A stretch of DNA of 64,000 nucleotides from the NCBI GenBank assembly GCA_012845835.1, contig JABAKD010000023.1, positions 17,352,751 to 17,416,750 of the forward strand. Reading direction: 5' to 3'. Below, piece by piece: positions 1 through 64,000 of this stretch. This DNA is from Undaria pinnatifida (lineage: Eukaryota; Sar; Phaeophyceae; Laminariales; Alariaceae). Under the pieces are notes generated by a model. It had not been told where the DNA came from. It was given only the letters and a program-made list of their open reading frames with translations, and did no database searches. Each line of letters starts with the position of its first letter. Position 1 is the stretch's first letter. The position numbers and the translations under genes were made by a program.

Positions 1-283
1 GTTGTGTTGTTGTTGTTGTGTGTTGCTGTTGTTGTCGTTGTTGTCGTGTTGATGTTGTTGTTTTTACCTTGTCGTTGATCTTGTCATTGTTGTTGTTGTC
101 TTTGTTGTATCTGTTGTCGGTTGTTGTTGCTCTGTTGTTTGTTGTTGTTGTTGCTTGTTGATGTTGTGTGTGTTGTGTCGTGGGTTGTTGTCTGTTTTTG
201 TGTTGTTGTTTGTTGTTGATGTTGTGGTTTTTGTTGTTTTGGTCTGTGGTTGTTATTCGTTTTTATTTTATCGTTTTTGTCGC

Positions 284-314
<31 letters not shown>

Positions 315-569
315 TTTGTTGTCGTTGTTGTTGTTGATGTTGTTATTGTGGTTGGTAATGTTTTTGTTGTTGTTTTTGTTGTGTTGATGTTGTTGATGTT
401 GTTGTTGTGGTTGTTGTTTTTGTGGTTGTAGTTGTTGTTTTTGTTGTTGTTGTTGCTGTTGTTGTTGTCTGTTTTGTCGCGGTTGTTGTTGATGTTGTTG
501 TCGTTGTTGCTGTTTTTGTTGTTGTGTTGTTGTTGTTGTTCTATTTGTTGTTGTTGTTGTTGTTTTTGC
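1..569. repeat. GTT/TTG-rich microsatellite tract
   Basis: Almost pure imperfect GTT/TTG/GTC trinucleotide repeats over about 570 bp. Open frames here translate to runs of Leu, Val and Cys, or of Asn, Lys and Thr on the other strand, and are by-products of the repeat. The tract runs directly into the copia fragment that follows, as if it had expanded inside or next to that element. Confidence 0.95.
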
Positions 570-1272
570 CGTGACCTTGGGCTCAGCTCCGCTGGCCCTT
601 CTCCTGCCGCCGAGAATGCGCCTGCGGACGACAGCCTTGCCTCGCCTGGAGGAGTCAGCCCTCTTGAGTCGGGTAACGGTGCACCTTCACCTGCCGCATC
701 ACCTTCCGGTCCTGCGTCGCCGCCTGGTACGTCGGGTACTGGTTCTGCTCCAGTTGGTGCTGCATCGCGGGGTCGTTCCGCGTGTGGGCGTGGTTCATCT
801 TGTGGTGGGCGTGACACCCGCGGTGGCTCTTCGCGTGGTGCATCTGCGCGGGGAGGGATCGCGACGCGTGGTGGACCTGGTTCGGTGAGTGGGCGTGGTT
901 CTCGTGGTGGTCGCGGCTCCATGTCAGTCCCTCCTGACACCAGGATTACCGGGGCGATATTGCGCGTGCCCAACCAGAAGACCCTCAGCGAGCTTCGTCG
1001 GCTTTCGTACGCGTTTCCCGCGATGGGGGAGTTTCCTAACGTCGCGCACATGGACGCCACATTGGGTTTCACGGAATACGCATACGCTGTAGGGGCAGTG
1101 CAACCAGACGTTCCTCGCACCATCCAGGAAGCACGGGCCTCACCGGACGCAGCGAAGTGGAACGCAGCTGCCGAACGCGAGATGAAAAGCCTCAACGACC
1201 GCAAGGTCTACAAACTCGTCCCGCGCTCAGCCGTCCCTCCGGGAAGGAAGCGCATCAAGCCCAAGTGGGCTG
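570..1272 (+). pseudogene. Truncated Ty1/copia pol fragment (element F)
   Basis: The open frame begins with a Ser/Pro/Ala/Gly/Arg-rich linker (RGG-like repeats near 760-920). It continues into the conserved block that precedes copia reverse transcriptase: EARASPDAAKWNAAAEREM, then a KVYKLVPR stretch and KRIKPKW. In intact copia polyproteins this block lies between integrase and RT and is followed at once by the VFK..KARLVAKG RT start. Here the homology stops abruptly after KPKW, near 1271, so the RT and RNase H are missing. Upstream integrase and gag are also missing, replaced by the trinucleotide tract. Orientation is opposite to element C and the same as element E, but the protein differs enough from E to be a separate lineage. 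It is an old fragment. The family assignment is clear from the motif; the boundaries are approximate. Confidence 0.8.
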
Positions 1273-1281
1273 AGCGCGGGA

Positions 1282-1875
1282 GGCGATCATGCAGACGGTA
1301 TGTACGGAATACCCTACGTAATAATTTGGTAGTGCGGTTTACCGAAATTTTAACATATCTGTCTGTACCTCCTTTTCACATCATTATTGTCTCGCATATT
1401 CGATTTTACGCCTATGTTTTTTACCGTGCCGATGTGGGGCTCTGAGGTCGCCAACTCTAAGACAGAGATACATCTTACAAATACACCAAGCGAGGTGACG
1501 TGGGCATGCGATGTCACCACTATTGAACGCGAGGGTGACTTTACTTTGTTAAGCATATGCTACTGCGTTTGGTAGAGGTTGTCAGGCGATCATGCAAACG
1601 GCCGGAGGCACGACATACCCTGCGTAATAGGTTGGTGTTGTGGTCACCCGGAGTTTTTTTTTTTTTTTATCCTCCGGCGGATGGGGAATATAACGCTTTA
1701 GCTTACCACACTTCCACGTATTTTCATACGCGTCGTGTGTCGATTTAACTCAGCTGCTTTCGCAGCCCAACGCTAGCTGGCGCACCCTTCGGGTCTACCG
1801 CAGTTTTGACATATCTGTCAACTTGTTTTTCACATTGTTATTGTCTAGTGTACGATTACACGCCCTGTTTTCTCC
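1282..1875. repeat. Two diverged direct repeats between elements F and C
   Basis: A block starting GGCGATCATGCA and continuing through CATATCTGTC, then CACATnnTTATTGTCT, occurs at about 1282-1415. It occurs again at about 1583-1875, where the second copy carries about 170 bp of extra sequence including a poly-T run. These could be remnants of LTRs or of a small dispersed repeat. No coding content was recognised in 1273-2005. Confidence 0.45.
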
Positions 1876-2005
1876 CCACTGTCGTCGAAGATGTTGTGGT
1901 CCTGTACATGTCGCGGCCATGTCTGATGCTCTTGTTAGTGGTGCTCATGAAAACATGCCCTAACGCGCAGTAGATGATCGCTGAGTGGTGTTCCTTTCCT
2001 TTACA

Positions 2006-3489
2006 TCAAGCCTGGTAGTATATGTCAACGCAACCGCTTGCTTGAAAACGACAAATTGTACTATGATCGTTATAAACCCATACCCATTCTCCAGCACTAT
2101 ACTTATGGTATCTACTCCTTAATTCTTCAAGATGTTCGTCTGCGGCAGCATGTCTAGCCTTAATCAAGCAGTCTTCCTCCGTTACCAATTCGAAAGTCTT
2201 AATTTGCCCATCACGCATAAGTCCAAAGAAATCTAGCTGGTCTTGTTTGAGACCTTGATGACCCCTAACACTGCGTCCCTCCAATGTAGTCATAGGTAAC
2301 CTGGGATATTTGCCAATATGAACTTCGCTGGAAGATAACCCAGTACCTCTACTAACGTTATTATTGTGCGCTTCTACGGTGTGCATCAACATATCGTCCC
2401 AATTTTTATTGTCATCTGCAATCAAATACGACAACATCTGACACAGGGTATGCTTTAACATTTCAACCATGCAATTAGTCTGGGGGTGATACGAAATAGT
2501 GATTTCGTCATAGCCCCTAAAGTTTTAAAAACTGCCGTACTTGCGACTTATATTATGTACCTCGGTCTGATAAAAAGGTATGAGGACATCCCAATCTTGG
2601 TATATAGTCTAATCATCTACAATCTTAGCCGCACACCCTCTTCCTGTTTTCTCCTCTTTAGTAATAACGTATTATTTTTCATATCTACTAAATAAATCAA
2701 CCAACAACAAAACGTAAGTGTTACCACGCTCCGTTTTAGGTAAGGGTCCTAATAAGTCGAAAGCAACCATCTATCCGGTACGGCTGCAAAGGGGTAAATA
2801 AGCAAACGCCATCACACTGTCTTGCGCACAGCTTTTGTGGCCTGACATGTATAGCATCTACGTATCCGCCACTTTTTACTATCCGCCATACCAATCCACC
2901 AATAGTATCTCTGCAACATTCTAAGTGTCACCTTTTCTACCAAATTAACTGCGTCCTTGTAGGTACGATCCATAACCCATGGTCTTAATGACAAAGGGAC
3001 ATAAGTTCTAACTGGCTCTTCTCCTAATAAGCGCTCATACTGTCCTGGATTCCTGCCAACACGAGGTGCAGGTTCTATGGAAAGGCGTTTTACTAGGAGT
3101 TTCTGGGAGTCAGGAAGTTCCATATCATTTCCTTGTGCTGCTAACCTTCTTACCTCCAACTTATCTACTGAATATGGCATGTCTTCATCCGATATATCTG
3201 CAACCGCCATTTCAGCACGTAAAACTTCGATAACAATGCTAGAGGTCTCGTCTTTTCGTTGTGCAGTAGCCCGATCTTTTGCAGTTTTCTCGCATAATTT
3301 TCACCAAATTCTGTTGCTTCTAAACTATCCAATCTTCTTGTGGAACCTCTTCCATATTATATTTCCACTACCAGAGTTATCCGCGACTCCAACAATACTA
3401 ATTTCTTCGATGGAATCAATCACACCTACTCGTTGCATTTTTTCCATGCCTAACAGGAGTCTTCTCTCCTTAGTCAAACGACGCGCATG
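2006..3489 (-). pseudogene. Integrase remnant of element C
   Basis: Minus-strand pieces together cover a Ty3-type integrase. 3210-2812 contains the zinc-finger region (YYWWIGM..RRCYTCQATKA). Its two Cys are present, but the paired His residues expected upstream, seen in A and B as CHS..CHLG, are replaced. Near 2755 a FDLLGPLP block carries the first catalytic Asp. 2470-2006 carries the catalytic Glu (MVEMLKHT) and the post-core region ending EWVWVYNDHSTI, matching the same stretch in A and B. The GPY/F module and chromodomain that follow in A and B are not recognisable, so the 3' end is decayed or truncated. Several frameshifts separate the pieces. The joint at 3489 is the insertion point of A. 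Confidence 0.8.
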
Positions 3490-3758
3490 TGTAAAATTAA
3501 AGGTGGGGGACACAGAGTGCCCCCCGCAGGTCTGCCTATTGAGCAGGTCCTCGGAGAGTACTCACTTTCGTTCCTTCGTAGAGATGTAGCTTTATTCGTT
3601 TCCACCAGAGCCCGGGATAGCTTCTGAGATCGGAGGCACGTGCCTCCGATGTACTTCCTAACTTTCCCGAATATAAAACGCCAACCTTATCATACGAAAC
3701 GCATCCAAATGATCTCAAATTCGGATACCTACAGGCCTTTCGAGGCCGTATCTTAACA
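3490..3758 (-). repeat. 3' LTR of element A
   Basis: 269 bp, starting TGTAAAATT (a mutated form of TGTTAAATT in the other copies) and ending CTTAACA. It contains a perfect 22-bp palindrome centred on CACGTG (3629-3650). On the minus strand it has a TTTATATTC TATA-like stretch and an AATAAA poly(A) signal about 75-80 nt further on. The first four flanking bases outside are CATG, repeated beyond the other LTR. Confidence 0.95.
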
Positions 3759-3968
3759 CTAGCCCACCCTGATGAGTCGCATATGCAGAAATATGGGAGA
3801 TTCGGGGAAACTCCGGTTCTACAAACTAGACCATGAGTCGAAGATGCGGCTCCTCAAAACCCACTCCCACACCTCTAACCGTCTGGCTATGGAGCCAGGA
3901 ACACGCGAAGAAAAGCAGTAGAGAGAAAAGCAGACCCTACAGCAAGGCAATAGTCACCCATCAAAAAC

Positions 3969-4066
3969 CTGCCGCATGCCGCCGGTGTGGCGGGGGGGGC
4001 AGAAAAGGCTCTAAAATCTGCCGCATGCCGCCGGTGTGGCGGGGGGGGCAGGAAAGGCTCTACGGT
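3969..4066. repeat. About 49-bp tandem repeat in 3' UTR of element A (2 units)
   Basis: Two units of CTGCCGCATGCCGCCGGTGT followed by a G-run and AGAAAAGGCTCTA. Element B carries three units at the matching place (31214-31357). The rest of 3759-4614 has no recognisable gene and is treated as the element's 3' non-coding region. Confidence 0.9.
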
Positions 4067-4614
4067 AAACCAACCACAGAAAATGTTCCATGGCGAGGCG
4101 AATCCTCGTCGATATGGAGGGGAGCACAGGCGTTAACACAAGGGAGAAGTCATGCGCAAAACCTCCCGCGGGCCATCGGCAAGTCGGGGGGTTAGACGAG
4201 GAAACGACGAATACCCGGGATGGAAGGTGACAACACCTACAGCCCCGCTAGGGGAGGAAGTGTTTAGACGAAGAGAACAAATCAGAAAAAATACAACGCA
4301 CAAAATATAAAAGATGACACACAGACCCGTACACTGGTCGCCCCCCGGCTCTGGGCTGAGGGGGGCGTCGGCAGGGCGAAATTGAACAATGACGAAAAGG
4401 CGACAGCCCTGCGCCTCAGATAGCGGCGTTTTACCCAAACTCTGACCCGGCACAGAGCAGGGGGTTCGGCAGAACAGAAAGAAAATCAATGGAAGCACCG
4501 CCCCAAACTCCGACGAAGACTCTCAGGACACTACGAGCAACCCAAAGACAAAGACGCAAAACTCATAACTCAAAAAAAAAGAAGAACTATCGAGGAGCGG
4601 TGGTGGCTTGGAAG

Positions 4615-5340
4615 TCAACTTGCCACAGCCGAGCTTCGAGATTCGTCTACGTTACGTTGGATTCCCCGAGGAAACGCACTGGCGATGTGAACTTGCAAGC
4701 ACCAAGAACCTCGTACGGCTCCCGTCGAAGTCGTGTAGCGCGCCGGGGGAAGAGGAAGTTTAATCGGTCCCGGGTCGTCCAGAAAGCGGACCAGGTATAC
4801 CTTGTCCTCGGTAGTGCTCGCGCTGATTTTTCCAAGCCACCATAACCCATCGTCTCCCTTGTACCAAAAGTGAGCTCCCTTAGGGAGTACTGTGTCGTGG
4901 TAGCGACGGAGCCAATCGGCGCGGGGAACACAGGCGTAGCCCGACGCTAGGAAACGTTCCCCGTTGTTGCGGGAGAGCTCACGCTGTGCCGCTCCGATCC
5001 GCATTCGGCGGTAGAGGCGGGTGGTTTGGCAGTACTGGTCCGGGGTTCTGGCCCAATAACGCAAGATGTGGGAGCGGGAGAGGTGAAGGTCCGTTTCCCG
5101 CTCCCAGGACGGTTCGGAGAGTCCCGCCCAATGCGTCTTGTATAGCACCGCGATGACGCCACCTCGCCCCCGTACCGACTGATGACCAGTGATCTGCTCC
5201 ACCTCCAGCCGTTGGAGAGGAGTCGAAACGTCGTCTTGAGTGACGTGATACGGCGGGGACTTCTTGGAAAACTTGTTGAGCACGTACTGTGTCAGCCCCG
5301 CCGGTAGGTATTGGGCATGTCCCCGCTGTCGTGGGGGTTG
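4615..5340 (-). pseudogene. Chromodomain plus Tudor-like tail of element A integrase
   Basis: This is the C-terminal part of the pol product. Taking the open frame ending at 4615, a chromodomain lies at about 5214-5049 (LEVEQITGH..., ALYKTHWAGL-type strand, SWERETDL, then HLSRSHILRYW). The VxxIxxHR.....YLVKWxG..xxxxSWExxxxL chromodomain pattern is clear. After a basic, helical spacer comes a second compact module at about 4896-4704: WYKGDDGLWWLGKI followed by DKVYLVRFLDD. This resembles Tudor/Agenet-type folds that read modified histones. Chromodomains on Ty3-type integrases direct insertion into marked chromatin. A second reader after the chromodomain is unusual. A frameshift near 5330 separates this region from the integrase GPY/F module. 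Confidence 0.8.
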
Positions 5341-6924
5341 GCACAGGGTTTGCAGCGCTCGATGGCCACACGCCGACGAGCGTCCGAACCGGGCAGGTCG
5401 GAAGCGAGATCCAAATAGAGGAGGTTGCTCCCGAGCGGCGAGCCGTCCGGGTTCTCGGCGGCGGAGCACGGACCGACGGCCAGGACCTTGTATGGGCCCG
5501 TCCAGTTAAGCGCGAGTTTGGCCTTGAGTACCTTGGCGTCGGTGTTCGCCTTCACACCCTGGCGGATGTTAGAGGCATAATTTTATACCCATGCCCAACC
5601 ACCCACAGTGAAGTTAGGTGCTGGACGCAGCGCGTCGGCGAGGGCGGAGTTTCTGCGGTTAACGCGGGAAACGGTGAGGGCGTGGTGTGCGCGGACAATG
5701 TCATTCGCGCGCTTTTGCTGGTCGGTGGCCAAATCGCAATAGGCCAGGTGGTCACGGGCCAGACTCTGGTGTCCCACGACACCTGTGGGGTCGAAAACCG
5801 TCAGGGGGAGCTGTGGGAGTCTGCCCATGTGGACCTCGTTGGGCGCCAAACCCGTCCCCGCGCTGACAGAGTTGTTGTAAGCGAATTCTACGTGGGGCAG
5901 ATGCAAGTCCCAATCGTCTTGTCGCTCGTTGATGACCATAGCCAGCATTTGTGCCATAGTGTGACTTAACCGCTCAACGCCCCCGTTACAGTTGGGATGA
6001 TAGGAGCTTGTAGCAAGCTTGTGTACACCCAACAGCTGATATACAGCTTGCGAAAGCTTGGAGCACAACTGCAGTCCGTTGTCCGAGAGTATGGTGCGCG
6101 GGCACCCCCACAAGGGGATGTATTGGTTCACCAGGATATTGGCTGTACCCTCCGCGGTGAACTCACCGCAGTGACGGGGAACATGTCGGCCCGACGACTG
6201 AAGCAATCGGTGAACAGCAGGTTGTAGGTGTTGTGTGACCGGAAGGGGGCCGAAGTAGTCAACACTGACGGCGATAACTGGACCTTCCGGCAGAGGCATT
6301 GTGATGATGGGCCAGCGGACAGTCAGCCGTGGGGTTTTCCGCGCTTGGCACTTCAAGCAGTGGCGAAGCCACCACCGGGTGCACACACTCATGCCAATGC
6401 ACCAATAAGAACGCCCCAGCATGCGCAACCTGCGCGTGGTGCCAAGGTGACAAGAGGCCGTCGAGTGACAAGCTTGCATGATCCAAGGGCGCATGAGCAG
6501 GGGAACGTAGATGCGAACTGGCTCGTCGTTTAGAAAGCAAGCAGCTCGCCCCACAGAGTTCGGTTTGTCAGAGCTTGTTGGTGGCAGTGTCGGGTTACGG
6601 ACGAGTAGGATAATGTCGTCGTCGGTTGTATGTAGTCGACCCTTATCCGCCAACTCCTTGGTCTGAGAGGGAGGGACGCTTGTGCGAGAGGTAGCACGCT
6701 AAAACGTCGGGCGGCAGGACCGATGGCCGGCCGATAGAAACGTAACGCATCATGGCGTGGCACGTCGGCTCAGCGTGCTGCTCTCGCTTCCAATCGTCAT
6801 GTGAATAACGCGCGACGGAATTAGCGAAACGCAATTCAGCAGCGTTGCCGAGGGCGTCCGGCCTTATATATGCGGTCGGCGTGCCACCAGGAGAAGGCGT
6901 GAGCCGTAAGAGAAGAGTTCCCAT
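5341..6924 (-). pseudogene. Integrase of element A (HHCC finger, DDE core, GPY/F module)
   Basis: Ty3-type integrase on the minus strand. From about 6924 there is an N-terminal extension (ALGNAAELRFANS, then YVSIGRP). A zinc finger follows with CHSTASCHLG and HCLKCQARK. The catalytic core shows VSVDYFGPLPV (first Asp), TILSDNGLQLC (second Asp) and HPNCNGGVERLSHTM (Glu). Two compensating indels around 6150-6230 put about 20 residues between the first and second Asp out of frame compared with element B. After the core, the GPY/F module (LNWTGPYKVL) lies near 5500 in the frame covering 5555-5292. A frame change at 6653-6643 and another near 5330 show the gene is not intact. It would catalyse insertion of the cDNA; the 4-bp duplications flanking A and B are its expected footprint. 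Confidence 0.9.
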
Positions 6925-7095
6925 ATAGGCTCTGCGTGATCACGGTCTGACGGTAGTGGCACCGTGCGGACCGGCGAGTCGACAAGAGCAGGGGTCGCGG
7001 CGGCGACGGGGTCGGCTGCGGCCGTGGAACTCGCGACGGGGTTGTACTTCGTCCGGAAGATGGCCGACGGGCCCCGCCGGGCCCGAATCCATAAT

Positions 7096-8036
7096 CTACA
7101 GCGGGGGTGCATCACCCGTTGTTGTCGCTGTTCGTCGGCGCGTCGTCGACGACGGAGGGGCTGGAATGCCAAGAAAGGCGGAGACGGACACAGTCGAACC
7201 GGCCGTCGCGGCGGGGGCCGTCTCCTTTAAATAAGGCTGGGATAGATAAGTCGGCTGTGCGATGGGCGTCGCTGCAGCCAGGGCTTCTGCGGAGGCCGTG
7301 CCGCCCTCGATGGGTGTGGCAAAAACAGAAGCGAAAACGGTGTCAGCGGCCTGTGAAATCGACCCGCGGCCGGTACAGCCTTCGGATGTGGCGACGGAGG
7401 CAGAAACACGAGCGACGAATCTCCCCGGGGAATCAGAAAGGCCGTCAATCCTTATACGTGGCTCGTGTGTGCGAAAATCGTGAAACGCGGTAGAGGTGAT
7501 AGGGAGCCCACCCAAGGCAGCATGTTCAGTGCGGGGCACGAGCCCACCCAAGACAGTGCTTTCGGCGAGGGGTTCGAGTCCACCCAAAGCAGTGCTTTCG
7601 GTGTGGGGCACGAGCCCACCCAAGACAGTGCTTTTGGCGAGGGGCGCGAGTCCACCTGAACCGACTCCTGGGATCGGCGAGGAGGGAGCGCGCAGCCCGC
7701 GGGTCCGTAGGAGGTGGGTACCACTATCTCCAACGGGGTTGGGGCTTGTCAACCCCACGAGGTTGAATTAATTCAAGCCACGGCGGTCGTATTCCGTAGC
7801 AGTCTCTGGAAAACGGGTCGGAAAAATCGGCGATGCCCTTGGCGCTGCCTTTGCGGTACTCGAGTGTGCAATCGAACGCGGTGACGAACTCAAGCTACCG
7901 CTGGACTTGTGCATTGAGGGTCCCCACTTTGCCAGTGCTCTCCTGTGTCTTGTGGCCGGAGGATATGCGGAACTTTGTTCTCCACAGAACCCACGGAGGT
8001 GTTTGGTAGCTCAAACAATGCTGCTGGGGGTCAAAT
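7096..8036 (-). other. Low-complexity linker region of element A between NADAR-like domain and integrase
   Basis: On the minus strand 7758-7096 is an open frame rich in Pro, Ala, Ser, Thr and Gly with no recognised fold. It includes a run of GGL-P-TEST-type repeats. In a normal Ty3 element this interval would hold protease, RT and RNase H. I find no YxDD-type box and no RNase H motifs here or in the matching part of B. The short stretch just upstream (minus strand, about 8170-8037: GTVTLDDVSFTMKNAY) is conserved in both copies. It could belong to a retropepsin-like fold, but that is a weak guess. Confidence 0.55.
7502..7660. repeat. 39-bp tandem repeat in element A linker (about 4 units)
   Basis: Four imperfect units of the type GAGCCCACCCAAGACAGTGC plus TTTCGGCGAGGGGC. 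Because 39 is a multiple of three they give a 13-residue protein repeat (GGLVPRTEHAALG type). The same array is in B at about 34830-34985. Confidence 0.85.
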
Positions 8037-8364
8037 CTAGATAGGAGTCCAGTGCCTCTCCGAGTCGAGCGTTGCTCGATTGATATACGCGTTTTTCATA
8101 GTGAACGAAACGTCGTCCAGCGTCACAGTACCCTTGACGAAACAGGGGCCGTATTCTGACAGCGCAAAGTCAGGGGCGACGCCAGAAGCTATCTCCAAAC
8201 CTTGACGGCTTTTTATTGGCCAACGCGCCCGAGAAATAGGTCGGATGGCCGAAGGGGAAGCTTTGCGAGCGCTGGCCGCTGTGAACGGTCCGGTTGCGGC
8301 GCGGACGAGATTTCTTGGTTGTTGCACTCGCAGTGCAGGTGCGGAACCGACTAGGGGAGGCCGG

Positions 8365-8846
8365 GTGCGCCGACCCCGTCTCATTGTCGCAAATAGCTTC
8401 GCGAACGGCAGAAAGTGCCTCACCGAGCAAGTTTTTCCTCTCCCCTGGCATGGGTTGTTGGCCCTGAGACCATCCGCCCGGAGGCCAATGCCTCACACTG
8501 GGTTCAGAGGGCTGGATTCAGCCAGAAGCTTGTTGTCAGAGCTCAAAAGGTGATTTTCTTATGGCTGGATTCTGCGTGAATTTGGCGTAAGTGCCAGGTG
8601 ACACGGCGTTTTGCTTCTCCTTGTCCCCAACAGCGGAGTCAAAGTTGCGCACGCCTCGACCGATGCGTTTGCGTTGCTTGGACGAGGCGACGACATAATG
8701 AGCCCCACTGCTCGATGATCTTGCGAAAACTTGGTATTTGCGGCCATCATGTACTTCTCCGCGCAAGAATATGGTACGTCGTCCACGGCAAACGACGAAG
8801 GGGACCACGGTGGAAAATAGGATGGGGGTTGCCAGAATAACACCAC
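8365..8846 (-). pseudogene. NADAR/YbiA-like (DUF1768) domain in element A
   Basis: Minus-strand frames read KVVLFWQPPSYFPPW, then SSFAVDDVPYSCAEKYMMA, RAVGLIMSSPRPS, KRIGRGVRNFDSAV, TYAKFTQNPAIRK, ESSPLNPVWGIGLR and KNLLGEALSAVREA in this order. The order and wording match the NADAR superfamily (E. coli YbiA and relatives): N-terminal FW..S.FsnF, the Y.c.EqymM helix, GR.V..FD, KF.QN..l, SP.D.iWGIG and NlLG.aLm.vR. Known NADAR proteins cleave N-glycosidic bonds, acting on riboflavin intermediates or on ADP-ribosylated guanine in DNA. At least three frameshifts (near 8750-8800, 8560 and 8440) interrupt it, and the Trp expected after FD is absent, so this copy cannot be active as it stands. The domain sits between gag and integrase, where RT would normally be. 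Confidence 0.8.
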
Positions 8847-8884
8847 TTTGGCTGTGGAGTATTCGAGAGAAGGGTCAAAAGCCG

Positions 8885-9480
8885 TGTTAGAATTTGGGCC
8901 TACAATGTCCCCGTTCAGGAACACCAGGCCTCGGGAGCACGACGTGAATCCGAACCCGTGGTATCTCGCCTCGGGTCTTTCTTCGCTCGTTGGCGGAAAA
9001 GCGCGAGAATACGCTCTACCTGCGCCCGAAAAATGGCAAAAACCGACGGTGCAAACCCGTCGGTAGCCTCGTTGGACATTTGTGGGTCTGCAATGTCCCC
9101 TTCTGGGAACACCAGTCCTCGGCTATTTGGGCCTGTAATGTCCCCTTCCGGGAGCACCAGGCCTCGGGAGCAACATGCGAGTCCGAACCTGGGGTTTCTC
9201 GCCTCGGGTCCTCCTCACTCGCTGGCGGAAACTCGTAAGAAGCCGCCCTCATTACACCCGAAAAAGAGTCCAACACCGACGGTGCCAACCCGTCGGTAGC
9301 CTCGTTGGGCATTTGGGTTTAAAATGTCCCCGTCTGGGAACACCAGTCCTCGGCTCTTTGGGCCTGTAGTGTCCCCCTCAGGAACACCAGGCCTCGGGAG
9401 CACAACGCGAGTCCGAACCCACGGTTTCTCGCGTCGTGGCCTCTTCGTTTTTTGGCGTATAATCGCAAGAAAACTGCTCT
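8885..9480. repeat. 234-bp tandem repeat region of element A (about 2.5 units)
   Basis: Blocks starting TGTCCCCxTxCGGGAxCACC and running through CTCGGGAGCA, GTCCGAACC, GGTTTCTCGC and CCGACGGTGC recur with a period of about 234 bp. A shorter sub-repeat (TGTCCCC...GGGAACACCAG) lies inside each unit. On the minus strand they yield RGLVFPEGDI-type peptide repeats in the same frame as the start of the NADAR-like domain. Element B has the same array at 36215-36810. Confidence 0.85.
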
Positions 9481-10849
9481 AACTGCGCCCGAAGGGGCAG
9501 GGGCTCTGAGCTATTTCTGCTTGACGAGAGGCGCGATTCTTCCGTAAATTTACGGGAATAGCGTCCAGCTGATCAGCATGGAGGCCGTGGAGTCACCACT
9601 GGCCCGTTGCGCAGTATCGGATCTTCTTCCTGTGTCACTGGGGCAGACGTAGCCTGAAACACGAGGGTTAGCGTATTAAAAGACGAAGCAGGGTCCGTAG
9701 ACCCTGTGGGCGTCTTCTGGAGCGGGGCTCGGGCAAAGCAATAATATTTTTACCCGAGGAGGCTCTCTTCCGTTATGTCTCTTGGAGAAGGGAGACGAGG
9801 TAGCTAATCTTGTCGACTCCTCCTTGATGGAAAGAAAGGACAGAGCGCCCGCTGTTATCGCGAGCAAACACCGGATCGAGCCTCGCAAAAGATCTCGGTG
9901 TTTTAGTGTTGGCCTTCCCACACCTCAAATCGACCGCCACCTCGTGGTCAGAAAAAATGTTTCGAGGGTCGACCGTCCCACACCTCAAACCGACCGCCAC
10001 CGCCTGGTCAGGGAGAGGGGGGGATGAACACATACGCGTAAAAAGGCGACGCGCCGTCGCCGCAGCTATATTGTTGCGCGGCGCGTGCCTGGGGGGGAAT
10101 CGCGCAAAGCGCAGGCTCCCGTGCCATGGTTGATGGGGGCGGCGTTTGGAGCGCGTACCCCCATTGCTGAGTTTATGCCGCGGCTGTGGGGTACCGCGCC
10201 GGAAGCGCGGTTCCCGTTGCCGAACTCAGACCATGGCCGAGGGGAACGTCGCTGAAAGCGCGCGTTCTCGCCGTCAAAAAAGAAAGAAAAGAAAAAAAAA
10301 TAACCTGGCTGGAGGAAACCACGCTTGAAGCGCTAGTTTGCTAGTTTCCGCCGCCGGTACTACGCCGTAAGAATCGTCCGCAGACGGCGTAGGAGCCCTT
10401 GGGCTCTTGACAGGCAATCTGTGCTGCGTTACTGGACAGGCTAGCAACAGAACACGAGCATCTTCTGAAACCAAAATAGGTACCCCCCGACAGTGTTGTC
10501 GACGGTGCCGTACCGCCGTCGAGCTGTCGATTGCCGTTACGGAAAAACCTTGGCGCCCAAATATATTTTCGCCCGGGTTGTGGGCGGCTCCAAAGCGCAT
10601 TCGAGGAGCAGGAGCGGGGGCAGAAGAGGCGGGCGAGCGCAGGATACCACCATGGTGATCCGACGTGTATGTGGTATCGTTGTGACAGTTTACCTGGCCC
10701 TGATCCTGAAAGATGGCGACGATGTTTCTTGTGGTTGTTCGGGCGAGAAGATTGGTCGTCTCGGCGGTAGCAGACCATGCGTGTGTGTCAACGTCGGTGA
10801 GCGTCATCGTCGCCAAGTTGGCCAAGTTCAGGGTTCAAGCAGCCACTCG
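9481..10849 (-). other. Unassigned minus-strand region of element A between gag and the repeat region
   Basis: Broken minus-strand frames are conserved with element B. They include AVGLRCGTVDPRN (about 9990-9950), HHGGILRSPASSAPAPAPRM (about 10660-10600) and ATAETTNLLARTTT (about 10770-10730). They carry no domain I recognise. The A-rich stretch near 10270-10310 has unequal lengths in A and B. This may be the gag-pol junction. Confidence 0.4.
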
Positions 10850-12915
10850 CACTAATGAAAGGATGCCTACAATGCTTGATTGAATGGTTGTCTTCGTGGC
10901 AGTTGAGGGAAAGCCCCCGGTTTTCTCGGAGGGCATTCGCGTGAGGTGAAAGGAGGCCGCTCCAAAGGGGAGGGTCGTCTGTCTTAAACGAGGCCTTAAC
11001 GGCAAAAACTTCTGCATAATGATGCTCTTCTAGTGGCGAGCAGTTTGATGTGTGGTCAAGCCAAGGGTCAGATGAATCATCGATGGGCGCAACAGTTGAA
11101 TGATGGCTCGATCCCGTCTGCCACGAAAGCGACTGGGGCGGCTCTCGGCCCTGGCCGCGCCCATGATCGGCGGGCCGGGGCCCCGACGGGGCGGATCACC
11201 GCGCTCCCGTCGAGGAAACATGGAGAGAAAAAAAATGTTTCGCCGTTGACGGCAAGTGTCTTGTTTGTCACTAAAAGCCCGCCACATAGCATTCAACGAG
11301 GCGCATGGCCGCGGGTCCGTCGTCTTCGAACCAGGGTACAAAGCAGGCAGGAGAGCCGGAATTTGCTCATTCGCCGCCACCCGAACCACCTCCAACACCA
11401 CATCCGTCCCCGGAGACAAAACACGCTCACTCCCCGTAGCGGTCGGCATAAGTACGCGAAACTCCCGACTGAAATCAGAAAAAGGCATGCCGTTACACAT
11501 TCCAAAAGTATGCAACTTAGTGTAGCCCTCCTTCGTGTTAACCCCGTCGAAATGCGTGATCAGCAGACGCAATAGAAGGGTGAAAGCCTCAGGCCCAGAT
11601 GCTCCTTCTGCCATGGCTCTTGACATTTTTGCCTGCTACCACGACCACCTCGCTGTGGTTCGTGCTCGAGGACGAAGACGAGCGGGAGAAGGTTGACGAG
11701 CCGTCCCACGCTGAACGTCCTTTCGCGCCATTCCTCCGCCGTCCGTTGCCTCCGCCCGAGCTGCGGCAAACTGCCCCGGTTGTTGGACCAAAGTTGCCCC
11801 CTCGGCAGCGCCCTCAGGCACACCAGCATCCGATGCGCTGTTACCCCCGCGGCGGTGGTGGTGGTCGCCACCCTCACCATTTTTGCCGCCACCCCGATGG
11901 TTGCGGTCCTCACGGTTGCGACTGTCGCTGCGTCGCTTTTTCCCCTGGTTTCGTTCTGCCAACTCTTCCTCCGGGGTTCGGCCAAAAGACAGGGTCGGGG
12001 TTCTCGTCATGGGCTATCAGCAGGGCCTTGACGAGGGCAAGGGTCGGGGCGGCTCTCGTCTGTCTAGCATAGGGCGTACAATCCACGCGAGCCCAGGCCG
12101 CTTCCACTGAGGACGTCCGCTTGCCGCGACGCTGGCCACTCTGACGGGAGGAGGGCGCAGGCCGTTTCCACCACCGCGGTTGCCAACGCTGAGGAGAAGT
12201 CTACCCTCGGTGCAGACGCCATGCACACGACGATGCCCTTGAAGAAGGCGTCGTTCTCGGGTCGTGGTCGCTGAGATGCGACACCCTGCGGGCGCGACGA
12301 AGGCAAGGGGGCCGCGGTAGCTCCCGCCGCAGCCGCCGCAACTGATTGGGCGAGGGCTTGTTGCGCCCTCTTCGCTACCAGGGACGCCTCCCGCGCAGCG
12401 GTCTTTGCCTGCTCGATATCTTCGTCAAACTGACGTCGGCGTGCTATCGTCTGGTTGGCGTCGTCGAGCGCCCGCTGGGCCTGCGCCGCCGCGTACGCCA
12501 AGTCCAAGGGGGCGGCATGTGCATCCCGATCCCGAGAGCTCTGGGGGTGGCGCTCTGTCGAGCGCGGAGAGCCCAGGTGGCGGCGGTGGTGCCCTGTCGA
12601 GCGCGGGGGGGGGGCAGCTGGTGGCGCTCCCCCGGGGCTGGCGAGAGCTGGCGTCGAGACGCCCCCGAGTCCGGTGGGGGTTGGTCCGTCTTCTTTTCAG
12701 CGCGAACCGGCGAATCGACCCTCTTAGTTGGTGGGAACGGGTGGAGGTATGGTGCTCCGTTATCTGTCTCGTCACCGGAACCCGCCACTGGTGGTTCCCC
12801 CCGTCTCGAGTCGCGGCATCTCGAGCGAGCTCTCCCTGTCTCGCGGGCATCCAGGTTGGGGTGCGTGGAAGACCTCAGCCTGCCCCGAGTAGCACGCTTC
12901 CTCACTGGTAGACAT
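10850..12915 (-). pseudogene. gag: gag of element A
   Basis: The start chosen is the ATG at 12915 (MSTSEEACY), conserved in B at 40230. The N-terminal part is Pro/Ser-rich. Next comes an Ala-rich helical segment (ALDDANQTIARRRQF, then AREASLVAKRAQQALAQ; about 12470-12330), then a charged Arg/His/Gly stretch (about 12000-11850). The capsid-like region runs from about 11600 to 11250: LLLRLLITHFDG, GMPFSDFSREFRVLM, VVLEVVRVAANEQ, and LNAMWRAFSD. The PFSDF...LM block is shared with C gag. Near 10907-10863 a Cys/His cluster (CHEDNH..KHCRHPF) gives a CX4HX4C spacing that could be a diverged zinc knuckle. Frameshifts separate these parts. Gag would form the particle and package RNA. Confidence 0.8.
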
Positions 12916-13324
12916 GTTGCTTGTTGTCTGTATGGAGGGCAGCGGAAGGAGGGGGTGTGGGGGAAGGTGGCGGGATGGGAACGACGCGTACAAGCTATGG
13001 AGGCAGATGTATTGTTGTGGTGTCGCTGCTGCGAGTAGCGGTATATCTGTGTTTCAGCAAACATCAAGACATGGGCCTCGACTCCGTCCAGCATCAGTGA
13101 TGGTAGCAGCCACGCCAACTAGCCGTATAAAAGGAGTACAGCAGTAAGAAGGTACCAACCATCAAAACCGCAACATAAGAGCAACGCCCAGTCTGACCGT
13201 AGGGTATATGGGTAACGCCCGCACGAACCGCAGTACAAACAGCCAAAATGGACAGCACTGACCCTAACCGCAGTGCAGGGGGTGCAACACAGTATAGGTA
13301 CGTCTGCAGCCATCGCACTTAGAC

Positions 13325-14220
13325 AGGCATCATTTACCCTAGGCGGGGGGGTAGCACAGGGAAGCGTCGCCCAAAACGCTAACGCTCATCGTACCGAAAC
13401 AGGCAGCATTTAACCTAGGTGCAGTGTGGGGGTTATCACAATAAAGGTTCCCCCAACACGCCGACGCTCATCGCACCAAACCAGGCAGCGTTTAACCTAG
13501 GTGTATCGTAGGGGGTAGCACAGTGAAGGGTCGCCCAACACGCCGACACTCATCGTGCCAAAACAGCCAGCATTTGACCTAGGTGTAGTGTAGGGGTGGA
13601 AGCACATTGAAAGGTCGCCCAACACGCTGATACTCATCGCACCAAAACAGGCAGCATTTAACCTAGGTGTAGTGTAGGGGGGTAGCACAGTGAAGGTCAC
13701 CCAACACGCCGACACTCATCGCACCAAAACAGGCAGCATCTAACCTAGGTGTAGTGTAGGGGTGGAAGCACAGTGAAAGGTCGCTCAACACGCTGACACT
13801 CATCGCACCAAAACAGGCCGTGTTTAACCTAGGTGTAGTGTAGGGGGTAGCACAGTGAAGGGTCGCCCAACACGCCGACACTCATCGCACCAAAACAGGC
13901 AGCATTTAACCTAGGTGTAGTGTAGGGGGGTAGCACAGTGAAAGGTCACCCAACACGCTGACACTCATCGCACTAAAACAAGCAGCATTTAACCTAGGTG
14001 TAGTGTAGGGGGTAGCGCAGTGAAGGGTCGCCCAACAACAAAACGGGCAGCATCCGCCCCAACGGTGGTGTAGGGGGGGGGGTAGCACAGTGAAGGATCG
14101 CGCCGCCAACCGTATAAAAACGGGCAGCATCTGCCCCCACAGTAGTGTAGGGGGGGGTAGGACAGTAAAGGTTCGCACACCAACGGTATAAAAACGGGCA
14201 GTATAACCCCCCGAACAAGG
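13325..14220. repeat. About 83-bp tandem array in the 5' leader of element A (9 full and about 3 degenerate units)
   Basis: Each unit contains CAAAACAGGCAGCATTTA, then ACCTAGGTGTAGTGTAGGGG, AGCACAGTGAA, CGCCCAACACGC and GACACTCATCG. CCTAGG occurs nine times between 13340 and 13995. Three weaker units with CGTATAAAAACGGGCAG follow to 14220. The array lies between primer site and gag. Minus-strand frames give a 28-residue repeat (MSVSVLGDLSLCFHPYTTPR type), but unit length varies, so it is probably not coding. Element B has 16 units. Confidence 0.95.
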
Positions 14221-15103
14221 TAGTTTCCCCCGACCGCACTAAAGGGGAACGGTCGCGCCTACAGTAGTGCTGATTGCTGCAGTATCACTGCTGTGTTAAC
14301 AGGTAACGACAATTTCAACCGCACCAAGATGGGGAGTTTCAGCGTTCACTAGGTTCAAGTTCTGGTCACGGGGGGGCCAGACGAAACAAAAACCTCTCGA
14401 ATCGAACTTGCAAGGAGCACTCGCACAGCAGTGGAGGGTGTCAGAGCTGCGGTGCTGTAACTGTGGACACTGGGGCAGTGAAGGGTCGAGCTATGTGGTG
14501 GATGGGCAGGAGCAAAGTAGGCGACTTGGATGCTGTACAGTGACTTATACAGCAGAGAATCCGGCGGTATATGGCAGGCATTGACAGCGAGCCCACTGTG
14601 CTGCACTGTAGTTGGTACCTCTGCAAAAATGATGGTGGTTGAAGCTACGCGACGCACAGCAGTAGTGGAACGCTGTTGATCGAGAAAAATCGGAGAGGGG
14701 TTCGAGGTGCGTCAAATTAGTAGCAGTACTAATTTCGGTAGAAAGGGAGCAGCTGTTTGTTCGACGCACAAGACGGATCGACGTATGTACTGAAACCCAT
14801 ACGATAACGCGTCTACTGGAAAATTCTTTGAACGAAAAAGCCTAAACATTTCACGAGCACCGCCTGTTCCTTCCCAGGTAGGATCACAAGGAAGGAGCCC
14901 CGACATGAGCTTCTAGAGCACGGTGCCCGTAGTCCAAGGGGGTCCCGCGAAGGGTGGTCTGGCTCCGACAGCAAAGGTGTATGCTGGTCGATGGGCTCTC
15001 TCAGCCAGCGAAGGTCATTCGAAGGATTGATTCCAGTATGCTTGTTCGTGGCGTGTCGTGCATATATGCCTCAGAGCCCCAAAGCGCCTAAAAAAAGTAC
15101 AAG
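14221..15103. other. Rest of the 5' leader of element A; no gene recognised
   Basis: Sequence conserved with B (about 42530-43270). It contains an open plus-strand stretch near 14400-14585 including a CCNCGHWGSEGSS peptide, which is antisense to the element. No domain could be assigned. Confidence 0.4.
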
Positions 15104-15469
15104 TTAATGGCCGATCTTGGGGCTTGTGCTGGCAACTCGCGGAGATGTGCTGTGCAACATGCTGGCAGAGCGCCGAGCAAACAAGTCTGATGGGTGGGGC
15201 TCGGGCAGTTTCACTGCGGAGTGGTCTATGACCAGCTGGCAGTGAACTGATGCGACCAAAGGCCGGGACGAGAAGTGTGCTCCGAAGAGCAGCGTCGTCC
15301 GCACGTACTCGGAAGGTATCCTCTGTGTGGTGCGTGCCCAGCAACCTACAGGAGGGACCAAAATCCGAGAAGAGGAGTGTGCTCCGCAGAGCAGTGTCGT
15401 CCGCACGTACTTGGAAGGTGTCGTCCGTGTTGTACGTGCCCGGCGACCAACAGAAGGGGCCCCTGCCAT
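15104..15469 (-). CDS. Leader ORF of element A with two internal repeats (unknown function)
   Basis: A 121-codon minus-strand frame from an ATG at 15469, only about 180 nt inside the 5' LTR. It contains two copies of a roughly 34-residue unit (ARTTRTTPSKYVRTTLLCGA and ARTTQRIPSEYVRTTLLFGA, each followed by H-SSR..V). A Ser/Pro/His-rich tail ends TSPRVASTSPKIGH. The corresponding ATG and frame are kept in B (43671-43273, 132 codons), apart from different ends. Survival of the frame in both copies, in contrast to gag and pol, suggests either real coding or chance retention of a tandem repeat. No family was recognised. It could be a leader peptide, or simply the translation of a repeated structural RNA. 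Confidence 0.4.
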   Translation of the reverse strand: MAGAPSVGRRARTTRTTPSKYVRTTLLCGAHSSSRILVPPVGCWARTTQRIPSEYVRTTLLFGAHFSSRPLVASVHCQLVIDHSAVKLPEPHPSDLFARRSASMLHSTSPRVASTSPKIGH

Positions 15470-15631
15470 CTCACTGCTGTTGTGGTCGCCGTTGTAGGAG
15501 GAAGGGCGCTCCCTCCATTGAGAAGCCACCCGAGAAGAAACAGGGGTTGTGGGCTCGATGGAAAGCAGAAGCAAAATCGCTCGTACGAAAAAAAATCGGA
15601 GAGATTGGAGGAAAGCTGCCACAATAGCATA

Positions 15632-15649
15632 TCAAGCTCGTCGACGCCA
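15632..15649 (-). promoter_or_regulatory. Putative tRNA primer-binding site of element A
   Basis: Two nucleotides inside the 5' LTR, the minus strand reads TGGCGTCGACGAGCTTGA. The leading TGG (pairing with the CCA tail of a tRNA) and position are typical of LTR-retrotransposon primer sites. It is identical in B (43831-43848). The tRNA was not identified. Confidence 0.7.
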
Positions 15650-15651
15650 CA

Positions 15652-15919
15652 TGTTAAATTAAAGGTGGGGGACACAGAGTGCCCCCTGCAGGTCTGCCAA
15701 TTGAGCAGTTCCTCGGAGAGTACTCACTTTCGTTCCTTCGTAGAGATGTAGCTTTATTCGTTTCCACCAGAGCCCGGGATAGCTTCTGAGATCGGAAGCA
15801 CGTGCCTCCGATCTACTTTCTAACTTTCCCGAGTATAAACGCCAACCTTATCATACGAAACCCATCCAAATGATCTCAAATTCGGATACCTACAGGCCTT
15901 TCGAGGCCGTATCTTAACA
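15652..15919 (-). repeat. 5' LTR of element A
   Basis: 268 bp, TGTTAAATT...CTTAACA, with 5-bp terminal inverted repeats TGTTA/TAACA. The E-box palindrome is present with one mismatch (15790-15813). It differs from the 3' LTR at about nine sites plus one 1-bp indel (about 3.4%). Flanked outside by CATG. Confidence 0.95.
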
Positions 15920-17991
15920 CATGCAATACTTTCCCTGGTTCTCACTGACCACCAACTACTTGCGACGGTTGTACCAGAGGGGCATCGTCCGGCACTGCAA
16001 CACTACTACTTGACTGATCTCCTACCGACTGTTTGCTCGCGCGTTCGTTCTGTATGACTTGCGACGGGTGCTGCAATAGAGGTATCACCTTTCGTCTGAA
16101 AAGGTTTCTGAATGACGGGGGATCCTTAACCCAAAATCGTCGAAAATAGACAAAAAAAAATTGCGTGATTTTTTCGTTGTGTATCTAGTAATAGGCCATG
16201 AGATTTTTCATCCGGTAGCGGTTATATTTTCCTACAAATCGGTTTTTGGAGAGGTCTTAAGCTCCCAGGTTGGGGAAAACTTGGAACCAAAGTGGTGCAC
16301 CTCTATCGTAGCACGCGTCTTGCCATGCTCTAACAGATTTTCCGTTGGTGGTAAGAAGAGCTGTCCTCAATTCTCTCTCCCCCACCGTAAAATCAAGTCG
16401 GGGTCCAGATATTTCAGCCCAACCCGTTGGCTCGGCTATCTGCATAGAATGCACGTCACTCGCATCGATCAAATAGACACCGATATCTGTAGGGTCGAAC
16501 AAGCGGGCATCAGGGTGATTATCAGCTTCCGTGGCCGGCAATGGCAAACGCGGTAACAAATCTGCATTACCATTGGCCTTCTCTGGTCGATACTCTAACG
16601 TATAAGAATGTGCACGAAGAATATCATATCTTCGTTGGAGTCGGTTAAAATTCGTCGACAAGCTCTCCAAGTTTTTCAACGTTTGGTGGTCACTCACTAC
16701 AACAAAAGGGATACCATAAAACAACTGTATGCTTTTCTTGACCGCCCACACAATAGCGGCACACTCTAATTCTGTTGCGCTCCAGTTTCGTTCAGTTGGC
16801 ATTGTCGTTCTGCTCAGGGAACCTAAAGGTCTGATAGAATCATCCAATTGTTTCTGTCAATTACTGCTCCCAACCCATCAACGGATGCGTCTGTAATTAA
16901 ACGGGAAGGTCGGTCACCTGACATAGCTGATTTAAAGTCTGGGAAAGCTTAAACGTCTGGGCTCGACAGCCGTTTCATCAAGACTTGAACGATCTCAACG
17001 TGCTCGGTGGTGAACACAAATTTAACGTTATTTTTCAAGAGGTTATTGAGAGGTCGTGTTAAAGTTGCCATTTGTGGTAAAAACTTCCTGTAGTACGAAA
17101 GTGCTCCTAATAATGATCGCAACAGGCTGACGTTCGTTCGGATGAGCAACTTAGTTGAGCAACTTAGTCATAGCCTCTACTTTCCCCGGATTTGGTTCCA
17201 TTCCTTTCGCTGTGACACGATGACCTAGAGATTTGATAACTTTAACGCCTAGATATGCTTTATTTGGCGCCAATTCGAGGTCAAATTTCGTTAATCGTTA
17301 ACAAAATTGGTTCAGATTCTGCACATGTTCTGCTCCACTAGCTGAATAACAGACAATATCATCAATGGATAGCCGAACGCGTTTTAGACTTCACAGACTC
17401 GAGACATGGTGGCTTGAAACCATCCTGGACTGGAAGGTAAACCCATCGGCATTATCGTCCATTCATAAATGCTTTGTTGAGTACACGTTGCTGTCAAAGC
17501 GATAGAATCTTCGTGTATGGAACGCTGGAAAAACCCTTAACCAGATCCGTGCCACTGAAAACGTCTGCGCCGCCAAAGTCTGAAAAAAATATAATCTAGT
17601 CTATTGTCGGTAGGGGCATAACCGGTAGAATAGACTGTTCATTTAGCCTTTTGTAGCTACAAGTTAGCCTGATACGGCCATCAGCGTTAGCAATTACAAC
17701 CAAGGGCGAACACCAATTCGAATACGATCGGCGCAAATTTCCTGCCAAAAGTAATTTGTCTATTTCTGTTTGTACTTTCGCTGCTAACACTGGTGAGTGA
17801 CGATAAGGTCGCTGCTTCACCGGTTGTCCATGTTTCTGCAGTATAATGCGAAACGGATGAAAGGTGACGTGCCCTAAATCAGCGGTATGCTTGGAGAAAC
17901 GATGTGCGTATTTGCATAGTAAGTTTCCAAGATCGTCGATGTCCTTCTCTGTCCATAGATAGGCTCTCTTCAAAGCCAAAGTGGATTCCAC
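15920..17991 (-). pseudogene. Reverse transcriptase-RNase H of element C
   Basis: On the minus strand 17991-17596 carries the N-terminal RT part (ETDLGHVTFHP-like region, VKQRPYRHSPVLAAKVQTEI, NWCSPLVVIANADGRIRLT, SYKRLNEQS). The active-site box reads SIDDIVCYSAS at about 17369-17340, matching the xxDD motif. 17149-16949 is the thumb and connection (LLGALSYYRKFLPQMATL). 16847-16257 is RNase H: ATELECAAIVWAVKK, VVVSDHQTLKNL, and ANGNADLLPRLP. Several stops and frameshifts occur between 17590 and 17150. 16256-15920 is a Ser/Gln/Val-rich linker whose frame runs into the insertion site of element A. RT and RNase H would copy and degrade element RNA. This is the only Ty3-type RT in the window. Confidence 0.9.
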
Positions 17992-17999
17992 GCAAGTAC

Positions 18000-20279
18000 G
18001 CGGGTGCCATATTCCATAACCGTATAACAGCTGCTCTCTGTGAGGGATTTAAACTAGTCAGTATGGTCTGTGGTGGTTAATCGCCAGGTACTACAGAGCT
18101 AGGACCACTGCTTCTTACAACAGCACTTACTTGCTCAACTTTGGTTGGTAAAATTTCAGCGTCTCCCGATTGACTCTGTACTAATTCTGAACCGCCTACT
18201 CGTAATTTATATGGCTATGCACAAGATAGAAAGCTTTCCGCATTCAACCTTTTCAATGGGGTTTCTGACACACCCGCCTCAACGATATCCTCTTGTGGGA
18301 ACCAACCCTCACCGAAACGAATATAGTAAGAGCCTGCGGGGGCTGCTGTTCCATCCGGTTTTGTAGAAGCAACTCTCACCCAAGACATAGCGTTAGGCAG
18401 CCTGTGCTTACTACTGGCGACGCGCACAACTACTCGACTGCCGTTCTTTTCGTCAATGGTGCCAACGGCATTGTGTGTCCAATTGTTAAGGCGGTGATCA
18501 CTTGCTACTGATCCACCATCTTTCCCAACAAAAGTGACTAGCGTTTCGGAAGAATTGAAATATCGGTATGTTCTTGTAGGAAAAAATGACCAGCTTTCTC
18601 GACATAACAAAACCGATGTAGACATGGCTTTGTCTGGTACTTTGTAAGCATGGACAACTTGACAAACAGTAAGTGACCGCAGTACTCCACGGGATTTTGT
18701 CTCAGAACTACCTAGCTGTACTTTGAGTTGGACGTGATTAGAGGTAACTATAGGTATACCATGGAAGCCACCTCAGGTTTTCTGTTGAAGTTTTGTCAAA
18801 TCAGCATGAGATACAGCACAACAAGCTAACATACGCGACCACACCTTCTCTTGAATAAACGATGCTGGCCTTCCGTGGCTAACAAAGCTGTGCAGAGTTG
18901 CATTCTCAGCGCTTTGGTTCCCGCGAACAGTTGCGCTCCTGTCGTATGACGCTGTCTATCGAGCACCAACCGCTCTCGTGAATTCCAATAAATAGTCAGC
19001 GCGCTCTCCTTGGCACAAACGTACACGTTTTGGAGGGAACACGGAGACAGAGAGATCAGAAGTACCTTCCCTCGCGGAAGAGTCAAGAGCGTGGATACTG
19101 ACATGGAGTCTGTCAAGATTTGAGAAACTCCCGCCACTAGTACTATTTTTGGTATTACTGTCTTCTGGTGCTGTATCCTAGTCAGCATATTAGAAAGCCG
19201 AGCTCCTGTTAGATGAATTAACAGTGAGTGGTACTGTCCCCTTGTGGGGCTAGCGTGAACTCATCCAGACTTTCATCTACTGTACTCAACCTGTGTTGAG
19301 TGTGTAAAACACGGTCTCTACTTGACCCAAGATCAAAGCTACTCAACCTGTTCACATTCTGTACTTCGTGGTCAACGTGCGACCCAAGATTAAAGCTATC
19401 CTTTTCGCTTTGAAGATCCTGTAATTCATGGTCTACTTGCGACCTAAGATCACACTTGCCCGAAGAACCGACACACTTTCCTCTTCATGTGCCAGTGGAA
19501 TACGCGAAGAACTGGGGGTGCCTTTGCCGGGGCAACACCAAATACTCCTATGTTTCGTTGACCTTGTTCCTGACACGGCGCGTGCGCTCGAAATTTCTAG
19601 AGCATGCGTCCACTTCGGTTGATCAGCCGAAGGGGGTGCGCAAACCCGTACAGTAGTTTGCTTGCTCACTGATATACTCGGTACGTCCTTACCACTTCGA
19701 AATCTTGCAACAATCCAGGACCTATTTTGATCGTTACTGCGTTCCGGACGGCCAAATCGCGTCGCATGATTACAAACAACATGATTTGTGCAGAGAAGAT
19801 ACGTTAAATTTACGCTCGAAGGCTGGTCTGGGATAATTACTTCCGTCCCTACCTGGAAGGCGAAAAGAAACTCTACGACTACTCTTACCGTTCTCAGATA
19901 TATATCATCCTGCCTCTTGGGGCCAATGGCACAACGTTTGTTGCCAGCGGCGCCAACGTGCTTCCACTTCCTGTGGTGATCCATCCCTAACCGAGGGATG
20001 TATCAGACCCGGACGGTTTAAGAATTTGGAGGGGCAATCTCTTGCAAAGTGGTGCTCGGCGAAACAAGTCATGCAGCGGGGTCCAAACGATTTACGACCA
20101 GCATCTCGCTGCTCCTTAGAATCGAATGAAATTTAAAACGGGAAGTCATTTGCGTTGTTAGATCTACCCGATGTGGTATTTCCCTACTGTAAATACGTGG
20201 CCGAAATCATCGTGGTCCCCAAAATAATCGTCCGACGCCACCGACATCACCCCGGCGTGCTGCCTACCACGGTATCCCG
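18000..20279 (-). other. Uncharacterised interval of element C between gag and RT
   Basis: Minus-strand open pieces at 18625-18215, 19188-18826 and 19984-19433 are separated by stops. Their composition is protein-like in places (SRVVVRVASSKHRLPNAMSW, FQVGTEVIIPDQPSSVNL), but I do not recognise a protease active site (D[ST]G). In Ty3 elements the aspartic protease would lie here. Confidence 0.4.
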
Positions 20280-23195
20280 TATACTGATGAGAGTAAGACC
20301 GTCAAACCCCTAGACCTCGAGGGGAAACGGACGCCATCGTACTGCTGAGCGATAGGTCCTCTAAAACACGCATCAACTCGTCATAGCTATCAAACGGCAG
20401 GGCTCTCAAATTACTTTTGGCAAATATCTGAGCACCAAGACTGGCGTACTGATAGTCGATACATGGCTTCACCGCTATCTGAATAGCCCCCTAATCAGAA
20501 GCTACCTGTCCGAAACACCTTACAAGTGAAACCAACAAACGCATCTGACCCCAGAAATCAGAAAACGGGGTTCCAACTTCACTTGTGAGATATTGCAACG
20601 TTTGCATGATGTGGGCAGGAGTAACATTGCTCAAACCTCGGCATAATGCGCGGATGACATGCTCCAACACAACTGGACCCGGTTGCCTGGCATCCAGCAT
20701 ACGGCCGTCTTGGGCAAACGAGTCATCGACCATGCCTTTTACTTTAGAGGCCTGCGAGTAAGTGCTGCGGACAGCAAGGGAAACATGGCGTTTCCGACAG
20801 GTTTCCCAACCCCGTACTCAATTGGTAGGGTGCGTTTTCTCACAAGCTACCCTCATAATGGCGACAAATTCTCTAACCCGCAGAGATAAATTGAACTAAA
20901 TCTGCCGCATTATGATTTGTATCAAACGGGAGTGACACCACGGGCATCATCACTTGCGTGTTCATGTTGGCATATGCTTTAGCTACAGAGGCTAGCTGGT
21001 CGGAGTTGGAAGCATTTCGGTAAGGCGGGGAGGGGTTCTTCTCCTGCTTGATAGCGGGAGTAGCAGCAAGAGGAGAAAGGTCGGTTTCACGTTTAACGTC
21101 CGGGGCAGATTGTGCATCTGCACCAACAGGCGCAGCCTCCGCGGGCACAGAAACCGATGCAGGGGCTAGTCCCCCGTCAACACCAAATCCAGAACAATTC
21201 TCCTCTACTGTAATACAATCTTTTTGATCGACACCAATACGTCCTACCCTACGTCCTACCCTACCCACCGCACTGTCATCCCCCAAAACAGCATTCTCCA
21301 AAACGGAATACCCGCACCTTTTCCGGCCACGCCCCTGGAAAGCCTGCTGGCGGTTGACAGCACCACCTACATCAATGCCCGACCCGCACCGGCTTAGAGG
21401 GCCTTTCGGCTTAAGTAATCCACCTTGAGGCAGAGGTTCCGGCGGAGGCAACAGCGGGAGCTGAGTAGACGGCTCCGGCGCCGGAGCCACTGGAACAGGC
21501 GGGGGCGGAAGCGGCATAGCTGGCGGAGCCTGGACAACAGGCGGCTGTGGGAACAACTGCCGCATGTGCCCATCCACCAGTAAAACGATGGACTCATCGC
21601 ACATACCCGGAGAAGCATCTTTAACCTTGTTAAACAAGGCCAACCGCTGCATCAGAGCGTCATCCGGTGCGGCTGAAGGCGCTCCCGGACCCGCTGCCAC
21701 AGGAATAGCGGCAGCGGTCGCAGTGATCGCGGTAGCCGCAGAGGCTGCCCACGCAGAGGCTGCCTCCGCAGCGGCCTGGTCGCTGGCAGATTTCTCCGCC
21801 AACTTGCGACGGGCTGTAGGACTAGAGAGCAGAGGTTTCTGCTCTTGGACCTACAGGTCCAGTACTGCAGCCTGAGCGGCAGCGCGTTGCACAGCGTCAC
21901 GCTTGCTGCGCAGGCGCCGCAACTCACCCTCCGCACTCTATTCGAGAGCGCGCGCGTGAACCACATCCGCCGTACTGGCAGTTGCGGACCCCGAGACCCG
22001 CTTGCCGGCGCCAGTCGGACGCCCAGCCGCCGCCGGAAGAGTCAGAATAGAATCCGAAGGCGGTGGCTTATCGGTTACCGCCCCGAATGACTCACCCTGT
22101 ACAACAGGATCGGGGGGCGGAGGGTCATCGGAATACGGAAGGGCAGCGTAAGGAGTTTGCAATCCTAAGGCTACACGCTGGTCAGGCAACGAGGAATAAT
22201 CGGGAGACATCGTGTCGGAGTCGTCACGAGATAAAGAAAGACCTATATTGGCACTGCTTTCCTCTTTTAGTTCCTGGTTCTTTTTGTATTCTGATTGTCG
22301 TTCATCGTGCAACTTGCGGTCAAAACGTTCGTCCGATGATCCGTCAACAGCAGTGGAGCGCACAGGTTCGACCGCGTGGCCCCCACGGCGCGCAAGGTCG
22401 GCCACGCGGACTTTCCTCCCACCCGTCTCGGCGACCGTGGACGCGGTCAAATTAACATCAGCTAGAAAGAGTCCTACGGCTAAATTTTTCTGCTCGAGGG
22501 AGAGTCCCGTCATGCCGTGTGAAAGGGCGGCATCATGCTCAGCACGAGACTCTCTAAACAAAAATTTGGCATGGTCGTCCCCACCACTCAGCCGGCCGCC
22601 AGTAGGCTGGACGGCGGAACAGCGGCGGTGCCCTTCCCCGGTCCCGCCGGTTTGAAAACCGGTGGGACAGCCGGCGCTCCCGCTGACGCAGTGGAGACCA
22701 CATCTTGGTAAGAGCGACTACGCGGGCGGGGAATAGCGACAGCCGGGGAAAGAACTAGAGGGGAAGGGACGGGACACGATTGCCCGAGGGAGGAGACGGA
22801 ATGTTTTTCTCGGTAAGCACGCAAATAGATGAGGTACCCTGCGGGAGCCGCGGTGTATCACCGGCTCTACGCTGACGCCCCAGGGAACGCGGGCTACTGC
22901 GTGCCCTTACCCGGCCCTCCCCTCCGGTGCCGCGACCGCTCGTACCGCGACGAGCGATCTCAGCAAGGGAGAGACGAGAAACGCCCCTAGTGGACGGCCC
23001 CTCTCGGGGTGATTCAGCGGGACCGCTAGATCGGTCCCCAGGCAAGTCGGGAGCCGAAAACGACCCCATAGCACGCGCTTGGGCGCGAGTGTGTCCCAAC
23101 TTGAGCGCGAGGGTGTGCTGGACACCCTTTCTCATCTCCTGACTCAACACGCTCTTGATGGACGCGGGCGAGCCAGGAGGAGACTGAAACGACAT
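20280..23195 (-). pseudogene. gag: gag of element C
   Basis: The start chosen is the ATG at 23195 (MSFQSPPGSPASIKSVL), followed by an Arg/Ser/Gly-rich N-terminal region. Further pieces lie in shifted frames: 22561-21938 (LSLEQKNLAVGLFLADVNL, acidic and Pro-rich), 21802-20873 (Ala- then Pro-rich linker, ending SLPFDTNHNAADLVQFISAG), and 20733-20491 with the capsid-like block LEHVIRALCRG and GTPFSDFWGQMRLLVSLV. Downstream, YASLGAQIFAKSNL and FDSYDELMRVLEDL complete a helical capsid end similar to the PFSDF block and the LNAMWRAFSD end of A gag. Premature stops at 21803-21940 and near 20490 confirm decay. Length and layout fit a large algal-type gag with disordered N-terminal half. Confidence 0.7.
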
Positions 23196-24352
23196 TTGAA
23201 CGCTGAACCGAGGAGCCAAAAGAGGGTAGAGGCTGCCGAAGACGCTATTGTGGTGAAAGTGGTTATCGCGGGGCTGATCCTCACTAAATGCGGGGATCTG
23301 TTCTGCAATTACCGTCAACCAAATGAACAGATTCTTCTCTCTCTTGCAAACCACTCACAATTCAAGGCACAAGGTTATTTTTATCGTCTTTTTATTGCTT
23401 CTGGTTGGATGAGAGCTGGAGACGAGATGCACTGACAGAGGGGCGGGCGGTGACCCTGCTGCGCGGCGCCCTCAATTTGTTCCGATTATACTCTTCCATA
23501 AAGAAGGGGTACTCAACGGGTGCCTCACCTTGCCTACAAAGCTGTCCCGTGCGAGCAGTCTAGCTTCCCGACATCCTGTACTAGCCTCTCATGTCTCCTG
23601 CTGGCAACAACTCTCTGAATCAGCTTTATTCTGCAACGATATCTACGAGACCACTGCTGTTCGTTAGCCTACTGCCGTGCAAGTTCCCACATACTCCTGG
23701 TAAATCATCTCTTTGGTCCACGCTTACCGTAGCTCGGATTCCTTTCTACGCTCACTCAAGTTGTTGTACCGCCCCGTTTTACCGCATCTACGTATTCCTA
23801 TCCTCTGATTGGACCATATAAATACTAATATCTTCATTAAAAGATCCACAAGATTCGTGCTGACACGGGCGCCCGGGAATCTGCCAACATTGGCAGGAAG
23901 GAATAGCCTGCCAACACAAAAAACGCCTGCATAACCTACTCTGCAGAACCACATTTCAATTTGAAAAAGACCACGAAGTACACCTGCCCGCACACTCTGC
24001 CCACAGAGCTAACACACGTAGCAGCACGTAGCAGCACGTATCGGCGGACCCGCAGTGGTTAACCCCAAGGTATCTACGTGGCTGAGAACCGCGAGCAGCA
24101 TGGAGGCTGCTGCAAGTGCTGCTGCCAGTCTTGCGAGCTCGGCTTTTCCTTGCCGCCTTGCGAGACGGACGAAAGTGATGCACCGGTGACCTCGCTAGGC
24201 AAGGCGTGGAGTGCAGTCTCGGATGAAAGACATGCACCCGCGACCTCGCTAGGCTTGAAGTTGAGTAGCGAGGAGCCTATGGTGGTAGATGACCAGGCAG
24301 CTCCTTACAACGACAACTCAGCAGCAAGACGGTTGCAGTTTCCCCGGCGCCG
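23196..24352. other. Interval between element C and D1; one promoter-like site, no gene
   Basis: No open frame with recognisable similarity. A TATAAATA box at 23817-23824, preceded by ATTGG at 23808-23812, is promoter-like on the plus strand. The short inverted repeat CTGCCAACATTGGCAG at about 23881-23896 may form a hairpin. Part of this may be leader or LTR of element C, but no matching second copy was found. Confidence 0.4.
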
Positions 24353-25406
24353 CTTATCAGAGGGCCAGCGGCACGATACTCTTGAAATAGTACAGGACGT
24401 AAAGATGGCAAGCTGATACTTCCAGAAAGACAAGAAATCCGGGAGCTCAAAGCAGTGCAGATGACACCCTCCCCCAAATAAGAAACCCGCAGCCCCAGCC
24501 AGGATTCCAGTTTCTCGCTATCAAATACGAAACTGATACTTGTACAAGTAGGTGTAGTGCAGATAGATTATTCTAGCCACAATGCTGTTCATACAGCAGG
24601 AGTGGCAGAAATGAAATATTAATAACGGGAAAAAAGGAAGAAACCAGAATAATTCTGGCCGAGGATGAATTTCTTATTTGAGACAGGGTGAGTTCTACAC
24701 ACTATCTTCAGCACAGCGCCTCTCAATTATCTTTCCTTCCTGGTAAGGTACAAGTACGAGCCTTGCTTTCCTATTTATATCCCTGGGTGTTTTTTTACAT
24801 TCATGTCGTGCACTATTGTGCACTACTACTACAAGTAGTGTAGTGCTGTATCCCATGATATGTACAACGGCAAGCATCACCAACCAGCCCCAACACAGTG
24901 TTTTTTTCATGCCTTTGTGATACAAATGTTGTCGTTGCTATACAACGCGTTTCTTTGTGCGTTGAACTCCTTGGTGTGTATCGAATGGATGAAGTAGGGC
25001 TTTCGGTGACAATATTCGACTGGGAAGCGATGCGGGTGGTTCCGCCAAAATAGACGACACGAACACCACAAATAATAGGACCCACGTAAGTAACTCTACT
25101 TCAACCAAATGATTGGCGATGCTTCTGAAAAACATTTCTTCTTCCAATACAGACATTTTTGTGTGGTGTATGTCTTGACACTGAAACGTTCTTGCCGCCC
25201 GGCGACATCCAGCACCCCCATCATGCCCGGCGAAGAAAGAGAAATATCAGGGGGGTGGGGAATAGCTACGAGCAGGGACCAGGTAACCCCCCCCCCCTTC
25301 TTCTTTCCCTCTCCCCAGGTATGGAAAAGAAGGAAAACATGGGAGGGGAAAAACACAACAAAAAGGGCTCACAATTTTGTCGACAACGGTAGTAGTATCG
25401 CTGTTG

Positions 25407-25426
25407 CCCCCCCCCCCCCCCCCCCC
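25407..25426. repeat. Poly-C tract (20 C) in D1
   Basis: Twenty consecutive C, with a further C10-C11 run about 120 bp upstream (near 25289-25299). The matching tract in D2 has 19 C (51375-51393). In D3 the equivalent site is a short C7 run. Confidence 0.95.
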
Positions 25427-25568
25427 GAGATGAAACAGACAATCAAACCCAGGGCCACACAAAACCAAACGGCCGGCTCGCAAGCGAAGCAAAAACATAA
25501 ACTCGTACGGTCTTCATTCTTTGTGAACTAACTAAAGGCAAACTTGACACGACACTGCAGACGCTAAC

Positions 25569-27716
25569 CTACCACACCAAGATGGGCCGGAGTGCACTTT
25601 TCACATTCACACCATGAACACCACCGCTTTCCGTCTGATCTAGTTTTTTCCCAGTTCTGCAGGTCTCGGGCCGGTGCTTTTCTAGCGGCACATTGCGCGT
25701 TGGGGCCGCCCCTCCCTCCCACGCGGGGCAGGGTGAGCCTCCTGGTACGCGCCTTCTTGCCGACTGTGGCCGCGGTGAAAGAAAATATGAGGGCCCCGGA
25801 ATGGGCCCTTGGGCTTCTTGGGCGTCTGTTGACGGAGCCAAACTACCCAGCCTCATCCCCGCCGCCGCCAAAATCCAACATATTTGCAGCTGACGCCGAC
25901 ACGCCTACACCTGCCGCTGCGCCCCCCCCGCCACTGCCGCCACGAACGCCAACAATACCTGCTCCATACCAACTCCGCGGAACAGCAGGGGAAACAGCGC
26001 CACCGACAACACCCGAAATCATCGCGCCCCCGTCAGCTTCCTGCAGCCTAGCACGCAATGCAGCATGCCGATGACAAATAGAGATCATCGTATTCTTAAC
26101 GTTGGCGTGCCCTTTGATTTCATCATAGTGATTCTGAAGTTGTTGGGAGGTCGACAAGATCAACCGGCCCCTCAGCCCGAGCATCAGGTCCCCACAATCT
26201 CTGAGAAAGGTCGCTTCTTTCACCAGTGTCTGCCACGTTGAGAGCAGAGACCCACCCAGGAAACATCAGGCTATCCGGTGACCAGCTGGCCGTGTCGCTT
26301 TAGATAATCTCAAACTCAAACTGATCGTAGCACGCTCCAATCTACTTCGACAGTCCGCGGTTCTTCGCAGCCATCCAAATGTCCCAGCGATAATTGAACT
26401 CCAGCAGATCGAGTGGGCCAGCGCAGGAGAAGCGCAATAGTAGCCTGCGGAGGTAACGATGAAAACCCTTCAAAAAAGGACAAACAGTTACAGCAGGCGG
26501 AAAACATATTGAACAGGTGTACGTCAGGTCCATCATAACACGAATTACCTGGTTGACCACCAAGCCGAGAAGAAAACTCAACATGTTACAAACACTGCAA
26601 CAAACGAAACCGTGCGGTGTACTTGACGGCAAATACTATGAGCATCGGGTTACGCCGTGAGGCCAATGGTATGGGTGGAAATGGTTGCTGGACCTCCTAG
26701 TGATAGGAAAGTCACGCAAATCAAACACATTAAGCCCCTGTACTGCTGGAATCTCTGACACAGCGACGAGTGGTGATCCCCGCTTTACGTTTCCCTGTTG
26801 CGTAGTACAGCGGCACGCCGCCAGGCTTGCTTAGATAACCAGCTTCGATGTGCTTGCGGAGCAGCTTCACGACCTCCAGTGCTTTCGGGCGCAGGGGAAT
26901 TTATCCCGATTTCGCATCGATCACGTCGCAGAACCGATCAATTACTGAATCAAAGCGAGTCAATAATCGTGTCCGCTCGGGCACCAACCGCCCACAATTC
27001 CGCAAGAAACACAGTTCATCTCTATCTCTATCTACTCTGCCACCTATTCCGACGGCATCTTTGCGCTTGAAGAGCACTTTCTACGTGCAGTTGGAAGCGA
27101 GATCGGCAGGAGCGTAATGGTCACGACACATGACCCCAGTACAGGCATTGTTTTCGACAACAGCTAAAGTCTCTCCATATCACTGATCCGAACGGCGACA
27201 CAAGTGACGTCAAAACCACTTGCCTCCTTGATGTCTTCCAGATTAACGATATAGCAAGCATCTCTCAACCAAGCCATGGGGGGCTTCAAGGAGCCGTGAC
27301 TCTACTTCACCAGGCGCGAGATAAGTAGAAGCGCGTGGAAGGTATCCAGGCGACCCTTGAGCATGTTTGGGCCACCCCTCTGATGATGCAGTTGGGCAAC
27401 AATCAACATGAATTCAGAACGCTCGAACAGAAAAAAATTGTATACAAAGCGCACATTGACGTCGAGCAGATTTCAGAAACAAACAAAACATATTTGCCAC
27501 CTCTGCAGAATTGCCACCGATCTCGTCTCCGGCTCTCAGGTCGCAAGCGCGGTCGTGACCAGCATCAAAGTCATACTCGTCGCCACCGTCCTCTTCGCCC
27601 TCGTCCGAGTCCGCATCATCTAAAAAAAAAAAGAAAAAAAAAGTTTGGTGTGTGTGACGAATACAAACGTCAGCAAGAGAATGAGGAACGCCAATGCGGG
27701 CAGGGCGTCAGACAAC
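25569..27716 (-). pseudogene. Transposase-like C-terminal half of the D1 protein
   Basis: Minus-strand pieces in order are: a partly acidic linker (DEGEEDGGDEYDFDAG, about 27610); a helical block (RLLTRFDSVIDRFCDVIDAK, LEVVKLLRKHIEAGYLSKPG, about 26960-26790); and a conserved block FHRYLRRLLLRFSCAGPL followed by FNYRWDIWMAAKNRGL (about 26460-26345). After that come a DLMLGLRGRL segment, a QQLQNHYDEIKGHANVKNTM helix region (26150-26080), a Gly/Ala-rich linker, and a Cys/His-containing end (EKHRPETCRTGKK). The FHxxLRRLLLRF..FNYRW block matches what I recall of transposase-like proteins fused to 3'-5' exonucleases in algal genomes. That is memory of a pattern and not a search result. In-frame stops and frameshifts break it. 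About 310 bp present in D3 are missing here after LMLG. Confidence 0.5.
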
Positions 27717-28833
27717 TCAGCTCAAATTCTTCCAAGGACGGTGTAAGGCATTACCTAGCGAGCCCACCACGTGGCAAGGTGCTTCGGTGGCGAAGAAGTC
27801 GGGGTCATCGTTGTAAGCGGCACTTGCATTCGGGTTCGGCGACGGTGCTGGTGTCGCAGGGGAGGGTGTCCAATCGGCCGCAACGCGAACATGGGCAACG
27901 TCCCACAGAACAAGCCTGTCACTGCCGCCGCAGATTTCCTTCATCGTCACACGACCCACACCCGCGAAGAAAGGTGCCTCCTTGTGTGCTGCGTACGTAG
28001 CAGGCTTGACCGCGTCGCTCACTTTGACTACGACGTTCTTCTGGCCGCCAGATTGACGTGATCGAGGACGCCACCGAAGCAAAGATCCAGTGGTAGTCTC
28101 ATGGCCCTGTACGTTCCCAACACCAACACAACTGGCATGGTTGTTGCTGTGGAGTCGCACCTAGAGTTCCATCGCAAAATAGACCAGGTTTGGGGGGTGA
28201 TACCAGGTTAACTCGCTTGAGATGCGGATGTGCCGTGCATGTTGTTGGTTTAGATTATGCGAGAAAAGAGGTCTCGATGAAAGTGGTACAGACCATCCCA
28301 ATTGCATCTGTGTTCCCGGCGGCAAAATGGTCGGAACCGGGCCGCGTATGGGATCCTTCAATATCTCGATCTCCACGTAAACGAGAACGGACGCGTAATC
28401 ATCCAGGCAGGCATAATCTACCCGTGACGGCCGGCACCGTAAGGATTATAAAAGGCAGGCATCATTAACATTCCACATGCCAGCAGATTCAAGAGCATGG
28501 CGCCAACAATCTAGCTGGCAACAAGAAACGTTCGATAACCTACAACGAGCGTGAATAGGACACGCGCATAGCTAACTAGAGTAGTATCACCAGTTGGGCA
28601 TTGAGGGGAGAACTCCGGCGAGACAAGGGGAAGATCGGGTACGTGGGCAACTCTTTCCCACGCAAACTAGACACTATACCCGCCAGCGAAAGAGATGGCG
28701 TCTGCACCCAACAAGCTTTCGCGTGAGTCAGCGCGCCCACAGTGTTCGCAGCTTTGACCTCATCCAAATACGTCGCGTCTGACTTGGTGTTGACGCCAAG
28801 TCCACCATGATGTATGTCCTGGTACCAAATCAC
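27717..28833 (-). pseudogene. 3'-5' exonuclease-like (DEDDy, WRN/RNase D type) domain in D1
   Basis: 28833-28576 reads GVNTKSDATYLDEVKAANTV, then SLSLAGIVSSLRGKELP, corresponding to the middle of WRN/RNase D-type exonuclease domains (..GVGIxxD..L..., then SLxxLxxxVLGKxLxK). About 28425 continues with VDYACLDDYASVLVYVEIE, fitting the exonuclease III motif YAxxDAYxxxxIY that supplies the last Tyr and Asp ligands. The N-terminal DxE motif was not found, so the domain start is missing or behind an intron. A TAG near 28162 splits it from a C-terminal segment (VVVKVSDAVKPATYAAHKEA, DRLVLWDVAHVRVAADW). D3 shares the same stop. The family removes nucleotides from 3' ends; its role in transposition is unknown. 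Confidence 0.6.
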
Positions 28834-29931
28834 GCTGTTTTTTCACCTTGGAAAACGCAAGCGAGAATTTTCGATTTGAATACGCTTTGTGCCAGCTGCG
28901 AACTGCGGAACCAAGAAAACACGACTGCCGCATTTGTACCAGGTGCCAGTTATCATGTACCAGTCAACATATGCTCAGAACTATACATCACGTGTACGAG
29001 TGTGGAAGCTACGACAGCAAACAAGCTTCAGCAGAAGTAATAGCTTCAAAATAGATGGCGTAATTAGCCAGGCTGCTATTTACACGAAAATAAAAAACTC
29101 GGGATACTTTGTACTGAAGCTAATGTACAATAAGGTAGTGTGCACCGTCTCCCAAATAAGAAAGCCAGCCTAGGTCGCTTTTTTATGTGCCTGGTATCTT
29201 TTAGGCGTCCTGTACTACTGCATCTGGTATCTGGCACGCGATTAATCAGAGGTCAGGTATGGTATATATATGCTACTACCAGGTACCAGGTATCGCATGC
29301 TCAGAGCTATAATACCTGGTGCCAGGTAGATTCGCGTACAACCAGCAGCGCACAAGCAGCAAGAGCAGTAGCCTACAATGACCTGGTACGACTCGTACCT
29401 CGTATCCAAATAACATTGCCGAAGACAAACTGCTGGTGTACAGCAGTACAGAGCACGAAAAAGCAGTACAGAGCACGAAAAAATAAACTTGGTAGTAAGA
29501 AAGCCAGGGCGATATTTAGCTACCGGAGTAAGAACCTCGGGAGTCAATATACTGAAGTTACCTGTGAGAACAAACCCTCTGCCAAATACGAAAGCCAACC
29601 TACTGCTGTAGGTCAGTATTCCCGTGCCTTACGATATACAGCAGTACTACAGCAGTACAAGACGCCCACCTGTGATATTAAAGGTGTAGTAATAAGCAAG
29701 CCAAGCTGACATTTTCAGGAAAAAAAGAAGCTCAGGAGCTGTTATACTGAAGTCAGTGTAGAACGTACCCCCTCGAAAATAAGAAAGTCAGATTACCGCA
29801 GGTACCAAGTAAGTATGTTTCTTATCTGGTGTCCTGTAGTCTACTGCTTTAGTTTTACCATGGTACCAGGTACTGTATTAGATTCGCCCGTACAGCAGCA
29901 GGTAACAAACAGAAGTCTACGATAGAACCAC
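28834..29931. repeat. Non-coding part of D1 rich in short repeats
   Basis: Contains many copies of (CTG)GTACCAGGTACC-type and TACTGTACAGCAGTAC-type short motifs. It also has several copies of the module AATAAGAAxCTCGGGAG...TATACTGAAGT...CCCTCTCCCAAATAAGAAAGCC (near 29085-29175, 29520-29600 and 29720-29800). No coding frame of note. It is matched in D3 at about 57560-58620. Confidence 0.7.
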
Positions 29932-30249
29932 TCATATCCGGCCTTGTGTAGCGTAGGTAGAGGGCTGTAAGGAAACTACCCCACCCGCTTGCTTCCCCAC
30001 TTGACGTGCTGGCTTTGACAGAATAGTACTCGTAATCTCGATGACTCGACGCGGCCCTGCTGTCAAAGTAGATGAAGTTGCACTTTGTTGCGGTTCGCTC
30101 TCCCGAGCGGATCCATCACCGCTGCCTCCACCGCTACTTTCATCACTACCTCCACCGTCACGATCTCCGCCGCTGCTGCTTCCAATGCCCCCACCGCTGC
30201 CTCCGCCATCAATACCCACCTCGTCGCATCGACAGATGGCAGGCTCCAA
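29932..30249 (-). CDS. Gly/Ser-rich hypothetical ORF of D1
   Basis: 105 codons beginning MEPAICRCDEVGIDGGGSGG, with a Gly/Ser/Asp-rich middle and SARESEPQQSATSSTLTAG. The same start, frame and composition are kept in D3 (58956-58624, 110 codons) with several substitutions and a small insertion, which is mild support for a real exon. It lies upstream of the exonuclease-like region on the same strand and may be the N-terminal exon of that gene, but no domain is visible. Confidence 0.35.
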   Translation of the reverse strand: MEPAICRCDEVGIDGGGSGGGIGSSSGGDRDGGGSDESSGGGSGDGSARESEPQQSATSSTLTAGPRRVIEITSTILSKPARQVGKQAGGVVSLQPSTYATQGRI

Positions 30250-30776
30250 GAAACGAAACTAGTCACACTACAACAGTTGCTACAGGGAGGCGCCTTGGGT
30301 CGGGACCACGGAAACAAGCCCGGTGGTCGTAGGCTAGGAGAGCCGAAATTAGACTTACCAAAGCGTACATAGCCGCCACACCAGCATGGTGCTGGGGAGC
30401 CGGCTGTGGTGTTGGTTGTCTGGTGTCTGCGCTGCGCGCGGTCCCGCTTGCGGTCTCTATCCTTACGAAAAAATCCCCAGGTATAGACTAGACGCCGTGC
30501 CGTACTTCGGGCACGGATCCTATACATGGGGACATTCTCGGAAGGCATTAAAATAATCGCGCGAAGCGCGAAAAAGAGTTGGAGGCGTTTTGGAACATGG
30601 TAAAACATCATACCTGGTAAAAAATATCGCACATGCCTCCCTCTCATAAGAATGGGGCTCACACAACGCTTTTGCGGAGAAATAAGAACTTCTTAATTTT
30701 ATACTAAAGTTAGTGGGGGGCACACCGTTAAAAAAGAAGAAATTTAGCCAAAAAAAAACAAAACCTCGGTTTCTTA

Positions 30777-31004
30777 TGTTAAATTAAAGGTGGGGGACAC
30801 AGAGTGCCCCCTGCAGGTCTGCCAATTGAGCAGGTCCTCAGAGAGTACTCACTTTCGTTCCTTCGTAGAGATGTAGCTTTATTCGTTTCCACCAGAGCCC
30901 GGGATAACTTTCCCGAATATAAAACGCCAACCTTATCATACGAAACCCATCCAAATGATCTCAAATTCAGATACTTACAGGCCTTTCGAGGCCGTATCTT
31001 AACA
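30777..31004 (-). repeat. 3' LTR of element B with a 41-bp deletion
   Basis: 228 bp, TGTTAAATT...CTTAACA. Relative to the other three LTRs it lacks 41 bp between GCCCGGGATA and ACTTTCCCGA. This segment is exactly where the CACGTG-centred palindrome lies. Confidence 0.95.
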
Positions 31005-31213
31005 CTAGCCCACCCTGATGAGTCGCATATGCAGAAATATGGGAGATTCGGGGAAACTCCGGTTCTACGAACTAGACCATGAGTCGAAGATGCGGCTCCT
31101 CAAAACCCACTCCCACACCTCTAACCGTCTGGCTATGAAGCCAGGAACACGCGAAGAAAAGCAGTAGAAAGAAACGCAGACCCTACAACAAGGCAACAGT
31201 CACCCATCAAAAA

Positions 31214-31357
31214 CCTGCCGCATGCCGCCGGTGTGGCGGGGGGGCAGAAAAGGCTCTAGAATCTGCCGCATGCCGCCGGTGTGGCAGGGGGGGCAGAAAA
31301 GGCTCTGAATCTGCCGCATGCCGCCGGTGTGGCAGGGGGGGCAGGAAAGGCTCTACG
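31214..31357. repeat. About 49-bp tandem repeat in 3' UTR of element B (3 units)
   Basis: Three units of CTGCCGCATGCCGCCGGTGT plus a G-run and AGAAAAGGCTCT. Element A has two. 31005-31906 otherwise holds no recognised gene. Confidence 0.9.
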
Positions 31358-31906
31358 GCAAACCAACCACAGATAAGGTACTACGGCGAGGCGAGCCCTC
31401 GTCGATATGGAGGGGAACACAGGCGCTAACACAAGGGAGAAGTCATGCGAAAAACCTCCCGTGGGCCATCGGCAAGGCGGGGGGTTAGACGAGGAAATGA
31501 CAAATACCCGGGATGGAAGGTGTCAACACCTACAGCCCCGCTAGGGGAGGAAGTTTTTAGACGAAAAAAAACAAAGCAGAACAAATACAGCACATGAAAC
31601 ATAAAATATGACACACAGACCCGTACACTGATCGCCCCCCGGCTCTGGGCTGAGGAGGGTGTCGGCAGGGCGAAATTGAACAATGACAAAAAGGCGATAG
31701 CCCTGCGCCTCAGATAGCGGCGTTTTACCCGAACCCTGATCCGGCACAGAGCAGGGGGTTCGGCAGGACAGAAAAAAAAAAATGGAAAGAACCGCCCCAA
31801 CTCGATGAAGACCCTCAGGACACTACGAACGACCCAAAGACGAAGACGCAAAACTCATAACTCCAAAAAAATGAAGAACTATCGAGGAGCGGTGGTGGCT
31901 TGGAAG

Positions 31907-32707
31907 TCAACTGGCCACGGCCGCGCCTCGAGATTCGTCTACGTTACGTTGGATTCCCCGAGGAAACGCACTGGCGATGTGAACTTGCAAGCACCAAGAG
32001 CCTCGTACGGCTCCCGTTGAAGTCGTGTAGCGCGCCGGGGGAAGAGGGAGTTTAATCGGTCCCGGGTCGTCCAGAAAGCGGACCAGGTATACCTTGTCCT
32101 CGGTAGTGCTCGCGCTGATTTTTCCTAGCCACCATAAACCACCGTCTCCCTTGTGCCAAAAATGGGCTCCCTTAGGGAGTACTGTGTCGTGGTAGCGACG
32201 GAGCCAATCGGCGCGGGGAACACAGGCGTAGCCCGGCGCTAGGAAACGTTCCCCGTTGTTGCGGGAGAGCTCACGCTGTGCCGCTCCGATCCGCATTCGG
32301 CGGTAAAGGCGGTTGGTTTGGCGGTGCTGGTCCGGGGTTCTGGCCCAATAATGCAAGATGTGGGAGCGGGAGAGGTGAAGGTCCATTTCCCGCTCCCAGG
32401 AGGGTTCGGAGAGTCCCGCCCAATGCGTCTTGTATAGCACCGCGATGACGCCACCTCGCCCCCGTACCGACTGATGACCAGTGATCTGCTCCACCTCCAG
32501 CCGTTGGAGGGGAGTCAAAACGTCGTCTTGAGTGACGTGGTACGGTGGGGACTTCTTGGAAAATGTTTTGAGCACATACTGTGTCAGCCCCGCCGGTAGG
32601 TATTTGGGCATGTCCCCGCTGTCGATGGGGTTGGCACAGGGTTTGAGGCGCTCGATGGCCACACACCGACGAGCGTCCGAACCAGGCAGGTGGGAAGGGA
32701 GATCCAA
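31907..32707 (-). pseudogene. Chromodomain plus Tudor-like tail of element B integrase
   Basis: 266 codons, more complete upstream than in A: LPSHLPGSDARRCVAIERLK leads into YLPAGLTQYVL. The chromodomain follows (LEVEQITGHQSV, VLYKTHWAGL, SWEREMDLHLSRSHILHYWA). A basic spacer (RLYRRMRIGAAQRELSRNNG) comes next, then the Tudor-like module (WHKGDGGLWWLGKI, DKVYLVRFLDD, RGSWCLQVH). The frame is open for the full length, and the protein differs from A by only a few substitutions. Like A, the product would be the C-terminal end of integrase and act in the nucleus to choose insertion sites. Conservation of both reader-like modules in two copies argues that they were part of the active ancestor. Confidence 0.85.
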
Positions 32708-34215
32708 ATAAACGAGGTTGTTCCCGAGCGGCGAGCCGTCCGGGGTATCGGCGGCGGAGCAGGGATCGACGGCCAGGACCTTGTATGGGCCCGTCTAGTT
32801 AAGCGCGAGTTTGGCCTTGAGTACCTTGGCGTCGGTGTTCGCCTTCACACCCTGGCGGATGGTAGAGGCAGAATTGTATACCCATGCCCAACTACCCACA
32901 GTGAAGTTAGGTGCTGGACGCAGCGCGTCGGTGAGGGCGGAGTTTATGCGGTTAACACGGGAAACGGTGAGGGCGTGGTGTGCGCGGACAATGTCATTCG
33001 CGCGCTTTTGCCGATTGGTGGCCAAATCGCAATAGGCCAGGTGGTCACGGGTCAGACTATGGTGTCCCACGACACCTGCGCGGTCGAAAACCGTCAGGGG
33101 GAGCCGTGAGAGTCTGCCCATGTGGACCTCGTTGGGCGCCAAACCCGTCGCCGCGCTGACAGAGTTGTTGTAAGCGAATTCTACGTGGGGCAGATGCAAG
33201 TCCCAGTCGTCTTGTCGCTCGTTAATGACCAGGCCAGCATTTGTGCCATAGTGTGACTTAACCGCTCAACGCCCCCGTTACAGTTGGGGTGATAGGCGCT
33301 TGTAGCAAGCTTGTGTACACCCAACAGCTGATGTGCAGATTGTGAAAGCTTGAAACAGAACTGCAGTCCGTTGTCCGAGAGTATGGTGCGCGGGCACCTC
33401 CACAAGGGGATGTATTGGTTCACCACGATATTGGCTGTACCTTCCGCGGTGAACTCAGCGGCAGTGACGGGGAACATGTCGGCTCGACGACTGAAGCGAT
33501 CGGTGAACAGCAGGATGTAGGTGTTACCTCGTGGTGTGACCGGAAGGGGGCCGAAGTAGTCAACACTGACGGCGATAACTGGACCTCCTGACAGAGGCAT
33601 TGTGATGATGGGCCAGCGGACAGTCAGCCGTGGGGTTTTCCGCGCTTGGCACTTCAAGCAGTGGCGAAGACACCACCGGGTGCACACACTCATGCCAATC
33701 CACCAATAAAAACACTTCAGCATGCGCAACGTGCGCGTGGTGCCAAGGTGGCAGGAGACCGTCGAGTGGCAAGCTTGCATGATCCAAGGGCGCATGAGCA
33801 CGTGAACGTAGATGCGAACTGGCTCGTCGTTTAGCAAGCAAGCAGCTCGCCCCACAGAGTTCGGTTTGTCAGAGCTTGTTGGCGGGAGTGTCGGGTTACG
33901 GACGAGTAGGACGAAGTCGACGTCGGTTGTATGTAGTCGACCCTTACCCGCCAGTTCCTGAATGTCTGAGACGGAGGGACGCTTGGGCGAGGGGTAGCAT
34001 GCCCAGAAGTCGGGTGGCAGGGCCGACGGCCGGCCGATGGAGATGTAACGTATCGTGGCCTGGCACGTCGGCTCTGCGTATTGTTCGCTTTTCTAATCCG
34101 CATGTGAATAACGCGCAAAGGAATCCGCGAATCGCAAATCAGCAGCGTCGCCGAGGGCATCCGACCTTGTAAGTGTAGCCGGCGTTTCACCAGGAGGAGG
34201 CGTAAGCCGTAGGAG
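32708..34215 (-). pseudogene. Integrase of element B
   Basis: Minus strand. The N-terminal extension starts near 34215 and frames change near 33840. Then come the zinc finger (CHSTVSCHLG, HCLKCQARK) and the core VSVDYFGPLPVTPRGNTYIL, TILSDNGLQFC and HPNCNGGVERLSHTM, in one frame from 33855. This core is cleaner than in A because B lacks the indels around the second strand. A 1-bp deletion near 33230 shifts the frame just after the catalytic Glu. A TAG at 32797-32795 replaces the Trp of the GPY/F module (A reads LNWTGPYKVL). The three catalytic acidic residues are visible. Each lesion differs from those of A, so these arose after the two copies separated. Confidence 0.9.
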
Positions 34216-34631
34216 CGGAGTTCCCATAGGCTCTGCGTGGTTGTGGTCGGACGGAAGTGGTACCGTGCAGGCCGGCGGGTCGGCAAGAGTAGGGGTCGCG
34301 GCGACTGGCGGAGCCGGCCGCGACCGTCGAGCTCGCAGCGGAGTTGCAACTCGTCTGGACGATGGCTGAGGGACCCCGCCGGGCCCGAAGCCATAGTCGA
34401 CAGCAGGAGGTGCCTTACTAGCTGCTGTTGCTGAACGCCGGCGCGTCCGAGTGGAGATGCGGTCCGATTAAGGCGTCATCGTCTGGGGCGCCGGAGATCC
34501 AGGCGAGGTTGGGACGGACGCCGTCGGGCCCATGGGCTCGACGGGGTTTGTCCCTTGTACCGAGCTCCGGGAAGGAGTCGGGTGGGCCACAGATGTCGTG
34601 GCAGCCGGGGCTTCGGCAGAGTACTCGTTGG

Positions 34632-35406
34632 TCACGGTGGGTACAGCAAAAACCGAAGTGAAATCGTAGTCGGCTGTACGCGAGCCCCCGCCTCGGCCGG
34701 GCGAGCTATCGACGGTGGCGGTGGATGCAGAAACACGAGCGACGAATCTCCTGGGGAAGCAGAAAGGCCGTCAATCCTTATACGTGGCTCGTGTGTGCGA
34801 AAATCGTGAAACGCGGTAGAGGTGAGAGGGAGCCCACCCAAGGCAGCATGTTCAGTGCGGGGCACGAGCCCACCCAAGACAGTGCTTTCGGCGAGGGGTT
34901 CGAGTCCACTCAAAGCAGTGCTTTCGGTGTGGGCACAAGCTCACCCATTACAGTGTTTTCGGCGAGGGCGCGAGTCCACCCACACCGACCCCTGGGATCG
35001 GTGAAGAGGGAGCGCGCAGCCCGCGGGTCCGTAGGAGGTAGATACCGCTTTCTCCAACGGGGTTGGGGCTTGGCAACCCCACGGGGTTGAAGTTTGTCAA
35101 GCCACTGCGGCCGTACTCCGTAACAGGCTCTGGAAAACGGGCCAGAAAAATCGGCGATGCCCTTGGCGCTGCCTTTGCGGTACTCGAGTGTGCAATCGAA
35201 CGCGGTGACGAACTCAAGCTACCACTGGACTCGTGCATTGAGGGTCCCCACTTTGCCAGTGCTCTCCTATGTCTTGTGGCCGGAGGATATGCGGACCTTT
35301 GTTCTCCACAGTACCCTCCGAGGTATTTGGTAGCCCAAACAATGCTGTCGGTCCCCAAATCTAGATAGGAGTCCAGTGCCTCTCCACGTCGAGCGTTGCT
35401 CGACAT
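34632..35406 (-). other. Low-complexity linker of element B with 39-bp repeats
   Basis: Matches 7096-8036 in A. The 39-bp tandem repeats are at about 34830-34985. The conserved piece near 35450-35400 (EGTVTLDDVSFTMKNAY), followed by ALDSYLDLGTDSIVWATKYL, might be a diverged retropepsin C-terminal half, but the active-site triad is not visible. No RT. Confidence 0.5.
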
Positions 35407-35689
35407 ATATACGCGTTTTTCATAGTGAACGAAACGTCGTCCAGCGTCACAGTACCCTCGACGAAACAGGGGCCGTGTTCTGACAGCGAAAAGTCAGGGG
35501 CGACGCCAGAAGCTATCTCCAAAACTCCACGGCTTTTAATTGGCCAACGCGCTCGAGAAATAGGTCGGAAACGCCGAAGGGAAAGCTTTGCGAGCGCTGG
35601 CCGCTGTGAACGGTCCGGTTGCGGCGCGGACGATATTTATTTGTTCTTGCACTCGCAGTGCAGGTGCGGAACCGACTAGGGGAGGCCGG

Positions 35690-36173
35690 GCGCGCCGACC
35701 CGGTCTCGTTGTCGCAAATAGCTTCGCGAACGGCAGAAAGTGCCTCACCGAGCAAGTTTTTCCTCTCCCCTGGCATGGGTTGTTGGCCCTGGGACCATCC
35801 GCCCGGAGACCAATGCCCCACACTGGGTTCAGAGGGCTGGATTCAGCCAGAAGCTTGTTGTCAGAGCTCAAAAGGTGATTTTTCTTATGGCTGAATTCTG
35901 CTTGAATTTGGCGTAGGTGCCAGATAACACGGCGTTTTGCATCTCCCTGTCCCCAACAGCGGAGTCAAAGTTGCGCACGCCTCGACCGATGCGTTTGCGT
36001 GTGCTTGGACGAGGCGATGACATTATGAGCCCCACTGCTCGATGGTCTTGCAAAAACTTGGTCTTTTCGGCCATCATGTCCTGCTCCGCGCAAGAATATG
36101 GCACGTCGTCCACGGCAAACGACGAAGGGCACCACGGTGGAAAATGGGATTGGGACTGCCAGAATAACACCAC
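35690..36173 (-). pseudogene. NADAR/YbiA-like (DUF1768) domain in element B
   Basis: Clearer than in A. One frame (36251-35868) runs KVVLFWQSQSHFPPWCPSSF, AVDDVPYSCAEQDMMAEKTK, FLQDHRAVGLIMSSPRP, RKRIGRGVRNFDSAVGD, then SGTYAKFKQNSAIRK. The next frame (35871-35780) gives DNKLLAESSPLNPVWGIGLR and DGPRANNPCQ. The third (from about 35790) gives RKNLLGEALSAVREAI. This is the full order of NADAR superfamily motifs over about 160 residues, the usual domain length. There are two frameshifts, both in A-runs. The second, at GAGGAAAAAC (35755-35770), is shared with A. The Trp expected before RGKNLLG is Gly in both copies, and the Trp after FD is missing. Superfamily members are N-glycosidases; activity of this copy is unlikely. 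Confidence 0.85.
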
Positions 36174-36214
36174 TTTGTCTGTGGAGTATTCGAGAGAAGG
36201 GTCAAAAGCCGTGT

Positions 36215-36810
36215 TGGAATTTGGGGCTGCAATGTCCCCGTCCGGGAACACCAGGCCTCGGGAGCACGACGCGAATCCGAACCCGTGGTATCTCGCCTCG
36301 GGTCTTTCTTCGTTCGTTGGCGGAAAGGCGCGAGAATCCGCTCTAACTGCGCCCGAAAAATGGCAAAAACCGACGGTGCAAACCCGTCGGTAGCCTCGTG
36401 GGACATTTGTGGGTCTCCAATGTCCCCTTCTGGGAACACCAGTCCTCGGCTATTTGAGCCTGTAATGTCCCCTTGCGGGAGCACCAGGCCTCGGGAGCAA
36501 CATGCGAGTCCGAACCTGGAGTTTCTCGCCTCGGGTCCTCCTCACTCGCTGGCGGAAACTCGTAAGAAGCCGCCCTCATTGCACCCGAAAAAAGAGTCCA
36601 ACACCGACGGTGCCAAACCGTCGGTAGCCTCGTTGGGTATTTGGTTCTGCAATGTCCCCGTCTGGGAACACCAGTCCTCGGCTCTTTGGGCCTGTAGTGT
36701 TCCCCTCAGGAACACCAGGCCTCGGGAGCACGACGCGAGTCCGAACCCACGGTTTCTCGCGTCGTGGCCTCTTCGCGTTTCGGCGTATAATCGCAAGAAA
36801 ACTGCTCTAA
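36215..36810. repeat. 234-bp tandem repeat region of element B
   Basis: Same array as 8885-9480 in A, about 2.5 units, leading directly into the NADAR-like frame (RGLVFPDGDIAAPN). The units are as similar to their counterparts in A as to each other. Confidence 0.85.
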
Positions 36811-38162
36811 CTGCGCCCGAAGAGGCAGGGGCTCTGAGCTGTTTCTGCTTGACGAGAGGCGCGATTCTTCCGTAAATCTACGGGAATAGTGTCCAGCTGG
36901 TCAGCATGGAGGCCGTGGAGTCACCACTGGCCCGTCGCGCAGTGTCGGATCTTCTTCCTGTGCCACTGGGGCAGACGTAGCCTGAAACACATGGGGTAGC
37001 GTGTTAAAAGACGAAGCAGGGTCCGTAAACCCTGTGGGCGTCTTCTGGAGCGGGGCTCGGGCAAGGCAATAATATTTTTACCCGAGGAGGCTCTCTTCCG
37101 TTATGTATCTTGGAGAAGGGAGACGAGGTAGCTAATCTTGTCGACTCCTCCTTGATGGAATAAAGGACAGAGCGCCCGCTGTTATCGTGAGCAAACACCG
37201 GATCGAGCCTCGCAAAAGATCTCGGTGTTTTAGTGTTGGCCTTCGCACACCTCAAATCGACCGCCACCTCGTGGTCAGAAAAAGTGTTTCGAGGGTCGAC
37301 CGTCCCACACCTCAAACCGACCGCCACCGCCTGGTCAGGGAGAGGGGGGGATGAACACATACGCGTAAAAAGGCGGCGCGCCGTGGCCGCAGCTATATTG
37401 TTGCGCGGCGCGTGCCTGGGGGGGGATCGCCCAAAGCGCAGGCCCCCGTGCCATTGATGGGGGCGGCTTTGGAGCGCATACCCCCATTGCTGAGTTTATG
37501 CCGCGGCTGAGGGGTACGGCGCCGGAAGCGCGGTTCCCGTTGCCTGACTCAGACCATGACCGGGGGGAACGTCGCTGAAAGTGCGCGTTCTCGCCGTCAA
37601 GAAAGAAAGAAAGAAAAGAAAAAAAAATACCTGGCTGGAGGAAACCACGCTTGAAGCGCTAGTTCCCGCCGCCTGTACTACGCCGTGAGAATCGTCCGCA
37701 GACGGCGTAGGAGCCCGTGGGCTCTTGAGAGGCAATCTGTGCTGCGTTACTGGACAGGCTAGCAACAGAACACGAGCATCTTCTGAAACCAAAATAGGAA
37801 CCCCCGACAGTGTTGTCGACGGTGCCGTACCGCCGTCGAGCTGTCGATTGCCGTTACGGAATGTGCCAGGATGGCGCCCAAATTTATTTTCACCCGGGTT
37901 GTGGGCGGCTCCAAAGTGCATTCGAGGAGCAGGAGCGGGGGCAGAAGAGGCGGGCGAGCGCAGGATACCACCATGGTGATCCGACGTGTATGTGGTATCG
38001 TTGTGACAGTTTACCTGGCCCTGATCCAGAAAGATGGCGACGATTTTTCTTGTGGTTGTTCGGGCGAGAAGATTTGTCGTCTCGGCGGTAGCAGACCATG
38101 CGTGTGTGTCAACGTCGGTGTGCGTCATCGTCGCCAAGTTGGCCTAGTTCAGGGTTCAAGCA
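36811..38162 (-). other. Unassigned minus-strand region of element B
   Basis: Collinear with 9481-10849 in A. Minus-strand frame 38137-37496 is open for 213 codons (ATAETTNLLARTTTRKIVAI, HHGGILRSPASSAPAPAPRM) and then Ser/Phe/Thr-rich. No domain recognised. Confidence 0.4.
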
Positions 38163-40230
38163 GCCACTCGCACTAATGAAAGGATGCCTACAATGCTTGA
38201 AGGAATGGTTGTCTTCGTGGCAGTTGAGGGAAAGCCCCCGGTTTTCTCGGAGGGCATCAGCGCGAGATGAAAGGAGGCCGCTCCAAAGGGGAGGGTCGTC
38301 TGTCTTAAACGAGGCCTTAAAGGCGAAAACTTCTGCATAATGATGCTCTTCTAGTGGCGAGCAGTTCGATGTGTGGTCAAGCCAAGGGTCAGATGAATCA
38401 TCGATGGGCATGGCAGTTGAATGATGGCTCGATCCCGTCTGCCACGAAAGCGACTGGGACGGCATTCGGCCCTGGCCGCGCCCATGATCGGCGGGCCGGG
38501 GCCCCGACAGGGCGCATGACCGCGCTCCCGTCAAAGAAACAGGGAGAGACAAAAAATGTTTCGCCGTTGACGGGAGGTGTCTTATTAGTCACTAAAAGCC
38601 CGCCCCATAGCATCCAACGAGGCGTATGGCCGCGGGTTTGTTGCCTTCGAACCAGGGTACAACGCAGGCAGGAGAGCCGGAAATTGCTCATTCGCCGCCA
38701 CCCGAACCACCTCCAACACCACATCCGTCCCCGGAGACAAAACACGCTCACTCCCCGTTAGCGGTCCGCATAAGTACGCGAACCTCCCCGCTAAAATCAG
38801 AAAAAGGCATGCCGTTACACATTCCAAAAGTATGCAACTTAGTGTAGCCCTTCTCCGTGTCAACCCCGTCGAAATGCGTGATCAGCAGACGCAACAGAAG
38901 GGTGAAAGCCTCAGGCCCAGATGCTCCTCCTGCCATGGCTTTTGACACTTTTTGCCTGCTACCACGACCACCTCGCTGTGGTCCGTGCTCGAGGACGAAG
39001 ACGAGCGGGAGAAGGTTGACGAGCCGTCCCACGCTGAACGTCCTCTCACGCCATTCCTCCGCCCTCCGTTGCCTCCGCCAGAGCTGCGGCCAACTGTCCC
39101 GGTTGTTGGACCGAAGTTGCCCCCTCGGCGGCGCTCTCAGGCACACCAGCACCCGATGCGGTGTCACCCCCGCGGCGGTGGTGGTGATCGCCACCCCCAC
39201 CGTTTTTGCCGCCACCCCCACGGTTACGATCCCCGCGGTCGCTAGTGTGGCGAAATTTTCCCCGGTTTCGTTCTGCCAACCCTTCCTCCGGGGTTCGGCC
39301 AAAAGACAGGGTCGGGGTCCTCATCGTAGGCTATCAGCAGGGCCTTGACGAGGGCAAGGGTCGGGGCGGCTCTCGTCTGTCTAGCATAGGGCGTACAATC
39401 CACGCGAGCCCAGGCCGCTTCCACTGAGGACGTCCGCTTGCCGCGACGCCGGCCACTCTGACGGGAGGAGGGCGCAGGCCGTTTCCACCACCGCGGTCGC
39501 CAACGCTGAGGGGAAGTCTACCCTCGGTGCAGACGCCATGCCCACGACGATGCCCTTGAAAAAGGCGTCGTTCCCGGGCCGTGGTCGCTGGGATGCGACA
39601 CCCTGCGGGCGCGACGAAGGCAAGGGGGCCGCGGTAGCTCCCGCCGCAGCCGCCGCAACTGATTGGGCGAGGGCTTGTTGCGCCCTCTTCGCTACCAGGG
39701 ACGCCTCCCGCGCAGCGGTCTTCGCCTGCTCGATATCTTCGTCAAACCGACGTCGGCGTGCTATCGTCTGGTTGGCGTCGTCGAGCGCCCGCTGGGTCCG
39801 CGCCGCCGCGTATGCCAAGTCCAAGGGGGCGGCATGGGCGCCCCGGTCCCGGGAACTCTGGGGGTGGCGCTCTGTCGAGCGCGGAGAGCCCAGGTGGCGG
39901 CGGTGGTGCCCTGTCGAGCGCGGGCGGGGGCAGCTGGTGGCGCTCCCCCGGGGCTGGCGAGAGCTGGCGTCGAGACGCCCCCGAGTCCGGTGGGGGTTGG
40001 TCCGTCTTCTTTTCAGCGCGAACCGGCGAATCGACCCTCTTGGTTGGTGGGAACGGGTGGAGGTATGGTGCTCCGTTATCTGTCTCGTCACCGGAACCCG
40101 CCACCGGTGGTTCCCCCGTCTCGAGTCGCGGCATCTCGAGCGAGCTCTCCCTGCCTCGTGGGCATCCAGGTTGGGGTGCGTGGAAGACCTCGGCCTGCCC
40201 CAAGTAGCCCGCTTCCTCACTGGTAGACAT
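38163..40230 (-). pseudogene. gag: gag of element B
   Basis: Starts at ATG 40230 (MSTSEEAGYLGQAEVF). The N-terminal 160-codon frame is Pro-rich with an ALDRAPPPPPGLS/ALDRAPPPEF repeat. The helical Ala-rich segment (ALDDANQTIARRR) lies in the frame ending 39381. The capsid-like block lies at about 38940-38600 (LLITHFDGVDTEKGYTK, GMPFSDFSGEVRVLM, VVLEVVRVAANEQ). The frame 38552-38109 carries the end, with SSDPWLDHTSNC and the Cys/His cluster CHEDNHSFKHCRHPF followed by GCLNPELG. That cluster, CX4HX4C, is likely the nucleic-acid-binding end of gag. Frameshifts differ partly from A. Confidence 0.8.
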
Positions 40231-40639
40231 GTTGCTTGTTGTCTGTATGGCGGGCAGCGGAAGGAGGGGGTGTGGGGGAAGGTAGCGGGATGGGAACGAC
40301 GCGTGAAAAAGCTATGGAGACAGATATATTGTTGTGGTGTCCCTGCTGAAAGTAGCGATGTATCTGTGTTTCAGTAAACAGCAAGACATGGGCCTCGACT
40401 CCGTCCAGCATCAGTGATGGTAGCAGCCACGCCAACTAGCCGTATAAAAGGAGTACAGCAGTAAGAAGGGTACCATCCACCAAAACCGCAACATAAGAGC
40501 AGCGCCCAGTCTGACCGTAGGGTATACGGGTAACGCCCGCACGAATCGCAGTGAAATCAGCCAAAACTGGGCAGCACTGACCCTAACCGCGGTGCAGGGG
40601 GTGCAACACAGTATAGGTTCGTCCGCAGCCATCGGACTT

Positions 40640-41930
40640 AAACAGGCATCATTCAACCTAGGCGGGGGGGTAGCACAGGAAAGCGTCGCCCAAAACGCCG
40701 ACGCTCATCGTACCAAAACAGGCAGCATTTAACCTAGGTGTAATATAGGGGTGAAAGCACAGTGAAGAGTCGCCCAACACGCTGACACTCACCGCACCAA
40801 AACAGGCAGCATTTAACCTAGGTGTAGTGTAGGGGTGGAAGCACAGTGAAAGGTCGCCCAACACGCTGACACTCATCGCACTAAAACAGGCAGCATTTTA
40901 TCTAGGTGTAGTGTAGGGGGCAGCACAGTGAAGGGTCGCCCAACACGCCGACACTCATCGCACCAAAACAGCCAGCATTTGACCTAGGTGTAGTGTAGGG
41001 GGGTAGCACAGTGAAAGGTCACCCAATACGCTGACACTCATCGCACCAAAACAGGCAGCATTTACCCTAGGTGTAGTGTAGGGGTGGAAGCACAGTGAAG
41101 AGTAGCCCAACACGCTGACACTCATCGCACCAAAACAGCCAGCATTTAACCTAGGTGTAGAGTAGGGGTGGAAGCACAGTGAAAGGTCGCCCAACACGCT
41201 GACACTCATAGCACCCAAATAGGCAGCATTTACCCTAGGTGTAGTGTAGGGGGTAGCACGGTGAAGGGTCGCCCAACACGCCGACGCTCATCGCACCAAA
41301 ACAGCCAGCATTTACCCTAGGTGTGGTGTAGGGGGGTAGCACAGTGAAAGGTCGCCCAACACGCTGACACTCATCGCACCAAAACAGGCAGCATTTAACC
41401 TAGGTGTAGAGTAGGGGTGGAAGCACAGTGGAAGGTCGCCCAACACACTCACAATCATCGCACCAAAATAGGCAGCATTTAACCTAGGTGTAGTGTAGGG
41501 GTGGAAGCACAGTGAAGGGTCGCCCAACACGCCGACACTCATCGTACCAAAACAGGCAGCATTTACCCTAGGTGTAGTGTAGGGGGGTAGCACAGTGAAA
41601 GGTCACCCAACACGCTGACACTCATCGTACCAAAACAGGCAGCATTTACCCTAGGTGTAGAGTAGGGTTGGAAGCACAGTGAAGAGTCGCCCAACACGCT
41701 GACACTCATCGCACCAAAACAGGCAGCATCTAACCTAGGTGTAGTGTAGGGATGGAAGCACAGTGAAGAGTCGCCCAACACGCTGACACTCATCGCACCA
41801 AAACAGGCAGCATTTACCCTAGGTGTAGTGTAGGGGGGCAGCACAGTGAAAGGTCACCCAACACGCCGACACTCATCGCACCACAACAGGCAGCATTTAA
41901 CCTAGGTGTAGTGTAGTACCAACACCAGCT
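40640..41930. repeat. 83-84-bp tandem array in 5' leader of element B (16 units)
   Basis: CTAGG boxes recur at about 83-84 bp spacing from 40657 to 41899, sixteen in all, against nine in A. Unit content is the same as in A. Neighbouring units differ by a few bases, and some alternate between GTGGAAGCACAG and GGGGGTAGCACAG forms, which suggests a two-unit higher-order pattern in part of the array. Confidence 0.95.
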
Positions 41931-43272
41931 GTAGAAAAATGTGCACGCCCACAGTCGAATAGAAAGGCTGTTTGCCCCCAAAGGTACCGCATCAAACGGG
42001 CTGATCTCCACTGCACTATGAAAAGCTGTGAAGCGCAGTATCTCCGCGAACTGTGTAGTAAGCGCTCTGTAACGGGCAGTAGCTGTCTGAACATGTGCAG
42101 AGAAGAAGAAAAAAAAATCCCAGCGTAAACCTGAAGGGCAGCACATGTACCAACAGTAGCAGAAAGGCAGCGTTTGCGCCCACAGTAGTATAGTGCTTAG
42201 CATCTCCGCCAACTGTAAACCGCATTTCAACTGGCAATACCCGTCGTGACAGCTGCAAAAAAAAAAATGCAGCATTTATCCTAGCGGCTTTGTGGAGGGG
42301 CAGCACATGTACCGGCAGGAAGACGGCCTAACTCCCGGACAGCAGAAAGAACAAATCCGTACCCACTCCCACCGATAAAGGGACAGTTACGTTGACAGCA
42401 GTGCAGAGTGCCGCACTGTCACAGCTGTGCATACACAGAAAGTGGTATTATAGTCCCCGCGTACCCGTGAATGGTGGAATATAAGGCATCGCACACACCA
42501 ACAGCCTTGCCCAAAAAAGCCAGCACAGAGTTTCAGCGTTCACTAGGTTCAAGTTCTAGTCACGGGGGGGCCAGGACAAAAAACAAACCTCTCGAATCGA
42601 ACTTGCAAGGAGCATTCGCACAGCAGTGGAGGGTGTCAGAGCTGCGGTGCTGTAACTGTGGACGCTGGGGCAGTGAAGGGTCGAGCTATGTGGTGGATGG
42701 GCAGGAGCAAAGTAGGCGACTTGGCTGCTGTACAGTGACTTCTACAGCAGAGAATCCGGCGGTATATGGCAGGCATTGACAGCGAGCCCATTGTGCTGCA
42801 CTGTAGTTGGTACCTCTGCAAAAATGATGGTGGTTGAAGCTACGCGACGCACAGCAGTAGTGGAACGCTGTTGATCGAGAAAGATCGGAGAGGGGTTCGA
42901 GGTGCGTCAAGTTAGTAGCTGTACTAATTTAAGCAGAAAGGGAGCAGCTGTTTGTTCGACGGACAAGACGGATCGACGTATGTACTGAAACCCATACGAT
43001 AACGCGTGTACTGGAGAATTCGCCAAACGAAAAAGCCCAAACATTCCACGAGCACCGCCTGTTCCTTCCGGGATCACAAGGAAGGAGCCCCGACATGAGC
43101 TACTATAGCACGGTGCCCGTAGTCCGAGGGGGTCCCGCGAAGGGCGGTCTGACTCCGACAGCAAAGGTGTATGCTGGTCGATGGGCTCTCTCAGCAAGTG
43201 AAGTCCCCGTCGAAGGTCATTCGAAGGGTTGATTCCAGTATGCTTGTCCGTGGCATGTCGTGCATATATGCC
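41931..43272. other. Rest of the 5' leader of element B; no gene recognised
   Basis: 41931-42530 has degenerate relatives of the array and no counterpart of equal length in A. From 42530 it matches A 14330-15100. Confidence 0.4.
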
Positions 43273-43671
43273 TCAGAGCCCCAAAGCGCAAAAAAAAGGT
43301 ACAAGACGATGGCCGATCTTGGGGCTTGTGCTGGCAACTCGCGGAGATGTGCTATGCAACATGCTGGCAGAGCGCCGAGCAAACAAGTCTGATGGGTGGG
43401 GCTCGGGCAGTTCCACTGCGGAGTGGTCTATGACCAGCTGGCGGTGAACTGATGCGACCAAAGGCCGGGACGAGGAGTGTGCTCCGAAGAGCAGTGTCGT
43501 CCGCACGTTCTCGGAAGGTGTCCTCCGTGTGGTGCGTGCCCAGCAACCAATAGGAGGGACCAAAATTCGAGACGAGGAGTGTGCTCCGCAGAGCATTGTC
43601 GTCCGCACGTACTTGGAAGGTGTCGTAAGTGTGGTACGTGCCCGGCGACCAACAGGAGGGGGGCCTGCCAT
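43273..43671 (-). CDS. Leader ORF of element B with two internal repeats
   Basis: 132 codons from ATG 43671 (MAGPPPVGRRARTTLTTPSK). The two repeat units are ARTTLTTPSKYVRTTMLCGA and ARTTRRTPSENVRTTLLFGA. The body matches the A ORF (15469-15104); the C-terminus extends further because of a nearby indel. It has no known homologue that I can name. It is the only frame in the element that is open in both copies from a shared ATG. Confidence 0.4.
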   Translation of the reverse strand: MAGPPPVGRRARTTLTTPSKYVRTTMLCGAHSSSRILVPPIGCWARTTRRTPSENVRTTLLFGAHSSSRPLVASVHRQLVIDHSAVELPEPHPSDLFARRSASMLHSTSPRVASTSPKIGHRLVPFFCALGL

Positions 43672-43830
43672 CTTACTGCTGTTGTGGTCGCCGTTGTAAG
43701 AGGAAGGGCGCTCCCTCCATCAAGAAGCCACCCGAGAAGGAACAGGGGTTGTGGGCTCGATGGAAAGCAAAAGCAAAATCGCTACGAAAAAAAATCGGAA
43801 AGATTGAAGGTACGCTGGCACAATAGCATA

Positions 43831-43848
43831 TCAAGCTCGTCGACGCCA
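43831..43848 (-). promoter_or_regulatory. Putative tRNA primer-binding site of element B
   Basis: Minus strand TGGCGTCGACGAGCTTGA beginning two nucleotides inside the 5' LTR, identical to the site in A. Confidence 0.7.
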
Positions 43849-43850
43849 CA

Positions 43851-44119
43851 TGTTAAATTAAAGGTGGGGGACACAGAGTGCCCCCTGCAGGTCTGCCAAT
43901 TGAGCAGTTCCTCGGAGAGTACTCACTTTCGTTCCTTCGTAGAGATACAGCTTTATTCGTTTCCACCAGAGCCCGGGATAGCTTCTGAGATCGGAGGCAC
44001 GTGCCTCCGATCTACTTCCTAACTTTCCCGAATATAAAACGCCAACCTTATCATACGAAACCCATCCAAATGATCTCAAATTCGGATACTTACAGGCCTT
44101 TCGAGGTCGTATCTTAACA
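43851..44119 (-). repeat. 5' LTR of element B
   Basis: 269 bp, TGTTAAATT...CTTAACA. It contains the perfect 24-bp palindrome GATCGGAGGCAC/GTGCCTCCGATC at 43989-44012. A TATA-like TTTATATTC and an AATAAA signal occur on the minus strand. Confidence 0.95.
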
Positions 44120-44304
44120 CTTACCAGAGGACCGGCGGCACAATACTCTAAAAGTAGTACAGGACGCAAGAATGGCAAGCTGATACTTCTGAGGAAGACA
44201 AGAAACCCGGGAGCTGAAGTTAGTGCAGATGACACCCTCTCCCAAATAAGAAACCCGCAGCCCCAGCCAGGACTCCTGTTTCTCGCTATCAAATAGGTAC
44301 CTGA

Positions 44305-44710
44305 TGTTGGTGATAGCGGCAGTATGTATTTGCCGAGCTGCTGTAGATCATCTGATTGGATAGTTTGAATATTGAATTGTCAATTGTAGTCAGTTGATGC
44401 TGGATATTCTGGGAATACTCTTTGTGGTACTTCGGTAGGTTGTACACAAGTACGAGCTATACAATAGACCGTAGGTGTGTGTGCCGGTACATTGGTATGT
44501 GGTACATTGGACACTTATCCAGTAGGAAGGTTCAGGCATTGTTGCTGTAGGTCTGACTATCGGGTAGTTGCATAGCGTGATCCTGAGGGTGGGGTTGTGC
44601 GCGCCCACGAGCGCCCCCACCCTGCTCACTCCACCTTGCCTACCTGTCTCAGAAGGGCAATTGCTCAATAATACAACATCTTTTCCCCAGACGCCACGAG
44701 TTTACCAACA
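44305..44710 (+). repeat. 5' LTR of copia element E
   Basis: 406 bp ending GAGTTTACCAACA. Includes repeated GGTACATTGG/GGTACATTGGACAC motifs near 44490-44515. Followed directly by the perfect palindrome CGCTATAGCG (44711-44720) where a primer site would be expected; no standard initiator-Met tRNA match is evident. Confidence 0.95.
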
Positions 44711-44801
44711 CGCTATAGCGTCAAAGGTGTCTACTGCTCCGTCGTCCCCTTGGACTACACTAGACTGCTGTACGAGAGAGGCCTGATCAACCTGTCTCAT
44801 C

Positions 44802-45596
44802 ATGGCTGAACCGGGGACACCTGCGGGTGGCCGAGTTCAGAGTAATCTGCAGGATGTTGGTGAGAGGATGGTTTCCCTAGAGACGCAGTTGTCCCAACTT
44901 ACGACTCTAGTCACGTCGCTTGTTGATCAACAGACGGATCAACAGACGGAGCAAGTGGAGTCCTCTGTGTCTGCTGTCGCGCCGGGAGGCGGCGGAACAG
45001 AGTATGCTGGTGGTACGCATTCTACCGATGATGCTACTGGCAGGACCGCGGGAGGTACGGGCGGCGATGCCCAAGGCGTTGGCGTGTCCAGCATGGGGGT
45101 TGGGAGTAGTAGCCTTGCTGGCTCAGGCTTGAACCCTAATGTATTTGCTGTTAATTGTTCCTCTGCTGGTGCTGCAAGCTTTGATTCGATTGGGATTGGA
45201 AGTGGGGCTGTAGGTAGCCAGTCTTTCGTTCCCGGGACTGTAGGTAGGGCTCTCGGAAGCCAGTCCTCTGTTCCTCCCGAACCTACTCCGTCGAGCAGGT
45301 GGTGGGAAAATGTCGCCAGTGGAAACAATCTGATTCCTGGGGCCGGCATTACTGATACAGGAGAGAAGTTGGGTGGGGGTCCTTTCAAAGTTCCCAAGGC
45401 TCCTGTTTTCGATGGGACAGACGTGTCTTACCCCTCATGGTCGCAGAATTTTCTGCCAAGTGCCCGGCACAACAATCTGTATGAGGCGTTTGTTTCCGAG
45501 ACTGAGATTCCGATTGCTGACATTGGTTTCGACTTGACCCCCTGGGTAGAGAAAGGATTCAGTGTGGGTGTGCTGCGTCAGGCTGAGATGGCATGA
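44802..45596 (+). pseudogene. gag: N-terminal gag part of copia element E
   Basis: Starts at ATG 44802 (MAEPGTPAGGRVQSNLQDVG). A coiled-coil-like stretch follows (MVSLETQLSQLTTLVTSL), then a Gly/Ser/Val-rich disordered region. The copia gag core then begins (FKVPKAPVFDGTDVSYPSW, QNFLPSARHNNLYEAF). The frame stops at a TGA (45594-45596) in the middle of the capsid region; the same reading frame continues immediately beyond it. The stop is therefore a premature one, probably a point mutation, though stop-codon readthrough cannot be excluded. The product would assemble the particle. Confidence 0.9.
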
Positions 45597-47534
45597 TGGT
45601 TTCTGTTCGACTGCTTGAAGAAGGATAGTCTGGAAACTATGGTTCGCCACGCTGGTTCTTCCAGCAAGGGTTTTCGAGTGCTGAAAGATCATTTTCTGCC
45701 GTTGAGCCAGAGTCAGATTCGTGTGCAGGAGGAGAAACTCAAATCACTGCGCGTGCGTTTGAATGAGAATCCCTCGATCTTCTTTGCATCTGTGAGAGAG
45801 ACGCTTGGTGTGCTTCAAATGCTGGAAGTCAAGAAAGATGACGGAGAGGTGTGCAACCTGATGCTCGAGGGGCTGTCGCATGAATATAAGACTCTGCGTG
45901 AAACTCTGGTGGTGTTCTGCCCGAATGACCCGTCGTTCATAGAGACTAAAGTGCGTGAACGGTACCTCGACTTGCAGACTCAAGGTGGTCCGAAGAAACA
46001 CAGTGTTGCTCTGATGTCTAGGCTTGAGAAAAAGAGTGCGAAGAAGCAGAACTACAAGTCAAGGTCTAACTCCGAGTCTGATCCATCTAAGAAAACGGCG
46101 TTTCAAGGGAAGTGTTTCAAGTGTGGGGAGGTCGGTCACGTGAAGAAGGACTGCCTGGCTCGTGTGATCGCTCATCCCTCCCAGACCGGATCATTCAAGG
46201 ACGCCAAGGATGAAAACGGTGAGATATCTGAGTTGTTAGTGCTTCTGTCTCAAACTGACTCGGACCTGAGGGATACCTGGAATGATACAATGGTGTTTCT
46301 GTCCCAAAATCTCTCAAACGATTGGAGGGATGACACGTATCTTGCATCGTGGTATGACTCTGTACTGGTGAATTGGGTGAATTCTTATGGTGCTGATATT
46401 CCAACGCTGTATAGTGAAGTGGCGGACAGGATAAGGAACTATGTCGGTAGTGATCGTGTTATTCGTGATTCTATTCGTGAATATGCCACTCTCACCAAGA
46501 AAAGGTGTTTCGAAGATTGGTATGCAGACACAGGTACCGCTTTCCACATGACAGATTCTCTCTCGTGTATGAAGGATGTGAAGCCTTGCCACAAGAATGT
46601 AAAGGGAATTGGTGGCGTGACTTGTGAGGTAGCTCTTTCAGGAACTCTGGAATTGGTGTTCGTGTCTGCTGACAACGAGTTTTTGGTAGAATTGAAAAAT
46701 GTGCTGTACTGTCCCAAATTGGGGTACAACCTTCTTTCCACCAGCGCAGAATTTGTTGGCGAGTCATGGAATGGTCTTGGTGGTCCTCGTGGTGTGATGA
46801 CTGCTTTCCACGGACATGTGACTTTTGAGAATTTCGATGGCATGCTTGTTGCGACTGCGTATCGTGTGGGTGATGACTCTATTGGATCCGTGTTGGCTGC
46901 CCTCACTCCTTCAAACCCCAAGCACGAAACGAGTATGGATGTGAATGACTTTCATAACATTTATGCTCACTCACATGAAGGGTTGCTTCGTACTACTGCA
47001 ACGCGACTGGGTATCAAGTTGACTGGTAGCCTAGATGCTTGTACGGGATGTTCGATGTCGAAGGCAATTAAAAAAAGGATTGCTCGTGAAACTAAATGTA
47101 GATTAGATAAAAAGTTAGGGAGAGTTTATGTTGACCTGGGAGGGAAGAAGGCCGTTGTGTCCATAGGGGGAAAGTATTACCCCATGATTGTGAAGGATGA
47201 TTTCACAAGGCGTGCAAGGATCAATTCCCTGAGAAGTAAATCAGACGCTGCGAGTGCTTTCCGGAGTTTTCTTGCTAGTGTGCGTGCTGATGGAATCCCA
47301 TCAGTGGTTGAGAGTGTTAGATCTGACAATGGAGGTGAGTTTTTCGGTGGAGAATTTGCATCTGTGTGCAATGAGCTCTTGATTAAGCAAGAGTTCACCC
47401 CAGCTTACAGTCCTCAATACAACGGTGTTGCAGAGCGTGGCTTGGGATTGATAGAGGAGGCCGCAATGGCGGCTCGTGTTCAGGCGAAAGTTCTTTTCGG
47501 GCATGTAAAGTTACCTAAGACTGACAGACTCTGA
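45597..47534 (+). pseudogene. pol: Capsid end, zinc knuckle, protease and integrase of copia element E
   Basis: Same frame as the gag part. Helical capsid end (SIFFASVRETLGVLQMLE, NLMLEGLSHEYKTLRETL). CCHC knuckle CFKCGEVGHVKKDC at 46114-46155. Protease active site WYADTGTAFHM, with Asp-Thr-Gly at 46527-46535, and the downstream LYCPKLGYNLLS strand. Integrase: zinc-binding HNIYAHSHEGLL and CTGCSMSK (about 46950-47055), then catalytic VYVDLGGK (Asp near 47130), VRSDNGGEFFG (Asp near 47325) and SPQYNGVAERGLG (Glu near 47435). The frame ends in a TGA at 47532-47534 that is in frame with the next segment, so it is another premature stop. All catalytic residues of protease and integrase look intact. 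Confidence 0.93.
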
Positions 47535-48692
47535 GCTGAGGCAATGCACTGGGCTTGCGAGGCACTTAATCACACGGCTTGTTCTGCTAACCCCGATTCC
47601 AAGTCGCCGTATGAAATGTGGTATGGGGAAGCTCGTCCTGCTAAACCTTATCAATTTTTGAAACCGGCGTACTGCAAGTGGCAGCGACCGTCGAAGCTGT
47701 TTCCGAAGGGTGAGAGTTGCTTTTATGTCGGCCCTTCGAGAGACCACCCGCGTGATTGTCATAGAGTACTTACGAGGGTTGGGACTATTCAGGAAACGAG
47801 GGATGTAACGTGGGAGGCGTTGCCGTCACAACTCCCTCCACCGCAACCTCCATTGCCGATAGAGATCGCGGAAAAGGGAGGGGAGGAAAGTGACAACGAT
47901 GTAGAAGCCGAGGTATGGCCGCTTGTAGGGAGGGGAGTTGCCCACACACTGTTGCGAAATAACGCGGCAGTGGTCCCCTCTGGTGCAGCAACGAACGAGG
48001 TAGTGGTCCCCCCTGGTGAAGCAGTCGATGTGGTTGAAAGTGTTGACGCAGAGAGTGTACGTCGATTGCCGTTTGCCCCCTCTGTGCCATCTTCGCCCGT
48101 TCCCTCTGTGTCGTCTCCAGCACCTGAGTTCACCGATGGTGAGGGGCAGGGAGGGCAAGATGTGGGGGAACTAGAGTCGGTGGGTCCTGAAGAGCAGGAT
48201 ACAGAGTCTGCAGGGCCGGGAGGGCAGGAGGCAGAGGCAGAGGCATCTCCTCCAGTTGCTCGTCGTCCGCGGCATGTAGCTGAGCTAGCTAATTTCAACA
48301 ACCCTGCGCGTGAGAATGATGAAGTAAGAGAAGGTAGAACTCGCGCGCAAACCCGTGCAGTTAACCAGCAGAATGTATCTGGCCTTGTGGCCACTCTAGG
48401 GCCCGTCTGCGCAACAGAGATAATATATACGCTGTTGGCGGAGCAGAGAGCAGGTGACGCAGTGGGATTGCCGAAAGAACTAGTGCAGGACGTAGAGTCT
48501 GAGCCTGATAGCTATCAAGAAGCCCGGCAATCGAAGTACCCCACGATTTGGGATGGACCTATGTCTGCAGAAGTTGAAGGCTTGATAAGGGCAGGAACGT
48601 TCACGTTAGCGGCAAAGATCCCAATAGGCTATAACGTGATATATGCTAGATGGGTTTTCAAATGGAAAGCAGACGAAACAGGAAAGAAGTGA
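47535..48692 (+). pseudogene. pol: Integrase C-terminal region and linker of copia element E
   Basis: Continues in the same frame after the TGA: MHWACEALNHTACS and KSPYEMWYGEARP, the conserved block following the copia integrase core, then CFYVGPSRDHPRDCHRVL. A long acidic, Pro/Glu-rich linker follows (about 47830-48290), with tandem Glu/Gly/Gln repeats. The pre-RT block is YPTIWDGPMSAEVEGLI and IYARWVFKWKADETGK. The frame then runs into a TGA at 48690-48692 because one base is missing near 48685. The true continuation is the overlapping frame of the next entry. Confidence 0.9.
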
Positions 48693-50044
48693 AGGCCAAG
48701 GCTAGGCTTGTCGCGAAGGGCTTCAGGCAGAAGTATGGTGTAGACTATCTTGAGACTTTCTCGCCTACTGCAAATCCTGCATCAATTCGATTGTTGGTAG
48801 CATTGGCGTGCAAGTATGATTTGGAATTACTCCACTGGGACATTAAGCAGGCGTTTGTTCAGTCGAAGTTGGATCACGAGCTGTTCATGAAGTTGCCTCC
48901 TGGCTGTGGTTCGATGTCAGGAAAGGTTGTCCGTCTGAACAAGATTTTGTACGGATTGAAGCAGGCATCTACATTTTACAAGAGGCTAGTATCGGATCTA
49001 AAGAGGATTGGTTTCGAGCAGTCTCTGTGTGACCCCTGTGTGCTGCGTTTCATGATGGGAGACGAGGTGATAGGGATGGTCGCGATTCACGTGAATGACA
49101 TTCTGTATGCAAGAACTAAGAGTCTTGCCAAGGTGGTTGTAGAACCTCTAGGCGATTCTATTCCTACGAAGAATTTGGGTGAGGTCAAGTTCTTTCTTGG
49201 TTGCGCATTTATTCGCGACCGCGAGGCTGGCACGATTGAGATTTCTCAGGAGAGTTACATCAGGAGTGTGCTTGAGAGATTCAAACTTTGTCGCACCAGC
49301 CCGATCCCTGCTTCCCCTGCTAACGATAACAGGTCCGTGATGGAGGATGAGGAGGCAGGAGATGTGCCGTTCCGAGAGCTGGTGGGGTGCCTGATGTGGG
49401 TCGCAAATGGGACGAGGCCCGACATCTCGAATGCTGTGCGGGCGGTGGCGAGGCACTCTCATGAGCCAAAGAAGAGAGACTGGAAGGCAGCTCAGAAGCT
49501 TCTGAACTATCTTCTGGAAACGGCACATCTAACTCTGAAGTACAAGAGAGACAGTACGGTTGATGACGTAGGCATGTTGGTGTACGTAGATGCAGACTTT
49601 GCCAGCAAGGCCACTGACCGTAGATCAGTTTCGGGAGCACTAGTTATTGTGGCTGCCTGTCTTGTAGCTTGGCTTTCTTGGACGCAGAAATGCGTTTCGC
49701 AGTCGACTTCTGAGGTAGAGCATCTTGCGATGGGCGATGGTGTGAAGGAGTCTCTGTTTGTGAACGGAATGCTTCAGTTCTTGAGGCCTAGTGTAGAGCC
49801 TCGTAAAATTGACGTCCTTGAGGACAACGAGGGAGCGATTGCGCTTGCAGAAAATCCGCTTAGCTCGAGCGGGAGTAAGCACATCGACGTGAGGCACCAC
49901 TTTCTTAGAAATCTGACCGAGGAGGGTGTGATCGAGATCACGCATGTTCCCAGCAAAAAACAACACGCGGACATCCTCACGAAGGCTCTGCCGAGAAGTA
50001 TTTTTGAAGTTCACCGTGACTTTGCATTGGGCTCTAGGAAGTAG
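48650..50044 (+). pseudogene. pol: Reverse transcriptase and RNase H of copia element E (altered active site)
   Basis: RT blocks: KAKARLVAKGFRQKYGVDYL, LLHWDIKQAFVQSKL (first catalytic Asp), MKLPPGCG, VVRLNKILYGLKQAS. The catalytic pair reads AIHVNDILYA at 49082-49111. The normal copia box is xVDD, so the first Asp of the pair is Asn (codon 49094-49096), which should abolish polymerase activity. RNase H: YVDADFASKATDRRSVSG, QSTSEVEHLAMGDGVKES, ALAENPLSSSGSKHIDVRHH and HADILTKALP; SEVEH replaces the common SEAEY. The frame ends at 50044, about 70 bp before the 3' LTR, with a short purine stretch (GAGAGGG, 50109-50115) as possible polypurine tract. Confidence 0.95.
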
Positions 50045-50115
50045 GAGTCTGAATTATTTTTGTTTGTCATACTGCATGTTGTGGGTCTGGTAGATACAAC
50101 AGCCCCTAGAGAGGG

Positions 50116-50521
50116 TGATGGTGATAGCGGCAGTGTGTATCGGCCGAGCTGCTGTAGATCATCTGATTGGATAGTTTGAATATTGAATTGTCAATTGTAG
50201 TAAGTTGATGCTGGATATTCTGGGAATACTCTTTGTGGTACTTCGGTAGATTGTACACAAGTACGAGCGATACAATGGACCGTAGGTGTGTGTGTCGGTA
50301 CATTGGTATGTGGTACATTGGACACTTATCCAGTAGGAAGGTTCAGGCATTGTTGCTGTAGGTCTGACTATCGGGTAGTTGCATAGCGTAATCCTGAGGG
50401 TGAGGTTGTGCGCGCCCACGAGCTCCCCCACCCTGCTCACTCCACCTTGCCTACCTGTCTCAGAAGGGCAATTGCTCAATAATACAACATCTTTTCCCCA
50501 GAAGCCACGAGTTTACCAACA
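50116..50521 (+). repeat. 3' LTR of copia element E
   Basis: 406 bp beginning TGATGGTGATAGCGG and ending ACCAACA, followed by the CCTGA target duplication. Thirteen substitutions relative to the 5' LTR, including T to A at its third base. Confidence 0.95.
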
Positions 50522-51374
50522 CCTGATACTTGTACAAGTAGTACGTGTAGTGCAGATACATTATTCCAGGAACAACGCTTTTCATGCAGCAGTAGTAGTA
50601 AAACTGAAATATTAATAGGAAAAAAGGAAGAAACCGGAATAATTCTGGCCGAGACTGAATTTCTTATTTTAGAAATGGTGAGTTCTACACACTATCTTCA
50701 GCACAGCGCCTCTCAATTGTCTTCCTTTCCTGGTAAGGTACAAGTATCAGCCCTGCTTTCCTACCTTCCTGTTTGCTTTTTTTACATTTATGTTGTGCAC
50801 GACTACCAGTAGTAGTGCTGTATCACATAATATGTATAACGGCAAGCATCACCAACCAGTCGCAACGCGGCGATTTTTTCATGCGTTTGTGATACAAATG
50901 TTGTCGTTGCTATACAACGCGTTTCTTTTGCGTTGAACTCCTTGGTGTGAATCAAATGAATGAAGTAGGGCTTTCGGTGACAACATTCGACTTGGAAGCG
51001 ATGCGGGTGGTTCCGCCAAAATAGACGACACGAACGCCACAAAATAATAGGACCCATGCAACTCCAGTTCAACCAAATGAATGGCGATTCTTTTGAAAAA
51101 TCTTCCTTCTTCCAATATAGACACTTATGTGTGGTGTATGTATTGGCACTGCACCGTTCTTGCCACCCAGCGACATCCAGCACCACCATCATGCCCGGCG
51201 AAAGAAGAGAAATATCAGGGGGGTGGGGAATAGCTACGAGTAGGGACCAGGTAACCCCCCCCCCCTTCTTCTTTCCCTCTCCCCAGGTATGGAAAAGAAG
51301 GAAAACATGGGAGGGGAAAAACACAACAAAAAGGGCTCACAATTTTGTCGACAACGGTAGTAGTTTCGCTGTTG

Positions 51375-51393
51375 CCCCCCCCCCCCCCCCCCC
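51375..51393. repeat. Poly-C tract (19 C) in D2
   Basis: Same position as the 20-C tract in D1. A second C9-C10 run lies about 120 bp upstream. Confidence 0.95.
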
Positions 51394-51636
51394 TGAGATG
51401 AAACAGACAATCAAACCCAGGGCCACACAAAACCAAACGGCCGGCTCGCAAGCAAAGCAAAAACACTATAAACTCGTACGGTCTTCATTCTTTGTGAAGC
51501 AACAAAAGGCAAACTTGACACGACACTGCAGACGCTAACCTACCACACCAAGATGGGCCGGAGTGCACTTTTCACATTCACACCATAACCACCTACGCTT
51601 TCCGTCTGATCTAGTTTTTTCCCAGTTCTGCAGGCC

Positions 51637-52839
51637 TCAGGCCGGTGCTTTTCTGGCGGCACATTGCATTGGGGCCGCCCCTCCCTCCCACGCGGGGCAG
51701 GGTGAGCCTCCTGGTACGCGCCTTCTTGTCGACTGTGGCCGCGGTGAAAGAAAATATGAGGGCCCCGGAGTGGGGCCTTGGGCTTCTTGGGCGTCGGTTG
51801 GCGGAGCCAAACTACACAGCCTCATCCCCGCCGCCGCCAAAATCCAACACCTCTGCAGCTGACGCCGACACGCCTGCACCTGCCGCTGTGCCCCCCCCTT
51901 CACTGCCGCCACGAACGCCAACAATACCTGCCCCATACCAGCTCCGCGAAACAGCAGGGGAAACAGCGCTACCGACAACACCCGCAATCATCGCGCCCCC
52001 GTCAGCTTCCTGCAACCTAGCACGCAATGCAGCATGCCGTTGACTAATAGAGATCATCGTATTCTTAACGTTGGCGTGCCCTTTGATTTCATCATAGTGA
52101 TTCTGAAGTTGTTGGAAGGTCGACAAGATCAACCGGCCCCTCACCCCGAGCATCAGGTCCCCACAATCTCTGAGAAAGTCGCTTCTCACACCAGTGTCTG
52201 CCACGTCAAGATCAAAGACCCACCCAGGAAACATCGGGCTATCCGGTGACCAGCTGGCCGTGTCGCTTTAGATAACCTCAAACTCAAACTGTTCGTAGCA
52301 CGCTCCAATCTACTTCGGCAGTCCGCGGTTCTTCGCAGCCATCCCAATATTTCAGCGATAATTGAACTCCAGCAGGATCGAGTGGGCCAGCGCAGGAGAA
52401 GCGCAACAGTAGCCTGCGGAGGTAACGATGAAACCCCTTTAAAAAAGGACAGTTACAGCAGGCGGAGAACATATTGTGAACAGGTGTACGTCAGGTCCAT
52501 CATAACACGAATTACCTGGTTGACCACCAAGCCGAGGAGAAAGCTCAACATGTTACAAACACTGCAACAAACGAAACCGTGCGGTATACTTGACGGTAAA
52601 TAATATGAGCATCGGGTTATGCCGTGAGGCCAATGGTATGGGTGGAAATGGTTGCTCGACCTGCTAGTGATAGGAAAGTTACGCAAATCACACACACCAA
52701 GCCCCTGTACTGCTGCAACCTCTGACACAGCGACGAGTGGTGATCCCCGCTTTACTTTTCCCTTGGTTGCGTAGTACAGCAGCACGCCGTCAGGCTTGCT
52801 TAGACATCCAGCTTCGATATGCATGCCGAACAGCTTCAC
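51637..52839 (-). pseudogene. Transposase-like C-terminal half in D2
   Basis: Minus strand: KLFGMHIEAGCLSKPDGVLL and YYATKGKVKRG (52839-52740), then RYLRRLLLRFSCAGPLDP (about 52440), and a frame 52234-51812 with FPGWVFDLDVADTG, DLMLGVRGRLI, QQLQNHYDEIKGHANVKNTM and a Gly/Ala-rich linker. It shares with D1 the loss of about 310 bp present in D3. Stops and frameshifts are frequent. Family comments as for D1. Confidence 0.45.
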
Positions 52840-53223
52840 GACCTCCAGTGCTTTCGGGCGCAGGAGAATTTATCCCGATTTCGCATCGATCACGTCGCAG
52901 AACCGATCAATTACTGAATCAAAGCGAGTCAACAATCGTGTCCGCTCGGGCACCAACCGCCGACAATTCCGCGAGAAACACGTCCAGTTCATCTCTGTAT
53001 ACTGTACAACCTATTCCGATGCCATTTGTTGCGCGTGAAGAGCACTTTCTACCTGCAGTTGAGAGCGAGATCGGCAGGAGCGTAATGGTCACGACACATG
53101 ACCCCAGTACAGGCATTGGTTTCGACGACAGCTAAAGTCTCTCCATATCACTGATCCGAACAACGACACAAGTGACGTCAAAACCACTTGCCTCCTGAAT
53201 CGCATTGGCACGGCGCCAAAGCC

Positions 53224-56160
53224 GGCACGGATCCCATACATAGGGACACTTTCGTAAGGCATCAAAATAATCGCGCGAAGCGCGAAAAAAAAAATGGAGG
53301 CGTTTTGGAACATGGTAAAACATCATAAAAAAAATCGCGCATGCCTCCCTCTCATTAGAATGGGGCTCACGCAAGGTTGTTGCGGAGAAGTAAGAACTTC
53401 GGTAATTTTTATACCGAAGTTAGTGTTGGGTTGCCCACATCATTTTGCAATTCTCATGAAGATACAAAATTCAGCCTAAAACCAAAACCTCGGTTTCTTA
53501 ACAGAGGGCCGGCGGCACAATAATACTCGTAAAGTAGTACAGGACGTACGAATGGCAGGCTGATACTTCCAGAAAGGCAAGAAATCCGGAAGCTGAAGTT
53601 AGTGCAGATAACACCCTCGCCAAAATAAGAAACCCGCAGGATTCCTGTTTCTCGCTGTCAATAGGTACCCGATAGGTGTAGTGCAGATAGATTATTCTAG
53701 GTACAACGCTGTTTATACAGTAGAAGTAATGAAACAGGAAAAAGAGGAAGAAACCGGAATAATTCTGGCCGAGGCTGAAGTTCTTATTTGAGAAAGGGTG
53801 AGTTCTACACACTATCCTCAGCACAGGGCCTTCCGATTTTCTTATTTAGTATCAGGCTTGTGCTTACCAGATATCTGTTTTTTTTTAAATGTCATGACTA
53901 CTATTAATACTACTGCTGTTGTATCGCATAAAAGAAATGTAAAACAACGGCAAGCAGTGTACCAACCGGCCGCAAAGCACAGCAGCAGTGTTTTTTTCAT
54001 ACGCTTGTGATACATGTATTGTTGTATATTATCTTGCCGTTGCTAATACTCGAATACAGCGCGTTTTTTTGGGTTGAACTCCTCGGTGGCGTATTGTATA
54101 TCGAATGAAGTGGGCGTGCCGGTGACAATATTTGAAGACTGGGAAGTGATGCATGAGGCTCCGCCAAAAATAGACGACACGAACACCCAAAAAAATAGGA
54201 CCCGTGTAACAGCAGTTTACTCCAGTTCAACCAGATGATGCTTTTGATAATTCTTCCTTCTTTCATTAGACCACTAGACTACGGATTATACTGCAGACTC
54301 TTGCGTGGTGAGTTCTTGACTCTGAACGGTTCTTGCCCCCCGGCGACGTCCAGCATACGTACCGTGCCGATTCTTCACCCTGGCTAGAAGATATCAGCTC
54401 TCTCTGTGTTCATAAACTACTAAGTACTACGAGACAGGAAATCGATACCGCAAATAATAGAATAGCCTACGCAACGCGAAACGCACAGAAAAACTAAACG
54501 ATACACAAATCAGAAAACTCGGAGGAAACAAGAAAGCAACGTCAAGAAAGCAGAAAATAAAATAAAAACGGAGAAGAAAGAGAAAGAAAGGGCGGGGGGA
54601 GGGGTAGCTACGATTAGGGTGCCAGATAACCCTCCCCCCTTCTCCCCTCCCTCCTCGGGACAGAAAAAAGGAAGCAGGGGAAAGGAAAAACAAATCAAAA
54701 CCGGGTCGTGCCTTATTTCGTCGACAACGGTGGTAGTATCTAGCGTAGTATCTAGCTAGTAGTATCGCTGTGAGCTTCCCCCCCCAAGTGCCACACAAAA
54801 CGAACCGACCGGCTCGCGAACAAAGAAAAACAAAAATGGAACTCGAACGGTCTACCCTCTGTGAACTGATAAAACGCAAAGCTCGACGCGAGACTGCAGA
54901 CGCTAACCTACGACATCAAGATGGGCCGGAGTATCAAGCGACCCTACTGTGCACTGTTCACAATCACACCGCGACCACGACCGCTTTCCGTGTGGTCTAA
55001 TTTTCCCAGTTCTGCAGGCTTCGGGCCGGTGCTTTTCTGGCGGCACATTGCATTGAGGAAGCCCCCCCCTCCCACGCGGAGCAGGGTGCGCCTCCTGGTA
55101 CGTGCCTTCTTGTCGACGGTGGCCGCAGTGAAAGCAGATCTGAGGGCCCCGGGGTGGGCCCTTGGGCTTCTTCGGCTTCGATTGGGGGGCATCAAACTGC
55201 CCAGCCCCATCCCCGCCGCCCCCAAACTGCAACATATCTGCAACCCCCGCCGACGCGCCTGCACCGCCCGGTGCGCCCCCTCCTTCACTTCCGCCACAAA
55301 CACCACCGCCTGCCCCAGACCGACTCCGCGGAAAAGGCGGGGGAACAGCGCTACCGACAACACCCTCAAACATCGCCCCCACTTCAGCTTCCTGCTACCT
55401 AGCACGCAATGCAGCATGCTGTTTACTGATAGAGCGCATCGTATTCTTAACGTTGGCGTGCCCTTTGAACTTATCATAGTGATTCTGAAGCTGTTGGGCG
55501 GTTTTCCGATATACAGGCTACCATTCCGCCCGGCCAGTCTCGATCTTGGCACAGTACTCGTTCCACTCGATTGCCCACTTATCGAAGTTGACGCGTTGGT
55601 GACTCTGAAACCTCCCCATGTCATCGCCTTGGATAAAAAGCTTGTCGTAGACCTCGCTGGCAAACTTACGTTTCTCTGCTCCATTAGTAACGGGAGCACA
55701 CGGCATTCCGGAATGCAAGCGCAGCATTCTTGCGTACTGCTTCGCAGAGCGCGTAAGTCGCGGGAGGGGCACATCGTTCAGGGCCACTGCTGGCTCGCCG
55801 ACAAGGTCAACCGGCTCCTCACCCCGAGCATCAGGTCCCCACAATCTCTGAGAAAGGTCGCTTCTTTCACCAGTGTCTGCCACGTCAAGAGCAGAGACCC
55901 ACCCAGGAAACATCGGGTTATCCGGTGACCAGCTGGCCGTGTCGCTTTAGATAATCTCAAACTCAAACTGTTCGTAGCACGCTCCAATCTACTTCGGCAG
56001 TCCGCGGTTCTTTGCAGCCATCCCAATATTTCAGCGATAATTGAACTCCAGCAGGATCGAGTGGGCCAGCGCAGGAGAAGCGCAATAGTAGCCTGCGGAG
56101 GTAACGACGGAAACCCTCAAAAAAAGGGCAAACAGTTACAGCAGGCGGAAAACATATTGA
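53224..56160 (+). repeat. Left arm of a 2.94-kb near-identical inverted repeat
   Basis: The reverse complement of this stretch reappears at 59352-62287. The two ends were located by direct comparison: outer ends at GGCACGGATCCC/GGGATCCGTGCC, inner ends at CATATTGA/TCAATATG. Translations of corresponding frames are identical or differ at one to three residues over 100-335 codons. The arm spans the D2/D3 junction. Confidence 0.95.
54903..56110 (-). pseudogene. Transposase-like C-terminal half in D3 (most complete copy)
   Basis: Minus strand: FRRYLRRLLLRFSCAGPL (about 56090), then a frame 55913-55518: FPGWVSALDVADTGERSDLS, EPAVALNDVPLPRLTRSAKQ, YARMLRLHSGMPCAP, FASEVYDKLFIQGDDMGRFQ and HQRVNFDKWAIEWNEYCAK. 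After a stop near 55517 it resumes with QQLQNHYDKFKGHANVKNTM and SISKQHAALRAR. The last frame (55382-54903) has a Gly-rich linker followed by a Cys/His-rich end (ICFHCGHRRQEGTYQEAHPA, QCNVPPEKHRPEAC, CDCEQC), which could bind zinc. The helical QxLxNHYDxxKGHANVK region could be DNA binding. No DDE triad could be fixed. A second copy is in the right arm, on the plus strand. Confidence 0.5.
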
Positions 56161-56434
56161 GCAGATTTCAGAAACAAACGAAACATATTTGCCACCTCTA
56201 CAGCATTCACGTCGTCCTGGTCGACATTGCCACCGATCTCGTCTCCGGCTTCTAGGTCACAAGCGCGGTCGTGACCAACATCAAAGTCAAACCCGTCGCC
56301 ACCGTCCTCTTCGCCCTCGTCCGAGTCCGCATCATCTACAAAAAAAGAAGAAATAAAAAAGTTTGGTTTGTGTGGCGAATACAAACGTCAGCAAGAGAAT
56401 GAGGAACGCCAATGCGGGCAGGGCGTCAGACAAC

Positions 56435-57559
56435 TCAGCTCAAATTCTTCCAAGGACGGTGTAAGGCATTACCTAGCGAGCCCACCACGTGGCAAGGTGC
56501 TTCGGTGGCGAAGAAGTCGGGGTCATCGTTGTAAGCGGCACTCGCATTCGGGTTCGGCGACGGTGCTGGTGTCGCAGGGGAGGGTGTCCAATCTGCCGCG
56601 AGGCGAACACGGGTAACGTCCCACAGAACAAGCCTGTCACCGCCGCCGCCGCAGATTTCCTTCATCGTCACACGACCCACACCCGCGAAGAAAGGTGCCT
56701 CCTTGTGTGCTGCGTACGTAGCAGGCTTGACCGCGTCGCTCACTTTGACTACGACGTTCTTCTGGCCGCCAGATTGACGTGATCGAGGACGCCACCGAAG
56801 CAAAGATCCAGTGGTAGTCTCATGGCCCTGTACGTTCCCAACACCAACACAACTGGCATGGTTGTTGCTGTGGAGTCGCACCTAGAGCTCCATCGTAAAA
56901 TATACCAGGTTTAGGCGATGTTGCCACGTTTAGTCGCTTGTGATGCGGATGTGCAGTGCATGTTGTTGGTTTAGATGGTGCAAGAAATAAGGTCTCGATG
57001 AATATGTTACAAAACATCCCAATCGCATCTGTGTTCCCGGCGGCAAGATGGTCGGAACCGGGCCGCGTATGGGATCCTTCAATATCTCGATCTCCACGTA
57101 AACGAGAACGGACGCGTAAGCATCCAGGCAGGCATACTCTACCCGTGACGGCATGATGAGGATTATAAAAGGCAGGCATCATTAACATTCCACCTATCAG
57201 CAGATTCAAGAGCATGGCGCCAACAATCAAGCTGGCAACAAGAAACGTTCGATAATCTACAACGAGCGTTAACAGGACACGCGCAGAGCTAGCTAGAGTA
57301 GTATCACCAGTTGGGCATTGAGGGGAGAACTCCGGCGAGACAAGCGGGAGGTCGGGTACGTGGGCAACTCTTTCCCAAGCAAACTAGACACTATACCCGC
57401 CAGCGAAAGAGATGGCGTCTGCACCCAACAAGCTTTCGCGTGAGTCAGCGCGTCCGCAGTGTTCGCGGCTTTGACCTCATCCAAATACGTCGCGTCTGAC
57501 TTGGTATTGGCGCCAAGTCTACCATCATGTCCTGGTACCAAATCACGCTGTTTTTTCAC
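56435..57559 (-). pseudogene. 3'-5' exonuclease-like domain in D3
   Basis: 57559-57293: LGANTKSDATYLDEVKAANT and SLSLAGIVSSLLGKELP. 57154-56930: VEYACLDAYASVLVYVEIE, a textbook exonuclease III motif (Y..LDAY) of the DEDDy family, better preserved than in D1. Then ILKDPIRGPVPTILPPGTQ. A frame change and the same TAG seen in D1 (near 56884) precede 56881-56435: KNVVVKVSDAVKPATYAAHK, VGRVTMKEICGG, LVLWDVTRVRLAADWTP and DDPDFFATEAPCHV. The acidic linker (DADSDEGEEDGGDGFDFDVG) follows. The N-terminal metal-binding DxE is not visible. Confidence 0.6.
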
Positions 57560-58623
57560 CTTGGGAAACGCAAGCGAGAATTTTCGAATTGAATACGCCT
57601 AGTAGTGCCAGCTGCGAACTGCCGAACCAAGAAAACACGACTGCCGCAATTGTACCAGGTGCCAGCTATCATGTACCAGCCATCATATGCTCAGAGCTAT
57701 ACATCACGTGTACGAGTGTAGAAGCTACGACAGCAAACAAGCTTCAGCAGAAGCAATAGCTTCAAAATAGATGGCGTAATTAGCCAGGCTGTTATTTACA
57801 CGAAAATAAAAAACTCGGGATACGTTATACTGAAGTTAATGTACAATAAGGTAGTGTGCACCCTCTCCCAAATAAGAAAGCCAGCCTAGGTCACTTTTTT
57901 GTACCTGGTATATTTTAGGTTCCTTGTACTACGTACTGCATCTGGAATCTGGCACGCGAGTAATCAGAGGTCAGGTATGGTATATACTACTACCAGGTAC
58001 CAGGTATTGCATGCTCGGAGCTATGATACCTGGTACCTGGTAGGTTCGAGTACAAGCAGCAGCGCACAAGCAGCAGGAGCAGTAGCCGACAATGACCTGG
58101 TACGACTCGTACCTCGTATCCAAATAACATTGCCGCAGACAGACTGCTGATGTACAGCAGTACAGGGCACGTAAACATAAACCTGGTAATAAGAAAGCCA
58201 GGGCGATATTTAGCTACCGGAATAAGAAACTCGGGAGCCAATATACTGAAGTTACCTGTGAAAACAAACCCTCTGCCAAATACGAAAGCCAACCTAGTGC
58301 TGTAGGTCAGTATTTCCGCGCGTGCCTTATGATATACCCGGTACAGCAGTACTACAGGCGTACAAGACACCTACCTGTAATATTAAAGGTGCAGTAATAA
58401 GAAAGCCGAGTTGATATTTTCAGGGAAATAAGAAGCTCGGGAGCTGTTATACTGAAGTCAGTGTAGAACGTACCCCCTCACAAATAAGAAAGCCAGCCTA
58501 CCGCAGGCACCAGGTATGTATTATGGTTCTTATCTGGTATCCTGTACTGCTTTACCATGGTACCAGGTGCCAGGTATAAGAGTACAGCAGCAAGTAACAA
58601 ACAGAAGTCTACGATAGAACCAC

Positions 58624-58956
58624 TCACATCCGGCCTTGGGTGGCGTAGGTAGAGGGCTGTAAGGAAACTACCCCATCCGCTTGCTCCCCCCCTTGAAGTG
58701 CTTTCTGCTGGCTTTGGCAGAATGGTGCTCGTGATCTCGATGAATCGACGCTGCCCTGGTTCGATGCTGTCAAAGTAGATGAAGTTGCACTTTGTTGTGG
58801 TTCGCTCTCCCGAGCAGATCCATCACCGCTGCCTTTACCGATACTTCCATCGCTGCCTCCACCGTCACGACCTCCGCCGCTGCTGCCTCCAATGCCCACA
58901 CCGCTGCCTCCGCCATCACTACCCACCTCGTCGCATCGACACATGGCAGGCTCCAA
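58624..58956 (-). CDS. Gly/Ser-rich hypothetical ORF of D3
   Basis: 110 codons, MEPAMCRCDEVGSDGGGSGV, then SARESEPQQSATSSTLTAS. It retains the ATG and frame of the D1 ORF (30249-29932), with an added SNQGSVDSSRSR segment. Function unknown. Confidence 0.35.
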   Translation of the reverse strand: MEPAMCRCDEVGSDGGGSGVGIGGSSGGGRDGGGSDGSIGKGSGDGSARESEPQQSATSSTLTASNQGSVDSSRSRAPFCQSQQKALQGGEQADGVVSLQPSTYATQGRM

Positions 58957-59351
58957 GAAACGAAACTAGTCACACTACAACCGCTGCTACAGGGAGGCAG
59001 GCTCCTTGGCTCGAGACAACGGAAGCAAGCCTGGTGGTCGTAGGCTAGGAGAACCGCAATTAGACATACTGAAGCGTACATAGCCGCCACACCAGCATGG
59101 TGCTGAGGAGCCGGCTGTGGTGCCGGTTGTCTGGTGTCCGCGCTGCGCGCGGTCCCGCTTGCGGTCTCTCTTCTCTCCCTGAGAGACGCGGCGCGATCAC
59201 AGCGCGAAGCTCGGTGCAATCATCGCCAATCATAATTGTATATCCTTACAAAACCCTTACAAAACTCGTGTTCCATTTGTTTAATTTGCTCCCTGTAAGC
59301 CAATCATACCGCTGGATCCTTACAAAAAAATCCCCAGGAACGTACACCTGT

Positions 59352-62287
59352 TCAATATGTTTTCCGCCTGCTGTAACTGTTTGCCCTTTTTTTGAGGGTT
59401 TCCGTCGTTACCTCCGCAGGCTACTATTGCGCTTCTCCTGCGCTGGCCCACTCGATCCTGCTGGAGTTCAATTATCGCTGAAATATTGGGATGGCTGCAA
59501 AGAACCGCGGACTGCCGAAGTAGATTGGAGCGTGCTACGAACAGTTTGAGTTTGAGATTATCTAAAGCGACACGGCCAGCTGGTCACCGGATAACCCGAT
59601 GTTTCCTGGGTGGGTCTCTGCTCTTGACGTGGCAGACACTGGTGAAAGAAGCGACCTTTCTCAGAGATTGTGGGGACCTGATGCTCGGGGTGAGGAGCCG
59701 GTTGACCTTGTCGGCGAGCCAGCAGTGGCTCTGAACGATGTGCCCCTCCCGCGACTTACGCGCTCTGCGAAGCAGTACGCAAGAATGCTGCGCTTGCATT
59801 CCGGAATGCCGTGTGCTCCTTTTACTAATGGAGCAGAGAAACGTAAGTTTGCCAGCGAGGTCTACGACAAGCTTTTTATCCAAGGCGATGACATGGGGAG
59901 GTTTCAGAGTCACCAACGCGTCAACTTCGATAAGTGGGCAATCGAGTGGAACGAGTACTGTGCCAAGATCGAGACTGGCCGGGCGGAATGGTAGCCTGTA
60001 TATCGGAAAACCGCCCAACAGCTTCAGAATCACTATGATAAGTTCAAAGGGCACGCCAACGTTAAGAATACGATGCGCTCTATCAGTAAACAGCATGCTG
60101 CATTGCGTGCTAGGTAGCAGGAAGCTGAAGTGGGGGCGATGTTTGAGGGTGTTGTCGGTAGCGCTGTTCCCCCGCCTTTTCCGCGGAGTCGGTCTGGGGC
60201 AGGCGGTGGTGTTTGTGGCGGAAGTGAAGGAGGGGGCGCACCGGGCGGTGCAGGCGCGTCGGCGGGGGTTGCAGATATGTTGCAGTTTGGGGGCGGCGGG
60301 GATGGGGCTGGGCAGTTTGATGCCCCCCAATCGAAGCCGAAGAAGCCCAAGGGCCCACCCCGGGGCCCTCAGATCTGCTTTCACTGCGGCCACCGTCGAC
60401 AAGAAGGCACGTACCAGGAGGCGCACCCTGCTCCGCGTGGGAGGGGGGGGCTTCCTCAATGCAATGTGCCGCCAGAAAAGCACCGGCCCGAAGCCTGCAG
60501 AACTGGGAAAATTAGACCACACGGAAAGCGGTCGTGGTCGCGGTGTGATTGTGAACAGTGCACAGTAGGGTCGCTTGATACTCCGGCCCATCTTGATGTC
60601 GTAGGTTAGCGTCTGCAGTCTCGCGTCGAGTTTTGCGTTTTATCAGTTCACAGAGGGTAGACCGTTCGAGTTCCATTTTTGTTTTTCTTTGTTCGCGAGC
60701 CGGTCGGTTCGTTTTGTGTGGCACTTGGGGGGGGAAGCTCACAGCGATACTACTAGCTAGATACTACGCTAGATACTACCACCGTTGTCGACGAAATAAG
60801 GCACGACCCGGTTTTGATTTGTTTTTCCTTTCCCCTGCTTCCTTTTTTCTGTCCCGAGGAGGGAGGGGAGAAGGGGGGAGGGTTATCTGGCACCCTAATC
60901 GTAGCTACCCCTCCCCCCGCCCTTTCTTTCTCTTTCTTCTCCGTTTTTATTTTATTTTCTGCTTTCTTGACGTTGCTTTCTTGTTTCCTCCGAGTTTTCT
61001 GATTTGTGTATCGTTTAGTTTTTCTGTGCGTTTCGCGTTGCGTAGGCTATTCTATTATTTGCGGTATCGATTTCCTGTCTCGTAGTACTTAGTAGTTTAT
61101 GAACACAGAGAGAGCTGATATCTTCTAGCCAGGGTGAAGAATCGGCACGGTACGTATGCTGGACGTCGCCGGGGGGCAAGAACCGTTCAGAGTCAAGAAC
61201 TCACCACGCAAGAGTCTGCAGTATAATCCGTAGTCTAGTGGTCTAATGAAAGAAGGAAGAATTATCAAAAGCATCATCTGGTTGAACTGGAGTAAACTGC
61301 TGTTACACGGGTCCTATTTTTTTGGGTGTTCGTGTCGTCTATTTTTGGCGGAGCCTCATGCATAACTTCCCAGTCTTCAAATATTGTCACCGGCACGCCC
61401 ACTTCATTCGATATACAATACGCCACCGAGGAGTTCAACCCAAAAAAACGCGCTGTATTCGAGTATTAGCAACGGCAAGATAATATACAACAATACATGT
61501 ATCACAAGCGTATGAAAAAAACACTGCTGCTGTGCTTTGCGGCCGGTTGGTACACTGCTTGCCGTTGTTTTACATTTCTTTTATGCGATACAACAGCAGT
61601 AGTATTAATAGTAGTCATGACATTTAAAAAAAAACAGATATCTGGTAAGCACAAGCCTGATACTAAATAAGAAAATCGGAAGGCCCTGTGCTGAGGATAG
61701 TGTGTAGAACTCACCCTTTCTCAAATAAGAACTTCAGCCTCGGCCAGAATTATTCCGGTTTCTTCCTCTTTTTCCTGTTTCATTACTTCTACTGTATAAA
61801 CAGCGTTGTACCTAGAATAATCTATCTGCACTACACCTATCGGGTACCTATTGACAGCGAGAAACAGGAATCCTGCGGGTTTCTTATTTTGGCGAGGGTG
61901 TTATCTGCACTAACTTCAGCTTCCGGATTTCTTGCCTTTCTGGAAGTATCAGCCTGCCATTCGTACGTCCTGTACTACTTTACGAGTATTATTGTGCCGC
62001 CGGCCCTCTGTTAAGAAACCGAGGTTTTAGTTTTAGGCTGAATTTTGTATCTTCATGAGAATTGCAAAATGATGTGGGCAACCCAACACTAACTTCGGTA
62101 TAAAAATTACCGAAGTTCTTACTTCTCCGCAACAACCTTGCGTGAGCCCCACTCTAATGAGAGGGAGGCATGCGCGATTTTTTTTATGATGTTTTACCAT
62201 GTTCCAAAGCGCCTCCATTTTTTTTTCGCGCTTCGCGCGATTATTTTGATGCCTTACGAAAGTGTCCCCATGTATGGGATCCGTGCC
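59352..62287 (-). repeat. Right arm of the 2.94-kb inverted repeat
   Basis: Reverse complement of 53224-56160 with roughly ten differences seen, including one base in an A/T run near 62217-62226. It therefore carries the D2 end, D2/D3 junction and D3 coding end in reversed order. Just inside it (59340-59351) the sequence ACGTACACCTGT continues D1-type sequence that the left arm does not have. Confidence 0.95.
59390..60609 (+). pseudogene. Transposase-like C-terminal half, inverted copy
   Basis: Plus-strand counterpart of 54903-56110. The frames are 59401-59549 (RYLRRLLLRFSCAGPLDP), 59599-59994 (VSALDVADTG...IEWNEYCAK), then 60130-60609 (Gly-rich linker and ICFHCGHRRQEGTYQEAHPA). Same stops as the left arm. 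It differs by isolated substitutions, for example within the APVTNGAE/APFTNGAE segment. Confidence 0.5.
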
Positions 62288-63256
62288 TCTAGATAACGAT
62301 CACACACCACATCAGATCCTCAACAGTCAATCACCACAAAGAAGATCAACTGCCGTGTCTTACCAACAACACTACACACTCTCTGGTGCTCCACTTTCCA
62401 CAAGGTCCATGACAAGCTTTGAAAAAAATGCACATCACGACACGCTTAGTTTACATTTGGACTAGGGAAATGGTTTTTGTAACGCAGGCGAATTAGTATA
62501 ACTCGCATTGTTTGTCTCCAGGCCCGATTCAGGCCCAACCAACTTGTTTGAACGCCGATCTTGCCGTGGGTCTGTGAGCATGGGTGCAGAAAAGGTTAAA
62601 CCGGCGCTCTCCCGCCGCGCGGGCGCGTGCTCGTCGAGGCACGAGCGAAAGCGTCTGGGTGTGGATGAGCCCGTGTATCTTTTCTTGCGGGATGACTATT
62701 GATAGACGTGTCTGAGAAAATAAGGACCGTTTTTGACCTCAACATAAAGAAAGACAGATCCCGGTATTATACACCCGGACAGAGCGGATGTCAACAGGAG
62801 GAGGCTGGGACGTGGAGGCCGGAAGCAGCCGAGTGTCGGAACGAGCGCTACAGGGCACAAAGGGACATAGAGCAGGGAAAGTTTGAAAGATGACGCCGAG
62901 CGCGGCGAGGGTGGAGAGGCTGGCATGCGTCGCGAGGGTAGCACGCACCACCCAGTCTCGATACGGCAAGAAACATTTTGCCTTTACGAACAGAGTGATA
63001 TGATACACCATGGAAAGGGTTCAAGGATATACTTAACATACTTTCGTATTGGCGATGGACAAACGTTTTCGGATATACACGGTGCCTTCGTGGCCAAACT
63101 CGGGCACCATTATATTTCAGTGTTCGCGACGCCCCCAGGACGCCATCGGATTGGCTGGGTGGGTCGGTTCGAGGTCTGTTGATATTATTGTACACACATA
63201 CACATATTGTGTCTTCATGGGGAGGGTGCTCGTGGACTTTTTCTTTTTTTCTGTTG
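62288..63256. other. Unique sequence after the inverted repeat; no gene recognised
   Basis: Short open frames on both strands have no recognisable similarity. Nothing here resembles the D, A/B or copia families. Confidence 0.5.
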
Positions 63257-63330
63257 TTAAGGAATTAGTAGGGTATCAGTCCGTTTGACCACTTGCAAAA
63301 AGTTAACCAATAGCTTACCCATACTAAGCC
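63257..63330. repeat. 74-bp direct repeat, copy 1
   Basis: TTAAGGAATTAGTAGGGTAT...AATAGCTTACCCATACTAAGCC. A second copy with about eight changes is at 63550-63623; the two enclose about 220 bp. Confidence 0.9.
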
Positions 63331-63549
63331 ATATATATGACACTCTCCCCCCCTGAAACAGCTAGATAGCAGGTCGGCCGGATATATGGGCGGACCTGTC
63401 AATGTCCATGCGGTCTCATTTCCTGGGGATACCGGGGAGAGTATATTTCAAGTTCGGCATGGGGAAAATCGGAAAAAGTTTTCTATTGAGGATGGTGGGA
63501 TTTAAACCAACGACCCAAAAAAAACATGGTATGTCGACGACGCCACTTA

Positions 63550-63623
63550 TTAAGGAATTAGTGGGGTATAAGCCCGTTTGACCACTTGCAAAAGGTTAAC
63601 CAATAGCTTACCCAAACCAAGCC
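63550..63623. repeat. 74-bp direct repeat, copy 2
   Basis: TTAAGGAATTAGTGGGGTAT...AATAGCTTACCCAAACCAAGCC. See copy 1. Confidence 0.9.
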
Positions 63624-63718
63624 TTACTACATTGTGCTGTGCTGTACCACTGCTGTACCTGGTACTACGTCCTGCTGTAGTACAGGGTGGCACCGTCGTC
63701 GATCGCCCGCCGTCGCCC

Positions 63719-64000
63719 GGTTGCTCGCTCGCCCGCCGTCGCTCCCTTCCCCGGTCGGTGCCGTTCGATCGCCCGCCGCCGCTGTTGTTATCGTTATTAC
63801 CACGTACCGATACTACAACAACACCAGAGGGGTGTACACATGCATACTACATCATTGAATCGCAATGCATGCACCCCCAGCTCAGCCCGGTCGTTCGCTC
63901 GCCCGCCGTCGCTCCCTTCCCCGGTGCCGTTCGATCGCCCGCCGCCGCTGTTGTTATCATTATTACCACGTACCGATACTACAACAACACCAGAGGGGTG
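63719..64000. repeat. 170-bp tandem repeat running off the window end
   Basis: The unit at 63719-63834 (TCGCTCGCCCGCCGTCGCTC ... CACGTACCGATACTACAACAACACCAGAGGGGTG) recurs at 63889-64000 with small changes. A 54-bp spacer follows the first copy. The array probably continues beyond the window. Confidence 0.9.

Follow-up and report, generated by a model that had tools for sequence, protein, structure and literature searches.

A NADAR domain in the Pol of Ty3/Gypsy-type retrotransposons of Undaria pinnatifida, and its remains in a family lacking protease and reverse transcriptase

Ty3/Gypsy-type retrotransposons in the genome of the brown alga Undaria pinnatifida carry a NADAR domain inside Pol, and this domain is under purifying selection, about as constrained as the protease and unlike the neighboring linker. 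The window analyzed here, a stretch of 64,000 nucleotides of that genome, contains two dead copies, elements A and B, of a family that lacks protease and reverse transcriptase (RT) and is related to these NADAR-carrying elements. The domain in the window is a genuine NADAR domain, matched well beyond chance, but it is dead. A prior sequence-only reading had placed the domain between gag and integrase of one LTR retrotransposon, a position borne out by tblastn matches, and had cautioned that such a capture might already have been reported. The caution was right, as NADAR-carrying elements were published in 2025 (PMC12477816). The capture is sound and of a kind already published; new are a second genome, evidence of selection, an in-frame UGA before pol and a large non-autonomous family. 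A bacterial-type domain of the ADP-ribose eraser class has been kept under selection inside Pol while the element families diverged to synonymous saturation.

Autonomous elements and constraint on the domain

A genome search with the NADAR/YbiA profile PF08719 yielded 1454 first-look candidates, and all 150 matches that were scored lay above the curated cut-off of 35.1 bits. Counted stop to stop, the open frames around nine of these 150 extend over 2473 codons and those around another five over 2371 codons, and the uninterrupted domains reach 171.8-176.7 bits. Three families, termed F1, F2 and F3 (the last with two loci), can be distinguished, and copies of all three carry NADAR upstream of protease and RT, so that the domain is borne by the elements, as the sequence-only reading had held.

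The F1 layout comprises a gag of 1019 codons (no match in a Pfam search), a UGA, and a pol that encodes in order a linker, NADAR (pol 408-557), the motif ALLDTG, which we take to be the protease signature, RT, RNase H, H2C2 with integrase, and a weak chromodomain. Two F1 copies measured 15.5 and 15.7 kb. In the autonomous copy used for comparison, Pfam matches follow the order RVT_1, RT_RNaseH, H2C2 and rve; the protease is assigned by ALLDTG alone, with no Pfam match, and the C-terminal chromodomain match (E 0.057) falls below cut-off. The LTR of an autonomous copy is 267 bp long, and the LTRs begin with TG and end with CA. In the two autonomous copies measured, the K2P distance between LTRs is 0 and the target site duplications (TSDs) read ctac and tata.

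An in-frame UGA precedes pol at a homologous site in F1 and F2, in 23 of 24 rows or 19 of 20 distinct loci, and the remaining locus lacks the surrounding motif. The sequence context of the UGA differs between families, and RNA folding 3' of it revealed no excess stability in two copies (z -1.00 and +0.32). A frame of 724 codons leads up to the UGA in the F2 copy L015. In another F2 copy, L014, the longest gag frame is a different one that stops about 120 bases short of the UGA, and the gag-UGA-pol layout is therefore clearest in F1.

The selective constraint on NADAR resembles that on the protease. Within F1, pN/pS amounts to 0.39 for NADAR, 0.40 for protease, 0.32 for RT, 0.50 for the protease-RT linker and 0.71 for the N-terminal linker, and within F2 to 0.47 for NADAR, 0.45 for protease, 0.53 for RT and 0.82 for the N-terminal linker; these values sum all pairs among 4-7 copies each, with pairs that are not independent and some copies that are partly degraded. 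Between F1 and F2, where synonymous sites are saturated (pS 0.77-0.78), identity is 48% for NADAR, 53% for protease and 77% for RT, and the N-terminal linkers show no significant similarity (best E 0.049). NADAR has thus been kept about as strongly as the protease and, in the long run, less strongly than RT. Across the three families, the NADAR domains are 45-48% identical.

Catalytic residues were mapped via structure 8bau, which we take to be that of the NADAR of Phytophthora nicotianae. The numbers of E43 and E125 come from PMC11543638, that of the lysine (K50) from a count on the alignment. Of 58 rows extracted, with one locus repeated in each of five, 54 retain the first glutamate, 53 the lysine and 56 the second glutamate; some copies, element A among them, lack catalytic residues. 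The last strand carries E and not D or H, the signature of the YbiA class. Purifying selection on the domain leaves its substrate unnamed.

Known relatives and source of the domain

A Gypsy lineage with NADAR, e.g., Gypsy-12_Ec32, whose best matches are mostly bacterial, has been described in Ectocarpus (PMC12477816). The comparison is by description: that lineage has NADAR in the N-terminal part of Pol and a chromodomain at the C-terminus, and the uninterrupted Undaria copies agree in the placement of NADAR, with the chromodomain match being weak (E 0.057). The Undaria genome is larger than that of Ectocarpus (511 Mb vs. 200 Mb), and the available part of PMC12477816 mentions no in-frame UGA, no selection test and no RT-less NADAR family for the Ectocarpus lineage. 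It also describes a NADAR domain captured by a retrotransposon in Tx1 ORF1 of Crassostrea gigas, but this element is a LINE and its domain is divergent. The Undaria genome also carries EsV-1-7 repeats, which according to PMC12477816 have expanded in brown algae: of 2162 candidates, all 150 that were scored exceed the cut-off, and 14 control genomes have none. Among the open-licence PMC matches listed, we found no further report of NADAR in transposons. A stress-responsive NADAR protein of Ectocarpus is the subject of PMC7922944, in whose text the stem "transpos" is absent.

Other known NADARs resemble the element domain in different respects. The Phytophthora nicotianae enzyme, with a solved structure and activity on ADP-ribosyl-guanine (PMC11543638), has residues E43, E125 and K50 (by count) with counterparts in the elements, but it is a stand-alone protein, unlike the domain embedded in Pol (PMC11125620). 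Embedding is shared with NADARs in the replicase polyproteins of nidoviruses, hepe-like viruses and picornaviruses (PMC9503650), positive-strand RNA viruses with invertebrate hosts.

A scan of bacterial contigs placed Nannocystis, other Myxococcota and Planctomycetota nearest to the F1 domain, at 56-60% identity, and myxobacterial and planctomycete NADARs are likewise top-ranking matches of F2 and F3 (best 80 of 528 confirmed loci). In an IMG/VR viral scan covering 80 of 93 NADAR loci, none had a tblastn match to the RT, integrase or protease of these elements in the flanks covered. A tree of 67 rows, comprising 52 bacterial and viral sequences (from 160 thinned to 115) and 15 of 58 element rows (five of the 58 repeating a locus), left F1 and F2+F3 unjoined, with a single clade unrejected (p-AU 0.281), a result compatible with independent captures by F1 and F2/F3 and with one origin alike. 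Since this tree was built without other eukaryotic NADARs, the sequence comparisons go as far as suggesting a bacterial donor. A genome search with TIGR02464 for a host NADAR gene outside the elements, in which 150 of 1384 candidates were scored, returned a list filled by element-like matches; compared by eye, most of its places coincide with those found by PF08719, and at least seven are absent from the PF08719 list.

Possible roles of NADAR in Pol

NADARs cleave ADP-ribose off guanines of both DNA and RNA (PMC11543638, PMC11125620, PMC11833690), and all those tested in PMC11125620 and PMC11833690 are active on ADP-ribosyl-guanine, in one case on RNA. As the element domain is translated within Pol, its likeliest role is to clear such adducts, of whatever origin, from the RNA or cDNA of the element. 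The reading we favor, tentatively and at somewhat less than an even chance, is that NADAR is an N-glycosidase that frees guanines in the RNA or cDNA of the element from ADP-ribose, with the deleted family being mobilized in trans. Read-through of the UGA would extend a minority of Gag into Pol, and NADAR would enter the particle together with protease, RT and integrase. Inside the particle, it would take off ADP-ribose groups that, if left on these guanines, would impede reverse transcription or integration. The open frames, the domain order, the UGA, the constraint, the retained catalytic E, K and E and the identical LTRs of both autonomous copies measured argue for this role. The missing writer of the mark, the lack of an unusual fold 3' of the UGA, the gag frame of L014 and the catalytic loss in some copies argue against it. 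Concerning the writer, a genome search for ADP-ribosylation enzymes, with intron-split genes and other ART families outside its scope, gave 0 matches for DarT and one short match for PARP, and thus no convincing host enzyme that makes the mark was found. With this outcome, the proposal of the sequence-only reading that the element reverses ADP-ribosylation of its cDNA or RNA by the host is still conjectural.

Rather less probably, NADAR acts on small compounds of the ADP-ribose or riboflavin type and benefits the element by an indirect route, such as the clearing of RNA end repair products or of a signalling nucleotide. Escherichia coli YbiA acts on riboflavin intermediates (PMC11543638), and a virus survey favors soluble ADP-ribose derivatives for phage NADARs; the same survey, however, argues for macromolecular targets where NADAR is part of the polyproteins of eukaryotic RNA viruses (PMC9503650). 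The fusion within Pol likewise puts NADAR beside nucleic-acid enzymes, and in sequence the element domain is nearer to the Phytophthora enzyme, at 58 bits against 25 bits for E. coli YbiA, a contrast limited by the fact that YbiA too acts on ADP-ribosyl-guanine in vitro (PMC11125620). It is unlikely, in our estimate, that the domain serves counter-defence, with the host blocking element RNA or cDNA through ADP-ribosylation and the element removing the mark. Such a role would fit the architecture and the constraint and has an analogy in the DarT-NADAR toxin-antitoxin systems and in phage defence (PMC11543638), but it needs a writer, for which the DarT and PARP searches offer little, and the literature passages drawn on here report no nucleic-acid ADP-ribosylation from brown algae. 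Extended to a general picture, in which ADP-ribosylation of guanines in retroelement RNA or cDNA serves brown algae as a genome defence and the elements carry a particle-borne eraser, the idea becomes doubtful; if it were true, the stress-responsive Ectocarpus gene Esi0017_0056 would represent a sister of the domain or a domesticated version of it.

Other readings take the enzyme out of the argument. NADAR might be retained because it binds nucleic acid or plays a structural part, with its enzyme activity incidental, and a domain just upstream of the protease could be a folding or packaging module; this seems improbable to us because the active-site E, K and E are kept across three families that share only 45-48% identity. 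That NADAR is a passenger, in the sense that two copies trapped a gene of the host or of a bacterium, we regard as very unlikely. Nothing apart from the presence of the domain speaks for it, and against it stand the same placement in copies of three families, the 150 scored matches above the Pfam cut-off, with nine in frames of 2473 and five in frames of 2371 codons, and the purifying selection. Trapping in two copies needs the domain to be missing from other copies; this was tested and is untrue. Because Pol keeps such an eraser-type domain under selection, a role for nucleic-acid ADP-ribosylation in algae becomes testable with one purified domain.

The deleted family and its copies in the window

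Element A is a complete non-autonomous Ty3/Gypsy-type retrotransposon on the minus strand (3490..15919), delimited by LTR matches and a catg TSD. Its 5' LTR (15652..15919) is 94% identical to the 267-bp LTR of the autonomous copy, and its 3' LTR (3490..3758) is 96.6% identical to the 5' LTR, gaps left out. Between them follow a broken gag region (10550..13053; tblastn pieces in three frames, with 6 stops within matched pieces), the fast-evolving N-terminal Pol linker (9038..10474, matched to an uninterrupted copy), the broken NADAR domain (8380..8858), a deletion junction (8091..8099) located by alignment to the autonomous copy, an RNase H remnant (7576..8090), an integrase region (5592..6626) 87% identical to the autonomous copy, and a C-terminal Pol tail (4615..5588), where the autonomous copy has its weak chromodomain match. 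Element B (30777..44119, minus strand, TSD taag) is a complete member of the same non-autonomous family, with LTRs at 44119-43851 and 31004-30777, a broken NADAR domain at 35705..36185 and integrase plus C-terminal tail at 31907..33927. The K2P distance between LTRs is 0.034 in element A and 0.027 in element B (41 gapped columns). In element A, a tandem array (13346-14037) with a unit of approximately 82-84 bp lies between the 5' LTR and gag; element B and autonomous F1 copies have it too.

Although dead, the domain in element A is readily recognized. An uninterrupted genomic NADAR used as query matches the window at 8858-8430 (E 2e-38) and 8748-8380 (E 4e-22), which establishes a real NADAR domain, and it also matches element B at 36185-35705. 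The PF08719 profile, against which uninterrupted copies score far above the cut-off, gave 26.7 bits (E 7.4e-6) and 30.0 bits (E 7.6e-7) for two pieces of the window domain and no match for the third, so that each piece scanned singly stays under 35.1 bits. All six motifs named in the sequence-only reading are found on the minus strand, but they occupy two frames and not three, joined by three frame switches: FWQPPSYFPPW and PYSCAEKYMMA share one frame, KRIGRGVRNFD and KFTQNPAIRK lie in a second, SPLNPV*GIGL returns to the first and KNLLGEAL to the second. The W given for the WGIG motif is in fact a stop. Relative to the uninterrupted copy, element A carries three single-base frame breaks, and the position of the catalytic lysine reads N. 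Element B is broken at two of these three sites, with equal length at one and 2 bases against 1 at the other, and the domain was therefore probably already broken in the source of both elements.

Both elements lack approximately 2.1 kb of the autonomous copy, including the protease motif and RT, and the Ty3/Gypsy order PR-RT-RH-IN is thus not found in them. They are collinear and 93.5% identical over 6.7 kb across the deletion junction. A 401-base junction query returned 915 first-look candidates in the genome; at all 40 places scored, elements A and B included, the match was full-length (in one case minus one base) and spanned the junction; the non-autonomous family has thus been multiplied. 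Compared with the autonomous copy, this family is a mosaic: the LTR with leader, the integrase and the tail are 91-94% identical, the leader repeats 85-88% (longest matches) and the middle 75-84%. Six further copies were read downstream of NADAR, with the junction present in two (L227 and L229) and absent in four. One of these two, L227, belongs with an almost complete, stop-free NADAR match (L059), so that either the deletion preceded the loss of NADAR or this copy recombined. The RT-less L059/L227 copy (G000:C33:9543459-9544739) is 92% identical to the autonomous copy upstream of the junction and closer to element A downstream, and may be a recombinant.

Elements A and B share the deletion and two of three frame breaks, yet each has its own TSD, which argues for mobilization of the deleted family by proteins supplied in trans; NADAR in this family would then be free to decay. 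At the gag-pol boundary of element B (37750-38000), the element frame reads NRQ where autonomous copies read N-UGA-Q, and the gag-pol stop thus seems to have been lost in the non-autonomous family.

The surroundings of the two elements contain further features. Element A apparently interrupts an older Gypsy element, likewise on the minus strand, whose RT lies at 17.8-16.4 kb and whose integrase lies at 3.2-2.1 kb; the split parts probably span 15919-20733 and 2081-3156. Two 351-codon open frames, at 54873-55928 (plus strand) and 59584-60639 (minus strand), have no Pfam match; each is overlapped by a 277-codon frame on the opposite strand at mirrored positions, and they probably form an inverted duplicate pair. 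A Copia-type element with zinc knuckle, integrase and RVT_2 occupies 45597-50044 on the plus strand.
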